64,000 bases of DNA from Algoriphagus boseongensis. GTDB taxonomy: Bacteria > Bacteroidota > Bacteroidia > Cytophagales > Cyclobacteriaceae. Below the pieces are notes generated by a model. That model was not told where the DNA came from. It saw only the letters and a list, made by a program, of their open reading frames with translations, and did not search any database. The position numbers were made by a program, and so were the translations under genes. Where the stretch lies: the NCBI RefSeq assembly GCF_004362805.1, contig NZ_SNYF01000005.1, positions 1,477,676 through 1,541,675 of the forward strand. Reading direction: 5' to 3'. Positions 1 to 64,000 of the stretch are shown here, piece after piece (position 1 is the stretch's first letter; every line of letters begins with the position of its first letter).

Positions 1-356
1 TAGCTTATCCCTATTCCCGTTTCGCGCACATGCCCAGGATAGAACTCCGTTTCGGACTCCACCTTATCCAAAAGTCCATCCCACCAAAGAATTCCCATTG
101 GCTGAAATAGTCGCCAAGTGGCCAATTTTAGTCCAATAATATTCTTATTGTCCAAGTTGCGCTTCACATGAAGTTCGATGTGCTGCGTATTGGTTCGGTC
201 ATCCCAGGATTTAGTAAAAAACTGGGGCACTGTGATTCCCGGTGTACTTATCCGGTATTTATAGGCTACCGCGTTTTCATTCTTTTGGGAGAGTTTGCCT
301 TGGGCAAAAGCACTCATGGTCACCATCATCAGAATAAAGGTTAATAAGTTTTTCAT
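1..356 (-). CDS. Exported protein of unknown function (3' end outside window)
   Basis: The reading frame starts with ATG at 356 on the minus strand and runs off the left edge after about 118 codons. The first 19 residues form a clear signal peptide (basic MKN, hydrophobic core, cleavage after SAFAQ). The mature part is soluble-looking and rich in charged and aromatic residues (for example WRLFQPMGILWWDG around residues 83-96). I do not recognise the family. It is divergent from the AraC-type regulator at 769 and carries upstream the same composite promoter element as three genes on the other side of the regulator, so it is probably a member of the same regulon. The true C-terminus cannot be seen. 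Confidence 0.75.
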   Translation of the reverse strand, partial: MKNLLTFILMMVTMSAFAQGKLSQKNENAVAYKYRISTPGITVPQFFTKSWDDRTNTQHIELHVKRNLDNKNIIGLKLATWRLFQPMGILWWDGLLDKVESETEFYPGHVRETGIGIS

Positions 357-400
357 TGTTTTCGTGTTTAAGTAAGACTTGTATTTGTTTCGAATTGGTA

Positions 401-477
401 GGACAAATTTGCCATAGAGTGAAAGGTCAGTCGTCCCAAAATGTAATTGCGGACCTTTGGATGAGATTTCGGACTTT
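401..477 (-). promoter_or_regulatory. Composite promoter element, copy A (regulon motif)
   Basis: On the minus strand: AAAGTCCG (477-470), then GGTCCG whose GTCC lies 20 bp further on, then ACGACTG (434-428) another 20 bp on, then CAAATTTG (411-404), a near-match to the Bacteroidota -7 box TAnnTTTG, exactly 23 bp after ACGACTG. The start codon lies at 356. The same order and spacing recur at 3806, 4617 and 4953, which argues for a regulated promoter rather than chance. An open frame crossing this stretch on the plus strand (356-709) begins with TTG and looks like a shadow. Confidence 0.8.
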
Positions 478-737
478 AAAAAGCGGAGAAAGTCAGGATA
501 GAATAAATCAAAAACTTTTATGGAGAACTTCAGCTGTGGGAATAAACCTGATCAGAAAAATGGAGGACGGGCCACTTGCATTTACCATTTTGCAAGAAAA
601 AAATAAGATCTATTTCCATTCAAAGCGTTTTTTAGGAAAAAGGAAAAGCCAGACTCATCTATTTTTAGCTAAAAAGTTTGGTCAAAAACTTCTGGAAGTT
701 TTATCTTGAAAGCTCTGCAAACCTAATTTTCACTGAC

Positions 738-758
738 AGAACACGTTTTTGGTGTTCT
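738..758 (+). other. Small inverted repeat just upstream of the regulator gene
   Basis: AGAACAC (738-744) and GTGTTCT (752-758) form a 7-bp hairpin with a 7-nt loop, ending 10 bp before the ATG at 769. It could be an operator for autoregulation or a hairpin that affects initiation. There is no G+C-rich stem, so a terminator is less likely. The rest of 478-737 shows no gene that I can support. Confidence 0.4.
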
Positions 759-768
759 TTTCCATTGG

Positions 769-2550
769 ATGAATCAACGCTCCATCGCCGTACTTCCCTT
801 TGATAACCTTAGCTCAGATCCGGAAAACGAATATTTTTCTGACGGAATGGCCGAGGAAATCATCAACGCGCTTAGCAAAATTCAAGGCCTGAAGGTCATC
901 GCACGAACCTCTTCCTTTGCCTTCAAAGGTCAAAAACTGGATGTGCGGATCATAGGAAACAAGCTGGGTGTTTCCTCGGTCATTGAAGGAAGTATCCGAA
1001 AAGCAGGCAATCGGGTTCGGATTGCAGTCCAACTGATTCGTACCGACAATGGCTTCCATATTTGGTCCGAAACCTTTGACCGCACACTTCAGGATATTTT
1101 TGAGCTGCAGGATGAAATCAGCCTCTTGGTAGCCGACCGAATCCGGGAAAACTTTGGGCATATGGATATCGAAGATCGCTTGGTATCTTCGAAAACCAGC
1201 AATCCTGAGGCCTACGACCTTTTTCTGAAAGCCAGTTATCATTTCAAGCGCAAGGACTTGGTCGATGTCAAGGAAGCCTTGGTCCTATTTACCAAAGCCA
1301 CCCAACTAGATCCAAATTTCACAGAAGCCTACTCCTACATCGGAGAAACCTACCTTCACCACGCAGGCTTTAATTTGTTCTCAGCAAAGGAAGGTTTTCA
1401 GAAATCCAGAGAGTTTGCCCAAAAAGCACTAGCGATCAATCCAAAAGATATGCGGGCCCACAAGGTCATGGCCTATGTGCATCTCTTTCATGACTGGAAT
1501 TGGGAAGCTGCTATTGAGTCCTACAATCAGGCAGTGGCAGCTGGACTGAACAACGAGATCGATTTTATCACCAACTACTACATTTTCATCCAAAAGGACT
1601 ACGATTTGGCCATTTCTATAGCCAAGGAAAACCAGTCCCGGGATCCCCTCCACATCATTAGCTATTGGTGGCTTGGGCTATGCTACTACTTGTCAGGTCG
1701 ATTTGAAGAGGCGCTTCCAGCCTTTGAGGAGAGTCTTCGAATTGAGCCTAATTTCAGCGAGGCTTTAAGATGGAAAGGCTTGGTCTTAGGATATTTGGGG
1801 AAATTTAAAGAAGCTTTTAGTGCTTTGGAAAAAGCCATGACCATGACTAATGGCGAAGGTTTGGTCAAGCTGGACCTGATGACGGTCAAAGTCCTGAGCG
1901 GAGAAACAGAAGGAGTACTCGAGGCTTTAGAAAACAGTCACTACATCGATCCCTGCGATCCTGCAGCCTTGTATAGTCTGATGAATAGGCCTGATGAAGC
2001 GGTCCATTTCCTCCAAAAAGGGCTTGAGGAAAAATCCAGCATGATGGTCAGTCTAAAATATTGGTGGGTTTGGGACAATATACGGGAGCATGCGGGATTT
2101 CAGGAAATCTATGAAAAGATGAATTTCCAGGATCACAAACCCCACCGCCATCATCCTTCCAGTCAACAGCTAATCATCGCCCAATCCAGTCAAATAGCCG
2201 ATGAAGATTGCGAGCATTTCCTGCAAATCCTGCGCGAAAAAATGACCATGGAAGAAGTGGTCACTGACACCAATCTAACTTTACGATCTCTGGCAGAGCA
2301 GGTCGACTTACACCCCAATAAACTTTCTTGGCTGATCAATATGAAACTCGGGCAAAACTTCAACGACTATATCAATTCCCATCGTCTGGGAATATTCCAG
2401 CTAAAGGCAACAGATAAGGCTAATAGCCATATCACCCTTTTGGGATTGGCTTATGAAAGCGGGTTTACCTCCAAGTCCGTGTTCAATGACTTTTTCAAAA
2501 AATCCACCGGGCTTACTCCAAAAGCTTGGGTGAAAGCGCATCGAAACTGA
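769..2550 (+). CDS. AraC-family regulator with FlgO/TolB-like N-domain and TPR repeats
   Basis: This is a 593-residue cytoplasmic regulator. Residues about 4-130 (IAVLPFDNLSSDPENEYFSDG, then the VIARTSSFAFKG region) match the TolB-like/FlgO-type domain that often precedes TPRs in bacterial regulators. Residues about 145-450 are TPR-like helical repeats (e.g. AQKALAINPKDMRAH). Residues about 500-593 are an AraC-type double HTH (LRSLAEQVDLHPNKLSWLIN, then ITLLGLAYESGFTSKSVFNDFF). There is no membrane segment or kinase domain. It is followed after 5 bp by an MFS transporter and surrounded by four copies of a shared promoter motif with 20-bp periodicity, as expected for an AraC protein binding on one DNA face. 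The inducing signal is unknown. Confidence 0.88.
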   Translation: MNQRSIAVLPFDNLSSDPENEYFSDGMAEEIINALSKIQGLKVIARTSSFAFKGQKLDVRIIGNKLGVSSVIEGSIRKAGNRVRIAVQLIRTDNGFHIWSETFDRTLQDIFELQDEISLLVADRIRENFGHMDIEDRLVSSKTSNPEAYDLFLKASYHFKRKDLVDVKEALVLFTKATQLDPNFTEAYSYIGETYLHHAGFNLFSAKEGFQKSREFAQKALAINPKDMRAHKVMAYVHLFHDWNWEAAIESYNQAVAAGLNNEIDFITNYYIFIQKDYDLAISIAKENQSRDPLHIISYWWLGLCYYLSGRFEEALPAFEESLRIEPNFSEALRWKGLVLGYLGKFKEAFSALEKAMTMTNGEGLVKLDLMTVKVLSGETEGVLEALENSHYIDPCDPAALYSLMNRPDEAVHFLQKGLEEKSSMMVSLKYWWVWDNIREHAGFQEIYEKMNFQDHKPHRHHPSSQQLIIAQSSQIADEDCEHFLQILREKMTMEEVVTDTNLTLRSLAEQVDLHPNKLSWLINMKLGQNFNDYINSHRLGIFQLKATDKANSHITLLGLAYESGFTSKSVFNDFFKKSTGLTPKAWVKAHRN

Positions 2551-2555
2551 ATTTC

Positions 2556-3782
2556 ATGGATAAACCCGGAAAATTCAGCTCCTATCAAAAGCTAGTGATT
2601 CTGGGTCTTGCCTGCTTGCTCTTCACGGTGGTGCTTGACTATATGCTCCTTCCGGCTTTGAGTGGTATCCTGCTGTACGAACTACAACTCACCACTCAAC
2701 AATTTGGCCTGATCACCTCCGCTTATGCCTTGAGTGCGGGAATTTCTGCCCTGCTTGCTTCCGGATATGCAGATCGATTTGAGCGAAAATCATTTCTATT
2801 GGTTTTTTATGGAGGATTTTTGTTTGGAATTCTCCTTTGTGCACTTTCACCCTCCTTTCCATTCCTCTTGGCTGCCCGGGTTCTGACCGGAGCTTTTGGA
2901 GGGGTGATGGCCTCGATTTGCTTTGCGATGGTGGCCGATTTGTTTCCGCTATCGCAAAGGGGAAGAGTTACAGGCTGGATTCAAATGGCCTTTGCCGCAA
3001 GCCTGGTGATTGGACTTCCCTTATCTCTCTTTATTGCAAGCTCTTTTTCTTGGCAAATGGCCTATGGGTTGATTCTCAGTTTGGGAATTTTGGCACTCTT
3101 GATGGTGGTGGTACTGATCCGGCCATTAGGGGATTCAGAGACTGGCTTTTCTACACCTTGGGTTCATATTATTTCTAATCTTAAAAAACCAACCTATTGG
3201 ATAGTTTACAGCGCCAACCTGCTGATCGTGGGAGGAGATGTGATTTTCATGACCTTTAATGCTGCTTTTCTCACCAATAACCTAGGCCTAGATGATAGCC
3301 AACTCCCCTATGTGTATGGAGCTGTAGGATTGACTAGCCTTTTGGCAGCTCCAATTTTTGGAAAACTGGCCGACAGCTTCGGAAAATGGCCCATTTTCGC
3401 CTTTGGAACTTTACTTTCCATTGGAGCAGTAGTGGTTTACACGGCGGGGGTAATTCAGTCCTTCGAATGGATAATTTTAATGCATGTAGGCTTGTATATG
3501 GGGATAAATGCACGAATGGTCTCTGCAACAGCTCTGACCACGGCTGTTCCCAAAAAATCAGACCGGGGAGCTTTTCTGGCGATTGACTCCTCTATTCAGC
3601 AGGTAGCAGGAGGCCTTGCTGCCGCACTTGCCGGCTTGGTGATTTTTCAAACCGAGAATGGAAGTCTGCTATACTATCCTCAAATAGGCTGGCTCATGGC
3701 CATCTTGATGCTGCTTTCGTCAGCTTTAATCTTTTTGGTCAGCAATCAGGTGAAAGTCAATTCCAAATCAGAAGAATCTTAA
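2556..3782 (+). CDS. MFS transporter, DHA1 (drug:H+ antiporter)-like
   Basis: This 408-residue integral membrane protein has about 12 hydrophobic segments. It shows the MFS loop 2-3 signature (SGYADRFERKSFLLV, about residues 78-92) and a related repeat in the second half (GKLADSFGKWPIF). I chose ATG at 2556, five bases after the stop of the regulator gene; an upstream TTG at 2526 would overlap the regulator and add ten non-hydrophobic residues. It is probably co-transcribed with the AraC-type gene. With the acetyltransferase at 3883 and the beta-lactamase-like protein at 5736 it suggests small-molecule export or resistance, but the substrate cannot be read from sequence. Confidence 0.88.
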   Translation: MDKPGKFSSYQKLVILGLACLLFTVVLDYMLLPALSGILLYELQLTTQQFGLITSAYALSAGISALLASGYADRFERKSFLLVFYGGFLFGILLCALSPSFPFLLAARVLTGAFGGVMASICFAMVADLFPLSQRGRVTGWIQMAFAASLVIGLPLSLFIASSFSWQMAYGLILSLGILALLMVVVLIRPLGDSETGFSTPWVHIISNLKKPTYWIVYSANLLIVGGDVIFMTFNAAFLTNNLGLDDSQLPYVYGAVGLTSLLAAPIFGKLADSFGKWPIFAFGTLLSIGAVVVYTAGVIQSFEWIILMHVGLYMGINARMVSATALTTAVPKKSDRGAFLAIDSSIQQVAGGLAAALAGLVIFQTENGSLLYYPQIGWLMAILMLLSSALIFLVSNQVKVNSKSEES

Positions 3783-3805
3783 TGACCAAAAATTCGGACC
3801 GAAAA

Positions 3806-3857
3806 AGTCCTAAATCATAAAGCCGGACGATTGACCATCCTTTTTCCTGCAACTTTG
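3806..3857 (+). promoter_or_regulatory. Composite promoter element, copy B (regulon motif)
   Basis: AGTCCT (3806-3811) is followed by AATCATAA, then ACGATTG (3827-3833) exactly 20 bp after the GTCC, and CAACTTTG (3850-3857) exactly 23 bp after that. The distal GTCCG half-site present in the other copies is not found at the expected position, where only a CGGACC on the opposite orientation (3795-3800) is seen, so this copy is partly degenerate. It drives the acetyltransferase gene at 3883. Confidence 0.7.
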
Positions 3858-3882
3858 ATTCGTTCCATCAAAAATTCAAACC

Positions 3883-4503
3883 ATGACAGCACCAGATAAA
3901 AACCAAGCCTTTCCATTAAACGGCTATGACCGACTTTGCTTTCTGAAAAATGTGGTGAAAAACCCTCAAATTCAGGTCGGAGACTATACCTATTACGATG
4001 ACTTTGAGGATGTTCAGAATTTTGCAAAAAATGTCAAATACCTCTTCGATTTTGTCGGAGATCGATTGATTATCGGGAAGTTTTGCATGATCGCCTCGGA
4101 TGTCACCTTCATCATGAACGGAGCCAATCACCTATCTAAATCCATCTCTTCCTATCCTTTTGCCATCTTTGGAAAAGGCTGGGAAAATGCCATGGAGGGG
4201 AAAAGCTACCCGCACAAAGGTGATACGGTCATCGGAAATGACGTCTGGATCGGATACGGGGCGACCATTATGCCTGGAGTCAAAATCGGGGATGGGGCTA
4301 TCATTGCCACGAGGTCTGTCGTAACCAAAGATGTCGAGCCATATGCCATAGTAGGGGGAAACCCAGCTCAAGAAATCAAGAAGCGCTTTTCCCAAGAAAA
4401 GATCAATCAACTCCTCGCTTTGAAATGGTGGGATTGGCCCATCGAGCGAATCACCGAAAACGTGCAAAATCTAACGGGGGACCAGCTAGAGAATCTTCTC
4501 TGA
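3883..4503 (+). CDS. Vat/CatB-type xenobiotic acetyltransferase (left-handed beta-helix)
   Basis: A 206-residue protein resembling streptogramin A acetyltransferases (Vat) along its whole length: VGDYTYYDD near the start, [22 protein letters not shown] (about 63-85) with the His that is catalytic in Vat/XAT enzymes, then hexapeptide repeats [25 protein letters not shown] and the closing [16 protein letters not shown]. Such enzymes transfer acetyl from acetyl-CoA to hydroxyls of antibiotics or other small molecules. Chromosomal relatives in this phylum often have unknown substrates, so resistance is not proven. It is a single gene with its own motif-B promoter and a strong terminator behind it. 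Confidence 0.88.
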
Positions 4504-4531
4504 ACCAGAGCTAGTCAATTTACTTTTTTTC

Positions 4532-4575
4532 AAATGCCAAAAGGAATCTCAATTTTCTTTTGGCATTTCTTTTTT
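4532..4575 (+). terminator. Rho-independent terminator after the acetyltransferase
   Basis: The 12-bp perfect arms AAATGCCAAAAG (4532-4543) and CTTTTGGCATTT (4557-4568) are followed by CTTTTTT. It lies 30 bp after the stop codon at 4503. Confidence 0.85.
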
Positions 4576-4616
4576 AGAAGCCTTCTAAGGCCTGATTTTT
4601 CATTTTCCACTCCTTC

Positions 4617-4691
4617 AAAGTCCGGGATTTCACCAAAAAACTCCTGAATCATAATTCAAAACGACTGGCCTGTCTTTGCTCCCCAATTTTG
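4617..4691 (+). promoter_or_regulatory. Composite promoter element, copy C (regulon motif)
   Basis: AAAGTCCGGG (4617-4626), TTTCACCAAAA, CTCCTGAATCATAA (CTCC at 4641, 21 bp after the first GTCC), ACGACTGG (4661, 20 bp on) and CAATTTTG (4684-4691, 23 bp on). It is close in sequence to copy D at 4953, including the stretches between the half-sites. It drives the small membrane protein at 4718. Confidence 0.8.
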
Positions 4692-4717
4692 TCCCAGTCC
4701 TTAATCAAAATCAAAAA

Positions 4718-4933
4718 ATGAAAAACAAAGCAATTACTCTGGGAACATGCATTGGGGCGGCCATTGGTACCCTCATCGGAGTGGCCGTCGGTACGGCTAC
4801 CGGAATTATCTCACTTGGGTTATTGGGAGTGGACTTTGACCATCAAATCACTTTCTGGATCAGCACAGGAATGGCCGTAGGCGGAGGATTTAGTCTGGTC
4901 AACTTCATGCTCAAATCCGCCAAAAACGACTGA
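4718..4933 (+). CDS. Small glycine-rich membrane protein
   Basis: A 71-residue protein with two predicted membrane segments: residues about 5-35 with a GxxxG-rich pattern (IGAAIGTLIGVAVGTATGI) and about 43-63. ATG at 4718 was chosen because it gives the start MKNKAITLG and lies 26 bp after the -7 box of motif C; an in-frame upstream TTG at 4676 would fall inside the promoter. The family is not recognised. The gene sits alone between two copies of the regulon motif, so it is probably controlled with the neighbouring acetyltransferase and barrel protein. It may act in the inner membrane, function unknown. Confidence 0.7.
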   Translation: MKNKAITLGTCIGAAIGTLIGVAVGTATGIISLGLLGVDFDHQITFWISTGMAVGGGFSLVNFMLKSAKND

Positions 4934-4952
4934 TTCAGTCTCCAATAGGCAA

Positions 4953-5026
4953 AAAGTCCGGGGTTTCACCAAAACGTCCGAAATCATAAATCAAGACGAC
5001 TGGCCTTCCCCTACTTCCCAAATTTG
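4953..5026 (+). promoter_or_regulatory. Composite promoter element, copy D (regulon motif)
   Basis: AAAGTCCG (4953-4960), TTTCACCAAAA, CGTCCGAAATCATAAA (GTCC at 4976, 20 bp after the first), ACGACTGG (4996, 20 bp on), CAAATTTG (5019-5026, 23 bp on) followed by TCCTA as in copy A. It drives the gene at 5076. Confidence 0.82.
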
Positions 5027-5075
5027 TCCTATCAATTTAAAACAAACACAAGTCAAACTTAAACAACAGAAAAAA

Positions 5076-5636
5076 ATGAAAAAGTTAATCTTCATCTTCT
5101 TTATCGGTCTGATTACAACCTTGAATATTCAGGCACAAACTGAACAGCCCATCCGAAAAGGCTTTACTCTGGGAGCTTCAGTGGGTGGAGGAGTCTTACA
5201 TTTCTCTGATGGATTGAGCGAAAAAGCCACTCAGGGAGGCATCTCCCTTCCCAATCTAAAAATGGGTTGGTTTGTCTCCCCGCGAACAGCCTTCTATGTC
5301 AATACAGTCGGACAGATCTACGAATCCGAAGGGGTGGACAGGAGCTTTGAGGGCATCATCCCATCCATTCAATACTGGGCTACCGATAAATGGTGGATCA
5401 GCGGAGGATACGGCGCTGCCCTTGACATGAAAGCGCTTTATGAATCGGATGGAGAATCCAAAAAAAGCGAATGGGGTAAAGGCGTATTGATCTCTAGCGG
5501 ATACGAAGTTCTCCAGCGTCCAAAATGGGCCTTGGATATTCAAAGTCGACTCTACATGGCCCGGGTCACCCGCAATGAGGGCGGGAATCTGGATGGAACC
5601 AATTTCTCCATCGGAATAGGCATCACGCTTTTCTAA
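5076..5636 (+). CDS. Exported outer-membrane beta-barrel-like protein
   Basis: A 186-residue protein with a signal peptide (MKKLIFIFFIGLITTLNIQAQ). The mature part alternates polar and hydrophobic residues in short Gly- and aromatic-containing strands (FTLGASVGGGVLHFS, ISGGYGAALDM, GTNFSIGIGITLF) and ends in a hydrophobic strand with a terminal Phe, as usual for small outer-membrane barrels. There is no enzyme motif. It is transcribed from regulon motif D and is therefore probably co-regulated with the transporter and acetyltransferase region. A role in the envelope response to the same signal is inference. Confidence 0.72.
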   Translation: MKKLIFIFFIGLITTLNIQAQTEQPIRKGFTLGASVGGGVLHFSDGLSEKATQGGISLPNLKMGWFVSPRTAFYVNTVGQIYESEGVDRSFEGIIPSIQYWATDKWWISGGYGAALDMKALYESDGESKKSEWGKGVLISSGYEVLQRPKWALDIQSRLYMARVTRNEGGNLDGTNFSIGIGITLF

Positions 5637-5659
5637 AAAAGAGGAAAAACTAAACCAAA

Positions 5660-5714
5660 AGAAACCAGCAGGGATAGGCCAATAGTTTCGATTTGCTTCC
5701 CCTGCCGGGTTTCT
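5660..5714 (+). terminator. Long-loop inverted repeat, possible terminator
   Basis: AGAAACC-A-GCAGGG (5660-5673) pairs with CCCTGC-CG-GGTTTCT (5700-5714) around a 26-nt loop. It lies between the barrel gene stop (5636) and the ATG at 5736. There is no long T run, so it may be a processing or attenuation hairpin instead. Confidence 0.45.
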
Positions 5715-5735
5715 CTTCCCAAACCATTCTATCTA

Positions 5736-6896
5736 ATGAAAACTCGGACAATCTTTCTTCTATTTCCAGCCATCTTTTTCCTACAATTTCTTTTTGCTCA
5801 AGACATTCATACCCTCGAAGAAAAACTCGATAAGCTTTTCCTAGAGACTATGAAAAAGGAAAATCTGCATCAGGGAGTTTTTTCTCTAGAATTTAAAGCC
5901 TTGAACTTTCAGAAAAGCTGGGCCTACGGAGAATTCGCCTCCGGCCAAAAAGTAGAAAAGGATAGTCCTTTTCATTCTGCCAGCCTGGGCAAAACATTTA
6001 CAGCAGTGACTATTGCAAAAATGGTGGAGGAGGGCAAATTGAGCTTTGAGGACCCGATGTACCGATTTCTTCCGGACTCCTTGACTCAAGGACTGCATGT
6101 TTTGGATGGAAAAGATTGGACTCGGGAAATCACGATTGCTCATTTGCTCCAGCATCGATCCGGACTCTCCGACTATTTCGAAGACCAGCCTTACCAGGGT
6201 GAAAACATGCTTACGATAGCTTTCGAAGAGCCCAACAAATTTTGGGAGCCGATAGAACTTCTGGACTTCTACCTAGGCCGGTTTCAAGCTCAATTTGTAC
6301 CCGGAACTAACTACCATTATACTGATACTGAATACCTATTGCTGGGGTTGATCATTGAAGAATTAGAGCAAAAGCCCTTGCATGAGGTATTTCTGGACAG
6401 GATTTTTAGCCCTTTAGGAATGATGAATACCTCCATGCACCTGAGGTCAGAACCTATTGAAAAGCCTAGCACGCCAATGATGGAAATCTACTTTGGAGAC
6501 CTGGAAGTCAGTCAGATGATCAGCCTTTCCAGCGATTGGGCAGGTGGGGGACTTCAAAGCACGTCAAAGGATATTCTAATCTTTATCAAAGCCCTTTTCG
6601 AAGGAAAACTCATTCAGAAGGAAACCCTCGAGGAGATGCAACATTGGACTCCAGCTAGCAAAGGGACGTATTACGGATTTGGCCTGATGAAGTGGAATCT
6701 AAAGGAATTGTTTCCACTTCTACCTAAGCTTACCCTAATTGGACATTCTGGTTTTACAGGATCCTACATGTACTTCTGTCCCGAGTTGGATGCATATCTA
6801 GCTGGAACTTTCAATCAGTCGGAGTTTCAAAAAGGATCCGTGGAGTTCCTAATAAAGGTCTTGATGGAGCCTAAAGACACGAGGACAAAGTCCTAA
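5736..6896 (+). CDS. Exported serine hydrolase, class C beta-lactamase-like family
   Basis: A 386-residue protein with a signal peptide (about 1-21, ending FLFAQ). It has the SxxK nucleophile motif in FHSASLGKTFTA (about residue 82), the region LLQHRSGLSDY typical of beta-lactamase-family serine hydrolases, a Tyr motif at YHYTDTEYLLLG where class C enzymes have YxN (here Y-T-D), and the distal HSG in LIGHSGFTGS. It would act in the periplasm on peptidoglycan-like or ester/amide substrates. True beta-lactamase activity is uncertain because most family members are peptidases or esterases. It has no copy of the regulon motif upstream. Confidence 0.85.
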   Translation: MKTRTIFLLFPAIFFLQFLFAQDIHTLEEKLDKLFLETMKKENLHQGVFSLEFKALNFQKSWAYGEFASGQKVEKDSPFHSASLGKTFTAVTIAKMVEEGKLSFEDPMYRFLPDSLTQGLHVLDGKDWTREITIAHLLQHRSGLSDYFEDQPYQGENMLTIAFEEPNKFWEPIELLDFYLGRFQAQFVPGTNYHYTDTEYLLLGLIIEELEQKPLHEVFLDRIFSPLGMMNTSMHLRSEPIEKPSTPMMEIYFGDLEVSQMISLSSDWAGGGLQSTSKDILIFIKALFEGKLIQKETLEEMQHWTPASKGTYYGFGLMKWNLKELFPLLPKLTLIGHSGFTGSYMYFCPELDAYLAGTFNQSEFQKGSVEFLIKVLMEPKDTRTKS

Positions 6897-6935
6897 AAAC
6901 TCAGCTAAGTATTAACAGTACAACCCCTATTCAAC

Positions 6936-7793
6936 ATGCAAGGAAAAATTATTTTGGCAGGAGCTACCGGCTATTTGGGAGCTTACCTTGCCAAAGAACT
7001 CAAGCGCCAAGGACATGATTTTCTGGCCTTTGGCCGCAGTGAAGAAAAACTCAGAAATCTAGACCTGAATGAAAATCAATGGCAATTGGTCGAAGTCACC
7101 AAACTGGCATCCTTTCCAAAAATACAAGAACCGATCGATACGGTCATTTCTACAGTGGGAATCACCCGGCAAAAGGACGGACTAAGCTACATGGATGTAG
7201 ACTATCAAGCCAACCTCAACCTGCTGGAATTTGCAATGCGACATCGGGCGAGGAAATTTGTGTACGTATCTGTACTGAATGGGGCTCAAATGCGTCATTT
7301 GGAAATCACCGCTGCCAAAGAGCGCTTCGTCGACACCTTGAAAGAATCAGGAATGAAGTACACCATAGTCCGCCCTAATGGTTTTTTCTCAGACATGAAG
7401 GACTTTTTGACCATGGCCAAGTCTGGTCGGATATATCTATTTGGAGATGGGGAGTTCAAGCTAAATCCCATTCATGGACAAGATCTGGCACGGGTGGTCC
7501 TTGATAGTTTAGCTTCCCCGCAGCAGGAAATTGAAGTCGGTGGTCCTGACATTTTCACACAAAATGAAATCGGAAAATTGGCTTTGGAGGCCACGGGAAA
7601 GAAAGTGAAAATCGTTCATTTGCCCGATTGGATACGGCGAGGCGTACTCGGTATGATGCGCATACTTACCAGCTCAAAAACTTACGGTCCCATCGAGTTT
7701 TTCCTGAATATGATGGCTAGGGACAATATTGCCCCAAGGCAGGGCGTGCATAGATTGGAAACTTTTTTTCGGGAGGAAAGTGATCGAATATGA
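6936..7793 (+). CDS. NAD(P)-binding SDR-like protein (NmrA / atypical SDR)
   Basis: A 285-residue cytoplasmic protein. It begins with a Rossmann nucleotide-binding motif, IILAGATGYLGAYLAKEL (GxxGxxG at residues about 9-15). It continues with FVYVSVLNGA and YTIVRPNGFFSDM, as in NmrA-like and atypical extended SDR proteins, where the catalytic YxxxK is missing or moved; no clear YxxxK is seen here. The C-terminus (IGKLALEATGKKVKIVHLPDW) matches the ligand-side region of NAD(P)H-binding epimerase-like proteins. It probably follows the hydrolase gene in one transcript (39 bp apart). The substrate is unknown; it could be a reductase or a redox sensor. Confidence 0.8.
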   Translation: MQGKIILAGATGYLGAYLAKELKRQGHDFLAFGRSEEKLRNLDLNENQWQLVEVTKLASFPKIQEPIDTVISTVGITRQKDGLSYMDVDYQANLNLLEFAMRHRARKFVYVSVLNGAQMRHLEITAAKERFVDTLKESGMKYTIVRPNGFFSDMKDFLTMAKSGRIYLFGDGEFKLNPIHGQDLARVVLDSLASPQQEIEVGGPDIFTQNEIGKLALEATGKKVKIVHLPDWIRRGVLGMMRILTSSKTYGPIEFFLNMMARDNIAPRQGVHRLETFFREESDRI

Positions 7794-7983
7794 AAAGTTA
7801 AATTCGCCACCTGGGTAAAGTTTCGGCAAAGAAAGGTTGTACTTCATTTGGGAGCTGGGTGTAACGGCCTCAACATCTGTCTCCCGGATTAAAATTAGTT
7901 TTCTGGAAATGGATTGGAACGATCCTGATTTTGTTAACCATGGTTTTGTTGACTTTAGAAAAAAAATGCTGAAAACGTCCATT

Positions 7984-8014
7984 AAAGAAAAAAAAATAGC
8001 CCCGAAGGGCTATT
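7984..8014 (-). terminator. Rho-independent terminator for the minus-strand phosphoesterase gene
   Basis: AATAGCCC (7995-8002) and GGGCTATT (8007-8014) enclose CGAA. On the minus strand the stem is followed by a run of T (7987-7996 read as complement). It lies 22 bp beyond the stop codon at 8036. The plus-strand side has no T run. I see no supported gene in 7794-7983. Confidence 0.85.
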
Positions 8015-8035
8015 CATTTAGTGTCTCAAATCAGC

Positions 8036-10177
8036 TTATTGCTTTGGAAAAGACTTATCATAGGGAGGATCCAAGTTTGGGGCATCTTTTCTTGGACTGG
8101 TCTGCTGGAGAACTTGCTCAAAGGTCGGACTTTGGTCCACCCGATCTCCCAAGCCCCATTGGGATTTTGGTATACCAAACCAATTCAGCAGAGTGGAAAT
8201 AAAAGAAGTTGAATCAAAAGGCGTCTCCTGCCCAGATCGGATCACCGTCTTGGGGGAAACCCAAGGGGAAACGAAAATCGCAGGCACCCTCGGACCCAAT
8301 AAATCGAATCTAAATCCATCCGTACAGTCATTTGGCCATGGCTTCGCTGCATAAGGTGGCGCCACATGATCACAAAGTCCTCCCGGCTTGGAGAAGGTGA
8401 CAACCAATAGGGTTTCCTCCCAAGCAGGGCTATTCTTGAGCGTTTCGTAGATATCATTGAGCGATCGCTCGGCTGGCACGAGATTCATTCCTGGATGATA
8501 GGAAGTGGTACCATTGGGAGCCATCCAAACGGGTTCTATGAAACTGAAAGCAGGCAGATTGCCCTGACTAGCCTGAGCTTTGAAATTATCCACCGAGTCG
8601 ATGTAATTCCCCACCTGCGAATCAATGCTGGGTGCTTGTCCTTCCAAATAGAGGTGATAAGTGAACGGGTGTCCATTCCATTGGATGGCATTGAATATTT
8701 TCCAATCCTTGATTCCTTGATTGAGGAGCACCTTCCAGACAGAGGCCCGGTGCGGATATTGAGGCCAATTGGCATAGAGGCTGCCTCCTTCCCAAGTATC
8801 CAATCGATTCATCCCCGATCCACACATGGAGAAGGCCCGATTGATATCGGTCCCTCCCGGTACGGAGGAGAACCACCGATCACTAATGGCAAAATTTTTC
8901 GCCAATCCATTCAGGATAGGTAGCTGATCTGGAGTCAACGTGAGCATCACCCCTGTACTGGGATTATTGGCTACAAATCCCTTCATGTCCGGCTTGGCCT
9001 TTTCGGCATAGCCCGTTTTTTTGGTATAAAACATCTGCTGAAGCCCATCCGAATTGTCATGAAAGGGGTCTTGGGTCTGATCAGAAAGATCCCATTGGTC
9101 GCTAAGTACACCATCCTTAAACAAGGAAGGATATACCTTTTCCTCTCCTTTTAAGTTAAAGAATTTGGGATCTACCCCTTCAAATGGTTCGTGAGAACCA
9201 ATGGTATTCAGGTCTTTTTGATTTTTATCGTAGAGTAGGCCAACCACATTATCGAAAGACCGGCTTTCGGCCATATAGAACACCACGTGTTTGATTTTGG
9301 ATCTCATGTAAGCCATGGTTCCAGGCTTCGAGGAGTCAGCTTCGGTAGATTTGCCTGTATAGGACACTAAGGAGGAGAAATCACCCATTTCTTTTGGAAA
9401 TTTTCCTCTTTTGACCAAGGCTTTGAATGGCTGGGGATGAAGGGGATTGACCTCCCAAAGACTAAACTCCCCAGAGCCTGGAATCCAACTGAGAATTTTC
9501 CCATCTACTGCGAGCAGTTGATGGTCTGGACCGATTTGATCAAATTCCCCCTCTTTGATCGCGGGTATGGAAAGTGGAACAGGATTCTGTGGATCAAAAC
9601 TCCAAAGGCGGTAAGATTTACCTCCATTATGCCGGTCCAATACATAATTCCCCAATCGGATTAATTCATGGCCTGCCTGAATGGTAGGAAATCCACCCTG
9701 AGGCACTTGAAGATTTGGAATTGGATCCGAGGTATTAGGCTTGTCCAAATTCGGGTCAAAATTGTAAAGCATATAGGTGCCTCTACCTCTTCCTCCTACA
9801 AAAAAGAGCATAAAGTTGCCCAAGGAAATCAAAGGAATATGGTCCTGTTCATGGACGTCTTCGGAATAATGAGCCCGGTACCCCCAAAACTTTTTCACAT
9901 CCCAATACCCCTGCTGAACGGATTTTCCATTTAGAGGATCTTTTGAGTTGATGTCAGGAGTAAAAAGTCGATAAGGGTACAATTTCTGTGAGTCAACTGC
10001 GGTAGCAGGACCCCATTCTAACATAAAGCCCCCTACTTGAGCTAATCGATGATTTGGATCAAAACTGGCTGAAGGATCAACTGGTAATTGTTCAAATTGT
10101 GGGTTCCCATCAAAAGAAAACTGCCATATAGAATAAGATGATGATGATGGTTTTCTGGAAATCAGATAAGTGGACAT
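8036..10177 (-). CDS. Phosphoesterase-fold (phospholipase C/acid phosphatase-like) protein with N-terminal repeat domain; catalytic residues altered
   Basis: A 713-residue protein without a signal peptide. Residues 1-290 hold weak WSFDP / YNFDP / LWEVNP repeats (about every 50 residues), suggesting a beta-propeller. From about residue 297 (KIKHVVFYMAESRSFDNVVG) it matches the phosphoesterase family of bacterial phospholipases C and AcpA-like acid phosphatases; further conserved parts are VPGGTDINRAFSMCG and GGLCDHVAPPYA. Family members usually have ENRSFD and YDExGG at two metal/catalytic sites; here these read ESRSFD and FSKPGG, so ligands appear replaced and the protein may be inactive or altered. 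It is divergent from the glutathione operon (228 bp between). The cytoplasmic location is inferred. Confidence 0.82.
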   Translation of the reverse strand: MSTYLISRKPSSSSYSIWQFSFDGNPQFEQLPVDPSASFDPNHRLAQVGGFMLEWGPATAVDSQKLYPYRLFTPDINSKDPLNGKSVQQGYWDVKKFWGYRAHYSEDVHEQDHIPLISLGNFMLFFVGGRGRGTYMLYNFDPNLDKPNTSDPIPNLQVPQGGFPTIQAGHELIRLGNYVLDRHNGGKSYRLWSFDPQNPVPLSIPAIKEGEFDQIGPDHQLLAVDGKILSWIPGSGEFSLWEVNPLHPQPFKALVKRGKFPKEMGDFSSLVSYTGKSTEADSSKPGTMAYMRSKIKHVVFYMAESRSFDNVVGLLYDKNQKDLNTIGSHEPFEGVDPKFFNLKGEEKVYPSLFKDGVLSDQWDLSDQTQDPFHDNSDGLQQMFYTKKTGYAEKAKPDMKGFVANNPSTGVMLTLTPDQLPILNGLAKNFAISDRWFSSVPGGTDINRAFSMCGSGMNRLDTWEGGSLYANWPQYPHRASVWKVLLNQGIKDWKIFNAIQWNGHPFTYHLYLEGQAPSIDSQVGNYIDSVDNFKAQASQGNLPAFSFIEPVWMAPNGTTSYHPGMNLVPAERSLNDIYETLKNSPAWEETLLVVTFSKPGGLCDHVAPPYAAKPWPNDCTDGFRFDLLGPRVPAIFVSPWVSPKTVIRSGQETPFDSTSFISTLLNWFGIPKSQWGLGDRVDQSPTFEQVLQQTSPRKDAPNLDPPYDKSFPKQ

Positions 10178-10405
10178 GGGTTATAAAATTTAAAAACTTA
10201 GAAAAACTGAAAATAAGGAAGAATATCCTTCAGTAATTTAGAAATAATTCCAGTGTTTAAATTATTAATCTAAAAAAAGTAATAAATTAATCTTTGTTTT
10301 ATTCAATTCCCTAAAAAGGAAAAAATACCGAGCTGGCGAGCAATTGAATAAGCAAGAATCAGTTTTTTAATAAACTCTAATCTCAATCCATTTAGGTCAA
10401 ATCGG

Positions 10406-11206
10406 ATGTTTAACTATTTTGGATATGGATCAAATCTGAATCTCACCTCCCTAAAAGCCAAGGGAGTAATTCCCATTAAATCAGAGAAGGCTATTTTGAA
10501 AGGCTGGAAACTGGACTTTAATGTCAAGCATTGGTTTGACCACGAAGGGGGAATGGGGAATATAATTGAATCTTCAAATTCAAGGGATTGCGTTGAAGGT
10601 GTTTTGCATACTTGTCCTGATGAGCATCTTCATTCCTTGGATCTTCTGGAAGCTTACGGCATAGGGTATGACCGAATAGTGGTAGAGGTCACTACCCAAT
10701 CTGGTTCGGAAAAGGCCTGGGTTTATACGGGTCTACCACCTTATTTGAAAAATGGACTTCTTCCAACCAGAAGGTATTTAAATATCATTTTAAAAGGAGC
10801 AATGGCGGCTTCGCTGAGTGATCCTTACATAGAAAAGTTAAAAAATCACCCTGTTTTAGAAATTCCTACGCTACCGAAATTTGAATTTCCTGAAGGTTAT
10901 TTTCCCGTTTTTAAAGAAGAGGATTTGAAAAACTTTCCAAAATTCACCAGTCTTTGTGGAGCTGTATTTTCATTGGAAAATTCACGAATAGAATTTGAAC
11001 CTATAATTCCGATTTTTGGAGGAAAGGATTTAACCTTGTTCCATGCGAAAAGACATGATTCTAGTACTGGGGAAGAAACCCTGGAAGAAGTTTTGAACGG
11101 GAAAATTTCTTCTTCAGCAAAGAATTACCTTAATACCTACTTACATGCCTATGACAAGGAATTTAAACTTGTTGGAAAGCTTATTTACTCAAATGAAAAG
11201 ACTTAG
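10406..11206 (+). CDS. Gamma-glutamylcyclotransferase-like protein (GGCT/AIG2 fold)
   Basis: A 266-residue protein that begins MFNYFGYGSNLNL, the YGSNL substrate-loop motif of the GGCT/AIG2-like fold. A Glu in SLDLLEAYGIGYDR (about residue 81) sits where the catalytic Glu of cyclotransferases is found. The fold releases 5-oxoproline from gamma-glutamyl amines or glutathione. The protein is longer than plain family members; residues about 150-266 form an extra part I cannot assign. As first gene of an operon that also holds gshB and gshA, a role in gamma-glutamyl or glutathione turnover is likely, though not proven. The 228-bp upstream region is AT-rich and must hold the divergent promoters; I see no perfect TAnnTTTG. 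Confidence 0.78.
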   Translation: MFNYFGYGSNLNLTSLKAKGVIPIKSEKAILKGWKLDFNVKHWFDHEGGMGNIIESSNSRDCVEGVLHTCPDEHLHSLDLLEAYGIGYDRIVVEVTTQSGSEKAWVYTGLPPYLKNGLLPTRRYLNIILKGAMAASLSDPYIEKLKNHPVLEIPTLPKFEFPEGYFPVFKEEDLKNFPKFTSLCGAVFSLENSRIEFEPIIPIFGGKDLTLFHAKRHDSSTGEETLEEVLNGKISSSAKNYLNTYLHAYDKEFKLVGKLIYSNEKT

Positions 11207-11256
11207 TTTTATTATTTCAATTTTCAAATTTTCTTTACCTTTTAACTAATTTATCC

Positions 11257-11973
11257 ATGAAAAATTATCATCCACCAATGCCTCATGGACCTATCAAAGA
11301 AATTCTACCAGACGTTTTCTTTGTAATGGGAACCATGAAAAATGAATTTTTCGGATCCATGTGGCAGTTTAGCCGAAACATGACTGTTGTCCGGGAAGAC
11401 GGAAATCTTATCCTTTTTAACACCGTGAGACTCGGAGAAGATGGGCTCAAGGAGCTAGAAAAACTTGGAAAAATCTCCCATGTAGTCCGTATTGGAGACA
11501 TGCACGGAGTAGACGATCCATTTTACGTAGATCGGTATAAGGCGAAATTTTGGGCTATGCCCGGTATGAAAGTTCAAGAAGGATTAAAGGTCGATCATGA
11601 ATTAGTTGAAGGAGGTCCTCTACCGCTAAAAAATGCATCTTTATTCGTTTTTAGGACCTCTAAAAGACCTGAATGCATTGTTAGGCTAGATCGAGAAGGC
11701 GGAATCATGATCGCTTGCGACTCTCTACAAAACTGGATAGAGCCTGATGAATTCTTTGATCAGGAGACAATTCCAAAAATGGAAGAAATTGGTTTTTTCC
11801 AAACTGCCAATTTAGGCCTTGCTTGGATGAACGAATGTCAACCCCAGCCTGATGATTTTATCAGATTAAAAGAAATCCCTTTTGAGCATGCCTTTTGCGG
11901 ACATGGCTATCCATTTATTGGAAATGCAATGGCTTCATACCATGAGACATTCAAAAGATTCTTTAATATTTAA
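11257..11973 (+). CDS. Metallo-beta-lactamase-fold-like protein with non-canonical metal motif
   Basis: A 238-residue soluble protein. The pattern ILPDVFFVMGTMK near the start, RNMTVVREDGNLILFNTVRL (about 42-61), the HVVRIGDMHGVDDPFY loop (about 80-95) and CGHGYPFIG near the C-terminus follow the order of MBL-fold proteins. The canonical HxHxDH is replaced by DxHGxDD, so metal binding must differ or be lost. It lies 50 bp after the cyclotransferase-like gene and 3 bp before the giant kinase gene, so the three are surely one transcript. The substrate is unknown; glyoxalase II-like thioester hydrolysis would suit the glutathione context but is only a guess. Confidence 0.6.
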   Translation: MKNYHPPMPHGPIKEILPDVFFVMGTMKNEFFGSMWQFSRNMTVVREDGNLILFNTVRLGEDGLKELEKLGKISHVVRIGDMHGVDDPFYVDRYKAKFWAMPGMKVQEGLKVDHELVEGGPLPLKNASLFVFRTSKRPECIVRLDREGGIMIACDSLQNWIEPDEFFDQETIPKMEEIGFFQTANLGLAWMNECQPQPDDFIRLKEIPFEHAFCGHGYPFIGNAMASYHETFKRFFNI

Positions 11974-11976
11974 CTA

Positions 11977-14900
11977 GTGAAGAATAAGCCCGGCAAACTA
12001 ATTACAGAAAATATTCCCGGCTTTGTCGAGCTGGAAATTCTTTACAATTCCTATCCACATCTTCTTCTGAAAGGAAAAAGAATAAAGGATGGTAAATCCA
12101 TTGTACTGAAAACTCTTCAGGATAAATACCCGAAAAAGGAACATATCGCAGGCATAACCAGAGAATACCAGCTGCTTTCTAAAGCTCAGGTGGAAGGTGT
12201 GGTCGAAGTGTTTGACTTTTTCGGGTATGGCAATGGAAATGTTGCTATTGAAATGGAAAACTTTGGATTGTCTCTAGAAGATTATAGACATAGCCAAAGT
12301 CCAAAAAAAATCCCCCTCCCCCTTCTTCTTTCAATTTCCTTGAAATTGGTGAAAACCCTTGGGAGAATTCATGATAAGGGAATCATTCACAAAGATTTAG
12401 TTCCAAGGAACATTCTGGTAAATCCAGAAAATTTTGAGGTAAAAATTATTGATTTCAGCTCTTCAACGGAGCTTTCCAGAGAACATCAGGAAGTTACATT
12501 CCCCAACAGTATTTCTGGTTCATTGCCATATATTTCCCCAGAACAAACCGGACGAATGAACCGGGATATTGACTATAGGACTGATTATTACACTGTAGGA
12601 GTTTCCCTTTTTGAATTAGGCACCGGACAATTACCCTTTCAAGCTTCCGATGCATTGGAGTGGGTACATTGCCATATTTCCAAACCTCCAAAGGTTGCGA
12701 AAGAAATCGACCCTGAGTTCCCTTCAGCTCTTTCCGATCTTTTGGGAAAATTAATGGCTAAAAATGCAGAAGATCGTTACCAAAGTACCAAAGGAATATC
12801 CCACGATCTCGAGCAAATCAATAGTGCTTTCGAAGCAGGAGCAAAAGATTTTCCCCTTGAATTGGCTAAAGGAGATATTTTAGGAAAATTTCAAATTCCC
12901 CAAAAACTCTACGGTAGAGAAATAGAAATTCAAAAACTTGAAACTTATCTCCAAAAAGCTACCAATGGCTCTGCCGAATTTTGCTTAGTCTCCGGATACT
13001 CTGGAGTTGGCAAATCAGCTCTTGTCCATGAATTTGGAAGAACTGTAGCTCGAAAAAAAGGATTTTTAATCCAAGGAAAATTCGAACAGTTTCGTCAAAA
13101 TACTGCCTATAGTGCATTGGCAGGTGCTTTCAAGGAATTAATTCATCATCTCCTGGGTGAATCCAAGGCGCGATTGGATATTTGGTCCAAGCAAATAAAT
13201 GATGCTCTTGATCACCAAGGACAGCTCATACTGGATTTGATTCCGGAATTGGAATTGATCATTGGCAAACAGCCTAAGGTCCAGGAACTTTCCCCTTCTG
13301 AAAATCAAAATCGATTTTCATTAACCTTCCTGAATTTTGTGAAGGTTTTCGCGCAAAAAAATCATCCTCTCGTAATTTTCTTGGATGATCTTCAATGGAG
13401 TGACATCCCCACCCTCAATTTGATTAACAGACTTCTTGGTAGCCAAGAATTAGGCTATATCCTTTTGATAGGAGCCTTTAGAGACAACGCCGTGGATGAA
13501 GCTCATCCTTTGATGCTCACTCTGGAGGAAATAAAGAAAAAAAGGTGGGTGGAAAACATCACCCTTCCTCCACTTGGGCAATCGGTCATAGATCAAATTG
13601 TCCAAGACACTTTGCATTGCGGTGTTGAACTAGCAAATGATTTAGGAAAGGTTTTGATTGAAAAAACAGGAGGAAACCCATTTTATTCCATAGAATTTCT
13701 CAAAGATCTTCACTCCCAAAAAATCATTTCTTTTGACTCCTTATCTGGAAAATGGACTTGGGATCCTGAAAAACTTCAGGGGATTAGTCAAAGTGAAAAC
13801 GTGGTGGACTTCTTGGTGAAAAACCTGAGTAAACTACCCGAAAACACTCAAATAGCCCTTCAACTTGCAGCTTGTATCGGAGCCACCTTCGACCTCAAAA
13901 CCTTGGCAATGATCAGTAAGACCTCCATGGAGAAGGCAGCCGCTGATCTCTATGATGCCCTGATGGCCAATTTGATTTTCCCCCTTCATGAAAGCTATCG
14001 TCTGGTTGGTTTAAGTTTTGATCACGCAACTCAAAAACTTTATGTAGGTAAGGACCAAGAGGAACATCAGATCAACCCTACCTATAAATTTCAGCACGAC
14101 CGGGTACAACAGGCTGCCTACTCTACTATTCCAAACGAAAGGAAGGAATTAATGCATCTTTCGATTGGGAGACTTTTACTGCTACATTCCGATCAAATCC
14201 ACCTTCAGGAAATATTAATCGACGTAGTTGAGCACCTCAACAAAGGGAAAAATTGGATTACCGATTATGAAGAAAAATTTCAACTCGCTGAATTAAACTT
14301 AAAAGCTGGTATCAAGGCAAAACAATCTTCAGCCTACGATTCTGCACTTCAATACCTATTGATAAGTTTAGATCTTCTTGATGCGAAAACTTGGGAGACT
14401 AATTATCCTCTCATGTGGAAACTGGGCGAGGAACTTCAAAACTGCTTTTACTTAACAGGCAATCAAAAAGAAGCCGAAGAATGGTCTGAAGTGATACTTA
14501 TTCAGGCAAAAACCGATATAGAGAAAGGATTGGTCCTGGCTGCAAGAACTCGTCAATATGCCACCACAGGTAGAATGAAAGAATCCATTGAAGCTGCCTA
14601 TCAAGGACTGGGAATTTTAGGGTTCGATTTTATATCTAATCCAAGCAATGAGGATTTGGACAGGGAAATATACCTTTTGGAGCAAAAACTAGGTGAAAGA
14701 AGGGTAGCAGACCTGATTCATTTACCTGAAATGACGGATGAAAGAGCCCGAATTGCAAGCCAATTGTTGATGGAGACTTTCGCAGCAGCCTTTCTTTCTG
14801 GAACAGGTCGGAAGTTTCCATATTTAGTCATCAAGTCTGTCAACCTTGCCTTAACCTATGGAAACTGTCCAGAGACGGCATTTTCTTATGCTGGATATGG

Positions 14901-17388
14901 AATGATTCTTTGCGGGTATTTTGAAAACACAGCCTTAGGGTATCAATATGGGAAATTGGGGGTGGAAATGATAGAAGCTTATGGAGATATCGCCCTAAAA
15001 TCCCGTATTCTCTATGTATACACCATGTTTGTCCATCACTGGAGTAATCATTGGTCTTCCATGACTCCTTGGTTTAGGAAGGGAATAGATACTGGATATC
15101 AATCGGGAGATTTACTTTACTTGGCTTACAGTGCGCAGGATTGTATCATTTGGGATCCAAAATTGGATTTGGATACTGCCATACAAGAACAGATAAGGTT
15201 GCTGAAAATCGTCGCGGAATGCAATTACCAAGACTCCCTGGATTCAGGCACACTCTTCCTCCAAATGCAAAAAAACTTTCAGGGTAAAACAGAAGGCAAA
15301 TATTCATTAACCTCAAAATACTTTGACGAAGAAGCTTGCTTAAAAGGAATGAATGAAAGGCATTTTCTAACCGGAATTGCCAATTATCACATTTATAAGG
15401 CCGAAATACACCTGCTTTACAATGATCCTAAAGGGGCTCTCCCCCATGTCTTGGCTCAAGAAAATCTTATGCCATCAGTAATGTCCTTGCCTCAGTTGGT
15501 AAGGTTTCATATCGTGGCTTTCTTAGTTAGGTCGATGCTACTTCATGAAATCACGCAGGAGAATAAACGGAAGGAATATGTAAAAAAAATGGAGTACAAC
15601 TATTCCAAAATGTTCCATTGGGCAGAGCAATGTGAGGAAAATTTTGAACACCTCAGATGGTTTATGGAAGCCGAAATGGCGGGACATTTGGGAAAAGTAA
15701 GTGAAGCTTTACAAGGCTTTGAAAAAGCATTGTCATTTGCCCAAAAACATGGATTCCTCAGAGATGAGGCTATGATCAATGAGTTTGCTGCTAATTTCTA
15801 TATCCGAAATGGATTAGAAAAAGCATCAGAAGGCTATCTAAAGGCTTCCCATTACCTGTATTATCGTTGGGGAGCAATCAGAAAAACTGAAGAAATGGTT
15901 GCCAACTACCCTCAAATTTTAACTTCTGGAACACTCTCTAAAAGTCCTTCTCAAACTCAATCCATTCGACTCAATTCTTCCATCACAGAAGAATTCGGAA
16001 ATAATTTACTGGATATGAGCTCGGTATTTAGAGCCTCTCAGATGATTTCAGGAGAGTTGATTTTAGAAAAACTGCTTAAAGCAACTCTTCAGGTACTTTT
16101 AGAAAATGCAGGTGCACAGCATGGCTATTTGATAGAAAAGCGGGATGGGAACTTTTATATTCAAGCCAGCTCTTTGGAAAATGAAAACATGAAAGAGTCG
16201 TTTCTGGACTCCGAGAATATAGATTTTCTCCCTATATCCCTCATTAATACAGCCATTAGAACCAATGAGCCAATTGTGATTGCTAATGCCAGTCAATCCA
16301 ATCCGTTTTCTAACGACCCTTACATACTCAAATCAAAACCCCTATCTGTCCTTTGTATTCCTTTGACCACAAATAGGCAGTGGAAAGTGGTTATTTATTT
16401 AGAAAACAACCTCACACACAGTGCTTTTACAGAAGAGAGGGTCCAAATCATCAAGCTTTTAGCGGCTCAAGCAGCTATTTCTATTGAAAATTCCAGGATT
16501 TATGAAAATCAGGAAAAATTACTCAAAGCCCAGCAGAGATTTGTGCCCGATCAGTTTTTAGCCCATTTGGGGCATGAGGACATTTCTAAAGTTAGCCTTG
16601 GGGAATCAGTGGCGATGGAAATGAGCGTTTTATTTTCAGACATAAGGGACTTTACTCCACTGGTAGAAAAACTATCACCTGAAAAAGTAATCAACATTCT
16701 AAACCAATATTTTTCCAAAATCGGAAGTCATATAACCCGGGCTGGCGGTTTTATTGATTCCTATGCCGGAGATGAGATTCTTGCCTTATTCGCAGTTCCT
16801 TCTCAGAAGGCTTTAGAAGCAGGAATTAACATGGCTAAGGCACTTTATGAATTCAATCAGGAATCAGTTTCTTTAGGAAGGCCGATTTTAAAAATGGGAA
16901 TTGGTGTTAATACCGGGCCTTTGGTATTGGGTACCATGGGAGGAGATGACCGCATGCAATGTACCGTTCTCGGGGATACAGTTAATCTCGGGTCCAGAAT
17001 TGAAAATCTTACCAAAGTTTATGGTGCTCAGTTTTTGATCAGTGAACACACTTATTATTCTTTAGAAAACCCACAAGCATTTTCGTTCAGAAAAGTGGAT
17101 CGAGTTGCCGTAAAAGGAAAAGCAAAAGCAGTCGATCTATATGAGGTCCTGGATGCTGAATTTGAAGAAAGAAGGACTAAAAAAGAAGCTACCAAAGAAG
17201 TTTTAGCTGATGGATTGAAAGCTTATTATGCCAGGGATTTTGAAAAAGCATTGAATCTATTTGATTCTGGCTACAAACTTGACCCTGATGATCAGACATT
17301 TAAGATTTTCATAGAAAGATGTCAAAAATATCAAGAACATCCCCCTGGTCAGGAGTGGCAGGGTTATGAAATAATGCAGCATAAATAA
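11977..17388 (+). CDS. Giant signalling protein: Ser/Thr kinase - AAA ATPase - TPR-like - GAF - class III nucleotide cyclase
   Basis: An 1803-residue cytoplasmic protein starting with GTG, three bases after the preceding stop. Residues about 10-285: protein kinase (IHKDLVPRN near 137; DFS replaces DFG near 158; SPEQTGRMNRD activation segment). About 310-650: predicted ATPase with P-loop SGYSGVGKSALV (near 338) and a Walker B-like VIFLDDLQWSD. About 700-1330: helical repeats. About 1345-1510: GAF. About 1545-1725: cyclase with metal Asp in LFSDIRDFTP and YAGDEILALF and the transition-state Asn/Arg in DTVNLGSRIE, but Ser where adenylate cyclases usually carry the adenine-selecting Lys. Similar kinase-ATPase-GAF proteins are known from cyanobacteria and myxobacteria. 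It likely senses a signal for this operon. Confidence 0.9.
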   Translation: MKNKPGKLITENIPGFVELEILYNSYPHLLLKGKRIKDGKSIVLKTLQDKYPKKEHIAGITREYQLLSKAQVEGVVEVFDFFGYGNGNVAIEMENFGLSLEDYRHSQSPKKIPLPLLLSISLKLVKTLGRIHDKGIIHKDLVPRNILVNPENFEVKIIDFSSSTELSREHQEVTFPNSISGSLPYISPEQTGRMNRDIDYRTDYYTVGVSLFELGTGQLPFQASDALEWVHCHISKPPKVAKEIDPEFPSALSDLLGKLMAKNAEDRYQSTKGISHDLEQINSAFEAGAKDFPLELAKGDILGKFQIPQKLYGREIEIQKLETYLQKATNGSAEFCLVSGYSGVGKSALVHEFGRTVARKKGFLIQGKFEQFRQNTAYSALAGAFKELIHHLLGESKARLDIWSKQINDALDHQGQLILDLIPELELIIGKQPKVQELSPSENQNRFSLTFLNFVKVFAQKNHPLVIFLDDLQWSDIPTLNLINRLLGSQELGYILLIGAFRDNAVDEAHPLMLTLEEIKKKRWVENITLPPLGQSVIDQIVQDTLHCGVELANDLGKVLIEKTGGNPFYSIEFLKDLHSQKIISFDSLSGKWTWDPEKLQGISQSENVVDFLVKNLSKLPENTQIALQLAACIGATFDLKTLAMISKTSMEKAAADLYDALMANLIFPLHESYRLVGLSFDHATQKLYVGKDQEEHQINPTYKFQHDRVQQAAYSTIPNERKELMHLSIGRLLLLHSDQIHLQEILIDVVEHLNKGKNWITDYEEKFQLAELNLKAGIKAKQSSAYDSALQYLLISLDLLDAKTWETNYPLMWKLGEELQNCFYLTGNQKEAEEWSEVILIQAKTDIEKGLVLAARTRQYATTGRMKESIEAAYQGLGILGFDFISNPSNEDLDREIYLLEQKLGERRVADLIHLPEMTDERARIASQLLMETFAAAFLSGTGRKFPYLVIKSVNLALTYGNCPETAFSYAGYGMILCGYFENTALGYQYGKLGVEMIEAYGDIALKSRILYVYTMFVHHWSNHWSSMTPWFRKGIDTGYQSGDLLYLAYSAQDCIIWDPKLDLDTAIQEQIRLLKIVAECNYQDSLDSGTLFLQMQKNFQGKTEGKYSLTSKYFDEEACLKGMNERHFLTGIANYHIYKAEIHLLYNDPKGALPHVLAQENLMPSVMSLPQLVRFHIVAFLVRSMLLHEITQENKRKEYVKKMEYNYSKMFHWAEQCEENFEHLRWFMEAEMAGHLGKVSEALQGFEKALSFAQKHGFLRDEAMINEFAANFYIRNGLEKASEGYLKASHYLYYRWGAIRKTEEMVANYPQILTSGTLSKSPSQTQSIRLNSSITEEFGNNLLDMSSVFRASQMISGELILEKLLKATLQVLLENAGAQHGYLIEKRDGNFYIQASSLENENMKESFLDSENIDFLPISLINTAIRTNEPIVIANASQSNPFSNDPYILKSKPLSVLCIPLTTNRQWKVVIYLENNLTHSAFTEERVQIIKLLAAQAAISIENSRIYENQEKLLKAQQRFVPDQFLAHLGHEDISKVSLGESVAMEMSVLFSDIRDFTPLVEKLSPEKVINILNQYFSKIGSHITRAGGFIDSYAGDEILALFAVPSQKALEAGINMAKALYEFNQESVSLGRPILKMGIGVNTGPLVLGTMGGDDRMQCTVLGDTVNLGSRIENLTKVYGAQFLISEHTYYSLENPQAFSFRKVDRVAVKGKAKAVDLYEVLDAEFEERRTKKEATKEVLADGLKAYYARDFEKALNLFDSGYKLDPDDQTFKIFIERCQKYQEHPPGQEWQGYEIMQHK

Positions 17389-17470
17389 GAATAGACTTTC
17401 AGCTCAATAAAAAATAATTTTCTACCTTCCTTACTAACAATCATTTTTACTATTCATTGATCTTTTTTCT

Positions 17471-18442
17471 ATGACAAGACCCAAACGACTGGCGGTGGTA
17501 ATGGATCCAATGCAATCCATAAATCCAAAAAAAGACACTAGCCTAGAGTTAATGATCGAAGCCCAAAATCGGAGTTGGGAGGTTTTTTACCTGGAAATGA
17601 AAGATCTTTTTCTTAAAAATGGTGATGCAGAAGGACTGCTTAGAAAGGTAAAGCTTTTTAAAGATCAACAACCTTGGTTTGAAGAAGTAGCTACGTCCTA
17701 TGAAAAGCTATCCGACATCGATGTGATTTTAATGCGCAAGGATCCTCCTTTCGACATCGAATACATCATGGCCACCTACATTCTGGAAAAAGCAGAAGAG
17801 AGCGGCGCTTGGGTAATCAACAAACCTTCTTCTATTCGAGATGTAAATGAAAAAGTTTTCACAGCTTGGTTTCCCCAATGTTGTCCTTCGGGATTGATGA
17901 CCAGATCCATTGCTGAAGTCAGGAAATTCCTTACCCACCATAAGAAGATTGTGGTAAAACCAACTCATAAAATGGGCGGGCAATCCATTTTTATATTAAC
18001 TGAAGGAGATCCTAATACCCAAGTGATTTTAGAGGAAATTACTCAAAGAGGAACTGTTTTCATTGTTGCTCAAGCCTACATTCCTGAAATCAAAACTCAG
18101 GGAGACAAAAGAATCATTCTTATAGATGGAGAACCAGTCCCCTATGGAATTGCCAGAATTCCAGAAGGAGATGACCATAGAGGCAACTTGGCTGTAGGAG
18201 CATCTGCAAAAGGGTTTCCATTAAGCGAGAGAGATTTATGGATTTGTGATCAAATCAAACCTACCTTGAAAAAAAAGGGGCTCTTCTTTGTAGGGATAGA
18301 TGTCATAGGTGAGTTTATGACTGAAATAAATGTCACCAGCCCAACAGGAATTAAAGAAATAGACAAATTCCATGGAACGCACATTGCGTCTTTGTTCTGG
18401 GAAAAAGTTGAGGAAAAATTAAAAAAAAGGGCAGATGCTTAG
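17471..18442 (+). CDS. gshB: Glutathione synthetase
   Basis: A 323-residue ATP-grasp enzyme joining gamma-glutamylcysteine and glycine. It aligns with proteobacterial GshB throughout: AVVMDPMQSINPKKDTS at the start, DVILMRKDPPFD (about 85-96), GAWVINKPSSIRDVNEK, KPTHKMGGQSIFIL (ATP-grasp loop), RIILIDGEPVPYGIARIP and the end motif EINVTSPTGIKEID with the metal/ADP-binding Asn. The length is that of the family. The gene overlaps the following DNase II gene by 8 bp, so translation is probably coupled. Together with the GCS2-type ligase at 19505 it gives a complete glutathione pathway, which is unusual for Bacteroidota, where bacillithiol-type thiols are the more common expectation. Confidence 0.95.
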   Translation: MTRPKRLAVVMDPMQSINPKKDTSLELMIEAQNRSWEVFYLEMKDLFLKNGDAEGLLRKVKLFKDQQPWFEEVATSYEKLSDIDVILMRKDPPFDIEYIMATYILEKAEESGAWVINKPSSIRDVNEKVFTAWFPQCCPSGLMTRSIAEVRKFLTHHKKIVVKPTHKMGGQSIFILTEGDPNTQVILEEITQRGTVFIVAQAYIPEIKTQGDKRIILIDGEPVPYGIARIPEGDDHRGNLAVGASAKGFPLSERDLWICDQIKPTLKKKGLFFVGIDVIGEFMTEINVTSPTGIKEIDKFHGTHIASLFWEKVEEKLKKRADA

Positions 18443-19499
18443 TCCCCTCAGCAATCAGGAAGGGAACCCTGTAGATTGGTGGTTTATTTACAAGCTCCCA
18501 ATGAAAGTTGGGCCAAAAAAAGATTCTTCAGGGTTTGAATTTTTATATCTAGATTCATCCGGTAAGGAAATTGAATTCTCAAAAATTGGCCTGGACCACC
18601 CTGAGTCTGCCTTGGGACTGACCTTGGAAAAGATTTTTTCCGATGAAAAGGAAATTGGCTACGTGGCATGGAATGATGAAATCCCTCCCACACCAAAAAA
18701 TCCGGATCCAAAAAATTTGAATTCAAAGGGGCATAGCAAGGGAGTTTTAGCTTTTTCACCCAATACAAATTCTGGACTTTACTTGCTTCATTCTACTCCT
18801 AGGTTTCCGGAAATCGGAAAATCAGTGCTTCCTGAGAACGAACGAAAGTTTGGACAAACCTACATCTGCATAAGTCTTGAATTTGATGAAATCAGCAAGT
18901 TGGCTGATGTTATTCAAACCCATATTCAAGGGCAAGTTTATGCATCCAATTTACTTGGAATCGACAAAAATCATCCTTTGGTCAACCTAGTTGAAAACTC
19001 CAATAACTTAGAAGAGCCAACTCCTTCTGTGTTGGATTTAAAAAGCAAAAAGGAAGTTCAATTCAAGCATATTTCGAAAAGTAAAAAATGGAGCGAGCCG
19101 GATAAAGTGGACTCCAATGGCAAAGATTATTGGAAAGATTTAGTCGGACCTACTTTAGACTGTGATTTGGATGTAGAAACCTGGAGACGGGGAATGGTCT
19201 TTGGAGACCAAGATGAAAAGGATTCCAAAACCACGGAAGACATTGTAGATATTGATCTATCCAAGGCTGGGTTCCCTGGTTTCTCTTGGACTTTTGACCA
19301 AGACCATTCCAAATGGGGATTTTCCTGCGACAATAAATCATTTTGGGTAGTTATTGCTGATATTAATAGGCAAGTAAGCCAAGATAAACGGGGAGGCGGA
19401 GGACTTGCGTTTCAAAATTCCACGCTGAAGAATTTCTTTGAAGCGATTACTCAGGTTGAAAAAAAATTTGAAAAAGATATCCATAAGGATAATCCCTGA
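18435..19499 (+). CDS. DNase II family nuclease (deoxyribonuclease II, PLD-like HxK motifs)
   Basis: A 354-residue protein with the marks of eukaryotic lysosomal DNase II: an N-terminal VDWWFIYKLP, a first active-site HxK in KGHSKGVLAF (H100, K102) followed by GLYLLHSTPRFP, FGQTYICISL, SKSKKW...DYWKDLV, and a second HxK in DHSKWGFS (H291, K293) followed by IADINRQ and RGGGGLAF. The two HxK motifs form one PLD-like active site that cuts DNA without metal. Unlike animal enzymes it has no signal peptide, so it seems cytoplasmic and would need control. It overlaps gshB by 8 bp and is followed by gshA after 5 bp. Bacterial homologues exist but are rare; the role here is unknown. Confidence 0.88.
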   Translation: MLSPLSNQEGNPVDWWFIYKLPMKVGPKKDSSGFEFLYLDSSGKEIEFSKIGLDHPESALGLTLEKIFSDEKEIGYVAWNDEIPPTPKNPDPKNLNSKGHSKGVLAFSPNTNSGLYLLHSTPRFPEIGKSVLPENERKFGQTYICISLEFDEISKLADVIQTHIQGQVYASNLLGIDKNHPLVNLVENSNNLEEPTPSVLDLKSKKEVQFKHISKSKKWSEPDKVDSNGKDYWKDLVGPTLDCDLDVETWRRGMVFGDQDEKDSKTTEDIVDIDLSKAGFPGFSWTFDQDHSKWGFSCDNKSFWVVIADINRQVSQDKRGGGGLAFQNSTLKNFFEAITQVEKKFEKDIHKDNP

Positions 19500-19504
19500 A
19501 TTTT

Positions 19505-20863
19505 ATGGATTACAAAAAGTCTTCAAAACTCACAGAATCTGATTTTCGGGATTTCATCCAAACTAATCTATTTGAGCCCAAGATATGGGATACCAAAATT
19601 TCTGAAAAATCTCCCGGAAGGATTGGGTTAGAACAGGAGGCTTTTGTTTGGGAAACCCCATCAGACTCCCCTATTCCAAAAAAAATCATACCTCTGTATT
19701 ATGGCCAAAATGATTTTTCGAGCCTTTTACTGAAAATGAGTTTAGAAAAAGGAGGCCAAACCCATCTTTTTGAAAGCATGGTGGGACTCAAACCAGATCG
19801 AATAACATTTCCTTCTGGGGACAATTTTCAATTTGAGCCTGGAGGACAGGTAGAAATAGCAACTTCCCCCTGTGAAAGTCTAATTGAAGTCCAAAATCAA
19901 TTGGAAGCAATGCAATCAATTTTGGATGAAGTTGGAATCAAAAACCAAATAGGATTTGGGCAATTTGGAACCTTGCCTTGGTTTTCCGGCGAAGAAATAG
20001 GACTTCAACTTCCCAAGCCAAGATACCGACAGTTACAGAATTACTTTAATTCTTTAAATCCGAATGGACAAAGAATGATGCTTCAAACCTGTTCCCAGCA
20101 TATCAATATTGACTTGGGAGAAAATGAGGAAGTTCAGGTCCGGCGAATGGTAGTAGCTCAGGCTTTAGCTCCATTTTTAACGGCAGTATTTGCAAACTCA
20201 TCTCATTTGGAGGGAAAATTTACAGGTAAAAAATCCTATCGCAGTGTTCTTTGGAGAACCTTGGACTCCCGACGAAGCGGATTTTGGATGCCTCAAAATG
20301 AGATAAGCAAGAATGATTTAATAGATTCTTATACCAAATTTGCTCTAAATGCTCCATTGATTCACCTAAAGAAATGGGATCAAGAATATTTTGGCGGAAA
20401 ATTCACCATGAAGTATTGGATTAATAATCCTATTCTTGGCCTTTATCCCAGCTTGGAAGATTTTGAATATCACTTGACCTTGCTTTTTCCCCAGGTTAGG
20501 ATGAAAGGATTTTTAGAAATTAGAGCTACTGATGCTCTTCCCAGAAAGTGGCAAATGGTTCCTTCGTCCTTTATTTCTGGAATTTTGTATTTTCCAAGCT
20601 CACTTCAAAAAACCTATGATCTCTTAATCAATCACTTGCATCAGCTAGAAGATTTTCAAGATTTGGCAAGCGATGGACTTGACAATCCAGAGATTTTTAA
20701 GATGACTTTGAAACTATCAGAATGGGCTTTGGAAGGGTTTGAATCCCTTCCATCTTCTTTCAGATCCAATCAACAAGTAGAACTTCTTCGGCAATACCTA
20801 GAAAACTTAACCTGGAAAAAAATAACACCGGCAGATTTATTTTTAAGCTCACTTAATGAATAA
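19505..20863 (+). CDS. gshA: Glutamate-cysteine ligase, GCS2 family
   Basis: A 452-residue enzyme for the first step of glutathione synthesis (ATP-dependent joining of Glu and Cys). The GCS2-family signatures are GRIGLEQEAFVWE (about 39-51), FEPGGQVEIATSPCESL (about 117-133), GFGQFGTLPWF, MMLQTCSQHINIDLG and FLEIRATDALPRKWQM. It is of the plant/alpha-proteobacterial and actinobacterial EgtA type, not the E. coli GshA type. It starts with ATG five bases after the DNase II gene. Because EgtA uses the same chemistry for ergothioneine, the GshB gene two places upstream is the reason for choosing glutathione. Confidence 0.9.
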   Translation: MDYKKSSKLTESDFRDFIQTNLFEPKIWDTKISEKSPGRIGLEQEAFVWETPSDSPIPKKIIPLYYGQNDFSSLLLKMSLEKGGQTHLFESMVGLKPDRITFPSGDNFQFEPGGQVEIATSPCESLIEVQNQLEAMQSILDEVGIKNQIGFGQFGTLPWFSGEEIGLQLPKPRYRQLQNYFNSLNPNGQRMMLQTCSQHINIDLGENEEVQVRRMVVAQALAPFLTAVFANSSHLEGKFTGKKSYRSVLWRTLDSRRSGFWMPQNEISKNDLIDSYTKFALNAPLIHLKKWDQEYFGGKFTMKYWINNPILGLYPSLEDFEYHLTLLFPQVRMKGFLEIRATDALPRKWQMVPSSFISGILYFPSSLQKTYDLLINHLHQLEDFQDLASDGLDNPEIFKMTLKLSEWALEGFESLPSSFRSNQQVELLRQYLENLTWKKITPADLFLSSLNE

Positions 20864-20924
20864 CCTATTGATTTTCTGATATTTTGACTATCTTATTGGA
20901 TCTACATTTTAACCTAAACTTAGC

Positions 20925-21674
20925 ATGACTCCTACTCCTCTCCAACAAGTCATTCCAAAAATTAAATCATGTAATCTTCTCCCTATTGTAGTTTTTGATT
21001 TGGATGACACCCTTTACTCTACAGCTCGAAGAAATTTGATTATTATCCAAAATTTTGCCGCCGACCAAGGTGATAAATACCCGGATTTTGCCGCTATTGC
21101 TAGTAGTATTACACTGAAAGACATGAATTGGAGTGTAAGTTTGGCACTCACCAATGCTGGGCTTGATCCCAAAAGTCCATCCTTGGCTGCTTTTCTTATT
21201 TATTGGGGCAATACTTTTTTCACCAATGATTATGTTCAATTAGACCTTCCTAATCCGGGAGCAGTAGCTTTTGCAAATGCCTGCCATGACGCCGGTGCGA
21301 TGATCTTTTATCTTACTGGTAGGCATGAAGGTGATCCAAGTCTCAATAATGGGATGGGGCAAGGAACTACACTTTCTTTCACAGAAAGAGGCTTCCCATA
21401 TTGGCAAGGACGGTGTGAGCTTAACCTGAAAATCAATAAATCCGAAAAAGACGTGGATTATAAAAACAGGGTAATTACATCCATAAATTCCCTTAAAGGC
21501 GAGGTCATCGCAACATTTGATAATGAGCCCGCCAACTCTGTTTTATACTCCCAAAAATTCCCAAATGCACTTAATTTCTGGATGAAGACTACCTGGAATC
21601 CTGATGATAAGGCTCCCACGGATAATCTTTTAATAATTACTGATTTTTTGGATTGGAATATCGAAAGCGCTTAA
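20925..21674 (+). CDS. HAD-superfamily phosphatase-like protein
   Basis: A 249-residue soluble protein with the HAD motifs in order: motif I IVVFDLDDTLYST (nucleophile and acid Asp about residues 25 and 27), motif II FYLTGRHEGD (Thr about 128), a Lys in the DVDYKNRVI region, and motif III-like VIATFDNEPANS. It resembles HAD proteins that act on nucleotides or phosphoesters and that carry an alpha-helical cap between motifs I and II. The substrate is unknown. It is the seventh gene of the glutathione/DNase II operon, 61 bp after gshA and 11 bp before the last gene. Dephosphorylation of a nucleotide end product of the DNase or cyclase would be conceivable but is not shown. Confidence 0.8.
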   Translation: MTPTPLQQVIPKIKSCNLLPIVVFDLDDTLYSTARRNLIIIQNFAADQGDKYPDFAAIASSITLKDMNWSVSLALTNAGLDPKSPSLAAFLIYWGNTFFTNDYVQLDLPNPGAVAFANACHDAGAMIFYLTGRHEGDPSLNNGMGQGTTLSFTERGFPYWQGRCELNLKINKSEKDVDYKNRVITSINSLKGEVIATFDNEPANSVLYSQKFPNALNFWMKTTWNPDDKAPTDNLLIITDFLDWNIESA

Positions 21675-21685
21675 AAACAGGCACT

Positions 21686-22996
21686 ATGGAAACAATTACC
21701 TATACACTTGGAGATGCTAAAGACTTGGATCAACTTTTTCCTGATGCCAAGTATGCAGACCATAATTTAATGTTTCAAGACACCACGGATGTTATCCGGC
21801 ATTACACCAAAAACTCTATTCATGCAGACGGGATCGAGGGGGATATTGAGGTCAAAGTTTCTCTAAAAAAGGGAAAATATCAGATCGAAATTCTGGGATA
21901 CTATGATCTTATTCAAATGGAAAAGTTTAAGAAGAGACACCAACAAATCTTCAGTTCCGGATATGCTTTTAAGGCAATTCGAGGAAAGGAATTGATGGAG
22001 GAGTTTGGGGTATGGAATCCTATGGAAGGCTATCCGGTAAATTGGAATCCTATGGACGGGAAGTCAAAATGGACGCTTTTCCCACCTTTAGGCTTAAATG
22101 TAATGGGCCAAAAAGGGATGCTCTTGCTACACTATCCCCCATGGGCAGTACTTCAAGCAGGAACATTTGACAATGCCATGACCATGCAACGATGGAGTAG
22201 GCTATTAGTCCAAGCGGGGATTCCTGAAAATGAAATTAGCCGATACAAAACCTTCATCGATGTTAATCCGGTTGCTGCCCCAGGCTCAGGGGAAAGTGAA
22301 TATCCAAATGATTATATGCCCATCATGATGGCAAAAGCATTTTTTGACGGACCTTCAGATCGGGACTATATCAAATCCATGATGGAGCTTTATCTTACTC
22401 CGCCGGATTGGCCAGATGAGAATAAATACACTCTCCCAATATTGATTGGTGGTTCTCCACTTTATGACCCACAGTCTCCTGGATGGTTTAGAACTACTTA
22501 CACCGATATTCTCCCTCAAGATGCAAATGGGATTCCTCAGGTAAATGTGCTACAGGCAGGAAAATTCAGAGTTTATCCTCACTCGAAGCGTGAAACTCCT
22601 TACTTAATAGTGAATCACATGATTGCTGCAAGCGTAACCGGGCGCTGTACAAATAATCCAGCCGTAATGCCTGATATCAGACTTTATGAGGCTCAAGATT
22701 TGGTAGCAGCTACATTTTTGAAGATTTACAAAGACAATCCAAATTTGGATCCATTAGCAGTACGGGCAGCCGCCTGCAATCGTTGGTTCGGAAATACTGA
22801 CGGAAAAGGAGCTCCAACCCCTGCAGATGATCGGGATAAATTAATCCTTTGTGCTTTGGCCCAAATGGATTTATTCTTTGCACATGATCCAAAACCACAT
22901 CCGAAATACACTTTTGAGGAGGCTATGGAAAGATGCCAAAAAGCAAAGGACGAAGGAAATCCTTGCTGTCCAGACATCAAGCCTGATGACAGATAA
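21686..22996 (+). CDS. Unrecognised cytoplasmic protein with clustered C-terminal cysteines
   Basis: A 436-residue protein for which I recognise no family. ATG at 21686 was chosen because the in-frame start at 21653 lies inside the HAD gene. It has no signal peptide or membrane segment. The middle is rich in Pro, Trp and Tyr (GVWNPMEGYPVNWNPMDGK, LLLHYPPWAVLQAG, GGSPLYDPQSPGWFR). The C-terminal third contains HMIAASVTGRC, AAACNRWFG, LILCALAQMD and the end AMERCQKAKDEGNPCC, six or more Cys that could bind a metal or cluster or be glutathionylated. It is the last gene of the operon, followed by a bidirectional terminator at 23062. Confidence 0.7.
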   Translation: METITYTLGDAKDLDQLFPDAKYADHNLMFQDTTDVIRHYTKNSIHADGIEGDIEVKVSLKKGKYQIEILGYYDLIQMEKFKKRHQQIFSSGYAFKAIRGKELMEEFGVWNPMEGYPVNWNPMDGKSKWTLFPPLGLNVMGQKGMLLLHYPPWAVLQAGTFDNAMTMQRWSRLLVQAGIPENEISRYKTFIDVNPVAAPGSGESEYPNDYMPIMMAKAFFDGPSDRDYIKSMMELYLTPPDWPDENKYTLPILIGGSPLYDPQSPGWFRTTYTDILPQDANGIPQVNVLQAGKFRVYPHSKRETPYLIVNHMIAASVTGRCTNNPAVMPDIRLYEAQDLVAATFLKIYKDNPNLDPLAVRAAACNRWFGNTDGKGAPTPADDRDKLILCALAQMDLFFAHDPKPHPKYTFEEAMERCQKAKDEGNPCCPDIKPDDR

Positions 22997-23061
22997 TTCT
23001 AGGGTAGATCAATTTCCATAGAAATAAAATTTCAATCTAAAATTTGTGAAGTCATATAAAG

Positions 23062-23095
23062 AAAAAAGGTATAGTTGTGGACTATACCTTTTTTT
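23062..23095. terminator. Bidirectional terminator between the operon and tRNA-Pro
   Basis: GGTATAGT (23068-23075) and ACTATACC (23081-23088) enclose a 5-nt loop. An A run precedes and a T run follows, so it works for the plus-strand operon and for the minus-strand tRNA. Confidence 0.85.
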
Positions 23096-23096
23096 G

Positions 23097-23171
23097 TCGG
23101 GGTGACAGGATTTGAACCTGCGACCACACGCCCCCCAGACGTGTACGCTAACCGGACTGCGCCACACCCCG
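23097..23171 (-). tRNA. tRNA-Pro (anticodon GGG)
   Basis: On the minus strand the acceptor arms CGGGGTG (23171-23165) and CACCCCG (23104-23098) pair fully. The T arm reads GCAGGTTCAAATCCTGT. The anticodon arm is CACGT-CTGGGGG-GCGTG with GGG in the centre of the 7-nt loop. Position 73 is A and CCA is not encoded. Confidence 0.95.
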
Positions 23172-23263
23172 ATATGGGATGCGAAATTAAACTTTTTGGT
23201 AGTTTTCCCCAGAAAAATCAGAATTTTTAGGCTTCAAAAAATGATACTCATTTTTCAACAAAT

Positions 23264-23512
23264 TCAAATTTCCTGAGAGGATTCTTTATTCTTGGAAGAG
23301 AAGATAATGGCCTGGGAAATCCCTGAGCAGCATTTGGCACAAAGCGCAGCTTTGGGATTCTTTTGGGAAGCTACGCGTAAGGCTTCTTTTCCATTATTGA
23401 AGGGACCCAGGTAATCCCGATTAATTGATTCGGGAATTAGTTCACATTCCTTGTCGTGAATCTCAAACAGCCCCTCCGCATTTGGCAAGGAAGATAGATA
23501 AAAGAATTTCAT
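23264..23512 (-). CDS. Small conserved protein with C-terminal CxxCC
   Basis: An 82-residue protein. I use the ATG at 23512 (MKFFYLSSLPNAEGL) because a longer frame to 23563 begins with unrelated residues. The pattern FEIHDKECELIPESINRDYLGPF...EALRVASQKNPKAALCAKCC is one I associate with small Bacteroidota proteins of unknown function: a conserved His-Cys pair and a C-terminal CxxCC that could bind zinc. The last ten residues are polar. It lies alone between tRNA-Pro and a short conserved gene at 23795. Confidence 0.7.
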   Translation of the reverse strand: MKFFYLSSLPNAEGLFEIHDKECELIPESINRDYLGPFNNGKEALRVASQKNPKAALCAKCCSGISQAIIFSSKNKESSQEI

Positions 23513-23701
23513 AGTATAAAAGGTCTTAGAGCAAAAGTAACCAGAAGCCCAAAGCCAAAACATACCCTATATTGGGTATTTTTGGGGCATTTAATTGACT
23601 TTTTCATTGGAAAAAGATGAATTTTGAATTTGAAACCTATAACCGTTTCATTTTTTTTCACCAATGCAAAAAAAAATCTGTATAGCTGCGTAAAAATTTA
23701 A

Positions 23702-23818
23702 TCAGCTTGCGGTTTCCTCGAATTCGAGATCAAGGCCTTGGCAGACGGAGATTATGTAGAAAGGCTGAATTTTATTTTAAAGCCCCTACCCGAATCAGAC
23801 CAAAAATCGAAGGACTAA
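23702..23818 (+). pseudogene. Possible C-terminal remnant of a lost gene
   Basis: After an in-frame stop (23699-23701), 38 sense codons run to TAA at 23816 with no start codon near the beginning. The translation has a protein-like character (FLEFEIKALADGDYVERL, then NFILKPLPESDQKSKD) and normal local codon use. It may be the tail of a gene removed by deletion, or simply chance. Its end overlaps the convergent gene at 23795 by 24 bp. The rest of 23519-23700 shows nothing else. Confidence 0.3.
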
Positions 23819-24073
23819 TTCCTTCCACTCCTCATCGAGACTGATGGTAGGTATCTTCTCCCCTGCTCTGCGATACCAATAGTCCGCATTCCAGCTATCT
23901 CCTTCTTTGCGATGCAGATATGCATGTACCCTAGCTGCAGTACGAGATTCTAAATGATCGACCTGATCGTGGGCACTTTTCCAGTCACCTTTTCCATCGT
24001 ACCACAGGGCTAATAACTCCGGGGAGAAATCGGATTCTGGGTGGTTTAATTTTTTGAATTCCTCGAAACTCAT
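23795..24073 (-). CDS. Small conserved protein (92 aa)
   Basis: A 92-residue acidic-basic soluble protein. The core LLALWYDGKGDWKSAHDQVDHLES...AARVHAYLHRKEGDSWNADYWYRRAG is a sequence that I recall as a widely conserved small protein in Bacteroidota and Proteobacteria without assigned function; the two helices with conserved Trp and His resemble a TPR-like hairpin. There are no membrane or export signals. It starts at ATG 24073 and stands alone, divergent from the DM13 operon at 24183. Confidence 0.75.
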   Translation of the reverse strand: MSFEEFKKLNHPESDFSPELLALWYDGKGDWKSAHDQVDHLESRTAARVHAYLHRKEGDSWNADYWYRRAGEKIPTISLDEEWKELVLRFLV

Positions 24074-24116
24074 TCCTTAATGAATTATTTGGTCCTAAAA
24101 TAAAGCTTTATTTTTT

Positions 24117-24151
24117 CGTGAACTTTTCGTGATAGTCTAAGGCGATTTTTG
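24117..24151 (+). promoter_or_regulatory. Promoter of DM13 operon with 11-bp-spaced CGTGA direct repeats
   Basis: CGTGA occurs at 24117-24121 and 24128-24132, 11 bp apart, on the same strand, as is usual for OmpR-family regulator sites. A GATTTTTG (24144-24151), one base off the TAnnTTTG box, follows 11 bp later, so the repeats would cover the -33 region. The matching repeat pair lies upstream of the OmpR-type gene at 28919. Confidence 0.5.
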
Positions 24152-24182
24152 AATTATACAAACAACCAAAACTCTAACTATC

Positions 24183-24632
24183 ATGAAAAAAGTACTGTTT
24201 CTATTCTATGTCGCCTTTTTAGGCTTAGTCTCTTGTTCTGATGATACAGAACCGGTAGTAATTGATCCTACTGTTCCTTCGGGATCACTTTCTGTACAGC
24301 GAATGGGATCTTTCGTAGATCAAAATGGAGCTGGTTCCACTGGTTCCGCCAATTTGGGTGTAGACACCAAAGGCAAAGAGTTTTTATCCTTCAGTTCATC
24401 TTTCAACACCGCTTTGGCCACGGGAACTGTCACTGTTTTCCTTTCCACCTCAGCCACTTTTACACCAGATCCAGCGAATGGGAATCCAAACTTATTAGCC
24501 TTGGGGCCAGTTAGGAAAGCAGGAGAAAATTTCTTCGCCATTCCAACTGGAGCCTCTACCAGCAAATACACACACGTGATTTTATGGTGCGGTTCGGTAG
24601 GAATCCCTTTTGGAAACGCCAGACTTCAATAA
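24183..24632 (+). CDS. DM13-like domain lipoprotein (first of two paralogues)
   Basis: A 149-residue lipoprotein: the signal peptide ends in LGLVSCSD with the lipobox Cys at about residue 19. The mature part (SANLGVDTKGKEFLSFSSSFNT, TGTVTVFLSTS, YTHVILWCGSVGIPFGNARL) fits the DM13 fold, with its single conserved Cys near the C-terminus that in this family is proposed to take part in electron transfer. It is a clear paralogue of the protein at 26144, sharing the ending ILWCG-x-x-x-IPFG. It is the first gene of a four-gene operon; the next ATG follows the stop directly. It is likely anchored in the outer membrane or periplasm. Confidence 0.8.
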   Translation: MKKVLFLFYVAFLGLVSCSDDTEPVVIDPTVPSGSLSVQRMGSFVDQNGAGSTGSANLGVDTKGKEFLSFSSSFNTALATGTVTVFLSTSATFTPDPANGNPNLLALGPVRKAGENFFAIPTGASTSKYTHVILWCGSVGIPFGNARLQ

Positions 24633-25523
24633 ATGATGAATCAATTTCAACTTATCCAAAAGTCCGGGATTATTCTTGGACTTTTGGCTATCCTAAGCCC
24701 TTTCTCCATTCAAGCCCAAAGCGGATGGACTAAAGCCAAAAAAGAGGGATTCTACCAACTCAGCTTTAATAGATTCTCCTCGGACGACTATTTTACTTTG
24801 GAAGGAGAAAAATTAAAAACCAATCAATTCACACAGAATTCACTTGTTTTTTATGGGGAATATGGGCTTACAGATAAGTTAACCGTGATAGCAAATTGGC
24901 CGCTTCAGGTTTGGAACGGATTTTCTTCCACCGAGACGGTCAGCGGGTTGGGAGATTTGAGACTGGAATTCAAGCAAGCGCTTTTGAAAAAATACGTGCC
25001 TCTTTCCATTTCTGTTGCGCCAGAGTTTCCGATTGGCAAAGCCAACAACTTTGCACAAAGCAAACTCAATGACTTTGAATCCATCAATTTGCCTTCTGGA
25101 GATGGTGAGTTTAATGTGTGGACTACATTGGCTACTTCCTTTTCCTTACCGAATGCTCCACTCTACGGGAATTTATTCGGTTCCTATAACTACAGGACTT
25201 CCTATCAGGATATCAGTTTTACCAATCAAATCGGTTTAGGAGTAGAATTGGGATATAAAATCGCTGATCTGGTTTGGATCAACAGCCGAATTAATGCCTT
25301 GACCTCTACCCAAGATGTACCCGTAGCAACAGACTTTGTAAGAGGAGACGGGACAGAATATACCAGCTATAGCTTTGGAGCTTCGGCGCCCCTATTCAAA
25401 GGAATCCACCTTTCTTTGAATTATCGTAATTATGCTGACTTCCTTTTTGAAAGAAAAAACCTCTATTCAGCGGGTACTTTCTCTTTGGGATTTTATTACG
25501 AACGAAAACCCAAGCAACCATGA
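24633..25523 (+). CDS. Outer-membrane beta-barrel protein (XagA-like/transporter-like)
   Basis: A 296-residue protein with a signal peptide (about 1-29, ending SIQAQ). The mature part is made of amphipathic strands typical of a 12- to 14-stranded barrel (LVFYGEYGLTDKLTVIANWPL, GLGDLRLEFKQALL, FNVWTTLATSFSL, YSAGTFSLGFYYERK). It resembles barrels annotated as XagA-like or phenol-pathway transporter-like, without certainty. It starts right after the DM13 lipoprotein stop and its own stop overlaps the next ATG (ATGA), so it is translationally coupled. Barrel plus DM13 lipoproteins suggests a surface-exposed redox or adhesion assembly; this is inference. Confidence 0.75.
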   Translation: MMNQFQLIQKSGIILGLLAILSPFSIQAQSGWTKAKKEGFYQLSFNRFSSDDYFTLEGEKLKTNQFTQNSLVFYGEYGLTDKLTVIANWPLQVWNGFSSTETVSGLGDLRLEFKQALLKKYVPLSISVAPEFPIGKANNFAQSKLNDFESINLPSGDGEFNVWTTLATSFSLPNAPLYGNLFGSYNYRTSYQDISFTNQIGLGVELGYKIADLVWINSRINALTSTQDVPVATDFVRGDGTEYTSYSFGASAPLFKGIHLSLNYRNYADFLFERKNLYSAGTFSLGFYYERKPKQP

Positions 25524-26131
25524 ATCAAGCCAATCCAATTGGAATGAATCGCTCATTCCCCTGCTTGAAAACCTTGAAAAAAGATGAAACCATTTTTCAT
25601 CAAAATGAGGAATTCAAAGGCTATTACCTGGTCAAATCCGGATTGGTAAAAACCATTCGCGCACATGAATCTGGAGCTAGGGCTATCCTTTCTTTCAAAA
25701 TTCAGGGAGAACTGATGGGTGAACTAGTAGAAACTGAGCATGGGAAAAAGCATTCCTATTCTGCAATCGCCTTGGAAGAAAATTCAGTTGTCGAGCTTAT
25801 TCCATTTGAGGATCCTAGTCATTTGAAATTGCTGAGAATTCTGGAAAATCTTCAATTGGAAATCCTACAGGCCAGAACAAGACTGGAAAGGATTCTTTTT
25901 CAAGATGCAGAGCAAAGAATCAAGCTTACTCTAAAGGACCTTGCTTTAAGAATGGGAAGAAATTTTGGAGGAGAAACCCTTCTAAAACTTCCAGTAACCC
26001 ATGAGGATTTGGCAATTCTGACGGACACCAGCCGGCAAACCGTAAGCATGGTCCTATCCGGACTAAAATCTCAAAATAAAATCACATATAGCAGAGGTCG
26101 AATCCTCTTTAGAAATCTAGAAACCTTTTAA
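25520..26131 (+). CDS. Crp/Fnr-family transcriptional regulator
   Basis: A 203-residue protein with an N-terminal cyclic nucleotide-binding-like beta-roll (FHQNEEFKGYYLVKSGLVKTI, ILSFKIQGELMGELVE), a long dimerisation helix (about 105-130) and a Crp-type winged HTH (LPVTHEDLAILTDTSRQTVSMVLSGLK, about 150-176). No Fnr-type cysteine cluster is present; only one Cys is seen near the start. The cAMP-binding Arg-Ser pocket is not obvious, so the ligand is unknown. It lies inside the DM13/barrel operon, overlapping the barrel gene by 4 bp, and so is probably the local regulator. Confidence 0.88.
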   Translation: MNQANPIGMNRSFPCLKTLKKDETIFHQNEEFKGYYLVKSGLVKTIRAHESGARAILSFKIQGELMGELVETEHGKKHSYSAIALEENSVVELIPFEDPSHLKLLRILENLQLEILQARTRLERILFQDAEQRIKLTLKDLALRMGRNFGGETLLKLPVTHEDLAILTDTSRQTVSMVLSGLKSQNKITYSRGRILFRNLETF

Positions 26132-26143
26132 TTTCAATCAGAT

Positions 26144-26593
26144 ATGAAAAATTACCTAAAACTTGCAAGTTTAGCCTTAGTGCTTTCTCTTTTAGTAAGC
26201 TGCGGAAGTGAGGATGGAAATCCTAGTGCTCCAGATGACAACACCATGGTTATGGGTCAGTTGGATCTAATTAAATCAGGAACCTTGACCGCCCAAAGTT
26301 CCACCAATACCATTGGAACGGTTTCAATCGTTAAGGATAATGCTGGTAAATACTTCCTGAGACTTTCAGAAAATTTCACGACTAAATTTAGCACAGGAAC
26401 AGTTACAGTCTATTTGGCCACTTCCCAAACGCTTAACCTTAATTCTTCCAGTACCTTTCAATTGGTTTCCATTGTAGGAAAACCTGGGGAGCAATTCTTT
26501 GCTTTACCCGGCCTTCCAGATTCGAAGTTTAACCATGCCATCATTTGGTGTGGAGCCGCTGCAATTCCTTTTGGATTTGCACCCTTGAATTAA
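26144..26593 (+). CDS. DM13-like domain lipoprotein (second paralogue)
   Basis: A 149-residue lipoprotein with the lipobox in LLVSCGSED (Cys about residue 20). It has the same length and plan as the protein at 24183: NTIGTVSIVKDNAGKYFLRLSENFTTKF, GTVTVYLATS, GKPGEQFFALPG, FNHAIIWCGAAAIPFGFAPL. The conserved Cys of the DM13 fold is kept. It follows the Crp-type gene after 12 bp and ends the operon just before the palindromic element at 26616. Two copies flanking a barrel and a regulator point to a duplicated functional unit, perhaps exchanging partners on the barrel. Confidence 0.8.
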   Translation: MKNYLKLASLALVLSLLVSCGSEDGNPSAPDDNTMVMGQLDLIKSGTLTAQSSTNTIGTVSIVKDNAGKYFLRLSENFTTKFSTGTVTVYLATSQTLNLNSSSTFQLVSIVGKPGEQFFALPGLPDSKFNHAIIWCGAAAIPFGFAPLN

Positions 26594-26615
26594 GAAATGC
26601 CCTAAAACTGAAATA

Positions 26616-26734
26616 GAGGATGTCTCATCAATAGTTTCTTTGTCAGCCTGAGCGGAGTCGAAGGCATTTTCCAACATTCTGGACAACATTTCGACTTCGC
26701 TCAATTTGACAAACCTTGCTTTTGAGACAGCCTC
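26616..26734. repeat. MITE/REP-like palindromic element
   Basis: The ends GAGGATGTCTCA (26616-26627) and TGAGACAGCCTC (26723-26734) are inverted repeats with one mismatch. Inside, TGTCAGCCTGAGCGGAGTCGA and TCGACTTCGCTCAATTTGACA form a second inverted repeat. The inner part is related to the repeat at 38911. A T run follows 26734, so it may also end both convergent transcripts. No coding capacity. Confidence 0.8.
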
Positions 26735-26761
26735 TTTTTTTATGTCTTCGAAATCAATCTT

Positions 26762-28210
26762 TTAAGCTGGAAGGACAAACTGGAACTCTGTATAAGAAAC
26801 AGAATCCGACTCCAATTGGATCTGAGTCCCATGGATCTCCAGGATCTTTTTAACTATTGCCAAGCCTAATCCAGACCCTTCGATTCCTTTGTAATCTTTG
26901 TCCACCTTGTAGTATCGGTCAAAGATGGAATCCAAGTCCTCTTTGGGAATACCTGTCCCAGAATTTTTCACACGGATCAAAACACCACCAGGTGCTGCAC
27001 AAGCTTCCAATTCAATTTCACCGCTTGGGGGAGTATATTTTACAGCATTGTCCAAAAGATTCTGAATCACACGATCCATCAAGTACAAGTCCGCTTGAAC
27101 CGGTGGAAGATCAGGGCAAATGCTGGATTTAATCTGAATTTCTTTGGTTCCTGCCAGCAATTCATACTTAAGGCTAGAGTCAAAAATCAACTCCTGAATC
27201 TTCAATCTTTCCATTTTAACGGGCATTTGGCCCGAATCAAGCTTGGACAAATCAAACAGGTCTCCTACCAGCTTGGTCAGCTTATCAACTGAGTTAAGGA
27301 TGATTTTATAATACCTCGCCTTTTCCTCAGGGGTCAGTTTATCCTCTCTCATTTGGAGAGTTTCCACATAACCGTTGATTATAGCCAAAGGATTCCTGAG
27401 ATCGTGAGAAACATTCGCAATCAATTCCTTGCGAAGGGTATCTACGTTTTTGAGCTCCTCAATATTTTTCACCAAAGTATCCGCCATAGAATTAAAGGTT
27501 TTTCCCAACATGGCTAAATCGGAATCAGAGGAAGCTTCAGGAACCCTTGCCAAAAGATTTCCTTCCTTAAACTCCTCTACGGTATCCACTACTTTTCTCA
27601 AATGTCTGGTCAACCAGGCGATCAATACTAACCCAATCAACAAACCAACCACTAAAGTGATCAGGACGGAATTCAGGGAAAGTCTCATCCAGTACGAACC
27701 CAAAAGTTGAGCACTGATGGAATCAAATTTTTCACTCTCTAAAGTGATGTAGACATAGCCTTGAAGGATGTCATTCTCATAGACAGGAGCTGCCGAAAAA
27801 ACAGAAAAGCCACCTGGATTTCTGGGATCCTCACCCAAAACAAATTCCTCTCCTTGAGTATCAATAAATTGCTTGACTGGGTTGATGTCCACTGACTTCA
27901 ATTTTACCAACTGATCCAGAACTACATAGGAAAGGATTTCTCCTTGAGGATTTAATAAGTAAACCTCAATTCCGGGGTTTACCGCCATCATGGAATGCAT
28001 GATCACCCCCAGCGCTTCCTCATTTACCTGACCATCTTTGAAAGGATTGACTTCCTTGATCAAGTAGGTGGCAACATCAGAGTTTAACTTTTGTGTGGTT
28101 TCCTGATAATACTCCTGAGCATTTTTGGTGGTGATGTAAACGTAGGAGGCCCCTACGAGCAACAAGACCAAAATGAAGGAAAGAGAGATTCTCCAATATA
28201 AACTTTTCAT
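26762..28210 (-). CDS. Sensor histidine kinase (HAMP-HisKA-HATPase)
   Basis: A 482-residue membrane kinase. The first membrane helix is at about 7-27, a periplasmic sensor part of about 145 residues follows (GVIMHSMMAVNPGIEVYLLNPQGEI, a PAS/Cache-like strand pattern), and a second helix is at about 174-197. HAMP spans about 198-250. HisKA has the phospho-acceptor His in LIANVSHDLRNPLAIINGY (about 270). HATPase_c shows the N box NLLDNAVKYTP and the G boxes GTGIPKEDLDSIFDRYYK and GSGLGLAIVKKI. It lies 10 bp behind its response regulator gene, hence one operon. The ligand is unknown. Confidence 0.92.
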   Translation of the reverse strand: MKSLYWRISLSFILVLLLVGASYVYITTKNAQEYYQETTQKLNSDVATYLIKEVNPFKDGQVNEEALGVIMHSMMAVNPGIEVYLLNPQGEILSYVVLDQLVKLKSVDINPVKQFIDTQGEEFVLGEDPRNPGGFSVFSAAPVYENDILQGYVYITLESEKFDSISAQLLGSYWMRLSLNSVLITLVVGLLIGLVLIAWLTRHLRKVVDTVEEFKEGNLLARVPEASSDSDLAMLGKTFNSMADTLVKNIEELKNVDTLRKELIANVSHDLRNPLAIINGYVETLQMREDKLTPEEKARYYKIILNSVDKLTKLVGDLFDLSKLDSGQMPVKMERLKIQELIFDSSLKYELLAGTKEIQIKSSICPDLPPVQADLYLMDRVIQNLLDNAVKYTPPSGEIELEACAAPGGVLIRVKNSGTGIPKEDLDSIFDRYYKVDKDYKGIEGSGLGLAIVKKILEIHGTQIQLESDSVSYTEFQFVLPA

Positions 28211-28220
28211 GGCGGGAGAT

Positions 28221-28919
28221 TTAGAGTTCGTCGTTAAATCGATATCCCACTCCCCAAGTGGTCAGGATATAGGAAGGATTATTTGCATCGGCTTCGATCT
28301 TGGCTCGAAGCCGATTGATATGGGCATTCACGGTATGTTCATACCCGCTGAAATCATAGCCCCAGATTAATTCCAGTAATTCACCTCGGGAATAACTTCT
28401 TCCTGGATTTTTAGCCATGAGATAGAGTAAATCAAATTCTTTCGGGGTCAATTCAATCCGCTTATTTCCAAAAAGCACCTTTCGCTTTTCCAGATCAATT
28501 TCCAGCTGCCCAAATCTGAGCGTGGATTTTTCTTTTGAAGAAGCCAATCGCATCAATTCCTGTCTTCTCAAAATTGCCTTTACTCTGGCGAGAAATTCCC
28601 GGATTTTGAATGGCTTAGTCAGATAATCGTCAGCTCCGGATTCTAGGCCCATGATCTTATCGATTTCCTCAGACTTGGCGGTGAGCATTAAAATGGGGGT
28701 AAAAACTTCCAAAGCCCTCAATTTTTGACAAATGCTGATCCCATCCATATCAGGAAGCATCACATCCAAAACCAATAAATCAAGCTCTTCGGATCGGGCT
28801 TTTTCGAAACCACGCCTGCCATTATCACACACTTCCACTTGATAATCCAAATCCTGGAGATGAAGGAGTAAAAGTTGATTGATATTGGGATCGTCTTCGA
28901 CGACAAGGATTTTTTTCAT
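28221..28919 (-). CDS. OmpR-family response regulator
   Basis: A 232-residue regulator. The receiver domain (1-115) has the acidic pair EDD (8-10), the phospho-acceptor Asp in LLVLDVMLPDMDG (about 52), Thr in MLTAKS and Lys in DYLTKPFKIREF. The C-terminal winged helix (about 130-230) has IELTPKEFDLLYLMAKNPG and YEHTVNAHINRLRAKIE. It is transcribed with the kinase gene at 26762. Upstream of its ATG are two GTGA repeats spaced by 11 bp, the layout of OmpR-type sites, so autoregulation is likely. The same pair is found before the DM13 operon at 24183. Confidence 0.93.
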   Translation of the reverse strand: MKKILVVEDDPNINQLLLLHLQDLDYQVEVCDNGRRGFEKARSEELDLLVLDVMLPDMDGISICQKLRALEVFTPILMLTAKSEEIDKIMGLESGADDYLTKPFKIREFLARVKAILRRQELMRLASSKEKSTLRFGQLEIDLEKRKVLFGNKRIELTPKEFDLLYLMAKNPGRSYSRGELLELIWGYDFSGYEHTVNAHINRLRAKIEADANNPSYILTTWGVGYRFNDEL

Positions 28920-28957
28920 GCTTAGTCCAATAAGTCAAGAAAACTAAAAGTAAATGT

Positions 28958-28973
28958 TCACGAAAGTATCACA
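28958..28973 (-). promoter_or_regulatory. Possible OmpR-type site: 11-bp-spaced GTGA repeats upstream of the response regulator
   Basis: Read on the minus strand: TGTGA (28973-28969) and CGTGA (28962-28958), 11 bp apart, with CTTT directly before the second CGTGA as in the site at 24117. It lies 39 bp upstream of the start codon at 28919. Confidence 0.45.
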
Positions 28974-29116
28974 TTGACTTTTTTCTTTTGAAAATGTGCC
29001 TTTAAAGACAGATCGGGTACTTAACAGAATTATCCTCCAATTCCCATTTTCCTCATTTTATTTGGTGATCCTGGAAATCGACAATTGATGAATTCGAGGT
29101 TCTTCACAAATGGAAT

Positions 29117-29146
29117 TGGCAGGAAGACGATTAATTCTATCTTTGC
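29117..29146 (+). promoter_or_regulatory. Bacteroidota-type promoter of the pyrophosphatase gene
   Basis: TTG (29117-29119), a 19-bp spacer and TATCTTTG (29139-29146), a perfect match to the TAnnTTTG -7 box. Transcription should start near 29153, leaving a leader of about 35 nt before ATG at 29188. The rest of 28974-29116 shows no gene. Confidence 0.8.
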
Positions 29147-29187
29147 CGAATTATTAATTCAAAACCCAAATTGAATCACTATATATT

Positions 29188-31407
29188 ATGGAACAAGCGC
29201 TTATTTACGTAGTCCCTGCGCTGGGATTGGTAGGCTTGCTAGCCATGGCGGTTAAATCTGCATGGGTGAGCAAGCAACAAACAGGAGATGCCAACATGGT
29301 AGAACTCTCCGGCTACATTGCCAAAGGTGCAATGGCGTTTTTGAAAGCTGAATGGAAAATCCTCGGCTACTTTGCTGTAATCGCCGGTATTTTATTGGCT
29401 TGGTCTGGAACTTTGGTTGAAACCTCCAGCCCGGTTATCGCCATTTCTTTCGTAATCGGAGCATTTTTCTCTGCATTGGCTGGCTACATCGGGATGAAAA
29501 TCGCCACCAAAGCAAACGTTCGTACCACACAAGCTGCTAGAACTAGCTTAAAGCAAGCACTAAAGGTTTCATTTACAGGAGGATCTGTAATGGGTCTTGG
29601 TGTAGCAGGTCTGGCTGTTTTGGGTCTTGGATCCCTGTTTATCATTTTCTACCAACTTTATGTAGTCTCTGTAGGTGCCGGCGTGAATGGCATCGAAATG
29701 GAGAAAGCACTTGAAGTATTGGCTGGTTTCTCTCTTGGAGCTGAATCCATTGCTCTTTTTGCCCGTGTGGGTGGTGGTATTTATACCAAAGCTGCTGACG
29801 TAGGAGCTGACCTTGTAGGTAAAGTAGAAGCTGGAATTCCTGAGGATGACGTTCGTAACCCAGCCACCATCGCTGATAACGTAGGTGATAACGTTGGTGA
29901 CGTGGCAGGTATGGGAGCTGACTTGTTCGGTTCTTATGTAGCGACCATTTTGGCTACCATGGTATTGGGACGAGAAATCGTTTCTTTGGATAACTTCGGA
30001 GGAATCGCTCCTATCCTATTGCCAATGGTTTTGGCTGGTTTGGGAATCATCTTCTCTATCATGGGTATGGCTTTCGTGACCATCAAGGATGACAAAGGTG
30101 ATGTTCAAAAAGCCCTTAACATGGGTAACTGGTCATCTATCATTTTTACTGGGATCGCTTCTTTCTTCATCGTAAGGCACATGCTTCCGGAGACCTTGTC
30201 AATCAGAGGTTATGAATTCACCAATATGGACGTTTTCTATGCGATCATTTTGGGATTGGTTGTAGGTACTTTGATGTCCATCATCACAGAATACTATACT
30301 GCAATGGGCAAGCGCCCCGTGTTATCTATCATTAAGCAATCTGCTACAGGTCACGCAACCAATATCATTGGTGGACTTTCTGTAGGTATGGAATCTACCG
30401 TCCTTCCTATCCTAGTTTTGGCAGGTGGTATCTATGGAGCTTATGAATTTGCAGGTCTTTATGGTGTAGCGATCGCTGCAGCCGGTATGATGGCCACTAC
30501 AGCTATGCAGTTGGCAATTGACGCATTCGGACCTATCGCGGACAACGCGGGCGGTATCGCAGAGATGAGCCAGCTTCCTGAGGAAGTACGTGGACGTACC
30601 GATATCTTGGATGCTGTAGGTAACACGACTGCAGCTACCGGAAAAGGATTTGCTATTGCTTCCGCAGCTTTGACCTCTTTGGCATTATTTGCAGCATTTG
30701 TAGGAATCGCAGGAATCGACGCAATTGATATTTATAAAGCCGACGTTTTGGCTGGTTTGTTTGTGGGTGGTATGATTCCATTCATCTTCTCATCCTTGGC
30801 TATCGCTGCAGTAGGACGCGCTGCCATGGACATGGTAAACGAAGTAAGACGTCAGTTCAGAGAAATTCCTGGTATCATGGAATACAAGGCTAAGCCTGAG
30901 TATGAGAAATGCGTGGAAATTTCTACTAAAGCTTCTATCCGTGAAATGATCCTTCCTGGAGCTATCGCTTTGATCTCTCCATTGATTGTTGGTTTTGCAT
31001 TTGGCCCAGAAGTATTGGGTGGTATGCTGGCCGGTGTTACCGTATCCGGTGTATTGATGGGTATGTTCCAATCCAATGCTGGTGGTGCTTGGGATAACGC
31101 TAAGAAGTCCTTCGAAAAAGGCGTGGTCATCAATGGTGAAACTTTCTACAAGAAATCTGAGCCTCACAAAGCTTCCGTAACGGGTGATACAGTAGGTGAT
31201 CCGTTCAAAGACACTTCTGGTCCTTCCATGAACATCTTGATCAAGTTGATGTCCATCGTTGCCTTGGTGATTGCTCCTCATATTTCTGAAAAAGGACATC
31301 ACACCATGGCTGACGGATCTGAAATGATCAAGAAGGAAGTGAAAAAAGAAATCAAAATAATAGATGGTAAAAAGGTAGAAACTGAAACCGTCACTATTAC
31401 TAAATAA
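29188..31407 (+). CDS. hppA: Membrane-bound ion-translocating pyrophosphatase (K+-dependent type)
   Basis: A 739-residue integral membrane protein with about 16 helices. It hydrolyses PPi and pumps H+ and/or Na+. The active-site signature [20 protein letters not shown] (about 192-211) and [26 protein letters not shown] are present, as are the second cluster [17 protein letters not shown] and the C-terminal [12 protein letters not shown]. In [13 protein letters not shown] the residues Ala and Gly sit where K+-independent enzymes have Lys and Thr, so the K+-dependent subclass is expected. A charged tail of about 30 residues after the last helix ([18 protein letters not shown]...) is unusual. 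H+ versus Na+ specificity cannot be settled here. Confidence 0.96.
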
Positions 31408-31428
31408 TCAACCCAACCAACCTTTGCT

Positions 31429-31463
31429 AAAAGCCATTCAGAATTCTGGATGGCTTTTTCTAT
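31429..31463 (+). terminator. Rho-independent terminator of hppA
   Basis: The arms AAAAGCCATTCAGAA and TTCTGGATGGCTTTTT (31429-31459) form a stem of about 14 bp with one T-G mismatch position, followed by a T-rich stretch. It ends 14 bp before the next ATG. Confidence 0.85.
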
Positions 31464-31472
31464 TTTAAGGGA

Positions 31473-32783
31473 ATGAAGAAATTTTCACTCTGGGTCATCG
31501 TTCTGGCCCTCTCCTCCTGTACCGTCCAGAAAATCAATTCCCAATTGAAAAAGTCCGAAGTTTTTTCTCAGGGGCACATGGGATTTATGCTTCAGGACCC
31601 TGGAAAGGAAAAAACCTTGGTAGAAATCAACGCTGACAAATACTTCATCCCCGCCTCCAATACCAAGATTTTCACTTTTTATACCTCCTATTCCATCTTG
31701 GGAGATGGCTTGGTCAATGGTTTAAATTATTTAGAAAGAGGGGATTCTCTGATCTTTTGGGGAACAGGCGATCCAAGTTTGCTTCATCCAGATCTGAAAA
31801 ACGATCGTGCTATCGAATTCTTAAAGGCAAGCAATAAGAATCTTTACCTGTTAGATAATTTTAATCAGGTCTCTGCTTTCGGCCCTGGATGGTCCTGGGA
31901 TTGGTATCCGTATTATTATGCTGCGGAGCGTTCTTCTTTTCCAATTTTTGGGAATATAGTTCGGTTTAAAAAAGACGCAGGAGAGCAGATTTTTTCAGTT
32001 TATCCCAATCGATTCAAGTCAGATCTTGAATCTATTCCCCAATTCGGCTCCTATCCCTTTTCTTTTTCAAGAAAAGAAAACTCAAACCGATTCCCCTATT
32101 TCCTGAGTGAGCAAGCTAAGGAGAATGCTTTCGAAGTGGATATTCCATTCATCACCTCAGCAGAATTGACAGAAAAACTTTTGGAAGAAGCTTCAGGAAA
32201 ACCAATCACGCTCATCCAATCTTCAAAATACCTCCTCGAAGAACCCAAGAAACTTCTGTCCGCTCCTGCTGATAGCATCTATGCGCAAATGATGAAAATC
32301 AGCGACAACTTCCTCGCTGAGCAGCTGCTTCTATTGGTTTCGGATCAACTCAATAACTCCATCAGCACAGCGGATGCTATCGAATATGCTAAGGAAAATC
32401 TTCTGAAGGATTTACCAGATGAACCCATTTGGGTGGATGGTTCGGGGCTTTCTGCCCGAAACATGTTTACTCCAAGATCTATCATCGCCCTGCTGGGAAA
32501 AATCCGGGAGGAAGTCCCTTTGGAGAAAATCAAAGCCTATTTTCCTGCTGGTGGAGAATCCGGGACTATACGAAACTGGTACAAAGCCGATGAAGGCCAA
32601 CCACCATACATCTATGCCAAGACTGGCTCACTGAGCATGACTACCGCGCTGAGTGGCTACTTACTTACCAAAAGCGGCAAAATTCTGCATTTCTCCTGCC
32701 TGCTAAACAATTACCAAATCCCAACCAATGACTTGAGAACGGAATTACAAAAGGTTCTCTATTTCATCCATGACCGCTATTGA
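31473..32783 (+). CDS. dacB: D-alanyl-D-alanine carboxypeptidase, S13 (PBP4/DacB) family, lipoprotein
   Basis: A 436-residue protein with a lipoprotein signal (LALSSC, Cys about residue 16). The penicillin-binding motifs are in order: SxxK in IPASNTKIFTFY (Ser about 61), SxN in KISDNFLAEQLLL (Ser about 276), KTG in IYAKTGSLSMTTALSGYL (about 385). This is the S13 family of D,D-carboxypeptidase/endopeptidases, trimming cross-links of peptidoglycan in the periplasm. It is followed by the S9 peptidase gene after one base, so they are one transcript. Confidence 0.9.
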   Translation: MKKFSLWVIVLALSSCTVQKINSQLKKSEVFSQGHMGFMLQDPGKEKTLVEINADKYFIPASNTKIFTFYTSYSILGDGLVNGLNYLERGDSLIFWGTGDPSLLHPDLKNDRAIEFLKASNKNLYLLDNFNQVSAFGPGWSWDWYPYYYAAERSSFPIFGNIVRFKKDAGEQIFSVYPNRFKSDLESIPQFGSYPFSFSRKENSNRFPYFLSEQAKENAFEVDIPFITSAELTEKLLEEASGKPITLIQSSKYLLEEPKKLLSAPADSIYAQMMKISDNFLAEQLLLLVSDQLNNSISTADAIEYAKENLLKDLPDEPIWVDGSGLSARNMFTPRSIIALLGKIREEVPLEKIKAYFPAGGESGTIRNWYKADEGQPPYIYAKTGSLSMTTALSGYLLTKSGKILHFSCLLNNYQIPTNDLRTELQKVLYFIHDRY

Positions 32784-32784
32784 T

Positions 32785-34854
32785 ATGAAAAAATCCCTCA
32801 GTTTCTTATTGCTCATTCTGCTCCCTTTTCTCCTAAATGCCCAATCCTTTACCATGGAGCAGATTGGGAAATTCAGTTTTCCATCGGAACTCATCTCCTC
32901 TCCTGTTGGCGAAAAAATCGCCTGGGCAATGTTTGAACAGGGGAAACGGAATGTCTATTTCGCAGGGGCTCCAGATTTCAACCCTGTTCGTCTTACTCAA
33001 TTCAATGAGGATGACGGACAGGAAATTACTAGTTTAAGCTTTTCCCCTGATGGAAATTGGCTGGTATTTGTCAGAGGCGGAGACCATGGAGGATATCAAT
33101 ATTCCGGAACGGTAAATCCTGACAATCTTCCCATCCCTCCTAAAGTTGAAATCTGGAAAATCAACCTCAGTTCCAAAAAGACAGAAGTCGTAACCGAGGG
33201 AGAGGATATTTCCTTGGGATTTCCTGACCAACTTTCCTTTCTGAAGGGTGGACAAGTATGGTCCACAACTCTTAGCGGTTCAGAAAAACCTACCCAGCTT
33301 TTCCAAACCAAAGGAAACGTCAACTCCGCTGAGTATTCTCCAGATGGGAAAAAATTAGCTTTTACAGTCAATCGTGGGGGACATCAATTGCTGGGGATTT
33401 ATGAAAATCAGAACACCCCAATTCAATGGATTGCTCCTTCTTTTCATCGATACATAAAGCCTACTTGGTCGCCTGATGGAAGCCAAATCGCTTTTTTCAA
33501 AGTATTGGGTGGAAATGGGGCAGCCCTTCCCCTACTCGAACCCAGACATGATCCTTGGGAAATCTGGGTAGAAGATGTAAAGTCTGGGGACGCAAAAATG
33601 CTTTGGAAAGCTCCAGAGACCTTGCGAGGATCTTTTAGAAATGGCTTTCTATCTTTTCCTAACACCAAAGAAATTGTCTTCGAATCTTATCACGAGGGTT
33701 GGCAGCATCTTTTTGCTTTAGATATCGCCAGTAAAAAAGTCCAGTCCCTGACGCCTGGAGAGTACATGGTAGAGCAGATTTCTTTAAGCAAAGATGGATC
33801 CCGAGTTGTTTTTTCAGCCAATACAGGTCCTGAAAAAGAAGACTTGGATAGAAGGCATATCGGGTCAATTGATTTATCTACCAAGAAACTGACTTGGGAA
33901 ACTACAGGCCAAGGGATTGAGGCTTATCCCGTGGTTTTGGGCAATGAAGGAAAAATAGCTTACTTCTCAGCTACCACCCAGCGTCCTCATTTGGTTGCGG
34001 TTAAAACAGGTCAAGGATCAAAAATTCTTCAGGAATCGATCATCCCAGCCGATTTTCCTCAATCCAAATTAGTGACTCCTAAGCAAGTGAGCTTTTTGGC
34101 TTCTGATGGTACCCGGGTTTATGGCCAACTCTTTGAAAAAGAAGGTGGATCAGGGAAAAAGCCCGGGGTGGTTTTTGTCCATGGCGGACCTCAGCGGCAA
34201 ATGCTTTTGGGTTGGAGCTACATGGATTATTATTCCAATACCTATGCCTACAATCAGTATCTGGCAGAAATGGGTTTTGTCGTCCTTTCAGTCAACTACC
34301 GCTTGGGAATCGGATATGGCTATGAATTTCATCGACCAGCCAATGCCTATCACCAAGGCGCTGTGGAATACCAAGACATCAAAGCTGGAGGAGAATTTCT
34401 TGCTGGCCTACCACAGGTAGATGGAGATAAAATTGGAATCTATGGAGGTAGCTATGGAGGTTATCTGACCTCACTGGCTTTAGCTAGAGATTCGGATTTA
34501 TTCAAAGTCGGAGTAGATATTCATGGAGTTCATGATTTGGATAATCGATATGCTATTCCCGATGGGTTTGAGGTCGCACCTGATTATGAAAAAGCCAAGG
34601 AAATAGCTTGGAAGTCCTCTCCTATGGCAGACCTAGCCACTTGGAAAAGCCCTGTCCTTTTTATCCATGCAGATGATGACCGCAATGTCTATGTCAGCCA
34701 AACTTCTGATTTGATCAGAAGATTTGAGGAATTGAAAAAGCCTTATGAAGCCGTAATGATCCCGGGAGACACCCATCATTGGATGAAATGGAGCAACATG
34801 GTGCGAGTGGGAAACTTGACCGCAGACTTCCTGAAAAAACATTTAATGGATTAA
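32785..34854 (+). CDS. Exported prolyl oligopeptidase-family (S9) peptidase
   Basis: A 689-residue protein with a signal peptide (MKKSLSFLLLILLPFLLNAQ). ATG 32785 was chosen because it gives this signal and lies directly behind the dacB stop. Residues about 25-400 are PD40/WD40-like repeats (FSPDGNWLVFVRGG, YSPDGKKLAFTVN, WSPDGSQIAFFK) forming the gating propeller. The C-terminal alpha/beta-hydrolase has the nucleophile in IGIYGGSYGGYLTSLAL, the Asp in HADDDRNVYV and the His in GDTHHWMKW. It would cleave short peptides in the periplasm, in the S9C/DPP-like branch. Confidence 0.92.
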   Translation: MKKSLSFLLLILLPFLLNAQSFTMEQIGKFSFPSELISSPVGEKIAWAMFEQGKRNVYFAGAPDFNPVRLTQFNEDDGQEITSLSFSPDGNWLVFVRGGDHGGYQYSGTVNPDNLPIPPKVEIWKINLSSKKTEVVTEGEDISLGFPDQLSFLKGGQVWSTTLSGSEKPTQLFQTKGNVNSAEYSPDGKKLAFTVNRGGHQLLGIYENQNTPIQWIAPSFHRYIKPTWSPDGSQIAFFKVLGGNGAALPLLEPRHDPWEIWVEDVKSGDAKMLWKAPETLRGSFRNGFLSFPNTKEIVFESYHEGWQHLFALDIASKKVQSLTPGEYMVEQISLSKDGSRVVFSANTGPEKEDLDRRHIGSIDLSTKKLTWETTGQGIEAYPVVLGNEGKIAYFSATTQRPHLVAVKTGQGSKILQESIIPADFPQSKLVTPKQVSFLASDGTRVYGQLFEKEGGSGKKPGVVFVHGGPQRQMLLGWSYMDYYSNTYAYNQYLAEMGFVVLSVNYRLGIGYGYEFHRPANAYHQGAVEYQDIKAGGEFLAGLPQVDGDKIGIYGGSYGGYLTSLALARDSDLFKVGVDIHGVHDLDNRYAIPDGFEVAPDYEKAKEIAWKSSPMADLATWKSPVLFIHADDDRNVYVSQTSDLIRRFEELKKPYEAVMIPGDTHHWMKWSNMVRVGNLTADFLKKHLMD

Positions 34855-34860
34855 TTCTTT

Positions 34861-34925
34861 GTCCACAGACCACAGTCCACGGTCAACTGACCAAAGCAGT
34901 GGACTGTGGACCGTCGACTGTTGAC
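34861..34925. repeat. Palindromic intergenic repeat (GTGGACTGTGG family)
   Basis: CCACAGTCCAC (34870-34880) and GTGGACTGTGG (34899-34909) form an 11-bp stem with an 18-nt loop; the flanks GGTCAACTG and GTCGACTGTTGAC continue the pattern. A related half occurs at 45115-45143. Non-coding, possibly a REP-type element. Confidence 0.75.
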
Positions 34926-34936
34926 TAAAAAATATC

Positions 34937-35326
34937 ATGCTCCAACTCCAAAATCTCCACCATATCGCCATCATCTGCTCAGATTACGAGCGATCGAAAA
35001 AGTTCTACACCGAAGTTCTGGGATTCACCATTATCCAAGAGATCTATCGAAAAGAAAGAGATTCGTTCAAGTTGGATTTGGCGCTCAATGGGAACTACTT
35101 AATCGAACTATTTTCCTTTCCCAATCCTCCAAAGCGGGTTTCCAGACCTGAAGCTTGTGGCCTTCGGCATTTGGCTTTTGCTGTTGAGAATATTGAAAAA
35201 GAAGTGGCCAAACTTCATAACTTAGGTATCGAGGTTGAGGAAATCCGAATCGATGAATCCAGCGGAAAGAAATTCACCTTTTTCTCAGACCCAGATGATT
35301 TACCTATAGAACTTTACCAGCACTAA
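34937..35326 (+). CDS. gloA2: VOC-superfamily protein, glyoxalase I-like (GloA2/YaeR type)
   Basis: A 129-residue single-domain vicinal oxygen chelate protein: LHHIAIICSDYERSKKFYTEVLGF at the start with a metal-site His, YLIELFSFPNPP with Glu, GLRHLAFAVENIEKEVAKL with the second His and FTFFSDPDDLPIELYQH with the last Glu. The layout matches YaeR/GloA2, proteins related to glyoxalase I whose real substrate is unsettled. It is followed after 2 bp by the DUF1801 gene, and that overlaps the DUF1835 gene, making a small three-gene operon. Confidence 0.85.
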   Translation: MLQLQNLHHIAIICSDYERSKKFYTEVLGFTIIQEIYRKERDSFKLDLALNGNYLIELFSFPNPPKRVSRPEACGLRHLAFAVENIEKEVAKLHNLGIEVEEIRIDESSGKKFTFFSDPDDLPIELYQH

Positions 35327-35328
35327 TC

Positions 35329-35754
35329 ATGTCCGAAAACAAAACTCAACCTACCGACGCCTCAGTGGATGATTTTATCAACCAAGTAGAATCCCCCAGC
35401 AAAAAAGAAGATGCTTTTATTCTCAAAAAAATGATGGAGGAAATCACCGGAGAAAAAGCCGTGATGTGGGGCCCTTCCATAATAGGATTTGGAAGCTACC
35501 ATTACAAGTATGATTCAGGAAGAGAAGGAGATTTTTTAACAGTCGGGTTTTCACCCAGAAAATCGGCCATCTCTCTGTACATCATTGGCTGCATGCACCA
35601 GGATTTTGATTTTCCTATCGAAAAACTCGGAAAAGTAAAGACAGGGGCTTCTTGCATCTACATCAATAAACTTTCCTCCATCAATCAGGATGCGCTTCGG
35701 GAATTGATAGCCAAGGGATATCAGTACATGAAGTCGAAATACCCCAGTTCATGA
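35329..35754 (+). CDS. DUF1801 family protein
   Basis: A 141-residue soluble protein. The segments KKEDAFILKKMMEEITGEKAVMWGPSIIGFGSYHYKY (about 24-60) and CIYINKLSSINQDALRELIAKGYQYM at the C-terminus are typical of DUF1801 (YdhG-like) proteins, a fold related to the frataxin-like/YdhG group with no known enzymatic role. The stop overlaps the next ATG by 4 bp. No signal peptide. Confidence 0.85.
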   Translation: MSENKTQPTDASVDDFINQVESPSKKEDAFILKKMMEEITGEKAVMWGPSIIGFGSYHYKYDSGREGDFLTVGFSPRKSAISLYIIGCMHQDFDFPIEKLGKVKTGASCIYINKLSSINQDALRELIAKGYQYMKSKYPSS

Positions 35755-36497
35755 TTTATCATATTTTAAATGGGGATGCGCTTTTGGGAAAATTTCCGGA
35801 GGAAATTCCTGGAGAACGAATCTCCTTTCGAGAATGCTTGATCGATGGACCAGTCAAGGCAGAAAACTTAAAGGAATTCTGGGCTATCCGGGAAAAGTTC
35901 ATTGCCAGCTCCTACCCTAATCCTGCAAATTTCAGCTACCAAAGCTATTCCCAAGCGGAATTAGAAAGAATTTTGCATATTCCAATCGACTCTAAAGTTT
36001 ACTGTTGGTTTGAAGAAGATCTCTTTTGCCAGGTCAATTTATGGTTTGTTTTAAACCTACTTCAGGGGAAAAAGGTAGAGGTCTTTTTAGCCCTTCCTTA
36101 TCCTGATTCACCTTACAATTTTACAGTTTTGAGCGACAAGGAATTGGTGGATTCCTACCTGCATAAAGCTCATTTCCTAAGTGAAAAAGAAAGAGAAATC
36201 CTTGCCAAGCTTTGGATTCATTACCAAAATCAGGACGTTTTTGAAGCACTGAAGATTGCAGACCTGTTTTTGGAAAGATTTCCATTCTTGAAGCCAGCCG
36301 TGGAAGCTTGGCGGGATATGATCCCTTTGGGTGATTTTCAAGGAAAACCAATCGAAACCCTAAAAGAAATTCAAAGAGAAACAGCTACATATGACTTTGG
36401 AAAGGTCTTTCAAGAATTTCAAAAAAGGCTTCCAAACTATGGATTTGGAGATACCCAGGTTCAAAGGATGTGGGAGACAATAAAAAAAGAGGGCTAA
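35751..36497 (+). CDS. DUF1835 family protein
   Basis: A 248-residue soluble protein starting MIYHILNGDALLGKFPEE, the signature of DUF1835, followed by GERISFRECLIDGPV and a helical C-terminal half (ADLFLERFPFLKPAVEAW). The function of the family is unknown. ATGA overlap with the DUF1801 gene suggests coupled translation. Its stop codon TAA at 36495 lies in the loop of the hairpin that ends the convergent anti-sigma-like transcript. Confidence 0.82.
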   Translation: MIYHILNGDALLGKFPEEIPGERISFRECLIDGPVKAENLKEFWAIREKFIASSYPNPANFSYQSYSQAELERILHIPIDSKVYCWFEEDLFCQVNLWFVLNLLQGKKVEVFLALPYPDSPYNFTVLSDKELVDSYLHKAHFLSEKEREILAKLWIHYQNQDVFEALKIADLFLERFPFLKPAVEAWRDMIPLGDFQGKPIETLKEIQRETATYDFGKVFQEFQKRLPNYGFGDTQVQRMWETIKKEG

Positions 36498-36507
36498 ACG
36501 CCCTCTT
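36482..36507 (-). terminator. Terminator shared by convergent genes
   Basis: AAGAGGGC (36487-36494) and GCCCTCTT (36500-36507) enclose a 5-nt loop. On the minus strand the stem is followed by seven T, so it mainly serves the minus-strand genes ending at 36512. The loop contains the stop codon of the plus-strand gene. Confidence 0.85.
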
Positions 36508-36511
36508 CCAT

Positions 36512-37108
36512 TCAAACTTCCAATTCTTTCAAAACCTGCTCCGAATTCGAGAGCGCCTTTTGGTATTTTTTCATCGTGACTTTGGTGAAAATATAGACCA
36601 AGATGACCCCAATTGGGACATAGACCATCCAAAATTGTCTACTGGAAAGTAGGTCGATTTTCCCAACCAATTCTGCCAAAGGTGGCAAAATACTGATAGC
36701 AAAAAGACCAGAAATGACCATGGCAAATCGCTGAACCTTCCAGAAGAAAATTCGATTTTTCGTGAATCGTTCCAGAATTTCAGCCGAGCTTCCTTCACTG
36801 ATATCTATCCTCCCGAGTTTAAACAGGGAATAAAGACTCAGGATTGGCAATACTATCAACAGTGTCGTATTGAAAATTGACAAAACCTGATTCCAAGGCA
36901 ATTCCAATTTTCCAATTTGGAAAATAAAAAAGCCTGCGTAAGCTAAGCAGATCACTGCTCCCAGTATTTCCGGTAGGTAGATACCTCCGAGTTTATTCAA
37001 ATATTTTTTCTTCGTCATTTTCATGAGTAGTTCCTTTTTGATTTTTTCTTGTTTGTCGATTTGTTGGCTGTGCTCAGCCCAAAGCGATTTCATATCCTCG
37101 AGTTCCAT
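36512..37108 (-). CDS. Membrane protein, putative partner/anti-sigma of the ECF factor
   Basis: A 198-residue protein with a soluble N-terminus (MELEDMKSLWAEHSQQIDKQEKIKKELL) and four predicted membrane helices (about 45-65, 77-97, 127-147, 158-178), ending in a charged tail. The gene lies 10 bp behind the ECF sigma gene. The order sigma then membrane protein, and the N-terminal DMKSLWxEHS sequence, are common in Bacteroidota, where such proteins are thought to be membrane-bound partners of the sigma factor. No zinc anti-sigma HxxxCxxC motif is seen, so the anti-sigma role is inferred from position only. Confidence 0.7.
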   Translation of the reverse strand: MELEDMKSLWAEHSQQIDKQEKIKKELLMKMTKKKYLNKLGGIYLPEILGAVICLAYAGFFIFQIGKLELPWNQVLSIFNTTLLIVLPILSLYSLFKLGRIDISEGSSAEILERFTKNRIFFWKVQRFAMVISGLFAISILPPLAELVGKIDLLSSRQFWMVYVPIGVILVYIFTKVTMKKYQKALSNSEQVLKELEV

Positions 37109-37118
37109 GAGTTTTCGA

Positions 37119-37604
37119 TTAGGCTTTGACTTCAGACCTTAATTTTTCCTTGATTCTGGACATCCGAGTGCCCACATTACTTACCGAAATCCCGGTGATC
37201 TCCGCAATTTCCGCCTGACTTTTTCCTTCCAAAAAGAGAAATATAATTCCTCGATCCAATAAGTTGAGTTGGCGGATATGCCGGTAAAGCACTTGGATTC
37301 GTTCCTCCAATTCAGGATCAGCTTCATCCTGAATATCCAATTTCAATCCTTCCATCGGCACCAACTGCACCTTTCTTTTCCTTTGGTTGAGATGGGTAAT
37401 CGCCGTGTTCATTCCAATCCGATAAAGCCAAGTGCTTGTTTTGGAAGCCCCTTTAAACCGGTCAAAAGACTTCCAAGTCTGGTACACAATTTCCTGATAG
37501 AGATCTTGCTGCTCTTCAGTGTTTTGGGTGTAGATGGAAGAAATCTTGTAAATCAGTCCTTGATTTTCATGGATTAGATTTACAAATTCTTCTTCTTGGC
37601 TCAT
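37119..37604 (-). CDS. ECF-type RNA polymerase sigma factor
   Basis: A 161-residue sigma-70 family member with region 2 (DLYQEIVYQTWKSFDRFKG, STWLYRIGMNTAITHLNQRKRK; about 33-80) and region 4 (ELEERIQVLYRHIRQLNLLDRGIIFLFLEGKSQAEIAEITGISVSNVGTRMSRIKEKLR; about 98-157), without region 3. It directs transcription of an extracytoplasmic stress set that cannot be deduced here. It is the first gene of a two-gene operon with the membrane protein behind it. Confidence 0.92.
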   Translation of the reverse strand: MSQEEEFVNLIHENQGLIYKISSIYTQNTEEQQDLYQEIVYQTWKSFDRFKGASKTSTWLYRIGMNTAITHLNQRKRKVQLVPMEGLKLDIQDEADPELEERIQVLYRHIRQLNLLDRGIIFLFLEGKSQAEIAEITGISVSNVGTRMSRIKEKLRSEVKA

Positions 37605-37694
37605 TGAATTGCTTTTGAACTATTAGTCTTTAGTCTGCTTAAAAAATCACAGGAAATCTTAAATATTTTTTAAAAAACTCATTTTCAAGGAAAT

Positions 37695-37724
37695 AAAAAA
37701 GGACAGCAAACTTAATAGCTGTCC
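37695..37724 (-). terminator. Terminator of tRNA-Gly
   Basis: GGACAGC (37701-37707) and GCTGTCC (37718-37724) form the stem. On the minus strand a T run follows (complement of 37695-37700). It lies 5 bp behind the tRNA 3' end. Confidence 0.8.
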
Positions 37725-37728
37725 TCAG

Positions 37729-37801
<73 letters not shown>

Positions 37802-37897
37802 TTTCTAAAACGAATTTAGCAACATGGATTGGTAATTTTCAATCGACCAAAAACCTTTTTTCAAGCTCACCTCCATGATTTTCCTTAATTTCAAGCC

Positions 37898-38878
37898 ATG
37901 TCTTGGTTTATAGATTTTCCTGTCCCTGAATCCCCCTTTCCCATTTCACATCAGAGTAAAATCCTGAGTTTGGGCTCCTGCTTTGCTCAGACAATTGGGC
38001 AGAAAATGGAGACCTCAAAGTTTGATATTTTGATCAATCCTTTTGGGACGATTTTTCATCCACTCAATTTGGCGGATTTGCTTGAAATGGCTGTAAATGA
38101 AAACTCACCCAATCTTCAAGGAATTCTGGAAAGGGATCAAAGCTTTTTTCATTACCAAGCCCATTCGGATCTCAGGGGAAAGACGAAAGAGGAGTTAATT
38201 GACCTTTTCCAATTTCAACTTCAGAAAACTAAAACCTATCTGTCAGAAGGCAGTCATCTCATTTTGACACTAGGAACCTCCTGGATTTACGAGTTGGATG
38301 GATATGGACCTGTGGCCAACTGCCATAAGCAGCCTCAAAAATTATTCAGGAAAAGGCTGACTACTATAGAAGAAATGGAAAAGGGCCTTGTTGGCATTTT
38401 ACAAAAGGTTTTATCTCTAAATCCAAAGCTAAAAATAGTCCTAACAGTTAGTCCTGTTCGGCATATCAAAGACGGAATTCCAGAAAACCAGCTGAGCAAA
38501 AGCCTACTTCGTGTTCTTTGTTCAAATCTTGAAAATCAATTCGAATCGGTTTCCTATTTCCCTGCTTATGAAATCCTGATGGATGAACTCCGGGATTATA
38601 GATTTTATAAAAGTGATAGGATCCATCCTTCCGAAGAAGCTGAAAACTACATCTGGGAAAAATGGAAAAAAGCCATTTTTGATTCAGAGACTCAGGAAAA
38701 AGTCAAGGAAATCGAAAAAATCAACTTGGAGTTGGCGCATAGACCCATGAACCCCGACTCCGATTCTTACCGGAAATTTCTGGAAAACTTACTGGCTAAA
38801 CTGGAACGATTGAATGGGGAATTTGATTTTTCAAGAGAAATTCAACTGATTGAAAACCGCCTTCATGGCTCCAATTAA
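37898..38878 (+). CDS. GSCFA domain protein
   Basis: A 326-residue soluble protein. ILSLGSCFAQTIGQKM near the start holds the GSCFA motif that names the family, related to SGNH/GDSL esterases: the Ser of GSCF is the likely nucleophile, LILTLGTSWIY carries the Gly/Thr block, VLTVSPVRHIKDG follows, and SDRIHPSEEAENYIW gives the C-terminal D-x-x-H catalytic pair. The substrate is unknown. There is no export signal. It lies alone between tRNA-Gly and a repeat at 38911. Confidence 0.88.
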   Translation: MSWFIDFPVPESPFPISHQSKILSLGSCFAQTIGQKMETSKFDILINPFGTIFHPLNLADLLEMAVNENSPNLQGILERDQSFFHYQAHSDLRGKTKEELIDLFQFQLQKTKTYLSEGSHLILTLGTSWIYELDGYGPVANCHKQPQKLFRKRLTTIEEMEKGLVGILQKVLSLNPKLKIVLTVSPVRHIKDGIPENQLSKSLLRVLCSNLENQFESVSYFPAYEILMDELRDYRFYKSDRIHPSEEAENYIWEKWKKAIFDSETQEKVKEIEKINLELAHRPMNPDSDSYRKFLENLLAKLERLNGEFDFSREIQLIENRLHGSN

Positions 38879-38910
38879 ATTCTCAATTTCAAATTTCATC
38901 ATCAATCTTT

Positions 38911-38957
38911 GTCAGTCCGAGCGGAGTCGAGGACCCTTCGACTCCGCTCAGGGTGAC
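38911..38957. repeat. Palindromic intergenic repeat (GAGCGGAGTCGA family)
   Basis: GTCAGTCCGAGCGGAGTCGA (38911-38930) pairs with TCGACTCCGCTCAGGGTGAC (38938-38957), giving a near-perfect 20-bp stem with a 7-nt loop. The same core is found inside the element at 26616-26734. Non-coding; may act as terminator or RNA-stability element. Confidence 0.85.
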
Positions 38958-38980
38958 TTAAAATTCCAATCCTTCAATAC

Positions 38981-41005
38981 ATGAATCGTCTCCTCCACTC
39001 TCAAAGCCCCTATCTCCTTCAACATGCTCATAATCCAGTGGATTGGTATCCTTGGGGACCGGAGGCATTGAAAAAGGCTGAAGTGGAAAATAAGCCAATT
39101 CTGGTTTCAATTGGTTATTCTGCCTGCCATTGGTGCCATGTGATGGAACGTGAAAGTTTCGAGGATGAAGTGACTGCAGAATTGATGAATGAGCACTTTG
39201 TCTGCATCAAAATCGACAGGGAAGAGAGACCCGACTTGGATAATATCTACATGGATGCAGTTCAGGCAATGGGCTTGCAGGGTGGCTGGCCTCTGAATGT
39301 CTTTCTGATGCCCAATCAAAAACCGTTTTACGGAGGAACCTATTTTCCCAATCTGAAATGGAAGCAGCTTTTGGCCAATATCGCGGATGCTTTTGCCAAA
39401 CATGAAGACCAATTGGCTGAAAGTGCGGAAGGTTTTGGGAGAAGCTTGAGCCGAAAGGAAACAGAAAAGTATGGCATCGCTGCTGAGGAGACCGAACTTG
39501 ATGCTGACGAATTGGTAGAAATTGTAACCAAGTTGAATTCACAATTTGATCCGGAATGGGGAGGAATGAACCGAATTCCCAAATTCCCCATGCCGGCTAT
39601 CTGGCTTTTTACTCTGGACTATGCCCTCCTTTCAAAGCGGGAAGATTTGAAAGAGAAGGTGTTTTTCACCTTGAAAAAAATCGGAATGGGCGGAATCTAC
39701 GATCAATTGCGTGGTGGCTTCGCCCGCTATTCCGTTGACGGGGAATGGTTTGCTCCGCATTTCGAAAAGATGCTCTATGACAATGGGCAACTTTTAGAGC
39801 TTTACTCCAAAGCTTATCAAGCCAGTCACGATTCATTTTTTCTGGAAAAAGTTAGGGAAACTGTAAATTGGCTGGAATCCGAAATGCTTCAAGGTGAAGG
39901 CGGTTTTCATGCAGCTCAAGATGCAGACAGCGAAGGCGAAGAAGGAAAATTCTATACCTGGACCTATGCCGAACTCCAAAGCTTGGTCGGGGATGAATTG
40001 CCTTGGCTTAGCAAACTATACAATTTAAAACCTCAGGGAAACTGGGAAAACGGAGTCAATATCCTCTTTCAAACTCAAAGCTACTACGAGGTAGCTTCAG
40101 AATTTGGTCTTTCGGAAGAGGAGCTCCTGAGCAAATTAGAGGTTGTCAAAAAGATCCTTTTAAAAGTCAGAAACCAACGAATATTCCCTGGAAAAGACGA
40201 TAAGGTTTTAGCAGGTTGGAATGGAATCATGAGCGCGGGACTGATTCAGGCTTATCATGCCACTGGAGAATCGAAAATGCTAGATTTGGCTCTTCAAAAC
40301 CTGGATTTCATTCAATCCAAAATGATGATTAATGGGGTTTTACATAGATCCTACAAGAACGGTCAGGCTTACACTCCGGCATTCCTTGAAGATTATGCAG
40401 CAATAATTCGGGCAAGTATTATGGCTTTTGAAAGCTCTGGAGAAAGCTCCTATTTGAACTTCGCCCAGGAACTCACCGACTTTTGCCTGGATCAGTTTTT
40501 TGATGAATCAGATGGCTTTTTCTTTTTCAATAATCCAAAAGCAGAAAAGTTGATAGCTAATAAAAAGGAGCTTTTTGACAATGTGATTCCTTCTTCAAAT
40601 TCGGTCATGGCGAGAAATCTTCACCGATTAGGACTTTTGACCTATGAGGAAAAGTATTCTTCACTAGCCCTGAAAATGCTGGGCGGAATGAAAGAGCTCA
40701 TCACCCGAGATCCGGGTTTCCTTTGCAATTGGGCGACTTTATATCTGGAGAATCTGGTTCCCAGTGCTGAAATCGCCATAGTCGGAAAGGGAGCAAAAGC
40801 CCTTGCTTTTAAATTTCAACAAGCTTACCTCCCCAATTCGGTTTTGGCCTGGTCGGAGACTTTGACAGAAAATGCCCCGATTCTTCAGGGAAAAACACCC
40901 GATTCAAATGGAAATGCCTTAATTTATGTTTGCTTCGATCGAGCCTGCCGACGTCCGGTAAGTTCCTTGGAAGAAGCCCTTACTCAATTACCCTATTTGG
41001 CCTGA
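38981..41005 (+). CDS. Thioredoxin-fold protein of the YyaL/SPATA20 (DUF255) family
   Basis: A 674-residue cytoplasmic protein. Residues about 1-165 are the DUF255 thioredoxin-like domain: [33 protein letters not shown] (CHWC, about 48-51), [15 protein letters not shown] and [23 protein letters not shown]. The rest is an (alpha/alpha)6 glycosidase-like toroid ([52 protein letters not shown]). The function is not established; redox or cellobiose epimerase-like activity has been discussed for the fold. The gene is followed after one base by priA. Confidence 0.9.
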
Positions 41006-41006
41006 A

Positions 41007-43529
41007 TTGGTGGAAAGTCTCTTTGCAGATCAAGATTTTTTGGAAAAAAACAGCGGAAATAACTTCGCCGATATCATTCTGCCTGTTCCGATCCCGAGGA
41101 TGTTTACCTACAGGATTCCCAAAAACTTCCAATCAGAAATTCAAATTGGACAGCGGGTCATTGTGCAGTTTGGAAAGAAAAAAATCCTAACCGGAATCAT
41201 CGGTAAGGTTCACAACAAACCTCCCCAAGCCTACGAAGCCAAGCCCATTTTGGATATTCTGGATGTTCAACCCAGCGTCAATCCCTTGCAGATTCGGTTT
41301 TGGGTGTGGATGGCGGAATACTACTTCTGCCATATCGGGGAGGTGATGTTTGCGGCTTTGCCTTCTGGGCTTCGGCTTTCTTCAGAAAGTAAAATCCAGG
41401 CTAATCCTAACTTTGATCTGGAATCCAGCCCTTACCCTTTGGATACCCGTGAGGAATTAATTCTGGAAGCCTTGGAAAACCAGAATGAACTCAGCTACGA
41501 AGACTGCGAAAAAATCCTTGGAGTAAAAACCATTCACCCGATTCTAAAAAGCCTGGTAGCCAAGGAGGCCATTTTGATTTTTGAGAAAGTTCAGGAAAAG
41601 TATACTCCAAAAGTAGAAACAAGAATTCGTCTGGTCCCTGCCATTGCCAAAGACAAAAACGCCCTCCAAGCGGTTTTCGAGGCTGTTCAAGGCAAACCCA
41701 AGCAAGAATCCATTCTACTGAAATACCTCAGGGATATTCCGGTTTTCAACAAACCCCATCTGAATGAAAAAGGGCTGGATAAAGCCACTCTTTTGGAAGA
41801 GGGTGACTCAGAAAGCTCATTGAAAACCCTGATCAAAAATGGAGTTTTCGAATCTTTCAAATTGGTGGTAAACCGGATCGAGGAGGAGGAACCTGAGCGG
41901 GAAGCCTCTGCCCTGTCCTCTACCCAGCAGGCGGCTTTGGAGGAAATCAAAACCCATTTCGAAACCAAACAATCCGTGCTTTTGCATGGGGTGACGGGTT
42001 CGGGAAAAACAGAAATCTACATCAAGCTGATTCAGGAAGTTTTGGAAAGTGGATCTCAGGTTTTGCTTTTATTACCTGAAATCGCGCTGACTACGCAGAT
42101 CGTGAGTCGATTGAAGCAAGTCTTCGGGTCCCAAATGGGAGTTTACCATTCCAAATATTCTGACAACGAACGGGTGGAAGTTTGGAATGGAGTCCTCTCA
42201 GGACGTTTTACTTTTGTAGTAGGTGTACGATCTTCTATTTTCCTGCCATTTGATAGTTTAGGGTTAGTGATTATCGACGAGGAGCACGAGCCAAGCTACA
42301 AGCAGTTTGATCCTGCGCCTAGATTTCATGCCCGGGATGCAGCGATCATGCTGGCCTATTTTCATCAGGCTCGAACACTTTTGGGTTCGGCTACACCTTC
42401 CTTTGAGACCTATTTCAATGCCACTCAGGGCAAATACGGTTATGTGCAAATCAGCCATCGCTTTGGTGAGGCAAGTATGCCTGAGTACCATTTGGCTAAT
42501 CTTTCTGCAGACCGAAAGAAAAACCTGCTCAAACTGGATTCGACTCGACTGCTTCGGGAAAAGATCCAAAATGCGCTGGAAAACCAACAACAGATTATCA
42601 TTTTCCAAAATCGCCGGGGCTACTCCCCTTATGTCCAATGTGAAGATTGTGGCTGGGCTGCAGAATGCGTGCAGTGCGATGTCAGCTTGACCTATCATCA
42701 GTTCGCAGAGGAGCTTCGCTGCCACTACTGTGGCTACAAGGAAAAAGTCCCTCAGACTTGTCCAGCATGCGGTAGTTCCCAACTGAGCACTCAAGGCATG
42801 GGTACCGAGCGAATTGAGGAATCCTTGAGTTTGCTTTTTCCAGAAGCCAGGATGGGAAGGATGGATTTGGATACGACTCGAAATAAATATGGCTATCAGC
42901 GCTTATTGGATGAGTTTGCTGCAGGGCAGATCGATATTTTGGTGGGGACTCAGATGATTACCAAAGGACTGGATTTTGGCAAGGTGACTGTGGTAGGGAT
43001 TTGGGATGGAGATAGAATTTTGAATTTTCCTGATTTCCGGGCCGGAGAAAGAGCCTATCAGCAAATCACCCAAGTGGCAGGAAGGGCTGGACGTAGAGAT
43101 ATTAAAGGGCAGGTAATAATTCAAACCCGAAACCCAGAAAATGACCTCTTTGAAAAGGTAATTCGGGGAGATTACTTCGAGTTTTTCCGACAGGAAATGT
43201 TTGATAGGAAAAAGTTTTTCTATCCCCCTTTTGTGAAACTGGTCAAAATCACGACCAGACACACCGATTTTAAAGTAGCTGAAAAGGCTGCCCATGCCCT
43301 GCATCATCAGATGGCTAATCTGCCAGTTAAAAAAATTGTTCTGGGCCCGGAAAAAGGAATCATCGCCAGAATCAAAAACCAATACCAGTTTGAGAGCTTG
43401 ATTAAACTGGATAAGGCCGGAAATACACAGTCCGTATTCAAAGAGGGCCTAAGCAAAATTTTGGAGGAATTACAATCGGTGCCCGAGTTTAGGTCTGTCC
43501 GCTGGATCGTGGATGTGGATCCGAATTGA
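41007..43529 (+). CDS. priA: Primosomal protein N', replication-restart helicase
   Basis: An 840-residue superfamily 2 DNA helicase that reloads the replisome at stalled forks. The N-terminal DNA-binding part (about 25-115) is followed by helicase motif I GVTGSGKTEIYIKL (about 328), the DEEH motif II in VIIDEEHEPSYKQFDP, LLGSATPSFE, and the zinc-binding block CEDCGWAAECVQCDVS...LRCHYCG...CPACGS (about 547-591, eight Cys). It then has GMGTERIEESL and QVAGRAGRRDIKG (motif VI). The start is TTG at 41007 or GTG at 41010, just behind the preceding stop; the ATG alternatives lie too far inside. Confidence 0.95.
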   Translation: MVESLFADQDFLEKNSGNNFADIILPVPIPRMFTYRIPKNFQSEIQIGQRVIVQFGKKKILTGIIGKVHNKPPQAYEAKPILDILDVQPSVNPLQIRFWVWMAEYYFCHIGEVMFAALPSGLRLSSESKIQANPNFDLESSPYPLDTREELILEALENQNELSYEDCEKILGVKTIHPILKSLVAKEAILIFEKVQEKYTPKVETRIRLVPAIAKDKNALQAVFEAVQGKPKQESILLKYLRDIPVFNKPHLNEKGLDKATLLEEGDSESSLKTLIKNGVFESFKLVVNRIEEEEPEREASALSSTQQAALEEIKTHFETKQSVLLHGVTGSGKTEIYIKLIQEVLESGSQVLLLLPEIALTTQIVSRLKQVFGSQMGVYHSKYSDNERVEVWNGVLSGRFTFVVGVRSSIFLPFDSLGLVIIDEEHEPSYKQFDPAPRFHARDAAIMLAYFHQARTLLGSATPSFETYFNATQGKYGYVQISHRFGEASMPEYHLANLSADRKKNLLKLDSTRLLREKIQNALENQQQIIIFQNRRGYSPYVQCEDCGWAAECVQCDVSLTYHQFAEELRCHYCGYKEKVPQTCPACGSSQLSTQGMGTERIEESLSLLFPEARMGRMDLDTTRNKYGYQRLLDEFAAGQIDILVGTQMITKGLDFGKVTVVGIWDGDRILNFPDFRAGERAYQQITQVAGRAGRRDIKGQVIIQTRNPENDLFEKVIRGDYFEFFRQEMFDRKKFFYPPFVKLVKITTRHTDFKVAEKAAHALHHQMANLPVKKIVLGPEKGIIARIKNQYQFESLIKLDKAGNTQSVFKEGLSKILEELQSVPEFRSVRWIVDVDPN

Positions 43530-43607
43530 TCCATTCCTTTTTTGAAACATTAGGAAAGAATTTTGGGATTTTTTCGGTTTATTGAAGCTTATTCCTGTGT
43601 CCATTTC

Positions 43608-43943
43608 ATGCAAACTTTCCTCCTAATCTGTGACCTAAAAGACGAACCAGAAGCCATTCAAGCGTATGTGGATTGCCACAAGGCAGTAGCTCCTGAAATC
43701 CTGGAAAGTATTCGAATGGCAGGAGTTCTTCAAATGAGTATTTACCGCTGGAGAAATAGACTGAGCATGATCATGATCACGGAGGATGACTTCAGCTTTG
43801 AGAAAAAAGCCGCCTTGGATAATGCCAACCCGAAAGTTCAGGAATGGGAAGCCTTTCTAGGACAATACCAAACCAATCTTCCCGGGACCCCAGCCAATTG
43901 GAGATGGGCGTTGACTGAGAAGATTTTTGAGTTTAAAGTGTAA
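43608..43943 (+). CDS. L-rhamnose mutarotase-like protein (RhaM family)
   Basis: A 111-residue protein. ATG at 43608 (MQTFLLICDLKDEPEAI) was chosen over an upstream frame start at 43563 that adds unrelated residues. The dimeric ferredoxin-like fold of the mutarotase family is suggested by YVDCHKAVAPEILESIRMAGVLQMSIYRWRNRLSMIMI, with the conserved His of the active site and the Tyr-Arg pair, and by the end NWRWALTEKIFEF. It would speed the alpha-beta exchange of L-rhamnose or L-fucose. No rhamnose operon is nearby, so the sugar is open. Confidence 0.8.
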   Translation: MQTFLLICDLKDEPEAIQAYVDCHKAVAPEILESIRMAGVLQMSIYRWRNRLSMIMITEDDFSFEKKAALDNANPKVQEWEAFLGQYQTNLPGTPANWRWALTEKIFEFKV

Positions 43944-43999
43944 TGTCCGATGTCGGATTTGAGATATGTGATTTTAGAATTTAGAATGCCTTTTATGCT

Positions 44000-44917
44000 A
44001 TGAAAAAACCCTTTCTAACCCTAGCCTTGATGCTCTTGTCTATCCTGACTTTTGCCCAAAATTATACCCTCCCCCTTTGGGTAGGCACTCCCCCACTTCA
44101 GAATCCATCCGATCTCAAGGAAGAGGCAACTCAACAAGGAATACTTCGAATTGCCAATGTGCAAATTCCAACGATAGAAGTTTACCTGCCAACCAAACAG
44201 ATCGCAACAGGTGACGCTGTGGTGATTTTTCCGGGTGGTGGTTATGGAATCCTAGCCTATGACTGGGAAGGAACTGATTTTGCCAAATGGCTCAATGCCC
44301 AAGGAATAGCAGGAATTGTAGTCAAATATCGACTTCCAATTTCCAAGTCTTTAACAGATCCAAAAGAGGTTCCTCTAATGGATGCTCAGCGGGCCATTCG
44401 CCTTGTCCGACAAAATGCTGAGGTATGGAATATCAATCCTTCTAAAGTTGGGGTGATGGGATTCTCAGCCGGAGGCCACTTAGCTTCCACCGTGAGTACG
44501 CAATATTCTCATGAGGTAAATCGTCCAAAGGACGCCATTGACGCCCTTTCGGCAAGACCTGATTTTTCGATTTTGGTTTATCCGGTGATTTCCTTCCGGG
44601 ATGCAGCAGTTCATTCGGGTTCAAGGAAAAATCTAATCGGAGAAAATGCCTCGCAAGAGTTGATGGATCGCTTTTCAGGAGAACTCAATGTCAATGCTGA
44701 AACACCTCCAACATTCTTGGTTCATGCTCAAGACGATAAAGGGGTGCCGATTGAAAATTCCTTGCTCTACTTTCAAGCCCTTCATAAAAATGGAGTCAAG
44801 GCTTCCTTGCATATCTACCCAAGCGGAGGACATGGCTTCAGCTTTGGCTTAGGAAAAGGAGCTGTGGAAGGCTGGAGAGAGGTGCTATTGGCTTGGATGA
44901 AAGAGACGGTTCAGTAG
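44000..44917 (+). CDS. Exported alpha/beta-hydrolase, acetyl-esterase (BD-FAE-like)
   Basis: A 305-residue protein with a signal peptide (about 1-20, ending LTFAQ). It has the oxyanion motif VIFPGGGYGILAYDWEG (about 76-92), the nucleophile in VGVMGFSAGGHLAS (Ser about 156), the acid in FLVHAQDDKGVPIE (Asp about 248) and the His in YPSGGHGFSFGLGKG. This pattern is common in acetylxylan or feruloyl esterases working on plant or algal polysaccharides in the periplasm. No other carbohydrate-degrading genes flank it; it is followed by repeats. Confidence 0.88.
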   Translation: MKKPFLTLALMLLSILTFAQNYTLPLWVGTPPLQNPSDLKEEATQQGILRIANVQIPTIEVYLPTKQIATGDAVVIFPGGGYGILAYDWEGTDFAKWLNAQGIAGIVVKYRLPISKSLTDPKEVPLMDAQRAIRLVRQNAEVWNINPSKVGVMGFSAGGHLASTVSTQYSHEVNRPKDAIDALSARPDFSILVYPVISFRDAAVHSGSRKNLIGENASQELMDRFSGELNVNAETPPTFLVHAQDDKGVPIENSLLYFQALHKNGVKASLHIYPSGGHGFSFGLGKGAVEGWREVLLAWMKETVQ

Positions 44918-44963
44918 GCAGTTGGCAGTCGGCAGAAGCCAGTGGGGATTACCAAAAAAAGGT

Positions 44964-45075
44964 CGTCACTGCGAGGAGGCACGACGAAGCAGTCTTTTTG
45001 TAATTATGGATTGCTTCGTGACAGATAATGAAATCTTAATTTAGATAGTCTAGATTTTTGTCACTCGCAATGACG
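44964..45075. repeat. Palindromic intergenic repeat with GCTTCGTG motifs
   Basis: The ends CGTCACTGCGAG (44964-44975) and CTCGCAATGACG (45064-45075) are inverted repeats with one mismatch. Inside, CACGACGAAGCAGTC and GATTGCTTCGTGACAG repeat the pattern inverted. A run of GGCAGT repeats (44919-44940) precedes it. Non-coding; probably a multi-copy dispersed element. Confidence 0.75.
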
Positions 45076-45114
45076 TTCCGTGCCAATTTTTAAATTCAAT
45101 TATACATTTAAAAT

Positions 45115-45143
45115 CCGTCGACTGTGGACTGTCGACCGTTGAC
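45115..45143. repeat. Short repeat related to 34861 (GTCGACTGTGGACTGTCGAC)
   Basis: CCGTCGACTGTGG followed by ACTGTCGACCGTTGAC is a nested palindrome centred on GTCGAC, and shares GTGGACTGT and CCGT-TGAC parts with the repeat at 34861-34925. It ends 10 bp before the ATG at 45154, so it lies in the leader of the HAD gene. Confidence 0.65.
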
Positions 45144-45153
45144 AAAAAGAACC

Positions 45154-45858
45154 ATGCCTATCAAAGTAATCGCCTTCGATGCAGATGACACCCTTTGGGT
45201 GAATGAACCTTTCTTCCGGGAGGCAGAGGAAAAATTCGCCAGCCTTTTGGAAGATTTTATGCCTGAGCATGCCATCATGAAGGAGCTCTATCGAACCGAA
45301 ATCGAAAACCTTCAACTCTATGGCTACGGGATCAAGGGCTTTATGCTTTCATTGATCGAAACGGCCTTGAGAATCTCGGATCACAAAGTTCCTATCACGC
45401 TAATCGATAAAATTCTGGCAATCGGAAAAGAAATGTTGGCTAAACCGGTGGAGCTTTTGCCGGGTGTAGAAGAAGTACTACAGGCACTCAATGGAGACTT
45501 CCGAATCGTGATGGCCACCAAGGGAGACCTGGTCGACCAAGAGAGAAAGCTCAAGAAATCCGGTTTGGAGAAGCACTTCCACCATATCGAAATCATGAGT
45601 GAGAAGCGGGTAGCCGACTATGAAAAACTAATTCGACACCTAGATATCCAGCCTTCTGAGTTTATGATGTTGGGCAATAGCCTCAAATCAGATATTCTTC
45701 CTGTTTTGGAACTGGGGGGTTATGGAATTCATATTCCTTTTCATACGACTTGGATCCATGAGCAAGTCGACCATACGGTGGAGCATGAGCGGTTTTTCAC
45801 TGTGGACAATATTGCTGAAGCTTCTGAATTGCTCAAAAAGATGGGGACTAATTCTTAG
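45154..45858 (+). CDS. HAD-superfamily hydrolase (YjjG-like)
   Basis: A 234-residue protein with HAD motif I VIAFDADDTLWVNEPF (about 5-20), an alpha-helical cap (AEEKFASLLEDFMPEHA to PVELLPGVEEVLQAL), motif II FRIVMATKGDL (Thr about 123), Lys in EIMSEKRVADYEKLI and motif III EFMMLGNSLKSDILPVLELGGYG. It resembles YjjG-type nucleotidases or 2-haloacid-dehalogenase-like phosphatases. ATG at 45154 was chosen because the upstream frame crosses the repeat at 45115. It stands alone between the repeat and the convergent YwqK gene. Confidence 0.87.
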   Translation: MPIKVIAFDADDTLWVNEPFFREAEEKFASLLEDFMPEHAIMKELYRTEIENLQLYGYGIKGFMLSLIETALRISDHKVPITLIDKILAIGKEMLAKPVELLPGVEEVLQALNGDFRIVMATKGDLVDQERKLKKSGLEKHFHHIEIMSEKRVADYEKLIRHLDIQPSEFMMLGNSLKSDILPVLELGGYGIHIPFHTTWIHEQVDHTVEHERFFTVDNIAEASELLKKMGTNS

Positions 45859-45895
45859 GATTTCCCTCTTCCAACCAAATCCGAAATTTGATTCT

Positions 45896-47236
45896 TCAAA
45901 GACTCCGATGGGAGACCACTTTATTGGCTTTCATCAAATACTCCTCTTTTAGTCTTCCGTCAGGATAATATTCCCGATGGTAGCCATCATATTGGCCGTG
46001 GTTCATCTCGGTGTATTTGACTAGGACTCCATTTCGAAATTCTTTTTGAACTCCATGCTTCTTGTAATCTAGAATTTGGTATTCGTAACGAGTGGTATCT
46101 CCATCATAGGCATATTCATAAAAGTACTCTCCTGTTCCGTCATTAAGACGCTGAACTCCGTTTTCATCCCAAAAATTAAGATAGATTGGCTCTTCTTTGC
46201 GACGATCCACCTCTAACTTTTTTGATCCATCGGGATAATACTCGAAATATGGGTTCGTATGATTTCCGTTTTCATCTAAAACAAAGGCATACTTTACCAC
46301 CCCGTTTTCATACCAATAAGTTTGTAATCCTACATTTTTATAAAGCTCTTTCTCTTTCCCCTCGTATTTAAGTTGCCCATTGGGATAATAATTCCGGATT
46401 TCTTTGGTGTCAGAATTTGGAAAAAGCACCTCCTCTTTATCCAAAACTCCATTTTCGTCAAAATAACGCTGCACACCAACTTGAATTCCATTTTCAAAAT
46501 TGAATTCTTTTACAACCACCCCTTCAGGAGAATGAATTTTCATTTTCCCCTCTTTACGATTATTTACAATTTCCACTTCCTTTAGTCCTTGAGCCAAAGG
46601 ATCGAAGGACAGGGCCTTGCCGGAAAAGTTCTTGGGAAAAATTTCACCATTTTGATCCCGAAGGTAGAAATGCGAATTAGCTCTAATATATTCTTCTACT
46701 AGGATGTCAAATCGAGAATTATAAGCATTGATTTCTTGATTTAGGCTTTCAAGATTAAGATCAAACCAAACCTCTTCTTCAGGTTTATTTTTATACCAAT
46801 TTTCAGCTTTTCCCAATAGTTCTAATCCTTTTGAATCCCCTATCCGCTCATAAAACTTCCGGATCTCCGGCATCATATAACCATAGCCATTATCATAGAA
46901 ATAGGAAACACCTCCATTAGAAACATTCCAAGCCCAATAGGAATAAAAATATAATTCCTTGAGTTCTGGGCGGAGTTTTTGGATCAATTGTTCAAACTCT
47001 TCGGATGAATAAAAATGTGGCAGTCCATCAATAATCTTATACAGAAAGTCTTCCTTTTCCAAAGTAAAATAATCTCCAAGAGTCATTCTGGAATAGCCCT
47101 GATCAGGAAAGTCTTTAAGTAATGGCTGCTCTAGCTTTATTTCTTGGGCTGAAAGAGGAAACGAACTCAGTAAAAACCCAAAAAAGAGGAAGCACCAAAG
47201 TGGTAAAAATAAAGGCTGACGAAATATTGAACTCAT
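45896..47236 (-). CDS. Exported YwqK/MORN-repeat protein
   Basis: A 446-residue protein. The start ATG 47236 gives a signal peptide (about 1-31, ending FPLSAQ); a longer frame to 47272 is less likely. The N-terminal 200 residues are of no known family. From about 210 on there are many repeats of about 23 residues with the pattern YYPNGQLKYEG / YYPDGSKKLEV / YYPDGRLKEEY, the MORN_2 repeats of YwqK-type proteins. These form an extended beta-solenoid-like surface. Annotation of such genes as 'antitoxin YwqK' is historic; nothing here points to a toxin. It is the last gene of the minus-strand block, 108 bp behind the PmoA-like gene. Confidence 0.82.
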   Translation of the reverse strand: MSSIFRQPLFLPLWCFLFFGFLLSSFPLSAQEIKLEQPLLKDFPDQGYSRMTLGDYFTLEKEDFLYKIIDGLPHFYSSEEFEQLIQKLRPELKELYFYSYWAWNVSNGGVSYFYDNGYGYMMPEIRKFYERIGDSKGLELLGKAENWYKNKPEEEVWFDLNLESLNQEINAYNSRFDILVEEYIRANSHFYLRDQNGEIFPKNFSGKALSFDPLAQGLKEVEIVNNRKEGKMKIHSPEGVVVKEFNFENGIQVGVQRYFDENGVLDKEEVLFPNSDTKEIRNYYPNGQLKYEGKEKELYKNVGLQTYWYENGVVKYAFVLDENGNHTNPYFEYYPDGSKKLEVDRRKEEPIYLNFWDENGVQRLNDGTGEYFYEYAYDGDTTRYEYQILDYKKHGVQKEFRNGVLVKYTEMNHGQYDGYHREYYPDGRLKEEYLMKANKVVSHRSL

Positions 47237-47344
47237 GGCTCGAAAATACCACGAAGCATATTTATAAAACAATCTTTAGTCAAGAAAAAATAACCTACCA
47301 TTTGGTAGGATTATTTTCTTTCATCTTTCTTCAAACTTTAATTT

Positions 47345-48400
47345 TCACCTCCAATTACCAAACTTTAGCGCTTCCTTATTCATTTCCTGATCATTGGGCT
47401 GATAACCAGAAATGACCAAAATTTCATACTTAAACGTCACCGACTCTCCCGGCTGAAGCTTGAAATCCAAGACATCCTTTCCTCCACTCAATTCTTTTTG
47501 CCCCAAGGGATTGGCGGAGAAAAGACCATAGCCTCTCGCATGCCAATAGGTGGGATAGCCGGGATTGGAAGGATGATCTACAATTGCTACGGTGATAGTT
47601 TCACTTCCAATCTGTCCATTCAAAGTCACCCAAGTTCCTCGGGTTCCCCAGACCTCATCCCCTTCCTTTCCAGCACTGCTTCGATATTTCCCGCTTACTC
47701 CCTCATTATTTAAACTAGCAACCGTGGTTGGAATCCCATTCGCATCCGTGAAAATCTCAGGTTTATTAGAGGGATGCTCCAATTCCCTGGCCACCCGAAT
47801 GGCAAAAACTCCTTCTTTATTATCCTTCATGGAAACCGATAAATCCTGAGCTGTCAGGGTAGTGATTCGGGTAATGCTCCGCTTTTCTCCTTCGGAAGAA
47901 AAGACAAAGCGAGTCTTTTCCTTGAGCAAAATTTTTCCATCTGGCCTGACCCAATCCATTCCAATTTCCAATTCCGCCCCTTTTGGAGTCTCCTTGGCTT
48001 CTAAAATTCCGGTATGAACGATAGTTCCATACTTACTCTTTTGGTCGGCTGGGATTGCATCGGAATTATTCCAAAAATCCAATCCATTTACATCCCCATA
48101 ATTCATCCAGTGACCCACATGATGCGGATGATCCACACGCTCTCCGGCTCTAGGGGCAAGAGGATATCCTCGGGTAATTTCATGACCTCCTGCTGAAATG
48201 ATGGGGTACAAAACTGGCTTGGCCAGACTTTCAGGATAGTAATAACTAGTAAACAACTTTCCATCAATCAGAACTTCCACCTTTTTTTCTCCATCCTTTC
48301 GAACCAATTGGACGGAATTCTTTGCCTTGTTTTGCGCTTGTGTTATCCCTGAAAAAAGGGACAGCAGTATGACTGCCATCCCCCATTGAATTTGCTTCAT
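47345..48400 (-). CDS. Exported PmoA-like (DUF6807) protein
   Basis: A 351-residue protein with a signal peptide (MKQIQWGMAVILLSLFSGITQAQ; start 48400 rather than 48409). The conserved parts are YPIISAGGHEITRGYPLAPRAGERVDHPHHVGHWMNYGDVNGLDFW, with a His-rich patch (DHPHHxGHW), and IVDHPSNPGYPTYWHARGYGLFSANPLG. The family is named from similarity to a 'methane oxygenase PmoA' annotation, but it is unrelated to membrane methane monooxygenase and common in sugar-use clusters next to Gfo/Idh/MocA enzymes. It lies 12 bp behind the Gfo/Idh gene. Function unknown; a sugar-binding or lyase role is conceivable. Confidence 0.82.
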   Translation of the reverse strand: MKQIQWGMAVILLSLFSGITQAQNKAKNSVQLVRKDGEKKVEVLIDGKLFTSYYYPESLAKPVLYPIISAGGHEITRGYPLAPRAGERVDHPHHVGHWMNYGDVNGLDFWNNSDAIPADQKSKYGTIVHTGILEAKETPKGAELEIGMDWVRPDGKILLKEKTRFVFSSEGEKRSITRITTLTAQDLSVSMKDNKEGVFAIRVARELEHPSNKPEIFTDANGIPTTVASLNNEGVSGKYRSSAGKEGDEVWGTRGTWVTLNGQIGSETITVAIVDHPSNPGYPTYWHARGYGLFSANPLGQKELSGGKDVLDFKLQPGESVTFKYEILVISGYQPNDQEMNKEALKFGNWR

Positions 48401-48412
48401 CCGAACCATGAC

Positions 48413-49774
48413 TTAGTATTGGAAAGGCTTTCCTCCGGCCAAAACTTCCTGCTTTTCCTCATCAAAGGTCACAAACTGACCTGTACGCAAAGCAGCTGTG
48501 GTCATGATATTGGCGATGGAATGATTATATCCGGCCATCACGTCGGCATTAGGCTTTTTGCGAGAGCGAACGCACTCCATCCAATTTCGCATATGGGCGG
48601 AAGTCATGTCATCAGCTCCGGTATTTGCTCCGGTTTCTACTTTAACTGCATCACCCAAGGCCATTTCAGGCAAAAGATTTTCTTGCATTCCCATAGCCCT
48701 GGCTTGGTTGGCAGATAGGCCTCCATTTGGAGAAATCCTATTGGTATCCAGGTTCAATTCACCGGCATTGGAATAATAGATTTCTTTGGTTCCCCCTGCA
48801 GAATTGGTGAAGCGTGAGGAGTAAATCACCTGAAAACCCTTGCTTGGATCATTCAAAGGTCCGTAATCAAAGACGGCGGTCATGGTATCAAAATTCTGAC
48901 GACCATCTTTCCAAAGGTAAATTCCTCCATTAGCGGCTACACTTCTGGGGTGCGGAAGATCAGTAAACCAGTGAACGGTATCGATCTGGTGAGCCATCCA
49001 CTGTCCTGGAATGCCGGAGGAATACGGCCAGAACAAACGGAACTCCAAATATTTTCTTGGATCCCATTCGGTTTTGGGACGATTCATCTGATATCGATCC
49101 CAGTCGGTATCTTCCTTTCGGATCTGGCTAACCAAATCCGCTCTTCTCCATCGACCTGGCTGATTCACATTCCAAGTCATCTCCACTGCCACAATATCTC
49201 CAAATTTACCAGCCTTGATAAAGTCATGGGCTTGATGGTAATTGATCCCGCTGCGGCGCTGAGAACCTACCTGAACGATTTTTCCGGTCCGAAGTACAGC
49301 TTCTTTGGCTGCTCTGGCATCAGCCATGGTTTCTGCAAAAGGCTTTTCTACATAGGCATCTCTCCCAGCCTCCACTGCTTCTTTGCAGTGCAAGGCATGC
49401 TGAAAATCGGCAGTGGAAACGATCACTGCGTCGACATCTTTTCGATCATACAATTCATCATTGTTTCGACAAGCCGCGATATCCACTCCTGCTTTGTCTT
49501 TAACATAGGCCAAGCATTCTTCTCTTCTTCTGCTCCAGATATCCGAAACTGCCGTAAACTGAAAGTTCATTTCCTTGGCATGGATTTGCATGGCAGGGAT
49601 CAAGGCTCCCCGACATCGGTCAGAGAAACCAACGATGCCGACATTCACCCGGTCATTGGCACCGAGGATTCGGGAATAGCTTTTTGGAGAAAAGGCCATA
49701 GCGCCAAGGCTTAGACCTGCGGTGGTAAGCGCTGACTTTTTGAGAAAGTCTCTGCGTGATTGATCTGAATTCAT
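48413..49774 (-). CDS. Gfo/Idh/MocA-family oxidoreductase with Tat signal
   Basis: A 453-residue protein. The start at ATG 49774 gives a twin-arginine signal (SRRDFLKKSALTTAGLSLGAMAF); a frame extending to 49924 is unlikely. The Rossmann domain begins VNVGIVGFSDRCRGALIPAM, followed by TAVSDIWS, DAVIVSTADFQHALHCKEAVEAGRDAYVEKPF (the EKP motif with catalytic Lys) and VGSQRRSGINYHQA. The Tat signal fits export of a folded protein with bound NAD(P). Relatives oxidise or reduce sugars, for instance to 3-keto-glycosides. It is in one transcript with the TIM-barrel protein and the PmoA-like protein. Confidence 0.92.
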   Translation of the reverse strand: MNSDQSRRDFLKKSALTTAGLSLGAMAFSPKSYSRILGANDRVNVGIVGFSDRCRGALIPAMQIHAKEMNFQFTAVSDIWSRRREECLAYVKDKAGVDIAACRNNDELYDRKDVDAVIVSTADFQHALHCKEAVEAGRDAYVEKPFAETMADARAAKEAVLRTGKIVQVGSQRRSGINYHQAHDFIKAGKFGDIVAVEMTWNVNQPGRWRRADLVSQIRKEDTDWDRYQMNRPKTEWDPRKYLEFRLFWPYSSGIPGQWMAHQIDTVHWFTDLPHPRSVAANGGIYLWKDGRQNFDTMTAVFDYGPLNDPSKGFQVIYSSRFTNSAGGTKEIYYSNAGELNLDTNRISPNGGLSANQARAMGMQENLLPEMALGDAVKVETGANTGADDMTSAHMRNWMECVRSRKKPNADVMAGYNHSIANIMTTAALRTGQFVTFDEEKQEVLAGGKPFQY

Positions 49775-49958
49775 GGTTTTATGGGTTTTTGTTTGATGTC
49801 GGATGAATATTAGTTGTGAGTTATTGGTTATTGATTTTGGGTTGTCTGAATTTCTACTATTCAATTTTCCTACTTCATTGCAAACTGAGACCGATCCCTG
49901 GGTCTGATGACTGAGACTGACCACTGTTTATTTTCCATGGAGCGGTTAATTGATGGAG

Positions 49959-50852
49959 TTAGAGGGAGGTACTCGCAGTGGTTAATTGCTGAAAGATTTC
50001 CTTTTGCTCACGCAAAGCCAAAATTCGGTCAGTAGGTTGGGTTCGGGCTTCCATCAGAATCCAACCTTCGTAATTCATCTGATTGAATAATCTGAAAAGG
50101 TCTTGATAAGGGTAAGTGCCTACGTTGAATTCCCGAACGTGAACCGTGTCCCCAAACCATTGCTTGACAGAATTGAAGTTGGCTTCCAAACCCGGAGGCA
50201 AAAGGTCCTCCTCGTTGCAGTTCCAGCAAATTTTGACATTGGATTCTGTGACCTGCTCAAAAATCGCCTTCATCACGGGTAGCTCTTGGGTGTATTGCCC
50301 ATGCACTTCCACCCGGATCAACTGCCCAAAATCCTGGGCATATTTTCCGACTTCATTAAAAGAAGCTGCGATTTGGGTGATGGTCTTTTCCTTGGGTACG
50401 TCTGGAGGCAGAAAATTGGGTTTCACCTTGATTCCCGTTGCTCCAATATCATGACAAAGCTCAATGTATGCTTTGGTCCCCTCGATATTCTGCTTGAGCT
50501 TTTCAGGGTCTGGGCTATGGTATTCGTAATTGGACCCATATCCCAAACAAGTCACAGGACTATCCGCAAAGCGCTTTTTGACTTCCTCCCGTTGGGTTTT
50601 CGAAAGGGAAATTTCCACTCCATGCGCATGCTGGGTACGAAGCTCCACTCCCAAAATTCTGGTCTTTTCGCAATTGGAAATTAAGGTAGGCAGATCCCAA
50701 TCCTTGGCCCATTCATAGGTTACCAAGCCAAATTTCATTTTGGGTTCGGCTTGGGAAGCAAGCCCAGCAATACTCGGAAATGCTGCCAAACCCAAGCCGG
50801 CAGCCAAGCTTTTTTGAATAAAGTCCCTTCTGGATAAGTCCTTTGCTATCAT
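49959..50852 (-). CDS. TIM-barrel sugar phosphate isomerase/epimerase-like protein with Tat signal
   Basis: A 297-residue protein with a twin-arginine signal (SRRDFIQKSLAAGLGLAAFPSIAG). The AP-endonuclease-2-like TIM barrel shows FGLVTYEWAKDWDLPTLISNCEKTRILGVELR, GATGIKVKPNFLPPDV, LIRVEVHGQYTQELP (metal-site Glu-His) and VKICWNCNEEDLL, with Glu in WILMEAR. Such proteins accompany Gfo/Idh/MocA oxidoreductases and act on keto-sugars by epimerisation or beta-elimination. Here both appear to be exported. 184 bp separate it from the Gfo/Idh gene; the stretch holds a low-complexity ATTGGTTATTG-rich leader with no gene. Confidence 0.88.
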   Translation of the reverse strand: MIAKDLSRRDFIQKSLAAGLGLAAFPSIAGLASQAEPKMKFGLVTYEWAKDWDLPTLISNCEKTRILGVELRTQHAHGVEISLSKTQREEVKKRFADSPVTCLGYGSNYEYHSPDPEKLKQNIEGTKAYIELCHDIGATGIKVKPNFLPPDVPKEKTITQIAASFNEVGKYAQDFGQLIRVEVHGQYTQELPVMKAIFEQVTESNVKICWNCNEEDLLPPGLEANFNSVKQWFGDTVHVREFNVGTYPYQDLFRLFNQMNYEGWILMEARTQPTDRILALREQKEIFQQLTTASTSL

Positions 50853-50960
50853 CTACTTAAAATAGCCATAAAAAAGGAGGGGAATCTCCCCTATCGCAAA
50901 AATCAACGGAAACGATTGAGAAGCAATGAAAAAGTATTCGCTATAAAATCACATCTAATC

Positions 50961-51488
50961 CTATTCAGAAGCCTTTTTCTGAGGATTATAAGCCCAAACT
51001 TCCATCTCCACTCTTGCCCCAAGGGCTAAGCCATTTACTCCCATTGCCGAACGGGTGGGGTATTTACCTTTCTCGAAGTAGGTCGCATAGACCTGATTGA
51101 AGGCAGGCCACTCGGACATATCGGCCAGCATCACGGTACATTTAAACACATCCTCCAAGCCTAGTCCATGTTGGGCAAGGGTGGCCTGAATTCGCTTAAA
51201 CATCTGGTGCGTTTCGGCCTCTATCCCGCCCGGGACTACACCTGTTCCATTTCCTGCATCTCCAATCTCACCGGATAAATATAGAATATCCCCTACCTGT
51301 ACTGCACTGGAAAAAGGATAGGGAAGTTCGGAAGGAAAAAAGACGGGTTCCTGCATTTTACCTTCAGCTAGTCCCTTTGTCTGAGACGCTTCTTGGTTTG
51401 TGCTTAAAGACTCCTGATTGACAGACTCAGGCTGGCAACTGCTCAAAACAGTAAGAAAAATAAGGAGGATAAGGATAGGGTTTTTCAT
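50961..51488 (-). CDS. RidA/YjgF-family lipoprotein
   Basis: A 175-residue protein with a lipoprotein signal (LTVLSSCQPE, Cys about residue 18) and a 30-residue polar linker (QESLSTNQEASQTK). The RidA domain follows: YPFSSAVQVGDILYLSGEIG, ETHQMFKRIQATLAQHGLGLEDVFKCTVMLADM, YPTRSAMGVNGLALGARVEMEVWAY with the Arg that holds the substrate carboxylate in active RidA enamine/imine deaminases. Export as a lipoprotein is uncommon because RidA normally protects cytosolic PLP enzymes. It is the first gene of the block with the exported TIM-barrel and Gfo/Idh proteins. Confidence 0.88.
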   Translation of the reverse strand: MKNPILILLIFLTVLSSCQPESVNQESLSTNQEASQTKGLAEGKMQEPVFFPSELPYPFSSAVQVGDILYLSGEIGDAGNGTGVVPGGIEAETHQMFKRIQATLAQHGLGLEDVFKCTVMLADMSEWPAFNQVYATYFEKGKYPTRSAMGVNGLALGARVEMEVWAYNPQKKASE

Positions 51489-51502
51489 AAGTAAATTGAA
51501 CG

Positions 51503-51645
51503 TTTTCGGGCTTGGCGAAGGTGGCGATTTTCAACACAAATGTTGATGCGGAGAACCAAACTTTCGGCTACCACAAACCTGTCTGCGGAGCACGAAACCC
51601 CGCCTAATGCAAATGTGCTGTTACCTGCTGGCGTTCTGTCTGTCA
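51503..51645 (-). repeat. Hairpin-rich cassette boundary (attC-like) behind the DUF695-RraB gene
   Basis: Read on the minus strand, directly behind the stop at 51652 come GTAACAGCACATTTGCATTAGGC, the hairpin GCGGGG-TTTCGTG-CTCCGC, a part with GGTTTGTGGTAGCC and AGTTTGGTT, and the palindrome CAACA-TTTG-TGTTG, then CGCCACCTTCGCCAAGCC. I recall similar multi-copy stretches in Bacteroidota genomes behind unrelated genes, which would fit recombination sites of gene cassettes. The exact integron R-box pattern is not matched, so the type is uncertain. Confidence 0.4.
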
Positions 51646-51651
51646 TCATAG

Positions 51652-52539
51652 TTAGTCTTTTTCAATTGAAGTTTCCCAACCGTCATATTCTGCATTTAAT
51701 TCGTTTGCAAGTTTCCATAAATAAATAACGTAGTCGTCAACACTGTTTTGGTCAACCTTGTCAACTCGTTTTAGTTGAAGTCGGTAAGCAAATTCTCCCC
51801 AAGATTTGTCGCTGTATTTACTTACGATTGAGAAATTGTCATTTTTAATTTTCTCTAAAAACTTTTCTCTGTCGCTGTCCGATTTGAAATAAATCCAATG
51901 AAATACCTCTCTTTCTTTTGTCAGTTTGTCTCCGCCTTTTTCTAATTGTTCAATTACTCGTCTGTTCTGAATGCTTTGAAATTGTTGTGGTAAAGGATAG
52001 AGAAAGTCAAAATAGCCGCCCCATTCTTTGTCTTCCTTTGAGCCGAAGTCAAATTGATATTTTGGATAAGCAACCATTACTTCTGAAATTGTCTTGTCGT
52101 AAAGCGTGGTGTCACCAAAATAAAAATACAAATCTCTGTCGCCTGCCGATGTCAGTCGTCCAACGTAAATGGAGTTGTGTTTGGAAATAATTTTGTCAAC
52201 CAAAGCGTCTTCAATGTCGCCAAGCAACTCGCTTTCTTCTTGTGATGAAAGTCCGTCTTCTCGTGGATTATTCATTTTAATGGAAACCCAAACAACATTT
52301 GGTTTGTCTGCCATTGGTGCAACTTTGCGAAGGCCAAGGTCAACAAAGAGTGAACCTAACTTGTCGTTTACATTACTGAAATAAAATTCCCACTCTTCTT
52401 GATGTCCAACTTTTGGTTGAGAAGTAGTTGTCGGTTTTTCAGGGTTTGTCTTACCGAATAATTTGTCAAAAAGTCCCATTGTAAATGCAGTTGTTGTTAT
52501 TGCTAAAATTGTTGTTCCGATTATTATTTTTTTCTTCAT
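51652..52539 (-). CDS. DUF695 - RraB (RNase E inhibitor-like) two-domain protein
   Basis: A 295-residue protein with a short N-terminal hydrophobic stretch (KKKIIIGTTILAITTTAFTMG) that may be a membrane anchor or signal. Residues about 45-180 (WEFYFSNVNDKLGSLFVDLGL, VWVSIKMNNPREDG, VGRLTSAGDRDLYFYFGD) resemble DUF695. About 210-290 (REVFHWIYFKSDSDREKFLEKI, AYRLQLKRVDKVDQNSVDDYVIYLWKLANELNAEYDGWETSI) resembles RraB, known as an inhibitor of RNase E. An anchored RraB-type domain in a Bacteroidota genome is odd. Its codon use (many GAC, TTG) and flanks differ from the neighbours, suggesting lateral arrival. Confidence 0.78.
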   Translation of the reverse strand: MKKKIIIGTTILAITTTAFTMGLFDKLFGKTNPEKPTTTSQPKVGHQEEWEFYFSNVNDKLGSLFVDLGLRKVAPMADKPNVVWVSIKMNNPREDGLSSQEESELLGDIEDALVDKIISKHNSIYVGRLTSAGDRDLYFYFGDTTLYDKTISEVMVAYPKYQFDFGSKEDKEWGGYFDFLYPLPQQFQSIQNRRVIEQLEKGGDKLTKEREVFHWIYFKSDSDREKFLEKIKNDNFSIVSKYSDKSWGEFAYRLQLKRVDKVDQNSVDDYVIYLWKLANELNAEYDGWETSIEKD

Positions 52540-52561
52540 TGTCGTTGTTTGTGTCGTCCGC

Positions 52562-52575
52562 TACCCTTGCGGGTA
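52562..52575. other. Short hairpin upstream of the DUF695-RraB gene
   Basis: TACCC (52562-52566) and GGGTA (52571-52575) enclose TTGC, 23 bp upstream of the cassette-like gene start. It may mark the other cassette border. The remaining 52576-52792 is AT-rich leader of ssb with no gene that I can see. Confidence 0.35.
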
Positions 52576-52792
52576 ACTCATATATAAGCACCACTCAACC
52601 TAATCATTTCTTTTCATTAAAAAAATCCATTTCCAGCATCTAAGGCTATTTTATCCGACAACAAACGAATACAATCGGAAACAAGCGAATAGCTCCCGAC
52701 TCTTTCTTGCGCTTCCTCCCAACTTTGGTCCATCAGTTATCCTCTAGCGGAAATTGTTAAACCAAATCTTTCACACTTATTCTTTTAAAATC

Positions 52793-53176
52793 ATGAACGC
52801 GCTAAGAAACAAAGTTCAACTCATCGGTCGCCTAGGTGACAAAGTAGAAATCAAAACTCTCGAAAATGGTAAAATCGTGGGTAATGTCAACATCGCTACC
52901 AACGAAGTTTACCGAAATGCCAAGGGAGAAAAAATCACCGAAACTACCTGGACCCATCTGGTCATCTGGGGCAAAAACGCAGAAATCCTGGACAAGTACA
53001 CAGACAAAGGTTCGGAGATAGCCATCGAAGGCAAACTCAGCAATCGCAACTACACCGACAAAAACGGGGAGAAAAAATACGTCACAGAAGTGATCGTCAA
53101 TGAAATCCTCCTTTTGGGTGGAAGCAAATCCGAAAAAGCAGCTCTCGAAGAAGCTGAGGCAGATTTGCCTTTTTAA
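52793..53176 (+). CDS. ssb: Single-stranded DNA-binding protein
   Basis: A 127-residue OB-fold protein. ATG at 52793 (MNALRNKVQLIGRLGDKVEI) was chosen over an upstream frame start at 52754. The core (GKIVGNVNIATNEVYRNAKGEK, ETTWTHLVIWGKNAEILDKYTDKGSEIAIEGKLSNRNYTDKNGEKKYVTEV) is that of SSB. The C-terminal tail is short but ends in the acidic tip EADLPF that binds replication partners. It is shorter than the main replicative SSB (about 150-180 residues), so it may be a second, auxiliary SSB. A terminator follows at 53208. Confidence 0.92.
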   Translation: MNALRNKVQLIGRLGDKVEIKTLENGKIVGNVNIATNEVYRNAKGEKITETTWTHLVIWGKNAEILDKYTDKGSEIAIEGKLSNRNYTDKNGEKKYVTEVIVNEILLLGGSKSEKAALEEAEADLPF

Positions 53177-53207
53177 TCAATCATTTGATTTCATCTTTAT
53201 TAAAAGC

Positions 53208-53240
53208 AAAAAGCAGCTGTAAATCTCAGCTGCTTTTTTT
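53208..53240 (+). terminator. Rho-independent terminator of ssb
   Basis: AAAAAGCAGCTG (53208-53219) and CAGCTGCTTTTTTT (53227-53240) with a 7-nt loop. It also faces the convergent gene ending at 53255. Confidence 0.9.
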
Positions 53241-53254
53241 CTTGCCTTAAAAAT

Positions 53255-54220
53255 TCAAATTGTTCTTGAGCTTATTCCCGGTATCAAATTCTCCACCCTC
53301 TCCTTTTCAGTCAAATACGAAATACCCAATTCCTGTGGAGATGGGCCCACCCATTCCGCTTTTCTCCCTTCCAAAAGGATCTCTCCTTTTTCCAAGTCAA
53401 GGGTCAGCAGGGCAAAAAGGCTTTGGGAATAAGGACAAGTGAATGCCAACTCAGGATATTTTTCATGAACCTCCGCTGGATAGCTTTCATGGGCCAAACC
53501 CTTCCCCACCCAATAATAGGATGCAGAATTGATATGGAGATAGTTTACCCCTTTTACCACGAGATGCTGATCCACGTGAGCGTGTCCATTGATCGCTAAA
53601 AGTATTTTATCCGAATACTTCCCCAATAAATCCTGCATCTCCAGAGCATTATCGATGGTGTAAATCCCTGCTATGGGTTGGTGGGAAATAAGCAGAACAG
53701 GTAATTCGGTTTTTTCAAGTTCGTCTTTTAGCCATTCCTGCTGCTGAGGACCAACGTATGAAGGATAGCCTCCTTTATGTGCGGGCGAGCCGGTATCATT
53801 TCCGTCCAAAACAATCAATTGAATCCTCTTAAACTCCAGGGAATAATATCGCGACTTCATTCCATAGGCCTGCAAACATTGCTCCCAAGAATGCCCATAA
53901 TCCACATCATGATTTCCCAAAACATGAAAAGCATGTGGATGAAATGAATTGAAAAGCGAAATCAACTCTTGGTTTTCGGAAGAAGGAACTGCGAAATCAC
54001 CCAGCTGAATCAGCCCATCGACTTGTTTTTGGTTCATGTATTCCAAAAAGACCTCCAATCGGGCTTTCCCATCTGGCATCACATCCTGATGCAAATCTGA
54101 AATCAAGCCGAGCTTGATTTTACTTTTGGAAAAGGATCTGGCCAATATCCAAGAAGAGCTCTGGGTAATAAGCAGTGAACTTATTCCTAGGGTCTTGAGA
54201 AATCTTCTTCTTTGGTTCAT
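53255..54220 (-). CDS. Exported metallophosphoesterase
   Basis: A 321-residue protein with a signal near MNQRRRFLKTLGISSLLITQSSS (basic, weakly Tat-like). The calcineurin-like motifs are complete: IKLGLISDLHQDV (DxH, about 35-45), GLIQLGDFAVP (GDxx), HVLGNHDVDYG (GNHD), LLISHQPIAG and INGHAHVDQHL (GHxH). Such enzymes hydrolyse phosphomono- or diesters with two metal ions in the periplasm. It is the last of three minus-strand genes after the ABC exporter and the HEYGH protein (13-bp gap to the latter). Confidence 0.9.
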   Translation of the reverse strand: MNQRRRFLKTLGISSLLITQSSSWILARSFSKSKIKLGLISDLHQDVMPDGKARLEVFLEYMNQKQVDGLIQLGDFAVPSSENQELISLFNSFHPHAFHVLGNHDVDYGHSWEQCLQAYGMKSRYYSLEFKRIQLIVLDGNDTGSPAHKGGYPSYVGPQQQEWLKDELEKTELPVLLISHQPIAGIYTIDNALEMQDLLGKYSDKILLAINGHAHVDQHLVVKGVNYLHINSASYYWVGKGLAHESYPAEVHEKYPELAFTCPYSQSLFALLTLDLEKGEILLEGRKAEWVGPSPQELGISYLTEKERVENLIPGISSRTI

Positions 54221-54233
54221 GGCAAATTTTCAG

Positions 54234-54650
54234 CTAGTCTTGAGTTGGAAAACGACGAGAGAAACCTTCCGCCAAATCGTTTTGAAAATAGGTATGAGCC
54301 AGACGATTGGCTCGGATTTCTGTCCAAAATACTCGATGAGAACCTTTAAACCAAGGTAAGCGATTGAAACCTGGAATTAAATTAAGCAAACTTGGAAGGC
54401 CTATCTTCAGGTAAAAACCCAAAAAAGCTGAACCCAGAAACTTCTTGCGATCCCCTTCTATTCCAAAAAGATAATCCAGGTAATGTCCGTATTCATGTTG
54501 GATGATCTCCAAGCGAATAGATTCTGGAATAGAAGAGGAAATCAAAATCCCAAATCCAGGCAGGCAAATCGCTGATCCTTTTGCTAGCACGAAGCTTTCA
54601 ACCACCTTGATTCCCTTGACTTTTGAAGGATTTGGAATCCGCTTTAGCAT
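54234..54650 (-). CDS. Small putative zinc metallopeptidase (HEYGH)
   Basis: A 138-residue protein. LEIIQHEYGHYLDYLFG (about 47-63) holds the zinc motif HExxH. GSHRVFWTEIRANRLAHTYF near the C-terminus gives a possible third ligand Glu. One hydrophobic stretch (FLGSAFLGFYLKIGLPSLLNLIPGF, about 71-95) could sit in the membrane. It resembles short M48- or SprT-like conserved proteins of Bacteroidota; no clear family. It lies 8 bp behind the ABC exporter gene, so the two belong to one transcript. Confidence 0.7.
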   Translation of the reverse strand: MLKRIPNPSKVKGIKVVESFVLAKGSAICLPGFGILISSSIPESIRLEIIQHEYGHYLDYLFGIEGDRKKFLGSAFLGFYLKIGLPSLLNLIPGFNRLPWFKGSHRVFWTEIRANRLAHTYFQNDLAEGFSRRFPTQD

Positions 54651-54658
54651 GTTCTGGA

Positions 54659-56404
54659 TTAAATTCTTGCCTGATACGTGTACAATTGATAGTATCTTCC
54701 TTCCAGAGCAATCAATTCCTCGTGCTTGCCTCGTTCTACGATTTTACCCTGCTCGATGACCAGAATCTGATCTGCCTGTCGGATGGTACTCAATCGGTGG
54801 GCAATCACGAATGTGGTTCTGCCTTTCATCAGTTCTTTCAAACTCGCTTGAATCAAAGTCTCCGATTCTGTATCCAAATTCGAAGTGGCCTCATCCAAAA
54901 TCAAGATTCGCGGATTCGCCAAAATCGCTCTGGAAATGGCTATCCGCTGACGCTGACCTCCAGAAAGCTTCACCCCTCTCTCCCCGATCAAGGTATCCAA
55001 ACCGTCTTCAAATCTGTCAGTAAATTCCTGCACATGGGCAGCAATCACGGCTTTTTTCAATTCTTCCTCCGTAGCATCAGGTCTTGGGAAAAGGATATTT
55101 TCCCGAATTGTACCTTCAAACAAAAAGTCATCCTGAAGTACTACGCCCAATTGAGAGCGGAACGACTCCAAAGTCACGGTTTGCAAATCCACTCCATCCA
55201 AGAAAATTTGTCCTGAATCTGGATTTAGAAATGTGGCCGCCAAGCCTGCTATGGTAGTTTTTCCAGATCCTGAAGTCCCTACCAAAGCGGTTACTGAACC
55301 AGAAGGAGCTTTGAAACTGATATTTTTCACGACCTCTTTTCCTGATTCATAAGCAAAAGAAACATCCTGAAATTCCACATCACCTTGGATGGAATTAAGC
55401 GCTTTGGTTCTTTTTCGATCATCAGATTCCAAAGGAGTATTCATAATCTCCTCTGTCCTGTCCAAACCGGCAAAAGCCTCGGTAAGCTGACTACCGATAT
55501 TGGACATCTGCACAATCGGGGCAATCATAAAGCCCAAAAACAGGGTAAAAGCCAAAAAGTCACCGAAAGTCATTTCCCCTTTCATAATCATCCAACCCCC
55601 AATACCCATGATCCCAGCTGAGGCCAATCCCAGCAACAAGGAACCCATGGAGGTCACAAAACTGGTAGCGGTCAAACTCGCTTTTACATTCTGGAACAAC
55701 TCATCCACTCCTTTTTCAAAAGTCTTAATCTCTTGTCCTTCGGCATTAAAGCCTTTAATCACTCGGATTCCACCCAGAGTTTCGGTTAATCGACCGGTAA
55801 CCTGAGCATTGATTTTTCCTCTTTCCCGGAAGATAGGGCGGATTTTCCCAAAGGCTTTTAAAGAAACCAATCCAAAAACAACCACAGGAACGAGTACATA
55901 AAGCGTCATCAAGGGACTAATGCTAATCAACAAAACCAAGGAAATGACCGCAGTCAAAATCCCTCCAATCATCTGGGCAAAGCCAGTTCCTACCAGATTT
56001 CTCACTCCTTCTACATCGGTCATGATCCGACTGACAAGTTCCCCGGTTTTGGCATTGTCAAAAAAGCGGATGGGAAGCTTGATGATATGACTTTGAACTT
56101 GGGATCTGAGTTTTGAAATAAGGTTTTGGGCTTCGACGCTCAAGATCTGAGTCAAAGCGTAAGAAGTCACAGACTGGACCACAATCGAGGCTACCACGGC
56201 AAAAATCAGCCATTTCAACATGTTGAGGTCATTGCTGGGAATCACATCGTCGACCAGATACTTACTTGCACCAGGCAAAATCAAACTAGCAAGCCGGCTG
56301 ATGATGATTAAAAATAATCCTAAAAACAGGTGATTTCGTCTGGGCCAGATAATGGTTTTGAAAACCTGGCTCATGGTGACTTTTCTTTCTTTCTTCGGTG
56401 CCAT
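54659..56404 (-). CDS. ABC exporter, fused permease and ATPase (MsbA-like)
   Basis: A 581-residue half-transporter. Residues about 20-310 hold six membrane helices of the ABC type I exporter fold. The ATPase has Walker A ALVGTSGSGKTTIAGLA (about 373), the Q-loop VVLQDDFLFEGTIRENI, the signature VKLSGGQRQRIAISRAI, Walker B ILILDEATSNLD and the H-loop FVIAHRLST. It works as a homodimer and exports lipid, lipid-linked or drug-like substrates; the substrate is unknown. The first ATG at 56404 gives a basic start (MAPKKERKVTMSQ); a second ATG ten codons later is also possible. Confidence 0.92.
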   Translation of the reverse strand: MAPKKERKVTMSQVFKTIIWPRRNHLFLGLFLIIISRLASLILPGASKYLVDDVIPSNDLNMLKWLIFAVVASIVVQSVTSYALTQILSVEAQNLISKLRSQVQSHIIKLPIRFFDNAKTGELVSRIMTDVEGVRNLVGTGFAQMIGGILTAVISLVLLISISPLMTLYVLVPVVVFGLVSLKAFGKIRPIFRERGKINAQVTGRLTETLGGIRVIKGFNAEGQEIKTFEKGVDELFQNVKASLTATSFVTSMGSLLLGLASAGIMGIGGWMIMKGEMTFGDFLAFTLFLGFMIAPIVQMSNIGSQLTEAFAGLDRTEEIMNTPLESDDRKRTKALNSIQGDVEFQDVSFAYESGKEVVKNISFKAPSGSVTALVGTSGSGKTTIAGLAATFLNPDSGQIFLDGVDLQTVTLESFRSQLGVVLQDDFLFEGTIRENILFPRPDATEEELKKAVIAAHVQEFTDRFEDGLDTLIGERGVKLSGGQRQRIAISRAILANPRILILDEATSNLDTESETLIQASLKELMKGRTTFVIAHRLSTIRQADQILVIEQGKIVERGKHEELIALEGRYYQLYTYQARI

Positions 56405-56510
56405 GGGGATAATTTATGAAAAAGAAACCCCTCAAATTCATCCTAAGTTCAGAATGAGGGATTCTTAAGCTATTTCTTTTGAGTAAGTGGATATTTTCTC
56501 ACCAACCAAT

Positions 56511-56539
56511 AAAAAAGCCTGTCAGGAAACTGACAGGCT
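56511..56539 (-). terminator. Rho-independent terminator of the DUF1573 gene
   Basis: AGCCTGTCAG (56516-56525) and CTGACAGGCT (56530-56539) enclose GAAA; on the minus strand a T run follows. It lies 23 bp behind the stop at 56563. The stretch 56405-56510 holds no gene. Confidence 0.9.
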
Positions 56540-56562
56540 AATTGAAGGTTGAAAAGTCTTAA

Positions 56563-56961
56563 TCAATTGGTTTTTGGCAAAACATTGGAGATCAAAGAAA
56601 CTTTCTCGATTGGCTCAGAGGCATTGGAGTAAATTCTAACTACAGAGTTTTGCTTACCCATTTTACCAGCTGAGTTGAAAGAAACCTTGATTTCTGCGGT
56701 TTGACCTGGAGCGATTGGAGTTTTTGGCCAAACTGGAACTGTACATCCACAAGTCGCTGCCACGTTAGAAATTACCAAAGGCTCGGTACCTGAATTAGTC
56801 AGCACAAAAGTATGCTCGACTTTATCTCCTTGAACGATATCACCAAAATCCACGGAATTCTCCTTGAAGGTAATTACCGCTCCTGATCCTGAGGTTTGAG
56901 CATTAGCTTGGAATACCAAAGCGAAAGCCAACAAACTGAAGATGATGCCTAATTTTTTCAT
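56563..56961 (-). CDS. Exported DUF1573 (Ig-like) protein
   Basis: A 132-residue protein with a signal peptide (about 1-22, ending FQANAQ). The mature part is one Ig/ASH-like domain of DUF1573: FKENSVDFGDIVQGDKVEHTFVLTNSGTEPLVISNVAATCGCTVPVWPKTPIAPGQTAEIKVSFNSAGK. The CGC pair is typical. Family members are very common in Bacteroidota and are periplasmic or surface proteins without known activity. It stands alone with its own promoter (57027-57058) and terminator. Confidence 0.9.
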   Translation of the reverse strand: MKKLGIIFSLLAFALVFQANAQTSGSGAVITFKENSVDFGDIVQGDKVEHTFVLTNSGTEPLVISNVAATCGCTVPVWPKTPIAPGQTAEIKVSFNSAGKMGKQNSVVRIYSNASEPIEKVSLISNVLPKTN

Positions 56962-57026
56962 AGTCGTATTGTATTTGTGGTTTAAATATTCAAATCTTTT
57001 TTGGCCTTACAAACTTTCAAAGCCAT

Positions 57027-57058
57027 CAATTATATAAATGCGAAAATACCTTGCCAAA
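57027..57058 (-). promoter_or_regulatory. Bacteroidota-type promoter of the DUF1573 gene
   Basis: Read on the minus strand: TTTG (57058-57055), a spacer of 20 bp and TATAATTG (57034-57027), one base off TAnnTTTG. The start codon lies about 66 bp downstream at 56961. Confidence 0.5.
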
Positions 57059-57105
57059 GTTCATTTGTCAACCCTGTTAAATTCTGTGAAGAAATCTTTC
57101 TTCCT

Positions 57106-58551
57106 TTATTCAATCTCTTTTTTAAACCCTGTAAAGAAGTTAGGAGCAAAATTAACCAGATATAATTCATCGGTTGCCCTAGTCATTGCGGTGTATAGCC
57201 AGCGCACAAAATCCCGATCCACCTGCTCATCTTTGAGATAGCCTTGGTCCACAAAAACCGCTTTCCATTGTCCACCCTGCGCCTTGTGACAAGTCAAAGC
57301 ATAAGCGAATTTGACCTGTAGCGCATTCAGATAGGGATCTTTTCGAATCAGTTCCTGTCTTTCAGTCTTATTGGCTACATCCGCATAATCCTCAGAAATC
57401 TGCTCATATAGACTTCGGTATTGCTCCCGAGTAAGAGAAGGACTTGGAGAATACAGGGTATCCAAAATCACCTTTGCCTCAAAAAAAGGTTCCTCCGGAT
57501 AATCCAACAGTCTCAATTCCAAAGTCGCAAAGCGAAGTCCATACATTTCTTCAAAATTTCGAATCTTCATCACCTCAGCCATATCCCCATTGGCAAGGAA
57601 GTTAACCTTGTCAGATTCGGCCATGTAGGTGTAATTATTCTTGACAATCATCAGCAAGTCCCCTGCGCTGATTTCATCTTCATAAAAATGAATCACCCTT
57701 CGGATGTATTGATTGTATTGAACAGCTGCCTTATTGGAGCGGGTAATTATGGTAGTATTTTCAGTCCCAAACTTATCATAGGCATAGCGAAGCCCATCTT
57801 CCAACCGCTCTGATGTCATTCGGAAAATATCTTTAAAACCCATGGTATGCACCTGAATTGCCGGAACTTCAATCTTCAATTGCTGACGAAGCTGGGTGGC
57901 ATTGTACAATACTCCAGACTCCAAACGCTGACGCATGACTTCTGTCAATTCAATTTCATCAGCCTGAAGTCGAAAATGACGCAGCAAATATCCAGCTTCC
58001 AAAGCAGGGCTATATTCACTTCCCACCGGAGGAAGCTGGGCAGTATCACCAACCAAAAGCAAGCGGTTATCCTTTCCTGAAAAAACAAATTGAATTAAGT
58101 CCCAAAGCAAATTACCAGACATCCCTCCGTCATCGGCCAGCATGGATGACTCATCGACTACAAATAGAGTGTCTTTGTAATAATTTTTCTGAAGAATAAA
58201 TCCCCCGCCCATGGTGCCCGGATCACCTTTGGGTTTGTAAATGATTTTATGGACGGTATAAGCTCCACGACCTGAGTAATTACTCATCACCTTGGCAGCT
58301 CTACCTGTGGGGGCGAGCAACAAAGACCTCATATCCAGTCTGGGAAGTATTTTGACCAAAGCAGAAATCAGGGAGGTTTTTCCCGTACCAGCATAGCCTT
58401 TGAGAACAAAAGTGGGCTTTTCATCAGGCGTCTTTTCCAAAAAGGAATTCATCTTCTGGAAAAAAGAAGCCTGTCCAGAAGTTGGAGAAAAAGGAAAATA
58501 TTTGATTAAAAGGTCTGAGGGCTTAATCTTTGCCTGACTATCTTTACCCAT
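57106..58551 (-). CDS. RecD-like ATP-dependent DNA helicase
   Basis: A 481-residue superfamily 1B helicase. It has Walker A FVLKGYAGTGKTSLISAL (about 49-66), motif Ia LLLAPTGRAAKVM, motif II TLFVVDESSMLAD, motif III LLLVGDTAQLPPVGSE, ELTEVMRQR, then the UvrD_C_2-like C-terminus KFAYALTCHKAQGGQWKAVFVD and WLYTAMTRATDELYLV (motifs V-VI). It lacks the N-terminal region of RecD2, so it is a short RecD-like form typical of Bacteroidota. ATG 58551 was chosen over 58581 because it leaves 15 bp to the divergent Nudix gene; both promoters must overlap there. Confidence 0.9.
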   Translation of the reverse strand: MGKDSQAKIKPSDLLIKYFPFSPTSGQASFFQKMNSFLEKTPDEKPTFVLKGYAGTGKTSLISALVKILPRLDMRSLLLAPTGRAAKVMSNYSGRGAYTVHKIIYKPKGDPGTMGGGFILQKNYYKDTLFVVDESSMLADDGGMSGNLLWDLIQFVFSGKDNRLLLVGDTAQLPPVGSEYSPALEAGYLLRHFRLQADEIELTEVMRQRLESGVLYNATQLRQQLKIEVPAIQVHTMGFKDIFRMTSERLEDGLRYAYDKFGTENTTIITRSNKAAVQYNQYIRRVIHFYEDEISAGDLLMIVKNNYTYMAESDKVNFLANGDMAEVMKIRNFEEMYGLRFATLELRLLDYPEEPFFEAKVILDTLYSPSPSLTREQYRSLYEQISEDYADVANKTERQELIRKDPYLNALQVKFAYALTCHKAQGGQWKAVFVDQGYLKDEQVDRDFVRWLYTAMTRATDELYLVNFAPNFFTGFKKEIE

Positions 58552-58566
58552 ATTCAGCGAAGGTAA

Positions 58567-59076
58567 ATGCCACAAGATCAAATCAGCAAAGAAATCGAAT
58601 CAAAATTTGGACATAGGCTTAGAAGCCGCGTGAACGGGATTTTGATTGAAGAGGATAAGATCCTTATGGTAAAACACCAAATGAGTGAAAATCGGGTCTT
58701 TTGGTCTGTTCCAGGAGGTGGTATGAAATACGGAACCTCTGCCCCGGAAAACCTGAAAAGAGAATTCTTGGAAGAAACCGGATTGGAAATTGAAATAGGG
58801 CCTTATTTATTTGTTCACGAATACCTAGATCCTCCCCTTCATGCCATGGAACATTTCTTTGAAGTGAGGAAATTGGGAGGAAATTTAAAATTAGGCATTG
58901 ACCCGGAGCTGGACCAAAATGGACAAATTCTTCTTGAACTTACCTGGATGAGTACCGATCAGCTAAAAAATCTTCCAAAAGAATCCCTTCATCAGGTCTT
59001 TTGGGGAATTAAAAGTCTATCTGACCTAGGATTGTGGAAAGGATATTTTAATTTTGGAAATATTTCTATAAAATAG
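58567..59076 (+). CDS. Nudix hydrolase
   Basis: A 169-residue soluble protein. VNGILIEEDKILMVKHQ leads into the Nudix box GGGMKYGTSAPENLKREFLEETGLEIEIG (about 55-83), with REFLEETGL intact but Thr where the first Glu of the GX5EX7REUXEEXGU consensus would be. It hydrolyses some nucleoside diphosphate derivative; the substrate is unknown. It is divergent from the RecD-like helicase, 15 bp apart, and is followed after 50 bp by a membrane-anchored protein gene. Confidence 0.87.
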   Translation: MPQDQISKEIESKFGHRLRSRVNGILIEEDKILMVKHQMSENRVFWSVPGGGMKYGTSAPENLKREFLEETGLEIEIGPYLFVHEYLDPPLHAMEHFFEVRKLGGNLKLGIDPELDQNGQILLELTWMSTDQLKNLPKESLHQVFWGIKSLSDLGLWKGYFNFGNISIK

Positions 59077-59126
59077 CACGTTTTTAAAAACCTTCAACCT
59101 TAACCAGATTTCTAAATCTTATCAAA

Positions 59127-59711
59127 ATGAATCTTACTAGAGTTCTATCCTTAGTTTTCTTCGCAGCTGCAGTGTTTTTGGGTTACCTTCTTTGGAAAGG
59201 TGTCAACGACGTAGTAGAAGAGGAAAAAAGAATCGCCCTCCTAGAGGCTGCAACTATTCAGAAACTGGAGATGCTTCGCGATGCTCAGTTGGCTTATCAA
59301 GCTTCCAACGGAAAATATGCAAGCACCTGGGATTCCTTGAGAATGTTTATCGAAGATGGCCAAATCTGGTTGGTACAAAGAACTGAGACCACCAAGTTGT
59401 TGGATTATGGTGCTGAAGAAATTAATGTTTCTTATGACACCTTGGGTTCAGTCGGAGTAATGGATTCCTTGTTCAATGAAAGAAAGTTCCCTGACTTCAA
59501 CTTGGATCTTCTACCGGTAGTACCAGGATCAGGAGGAAAGCAATTTGAGTTCTTCTCAGACAAAATCGAGAAGACAGGTGGATACATGGTTAACGTATTT
59601 GAAATTCGTGACCCGGCTCCAATTAATCCAAAAAGAAGATTGAACAACAACGAAAAAGCATTGAGAGTAGGCTCCAGAACCGACGCTTCTACTGAAGGTA
59701 ACTGGAAATAA
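59127..59711 (+). CDS. Membrane-anchored protein of unknown function (pilin-like N-terminus)
   Basis: A 194-residue protein with one N-terminal membrane helix (LTRVLSLVFFAAAVFLGYLLW, about 3-23), then a long charged helix (VEEEKRIALLEAATIQKLEMLRDAQLAYQASNGKYASTWDSLRMFI). This layout, helix then globular part, and the AYQASNGKYASTWDSL segment recall GspG/pilin-like proteins, but there is no prepilin cleavage motif. It is conserved, as far as I recall, in the Bacteroidota DUF3822-coaD neighbourhood. It lies 12 bp before the DUF3822 gene. Function unknown. Confidence 0.75.
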   Translation: MNLTRVLSLVFFAAAVFLGYLLWKGVNDVVEEEKRIALLEAATIQKLEMLRDAQLAYQASNGKYASTWDSLRMFIEDGQIWLVQRTETTKLLDYGAEEINVSYDTLGSVGVMDSLFNERKFPDFNLDLLPVVPGSGGKQFEFFSDKIEKTGGYMVNVFEIRDPAPINPKRRLNNNEKALRVGSRTDASTEGNWK

Positions 59712-59723
59712 TCCAAACAGCTT

Positions 59724-60542
59724 TTGAAAACTGAAACTAAAGTTTATAAAAGTGATAAGTTTGATGTGGAGGACACAGCGGGCTTATCACTTTTTTTATA
59801 CCCAAATTCTGCCTTCGTTTTTGCGAAAGACAAAAACGGGGCAAACATCGCAGTACATCATCACCTCAATCTAGGATTAGAGGAATTGGAGCAATTACTA
59901 AGTGCAGACCAGTTGCTCAAGCAGGATGTGCCTTGTAAAGTATATTTCCATAAGCCTGTATTTGCCCTAATACCTGGTTTACTTTTTCAACCTGGGCAGG
60001 AAGCCGAATACCTCATATTTGCAGGCGAACCTTCAGGAAAGCATCATTATTTTACCTGCGGGTTGGACAGCAATAACTTAATCCTTGTCTCTTCCATCAC
60101 CAGCCAACAACAGAAAGCTTTGGAATCCAGATTTCCGGAAGTGAGCTTTTATCATGGAGCATGTTCTTTCCTCTCCTATCTTTTCAAAGAAAGATTCAAT
60201 CTGATTGGGCAGGAAATTCTGATCGATTACAATGGTGGCCAGATGTATTTGGCTGCGTTCACAGATCAGGAATTGAGTCTGTTCAATATGTTTGAAATCG
60301 AAAGCCCTGAAGACGTTTTGAAGTACACGCTCATAGCTATGGATCAATTGAAGTTTGATAAGAAACATGCTAGAGTAAGTGTATTTGGATCACCTGAGGA
60401 AAATGAAATCACCCAGGAGTGGGGGGAAACTTATTTTCACCATTTTAGAATGGTAAAACCACATGCCAATCAGAATTATGGACATGGGTTCAAGCACCTG
60501 AAGTCTGAGAATCTATTCGAAGCCAATTGGCAAATGGACTAA
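59724..60542 (+). CDS. DUF3822 family protein
   Basis: A 272-residue soluble protein beginning at TTG 59724 (frame start reads KTETKVYKSDKFDVED). The conserved run LSLFLYPNSAFVFAKDKNG, a middle CKVYFHKPVFALIPGLLF, ILIDYNGGQMYLAAF and DVLKYTLIAMDQLKFD match DUF3822, a Bacteroidota family with an actin-like/ASKHA-type two-lobed pattern and no known function. It is four bases before coaD; this neighbourhood is conserved in the phylum as far as I recall and suggests a link to coenzyme A or rRNA-methylation genes often found there. Confidence 0.82.
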   Translation: MKTETKVYKSDKFDVEDTAGLSLFLYPNSAFVFAKDKNGANIAVHHHLNLGLEELEQLLSADQLLKQDVPCKVYFHKPVFALIPGLLFQPGQEAEYLIFAGEPSGKHHYFTCGLDSNNLILVSSITSQQQKALESRFPEVSFYHGACSFLSYLFKERFNLIGQEILIDYNGGQMYLAAFTDQELSLFNMFEIESPEDVLKYTLIAMDQLKFDKKHARVSVFGSPEENEITQEWGETYFHHFRMVKPHANQNYGHGFKHLKSENLFEANWQMD

Positions 60543-60545
60543 ACC

Positions 60546-61001
60546 ATGAAAAAAATCGCAATTTTTCCGGGATCATTTGATCCATTTACCAAAGGGCATC
60601 ACGATATCGTATTGAGAAGCCTCAAGCTTTTTGACGAAGTCGTAATCGGAATAGGCTACAATTCCACGAAAAAGTCGAGGTATTTTGAAATAGACTACAT
60701 GGTTCCAAAAATCCAGCAGGTTTATGCGGACATGCCACGAGTCAAAGTTGAAGTTTACAACGAACTTACTTCCACTTTGGCTAAAAGGTTGGGAGCCCAA
60801 TTTTTAGTTAGGGGTTTGAGAAATACCACTGATTTTGAGTACGAAAACACCATCAGTCAGCTAAACCGATATCTCAATGAAGAATTGGAAACGGTTTTTT
60901 TGATCACTTCTCCTGAATTCGCACCGATTAGCTCCACCATCATTCGAGAAGTTCATAGATACGGTGGCGATGTGTCAGAATTTCTTCCTTACGAAATCTG
61001 A
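60546..61001 (+). CDS. coaD: Phosphopantetheine adenylyltransferase
   Basis: A 151-residue nucleotidyltransferase making dephospho-CoA from 4'-phosphopantetheine and ATP. The signature KIAIFPGSFDPFTKGHHDIVLRSL includes the TxGH motif (about 16-19); FLVRGLRNTTDFEYEN and the C-terminal SSTIIREVHRYGG (the ISSTxxR motif) are complete. The length is normal. The 3' end overlaps by 13 bp with the convergent Nudix gene at 60989. Confidence 0.96.
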   Translation: MKKIAIFPGSFDPFTKGHHDIVLRSLKLFDEVVIGIGYNSTKKSRYFEIDYMVPKIQQVYADMPRVKVEVYNELTSTLAKRLGAQFLVRGLRNTTDFEYENTISQLNRYLNEELETVFLITSPEFAPISSTIIREVHRYGGDVSEFLPYEI

Positions 61002-61675
61002 GGTTTCATGTGTTTTTTGAGGTATTCTTTGAACAAATGCCTCATAGAAGGATAAGAATTGATCAGTGCAGTTTTGGCATCTTGCTCTGACATCCACAAA
61101 ATATCCTCAATTCCTTCTTCTGCTTGGGGTTTCATGGTAGAATCATTGGATGATTCCATTACATACCAATAGGTCTTTTTAAGAATTGACTTTCGGTTCT
61201 GGGTATAGGTATGCCAAGTGTTTACGATATGAGGTCCGAGTTTTACCTTGATATTACACTCCTCCTCCACTTCTCTTTTGGCGCAAGCTTCAGGAGTCTC
61301 CCCTCTGTCAAATTTCCCTTTTGGAAAATCCCACTTACCCAATCGGAAAATCATCAGGACTTTGTCTTTTTTGGCAACGATCCCTCCGGCAGCTTTAACA
61401 ATTAAAAATCTGCTTTTAACGAATGCTTTCAAGGCTTTTCTGTCCTTGGTAACCAAGGTTACGGAATCCAGCTTTTTCATTTTCCTGGTTCTCAACAAGT
61501 ACAAAAGCCGAATGATCAGGTCATGGGAAGGTTCATGGAAAATCACATCTTCCTCCCACTCCACTTCTGCAGGCAATTCATCACTTTGGGTATAAATGTG
61601 CTCGTAGGTTTTTGAGGGATCAAGTTCTTCATAGCTGATCAGCTCCAAAGGCTTGTCGTTAACAAAAATTTTCAT
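60989..61675 (-). CDS. Nudix hydrolase with N-terminal extension
   Basis: A 228-residue protein. ATG 61675 (MKIFVNDKPLELISYEELD) was preferred over a frame start at 61711. Residues 1-100 are an extra domain, FVNDKPLELI...HDLIIRLLYLLRTRKMKKLDSVTLV. Then comes AAGGIVAKKDKVLMIFRLGKWDFPKGKFDRGETPEACAKREVEEECNI, a full Nudix box in which Asn replaces the last Gly. It resembles diadenosine/polyphosphate-type Nudix enzymes of Bacteroidota. It is divergent from pyrE (98 bp) and convergent with coaD, with overlapping ends. Confidence 0.87.
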   Translation of the reverse strand: MKIFVNDKPLELISYEELDPSKTYEHIYTQSDELPAEVEWEEDVIFHEPSHDLIIRLLYLLRTRKMKKLDSVTLVTKDRKALKAFVKSRFLIVKAAGGIVAKKDKVLMIFRLGKWDFPKGKFDRGETPEACAKREVEEECNIKVKLGPHIVNTWHTYTQNRKSILKKTYWYVMESSNDSTMKPQAEEGIEDILWMSEQDAKTALINSYPSMRHLFKEYLKKHMKPQIS

Positions 61676-61773
61676 GCGAAAAGGAGGTGGATAAACTGCT
61701 GGTTTGGTCAAAAATGCATAAAAAAATCAGCCGGCACAATTCTAAACTTTTTTTATCTGCTATTTTTGAGCTT

Positions 61774-62421
61774 ATGGAAATTCTAGATTTAAGTACAGCC
61801 GCCGAAGTCGCGGACAAGCTCCTTGAAATTCAGGCCATTCGCCTTCAACCCGAAAAACCTTTCACTTGGGCTTCAGGCTGGAAGTCACCTATTTATTGTG
61901 ACAACAGGCTTTCACTTTCTTTCCCGGAAGTGAGAAATCTGATCAAAGAGCAATTGGTGAAAAGCATCATGCATCATTTCCCAAAAGCAGAAGCCATTGC
62001 CGGCGTTGCGACTGCTGGAATTCCTCAAGGTGCCTTGATCGCCAATGAACTGAACCTTCCATTCATCTATGTTCGCTCTAAACCAAAAGGTCATGGGATG
62101 GAGAATATGATTGAAGGCAAAGTGGTTCCTGGCCAAAAAGTAGTCGTAGTCGAAGATTTGGTTTCTACAGGCGGTAGCTCCCTTAAAGCTGCTGATGACT
62201 TAAGAGCAGCAGGTTTTGAGGTTTTGGGAATGGTTGCCATTTTTAGCTATGGCTTTGATGTGGCAACTGAAAATTTCAAAAATGCTGACGTCAAACTGGT
62301 TTGCTTGTGCAATTATGATCACCTACTTCCTAGAGCAGTCCATAGAAAATACATCAATGAAGACACCTTGGAATCTCTTGCGGAATGGAGAAAAGACCCT
62401 TCCAAGTGGAAACAAGAATAA
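61774..62421 (+). CDS. pyrE: Orotate phosphoribosyltransferase
   Basis: A 215-residue enzyme of pyrimidine synthesis (orotate + PRPP to OMP). ATG 61774 (MEILDLSTAAEVADKLLEIQAI) was chosen over an upstream frame start at 61687. The motifs are FTWASGWKSPIYCDNRLSLSFPEVR (orotate site), AIAGVATAGIPQGALIA, FIYVRSKPKGHGMENMIEG (mobile loop) and VVVVEDLVSTGGSSLKAADDL (PRPP-binding motif, about 127-140). The length is normal. It is followed by a terminator shared with the convergent gene. Confidence 0.96.
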   Translation: MEILDLSTAAEVADKLLEIQAIRLQPEKPFTWASGWKSPIYCDNRLSLSFPEVRNLIKEQLVKSIMHHFPKAEAIAGVATAGIPQGALIANELNLPFIYVRSKPKGHGMENMIEGKVVPGQKVVVVEDLVSTGGSSLKAADDLRAAGFEVLGMVAIFSYGFDVATENFKNADVKLVCLCNYDHLLPRAVHRKYINEDTLESLAEWRKDPSKWKQE

Positions 62422-62427
62422 ATAATA

Positions 62428-62452
62428 AAAGCTGAGTTTTGCTCAGCTTTTT
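62428..62452. terminator. Bidirectional terminator between pyrE and the convergent gene
   Basis: AAAGCTGAG (62428-62436) and CTCAGCTTT (62442-62450) with a TTTTG loop, A-rich before and T-rich after. Confidence 0.85.
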
Positions 62453-63642
62453 CATTTTTCAAAGAGTCCAATCGACCCTCCTACCCAGTCCTTATCCTTA
62501 TTGAATTTTACTCCGATCATTTCTCCTCTACTTAGCCTTGCAAGATTTCCGACGATTGTAGGGCTTTCATCTCCCTCAGGCCAAAGACAAAGTATCCTTA
62601 CCTCTACTTTTACTTTTCCATCTGGAGATTGAATTACAGGCAGGTAGTTTACTTTTTTCTGGAGAATGTAGAGATCCTTTTCCTTTACTGATTCCACATC
62701 CTCTTTTTTAACATGAAAAATCACACCTGATCCTGAAAATGAAAAAAGAGGCTTCAACACATAGTTTTCCAAGTCCTCAGGTATTTGCTCCAATTCACTA
62801 AGCAATTTTGTTTCAATAAAATATGGCCCCTGTAAGTATGGAAGAATAAACTTTGAAATCCGAGTATACCAATTAGGATGACCAGCCCACTCGACATCTA
62901 ATTCTTCTGTGAAGCTAAATTGAAGCTTAAGGTCTTTTCTAAGGTCCAATTCATCAAAAATCACACGGTTGTAAACCCTCTTGATTTGAACCTTTTGGCC
63001 TTTTGGATTGAGATAAAAGAGTTTTTTCCCCTCTTTAATCACCTCAGTCACGCATATAATGGGTATACCCAAATCCCTTTTGGCGTAATAAAAATCGATC
63101 TTAGTATTCTGTTTATCTGGTTCAATTTCCAGCAAAACCACTTCCTCATTCTTATGCATACCCAATACAACACGATTTAAAATTTCGAGATATTTCTCCT
63201 CGGAAATTCCATCTGGATATGGGGAAAGTGACTCCAAAAAGGGATAATATTTTTTGACCTTTCGATTGAGATTAAACTGAAAATTGAAAATGGAAGGAAA
63301 ACCTTGCACTTCGATCAGTTTGGGAATCAACTTTCCGTTTTCCTCACAAATCCCAAAATCTATCGCCAAGAACTGGGTATGCTCATCCTCATTGGGAACA
63401 GCCGTATTCAACTCAATGGAACGCTGAGTAATCGCCTTGAAATCCGGTCTTTTGATAAAGTCAATTACCTGCCCGCAAGCTTCGAAAAGCTGATTCTTTA
63501 AACTTTTGGGGATAAAAAACGGAGTTTCAGCAATTCGGAATGTCGGAGCATATCCAAAATCTGATTCAATATCCTTAAGAAAGGATTCATACTTTTCCTT
63601 GGAAAATTCTGCATTAAACCGACTTCGAAGATCCTCTATCAT
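62452..63642 (-). CDS. Putative ATP-grasp-like protein of unknown function
   Basis: A 396-residue soluble protein. LPYLQGPYFIETKLLSELEQI and NYVLKPLFSFSGSGVIFHV (about 290-310) resemble the ATP-grasp nucleotide-binding loop (KPxxxxxGxGV), and LAIDFGICEENGKLIPKLIEVQGFPSIFNFQF (about 92-123) recalls the pre-ATP-grasp part of glutathionylspermidine-synthetase-like or circularly permuted ATP-grasp proteins. I cannot assign a substrate. Its ATG overlaps the stop of the glutamine amidotransferase gene (ATGA), a strong sign of coupled translation, so the pair may form an amide-forming enzyme using ammonia from glutamine. Confidence 0.65.
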   Translation of the reverse strand: MIEDLRSRFNAEFSKEKYESFLKDIESDFGYAPTFRIAETPFFIPKSLKNQLFEACGQVIDFIKRPDFKAITQRSIELNTAVPNEDEHTQFLAIDFGICEENGKLIPKLIEVQGFPSIFNFQFNLNRKVKKYYPFLESLSPYPDGISEEKYLEILNRVVLGMHKNEEVVLLEIEPDKQNTKIDFYYAKRDLGIPIICVTEVIKEGKKLFYLNPKGQKVQIKRVYNRVIFDELDLRKDLKLQFSFTEELDVEWAGHPNWYTRISKFILPYLQGPYFIETKLLSELEQIPEDLENYVLKPLFSFSGSGVIFHVKKEDVESVKEKDLYILQKKVNYLPVIQSPDGKVKVEVRILCLWPEGDESPTIVGNLARLSRGEMIGVKFNKDKDWVGGSIGLFEK

Positions 63643-64000
63643 GTCAGAGAAGGGGTTTGAGCGAGTTTGATTTTTCTAAGCGCTTGTTCGAGGAAATTAG
63701 GGATCAGGGTTTCATTGGTTTTGTAGATTTTATTCTCATCCACCAAATCTTCCAGCATAGTTCTAAACTTTGCCTTCCCTTTGAGTTCAATAATCTTTTC
63801 CCGAACCACCGGTTTTTTGAGATGCTCCAAAAAGCTCATTGCATCAGCCTCTGGGTGGAATTGAGTCCCAACAATTTCATCCGTAAAGCGAATAGCCATG
63901 ATGGCTCTTTCATACTCCACATGGTTTCTGATTTTTTCAAGCGCAATGATCTTGGCACCTAAGGCCTTGAATTTTTTGGAATTGGGTTGGACAACCTGAT
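63639..64000 (-). CDS. Class I glutamine amidotransferase (5' part outside window)
   Basis: The visible 120 C-terminal codons continue past the right edge. ALGAKIIALEKIRNHVEYERAIMAIRFTDEIVGTQFHPEAD shows the final block of GATase1 domains with the catalytic His and Glu (QFHPEAD). The preceding Cys nucleophile must lie beyond 64000. The tail (LKKPVVREKIIELKGKAKFRTMLEDLVDENKIYKTNETLIPNF) is helical and resembles no fused synthetase domain. It overlaps the ATP-grasp-like gene by 4 bp. It probably supplies ammonia to that partner. Confidence 0.8.
   Translation of the reverse strand, partial: QVVQPNSKKFKALGAKIIALEKIRNHVEYERAIMAIRFTDEIVGTQFHPEADAMSFLEHLKKPVVREKIIELKGKAKFRTMLEDLVDENKIYKTNETLIPNFLEQALRKIKLAQTPSLT

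Follow-up and report, generated by a model that had tools for sequence, protein, structure and literature searches.

In the analysed window, a 64,000-nt stretch of the genome of Algoriphagus boseongensis, the ORF listing contains eight tightly packed open reading frames on the + strand between positions 10406 and 22996 (Table 1), which upholds the eight-gene block proposed in a sequence-only reading of this DNA, including the overlap of gshB with the DNase II gene (8 bp in the window and 1-17 bp in all eight relatives with the same gene order). The start of the last gene is more likely ATG 21686 than TTG 21653, because homologues begin there; this leaves a gap of 11 bp after the HAD gene, which the gene would overlap if it began at the TTG. 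The terminator claimed for the operon was recognized as a terminator-like stem, which may serve either the operon or the convergent tRNA-Pro. The sequence-only reading had overlooked a conserved, divergently oriented gene that encodes a PF04185 phosphoesterase.

Table 1. Features of the operon and its immediate surroundings (positions in the window).
Feature	Position	Strand	Evidence
PF04185 phosphoesterase (phospholipase C / acid phosphatase superfamily), divergent partner	8036..10177	-	Pfam E 4.4e-53
Divergent intergenic region, without second UDG-like gene in the window	10178..10405	.	Sequence read
Gamma-glutamylcyclotransferase-like protein (GGACT/AIG2-like)	10406..11206	+	PF13772 and PF06094 over cut-off
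MBL-like protein, fold putative	11257..11973	+	UniRef name of two homologues; no Pfam match over cut-off
Sensor: Ser/Thr kinase, AAA_16 NTPase, GAF, class III nucleotide cyclase; 1803 aa, GTG start	11977..17388	+	Pfam
gshB, glutathione synthase	17471..18442	+	GSH-S_N/GSH-S_ATP (Pfam); NCBIfam NF003573, TIGR01380
DNase II, two HxK motifs	18435..19499	+	PF03265 E 3e-72
gshA, GCS2-type glutamate-cysteine ligase	19505..20863	+	PF04107 E 1.1e-35
HAD-superfamily phosphatase-like protein, weak assignment	20925..21674	+	PF03767 E 2.9e-4, below cut-off
UDG-fold protein ("unknown Cys protein" of the sequence-only reading)	21686..22996	+	Predicted fold
Terminator-like stem between operon and convergent tRNA-Pro	23062..23094	.	
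tRNA-Pro, convergent to operon	23096..23171

The domain identities assigned earlier to the cyclotransferase-like protein, the kinase-ATPase-GAF-cyclase protein, GshB, DNase II and the GCS2-type GshA were all borne out by Pfam. The HAD label stands less firmly (a PF03767 match is present, but its 20.9 bits fall short of the cut-off, 27), and the MBL-like label is backed by two homologues named "MBL fold metallo-hydrolase" in UniRef, but by no Pfam match over the cut-off. The claimed absence of signal peptides agrees with Kyte-Doolittle hydropathy, by which no product has a hydrophobic N-terminus or a membrane segment.

The Pkinase, AAA_16, GAF and Guanylate_cyc domains of the sensor lie in a single chain. 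Their order is that of kinase-AAA_16-GAF multi-domain sensors (for example, trifunctional Ser/Thr kinase/ATP-binding/histidine kinases), from which the operon protein differs in its nucleotide cyclase output and in being bound to one gene set. Across relatives the kinase-ATPase-GAF body is kept and the output domain varies (nucleotide cyclase, GGDEF or histidine kinase): among those with overlapping partners, the Motiliproteus relative has GGDEF and the Hahella relative HisKA-HATPase-receiver. A Crp-like regulator encoded at 25520, on the far side of the tRNA, was considered as a cyclase partner and rejected; there was no match to it in the read stretch of locus L010.

DNase II, a protein best known from lysosomes, scored 244 bits against PF03265 (cut-off 23). 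Its HxK motifs (H100-x-K102 and H291-x-K293) are invariant in 36 aligned sequences and align with those of a solved relative of the same family, PDB 5i3e (phmmer E 9.7e-61 over query residues 3-331); this structure and 5unb, both entitled "Putative deoxyribonuclease-2", are from a Burkholderia that we take to be B. thailandensis. In the relative from A. boritolerans the DNase II frame contains an in-frame stop. The protein lacks a hydrophobic N-terminus by Kyte-Doolittle hydropathy (the N-termini of 20 sampled homologues were judged by eye), whereas a signal peptide is predicted for DNase2 sequences of the eukaryotic lysosomal type in a passage of PMC9208542. Since the pH optimum of eukaryotic DNase II is acidic, according to passages of PMC9208542 and PMC11430429, a cytosolic bacterial enzyme might, by analogy, idle at neutral pH.

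The last gene product is predicted to adopt an alpha/beta UDG fold, as is its paralogue encoded by a second UDG-like gene; structural alignments of the models gave 7-14% identity, and a family missing from the fold-search results is not thereby excluded. This predicted fold is that of family 4 uracil-DNA glycosylases and UdgX, from which the operon protein differs by an extra N-terminal domain, its own pattern of conserved cysteines and the lack of a Pfam UDG match; its glycosylase activity is putative. PF03167 matched neither the window protein nor six relatives at E values up to 10; in a different DNase II locus, L032, it matched one protein below the cut-off (E 0.036). APG and NH(P) stretches and conserved cysteines are present, as candidates for the catalytic motifs and the [4Fe-4S] ligands of the superfamily. 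The second UDG-like gene lies in the divergent intergenic region of four of the eight relatives (L006, L008, L010 and L011); it is optional, because it is absent from the window and from the other four.

For the MBL-like protein we found invariant H83, D86, D87, D155 and H216 in 15 sequences, among which only a part of the HxHxDH ligand set is present; the MBL label is plausible from the names of two homologues, and the fold is putative. Pfam gave chance-level matches only, whether for the window protein, for a core orthologue or for seven remote homologues. Profile searches of the PDB with the MBL-like and UDG-fold alignments returned nothing at E 10, and no Pfam domain was found among the 120 homologues listed for each of the two families. 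At its N-terminus, the PF04185 phosphoesterase is extended by about 290 aa.

The arrangement, which the sequence-only reading had called unfamiliar, proved to be a conserved and apparently undescribed gene set. The complete gene order, together with the divergent phosphoesterase gene, recurs in 8 of 80 DNase II loci retrieved from genomes other than this one, six of them in Algoriphagus and two in Flavobacteriaceae (two of the eight are near-identical to each other), which rules out an oddity of a single strain. DNase II occupies the same position between the glutathione genes in all eight, and the HAD gene is likewise always present; neither of the conditions that the sequence-only reading had named as refuting its proposal therefore holds. 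No paper on this gene set was found, which is weak evidence of novelty given the thin coverage of subscription journals in the literature searched.

Pseudomonadota have a smaller core at loci that lack gshA/gshB; it is composed of the cyclotransferase, MBL-like, sensor and phosphoesterase genes and is mostly accompanied by DNase II. The cyclotransferase gene is present in 16 of the 80 loci, always together with the MBL-like and sensor genes. In one Pseudomonadota locus (L127) the core is joined by a UDG-like gene and the phosphoesterase, and the 18.5 kb read contain no DNase II.

Within the genus the operon is patchy (3 of 59 Algoriphagus genomes). The other Algoriphagus copies share more identity among themselves (means of 54-83%, by protein) than with those of Flavobacteriaceae (42-70%), and a tree of three core proteins did not reject Algoriphagus as a single clade (support 90/97). 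The contrast with PriA and the patchy occurrence, rather than the tree topology, suggest horizontal transfer of the operon. As for the vehicle, phage cargo was rejected to the extent covered by viral contigs (those searched held no relatives of the DNase II, UDG-fold or MBL-like proteins), as was plasmid cargo for the UDG-fold proteins, none of which occurred on the plasmids searched. Plasmid records of the other proteins comprised three distant Vibrio relatives of the MBL-like protein (35% identity) and one DNase II of Burkholderia pyrrocinia, located beside tyrosinase, GTPase and ferritin-like genes, with no glutathione or sensor genes.

The description of the locus as a glutathione operon therefore holds in part: both glutathione genes are conserved in the Bacteroidota version, but they are not core, because the Pseudomonadota versions lack them in the locus. 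GshB is an equivalog match (NF003573, 416.2 bits, cut-off 272; TIGR01380, 406.7 bits, cut-off 299.05), and in this the operon resembles gshA-gshB of Pseudomonadota; it differs in occurring in Bacteroidota, in its GCS2-type ligase and in the DNase II gene placed between the two. GshA is over the Pfam GCS2 cut-off, yet below the equivalog cut-offs (EgtA, 170.6 versus 370.8; plant GCL, 146 versus 463.15), and by its sequence is a distinct GCS2 branch. The one other GCS2 match of the genome was rejected as a true gshA; judged by eye, it looks YbdK-like and adjoins another ATP-grasp protein.

Among the 59 genomes of the genus gshB occurs only in the three operon carriers, and all eight Pseudomonadota core hosts searched have gshB outside the core locus. 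The glutathione genes thus look like baggage that enables a glutathione-dependent module in hosts otherwise without glutathione. The correlation with glutathione in Pseudomonadota is confounded, because that phylum generally has gshB. The gene is also listed for Pseudomonadota in PMC6282198.

Comparison with PADLOC-DB 2.0.0 gave no match at E 0.01 for eight of nine proteins and 42 matches for the sensor, of which the 25 listed all fall in its generic kinase or cyclase part; no system-specific anti-phage component was matched in the operon. The likeness to Pycsar consists of the class III nucleotide cyclase (PycC, 58.9 bits, sensor residues 1544-1697). The operon differs from it in that the cyclase is a single domain of a giant sensor and in that no Pycsar-type effector was found, either as a PADLOC match outside the sensor or as a Pfam cyclic-nucleotide-binding domain in the operon.

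The gene set is conserved and DNA is its plausible target, the more so given the UDG fold predicted for the last gene product. We tentatively favour, at somewhat less than an even chance, a sensor-controlled intracellular DNA-attack module, a function that we infer from the protein families; the Bacteroidota version would carry predicted glutathione synthesis because the module likely needs glutathione. In such a module (i) the kinase-ATPase-GAF sensor would detect an internal cue, probably infection or a redox/electrophile signal, and would relay it through phosphorylation and through an output domain that can be exchanged, (ii) one or more UDG-fold proteins would bind DNA or excise bases, and DNase II would cut the strand without metal, leaving 3'-phosphates, (iii) phosphates would be stripped, or phospholipid attacked, by the HAD protein and the PF04185 enzyme, which would keep the damage from being readily re-ligated, and (iv) glutathione, made by GshA/GshB and degraded by the cyclotransferase, may keep either the DNase or the cysteine-rich UDG-fold protein inactive or intact up to a change in thiol state. 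Against this reading stand the possible idling of DNase II at neutral pH, the confinement of PADLOC matches to the sensor, the absence of DNase II, UDG-fold and MBL-like relatives from viral contigs and of UDG-fold relatives from plasmids, the lack of an immunity or antitoxin gene recognizable by Pfam, locus L127 with no DNase II in the part read, the in-frame stop in A. boritolerans, the optional nature of the second UDG-like gene, the missing Pfam UDG match and the confounded glutathione correlation; no direct tie to phage defence emerged. A more far-reaching version is possible, though we consider it rather unlikely: an undescribed, horizontally spread defence or cell-suicide system in which a STAND kinase sensor with interchangeable outputs commands glycosylase-like and DNase II enzymes plus the phosphoesterase, gated by glutathione via the gamma-glutamylcyclotransferase and importing glutathione synthesis into bacillithiol users.

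The main rival, unlikely but with a substantial minority chance, is the salvage of nucleic acids and phosphoesters, in which DNase II would yield 3'-phosphate pieces, the PF04185 and HAD proteins would release phosphate, the UDG-fold protein would free bases and the sensor would report phosphate or nucleotide supply. It accords with the neighbours of DNase II, of which a PF04185-type relative is the commonest family (34 of 80 loci); in eight loci, five of them in Flavobacterium, this pair has a further neighbour family, of which the member tested is a xanthine-dehydrogenase-type molybdoenzyme, and in L022 a calcineurin-like phosphoesterase is nearby. The window phosphoesterase also matches the acid phosphatase model TIGR03397, at 62.8 bits and below its cut-off. 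However, food DNA would be extracellular, while by hydropathy no product has a secretion signal, and salvage would need neither glutathione synthesis, nor a cyclotransferase, nor an 1803-aa STAND-type sensor; the patchiness within one genus also speaks against it.

Less probable still is a pathway of metabolism or biosynthesis, with a small gamma-glutamyl or nucleoside compound as the substrate of the UDG-fold, MBL-like and cyclotransferase proteins and with the DNase II and PLC folds recruited to non-DNA substrates. GGACT-like enzymes do act on gamma-glutamyl groups, the UDG-fold protein has its own cysteine set and no Pfam UDG match, and some other DNase II loci lie beside ferritin-like proteins and a tyrosinase. 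These neighbouring oxidases are not part of the window operon, however, whose Pfam matches include no carrier or export domain, and the invariance of the HxK motifs argues against recruitment of DNase II to another substrate.

It is improbable that the products are antibacterial effectors that a type VI-like or contractile machine would deliver into competing cells, even though sets of a cytosolic-looking DNase and a phospholipase-like enzyme, here with a glycosylase-like protein, are typical cargo of such machines and a beta-rich repeat protein (family c6, 11 loci) is found in addition in the Pseudomonadota versions; no immunity or antitoxin gene was recognizable in the operon with Pfam, and the sensor and glutathione genes misfit. 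An ordinary glutathione/redox operon with a chance insertion of DNase II, a gene carried by few genomes of the taxonomic family (2 of 196), is already largely refuted and very improbable, given the same order and gshB/DNase II overlap in 8/8 relatives, the correlation of the pairwise identities of the eight operon proteins across relatives (0.85-0.97) and the association of DNase II with the core also in Pseudomonadota, without gshA/gshB in the locus.

The operon gives bacterial DNase II a gene context, with a core that is common to Bacteroidota and Pseudomonadota, and it indicates that a low-molecular-weight thiol pathway may travel with an accessory system to supply its cofactor. If DNA is indeed destroyed when the sensor is triggered, as the DNA-attack module would have it, the operon would represent an undescribed bacterial defence or self-destruct device.

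The operon, borne by a 4.18-Mb genome, consists of eight genes spaced 3 to 82 bp apart, with one 8-bp overlap if the last gene begins at 21686. Pfam and NCBIfam supported the cyclotransferase, the four-domain sensor, the glutathione synthase GshB (above two NCBIfam cut-offs), the DNase II (Pfam, E 3e-72) and GCS2 (gshA). The HAD protein matched its family under the cut-off, and neither the MBL-like protein nor the last one, with a predicted UDG fold, had a Pfam or NCBIfam match above cut-off. A divergent gene upstream encodes a phosphoesterase (Pfam PF04185). Hydropathy analysis revealed no export signal on any product of the window operon.

Coordinates of features in and beside the window (window positions unless marked)
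Feature	Position	Strand	Remarks
Eight-gene operon	10406-22996	+	
Probable start of last (UDG-fold) gene	21686	+	
Crp-like regulator	25520-26131		cyclic-nucleotide-binding domain
Hexapeptide acetyltransferase	3883-4503		near Vat family; 287.4 bits vs cut-off 300
YbdK-like carboxylate-amine ligase	G000:C1:1542433-1543269		genome coordinates, just outside the window

The DNase II alignment was scanned against one genome per species, and the best 80 of the 98 encoding stretches obtained were taken as loci. The complete order (phosphoesterase on the minus strand, then cyclotransferase, MBL-like, sensor, gshB, DNase II, GCS2, HAD and UDG-fold genes) was present in eight of these 80: Algoriphagus L004, L005, L006, L008, L010 and L011, Gillisia L007 and Christiangramia L009. 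Since L006 and L008 are near-identical, the independent cases are fewer than eight. The gshB and DNase II genes overlap in all eight relatives, and in four (L006, L008, L010, L011) a second UDG-like gene lies between the phosphoesterase and cyclotransferase genes. A Chitinophagaceae genome has such genes on two contigs: the first carries GCS2, UDG-like and phosphoesterase genes along with DNase II, the second cyclotransferase and MBL-like genes along with UDG-like ones. A single in-frame stop breaks the DNase II frame of Algoriphagus boritolerans (L002, L011) beside intact gshB and GCS2 frames, which suggests that loss of DNase II can occur.

A cyclotransferase or MBL-like match was found in 16 of the 80 best loci, every one of which carries both, plus the sensor; the most frequent DNase II neighbour is the phosphoesterase family (34 of 80). 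In seven gammaproteobacterial loci (L016, L021, L023, L025, L026, L027, L051) these four genes adjoin DNase II, with no match to gshA, gshB, HAD or UDG-like genes within the stretches, and Nitrosomonas L034 has the same five genes and a UDG-like one. A repeat-rich protein of approx. 575 aa (family c6) occurs in most gammaproteobacterial loci and in 11 loci in total (L016, L017, L018, L019, L021, L023, L024, L025, L026, L034 and one more); the one member tested, from L021, had no Pfam match, and inspection by eye showed no obvious signal peptide.

Because all of these core loci had been found via DNase II, a reciprocal search was run with the MBL-like family, which, among 369 genomes of the Motiliproteus class, matched 16; stretches were read for 12 of the 15 matching genomes (central genome excluded). 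The core surrounded the match in two of the 12. In G717 (L134) its genes are in order with DNase II, but broken up into numerous short frames on a 3.4-Mb contig, representing either pseudogenes or sequencing errors. In G952 (L127) the match is surrounded by cyclotransferase, sensor, UDG-like and phosphoesterase genes, and DNase II is absent from the 18.5 kb read, which indicates that DNase II is the usual, not constant, nuclease of the core. The remaining ten genomes encode an MBL-like homologue without core partners, several near a contig end. Among the matches listed, Mucilaginibacter agri has UDG-fold and MBL-like homologues on equally long contigs, and none of the 120 DNase II matches listed was assigned to it. 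The parts of the system that stay constant are the large sensor, the cyclotransferase, the MBL-like protein and the phosphoesterase, together with one or more DNA-type enzymes.

Loci L003 (Burkholderia pyrrocinia plasmid), L022 and L032 form a further undescribed DNase II neighbourhood. Among their products is family c25, one member of which gave a faint UDG match; ferritin-like proteins are encoded in L003 and L022, a tyrosinase in L003 and a calcineurin-like phosphoesterase in L022.

A domain scan of four sensors (window, Gillisia, Motiliproteus, Hahella) revealed the same kinase-AAA_16-GAF body with different outputs: a C-terminal class III cyclase in the window and Gillisia, GGDEF in Motiliproteus, and HisKA-HATPase-receiver in Hahella. 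The window sensor carries kinase motifs (HKDLVPRN; DFS replacing DFG), a P-loop and cyclase motifs, and its cyclase domain has Ser at the base-specifying lysine position. The Crp-like regulator gene lies 2.5 kb downstream of the operon and had no counterpart in the L010 flank read.

Window PriA shares 85-87% identity with its counterparts in four operon-carrying Algoriphagus, versus 45% with those of Gillisia and Christiangramia; the window operon proteins show 41-71% identity to Algoriphagus and 39-68% to the two Flavobacteriaceae, nearly equal protein by protein. The eight proteins vary in step, with correlations of 0.85-0.97 between their pairwise identities. The other Algoriphagus copies resemble each other more closely (mean identity 54-83% vs 42-70% to Flavobacteriaceae), which counts against the pattern seen with the window copy. 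The same tRNA-Pro(ggg) adjoins the operon in the window and A. lutimaris (L010), and the stretches of the other seven full-order relatives contain no tRNA gene; the flanking small proteins (52-70% identical) have diverged about as much as the operon, and the pair may therefore share this locus by descent. Transfer of the operon between the two classes is likely, but short of proven, since the tree of three core proteins keeps Algoriphagus together (support 90/97).

The operon copy is the sole glutathione synthase above the TIGR01380 cut-off in its genome, where a second GCS2 match is YbdK-like in appearance. The YbdK-like ligase outside the window is flanked by ATP-grasp-like and glutamine-amidotransferase-like proteins, by eye a separate gamma-glutamyl-type cluster. 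The genome also encodes BshC; bacillithiol is predicted for members of Bacteroidetes, and gshA-gshB are assigned to Cyanobacteria, Proteobacteria, one actinobacterium and Eukarya (PMC6282198). Three of 59 sampled genomes of the genus have gshB above cut-off, and the same three carry the operon's UDG-fold gene (a fourth carrier, G130, falls outside the sample); six others gave a weaker ATP-grasp match (200-207 bits), probably to proteins of a different type. Among 46 DNase II genomes searched, gshB was above cut-off in 15 of 15 core hosts vs 13 of 31 others, a distribution that fits a glutathione need of the core, with phylum as a confounder; none of the eight Pseudomonadota core hosts had a gshB match inside the core locus.

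We tentatively favor, with considerable doubt, a model in which the sensor would trigger the predicted DNA-type enzymes against intracellular DNA, and glutathione would serve as cofactor or safety catch of the attack. Known DNase II has an acidic optimum (PMC9208542, PMC11430429), which weighs against this model, as does the lack of any defence-specific match for the operon. A role in salvage of phosphorus or nucleotides from nucleic acids or phosphoesters is the less likely of the two readings. It is favored, at the expense of DNA attack, by eight loci in which DNase II and a PF04185-type phosphoesterase adjoin a xanthine-dehydrogenase-type molybdoenzyme family (L029, L035, L037, L038, L041, L044, L052, L058; member tested, L037). 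An XdhC-type family is also adjacent in five of these (L035 tested). Animal DNase2b is reported to adjoin urate oxidase (PMC9208542), and together with the eight bacterial loci this may reflect a recurrent link with purine catabolism.

No description of this gene set was found in the literature searched, with most subscription journals outside its coverage. The component families or superfamilies are known; what is new is their combination, together with the UDG-fold family, whose fold is predicted.
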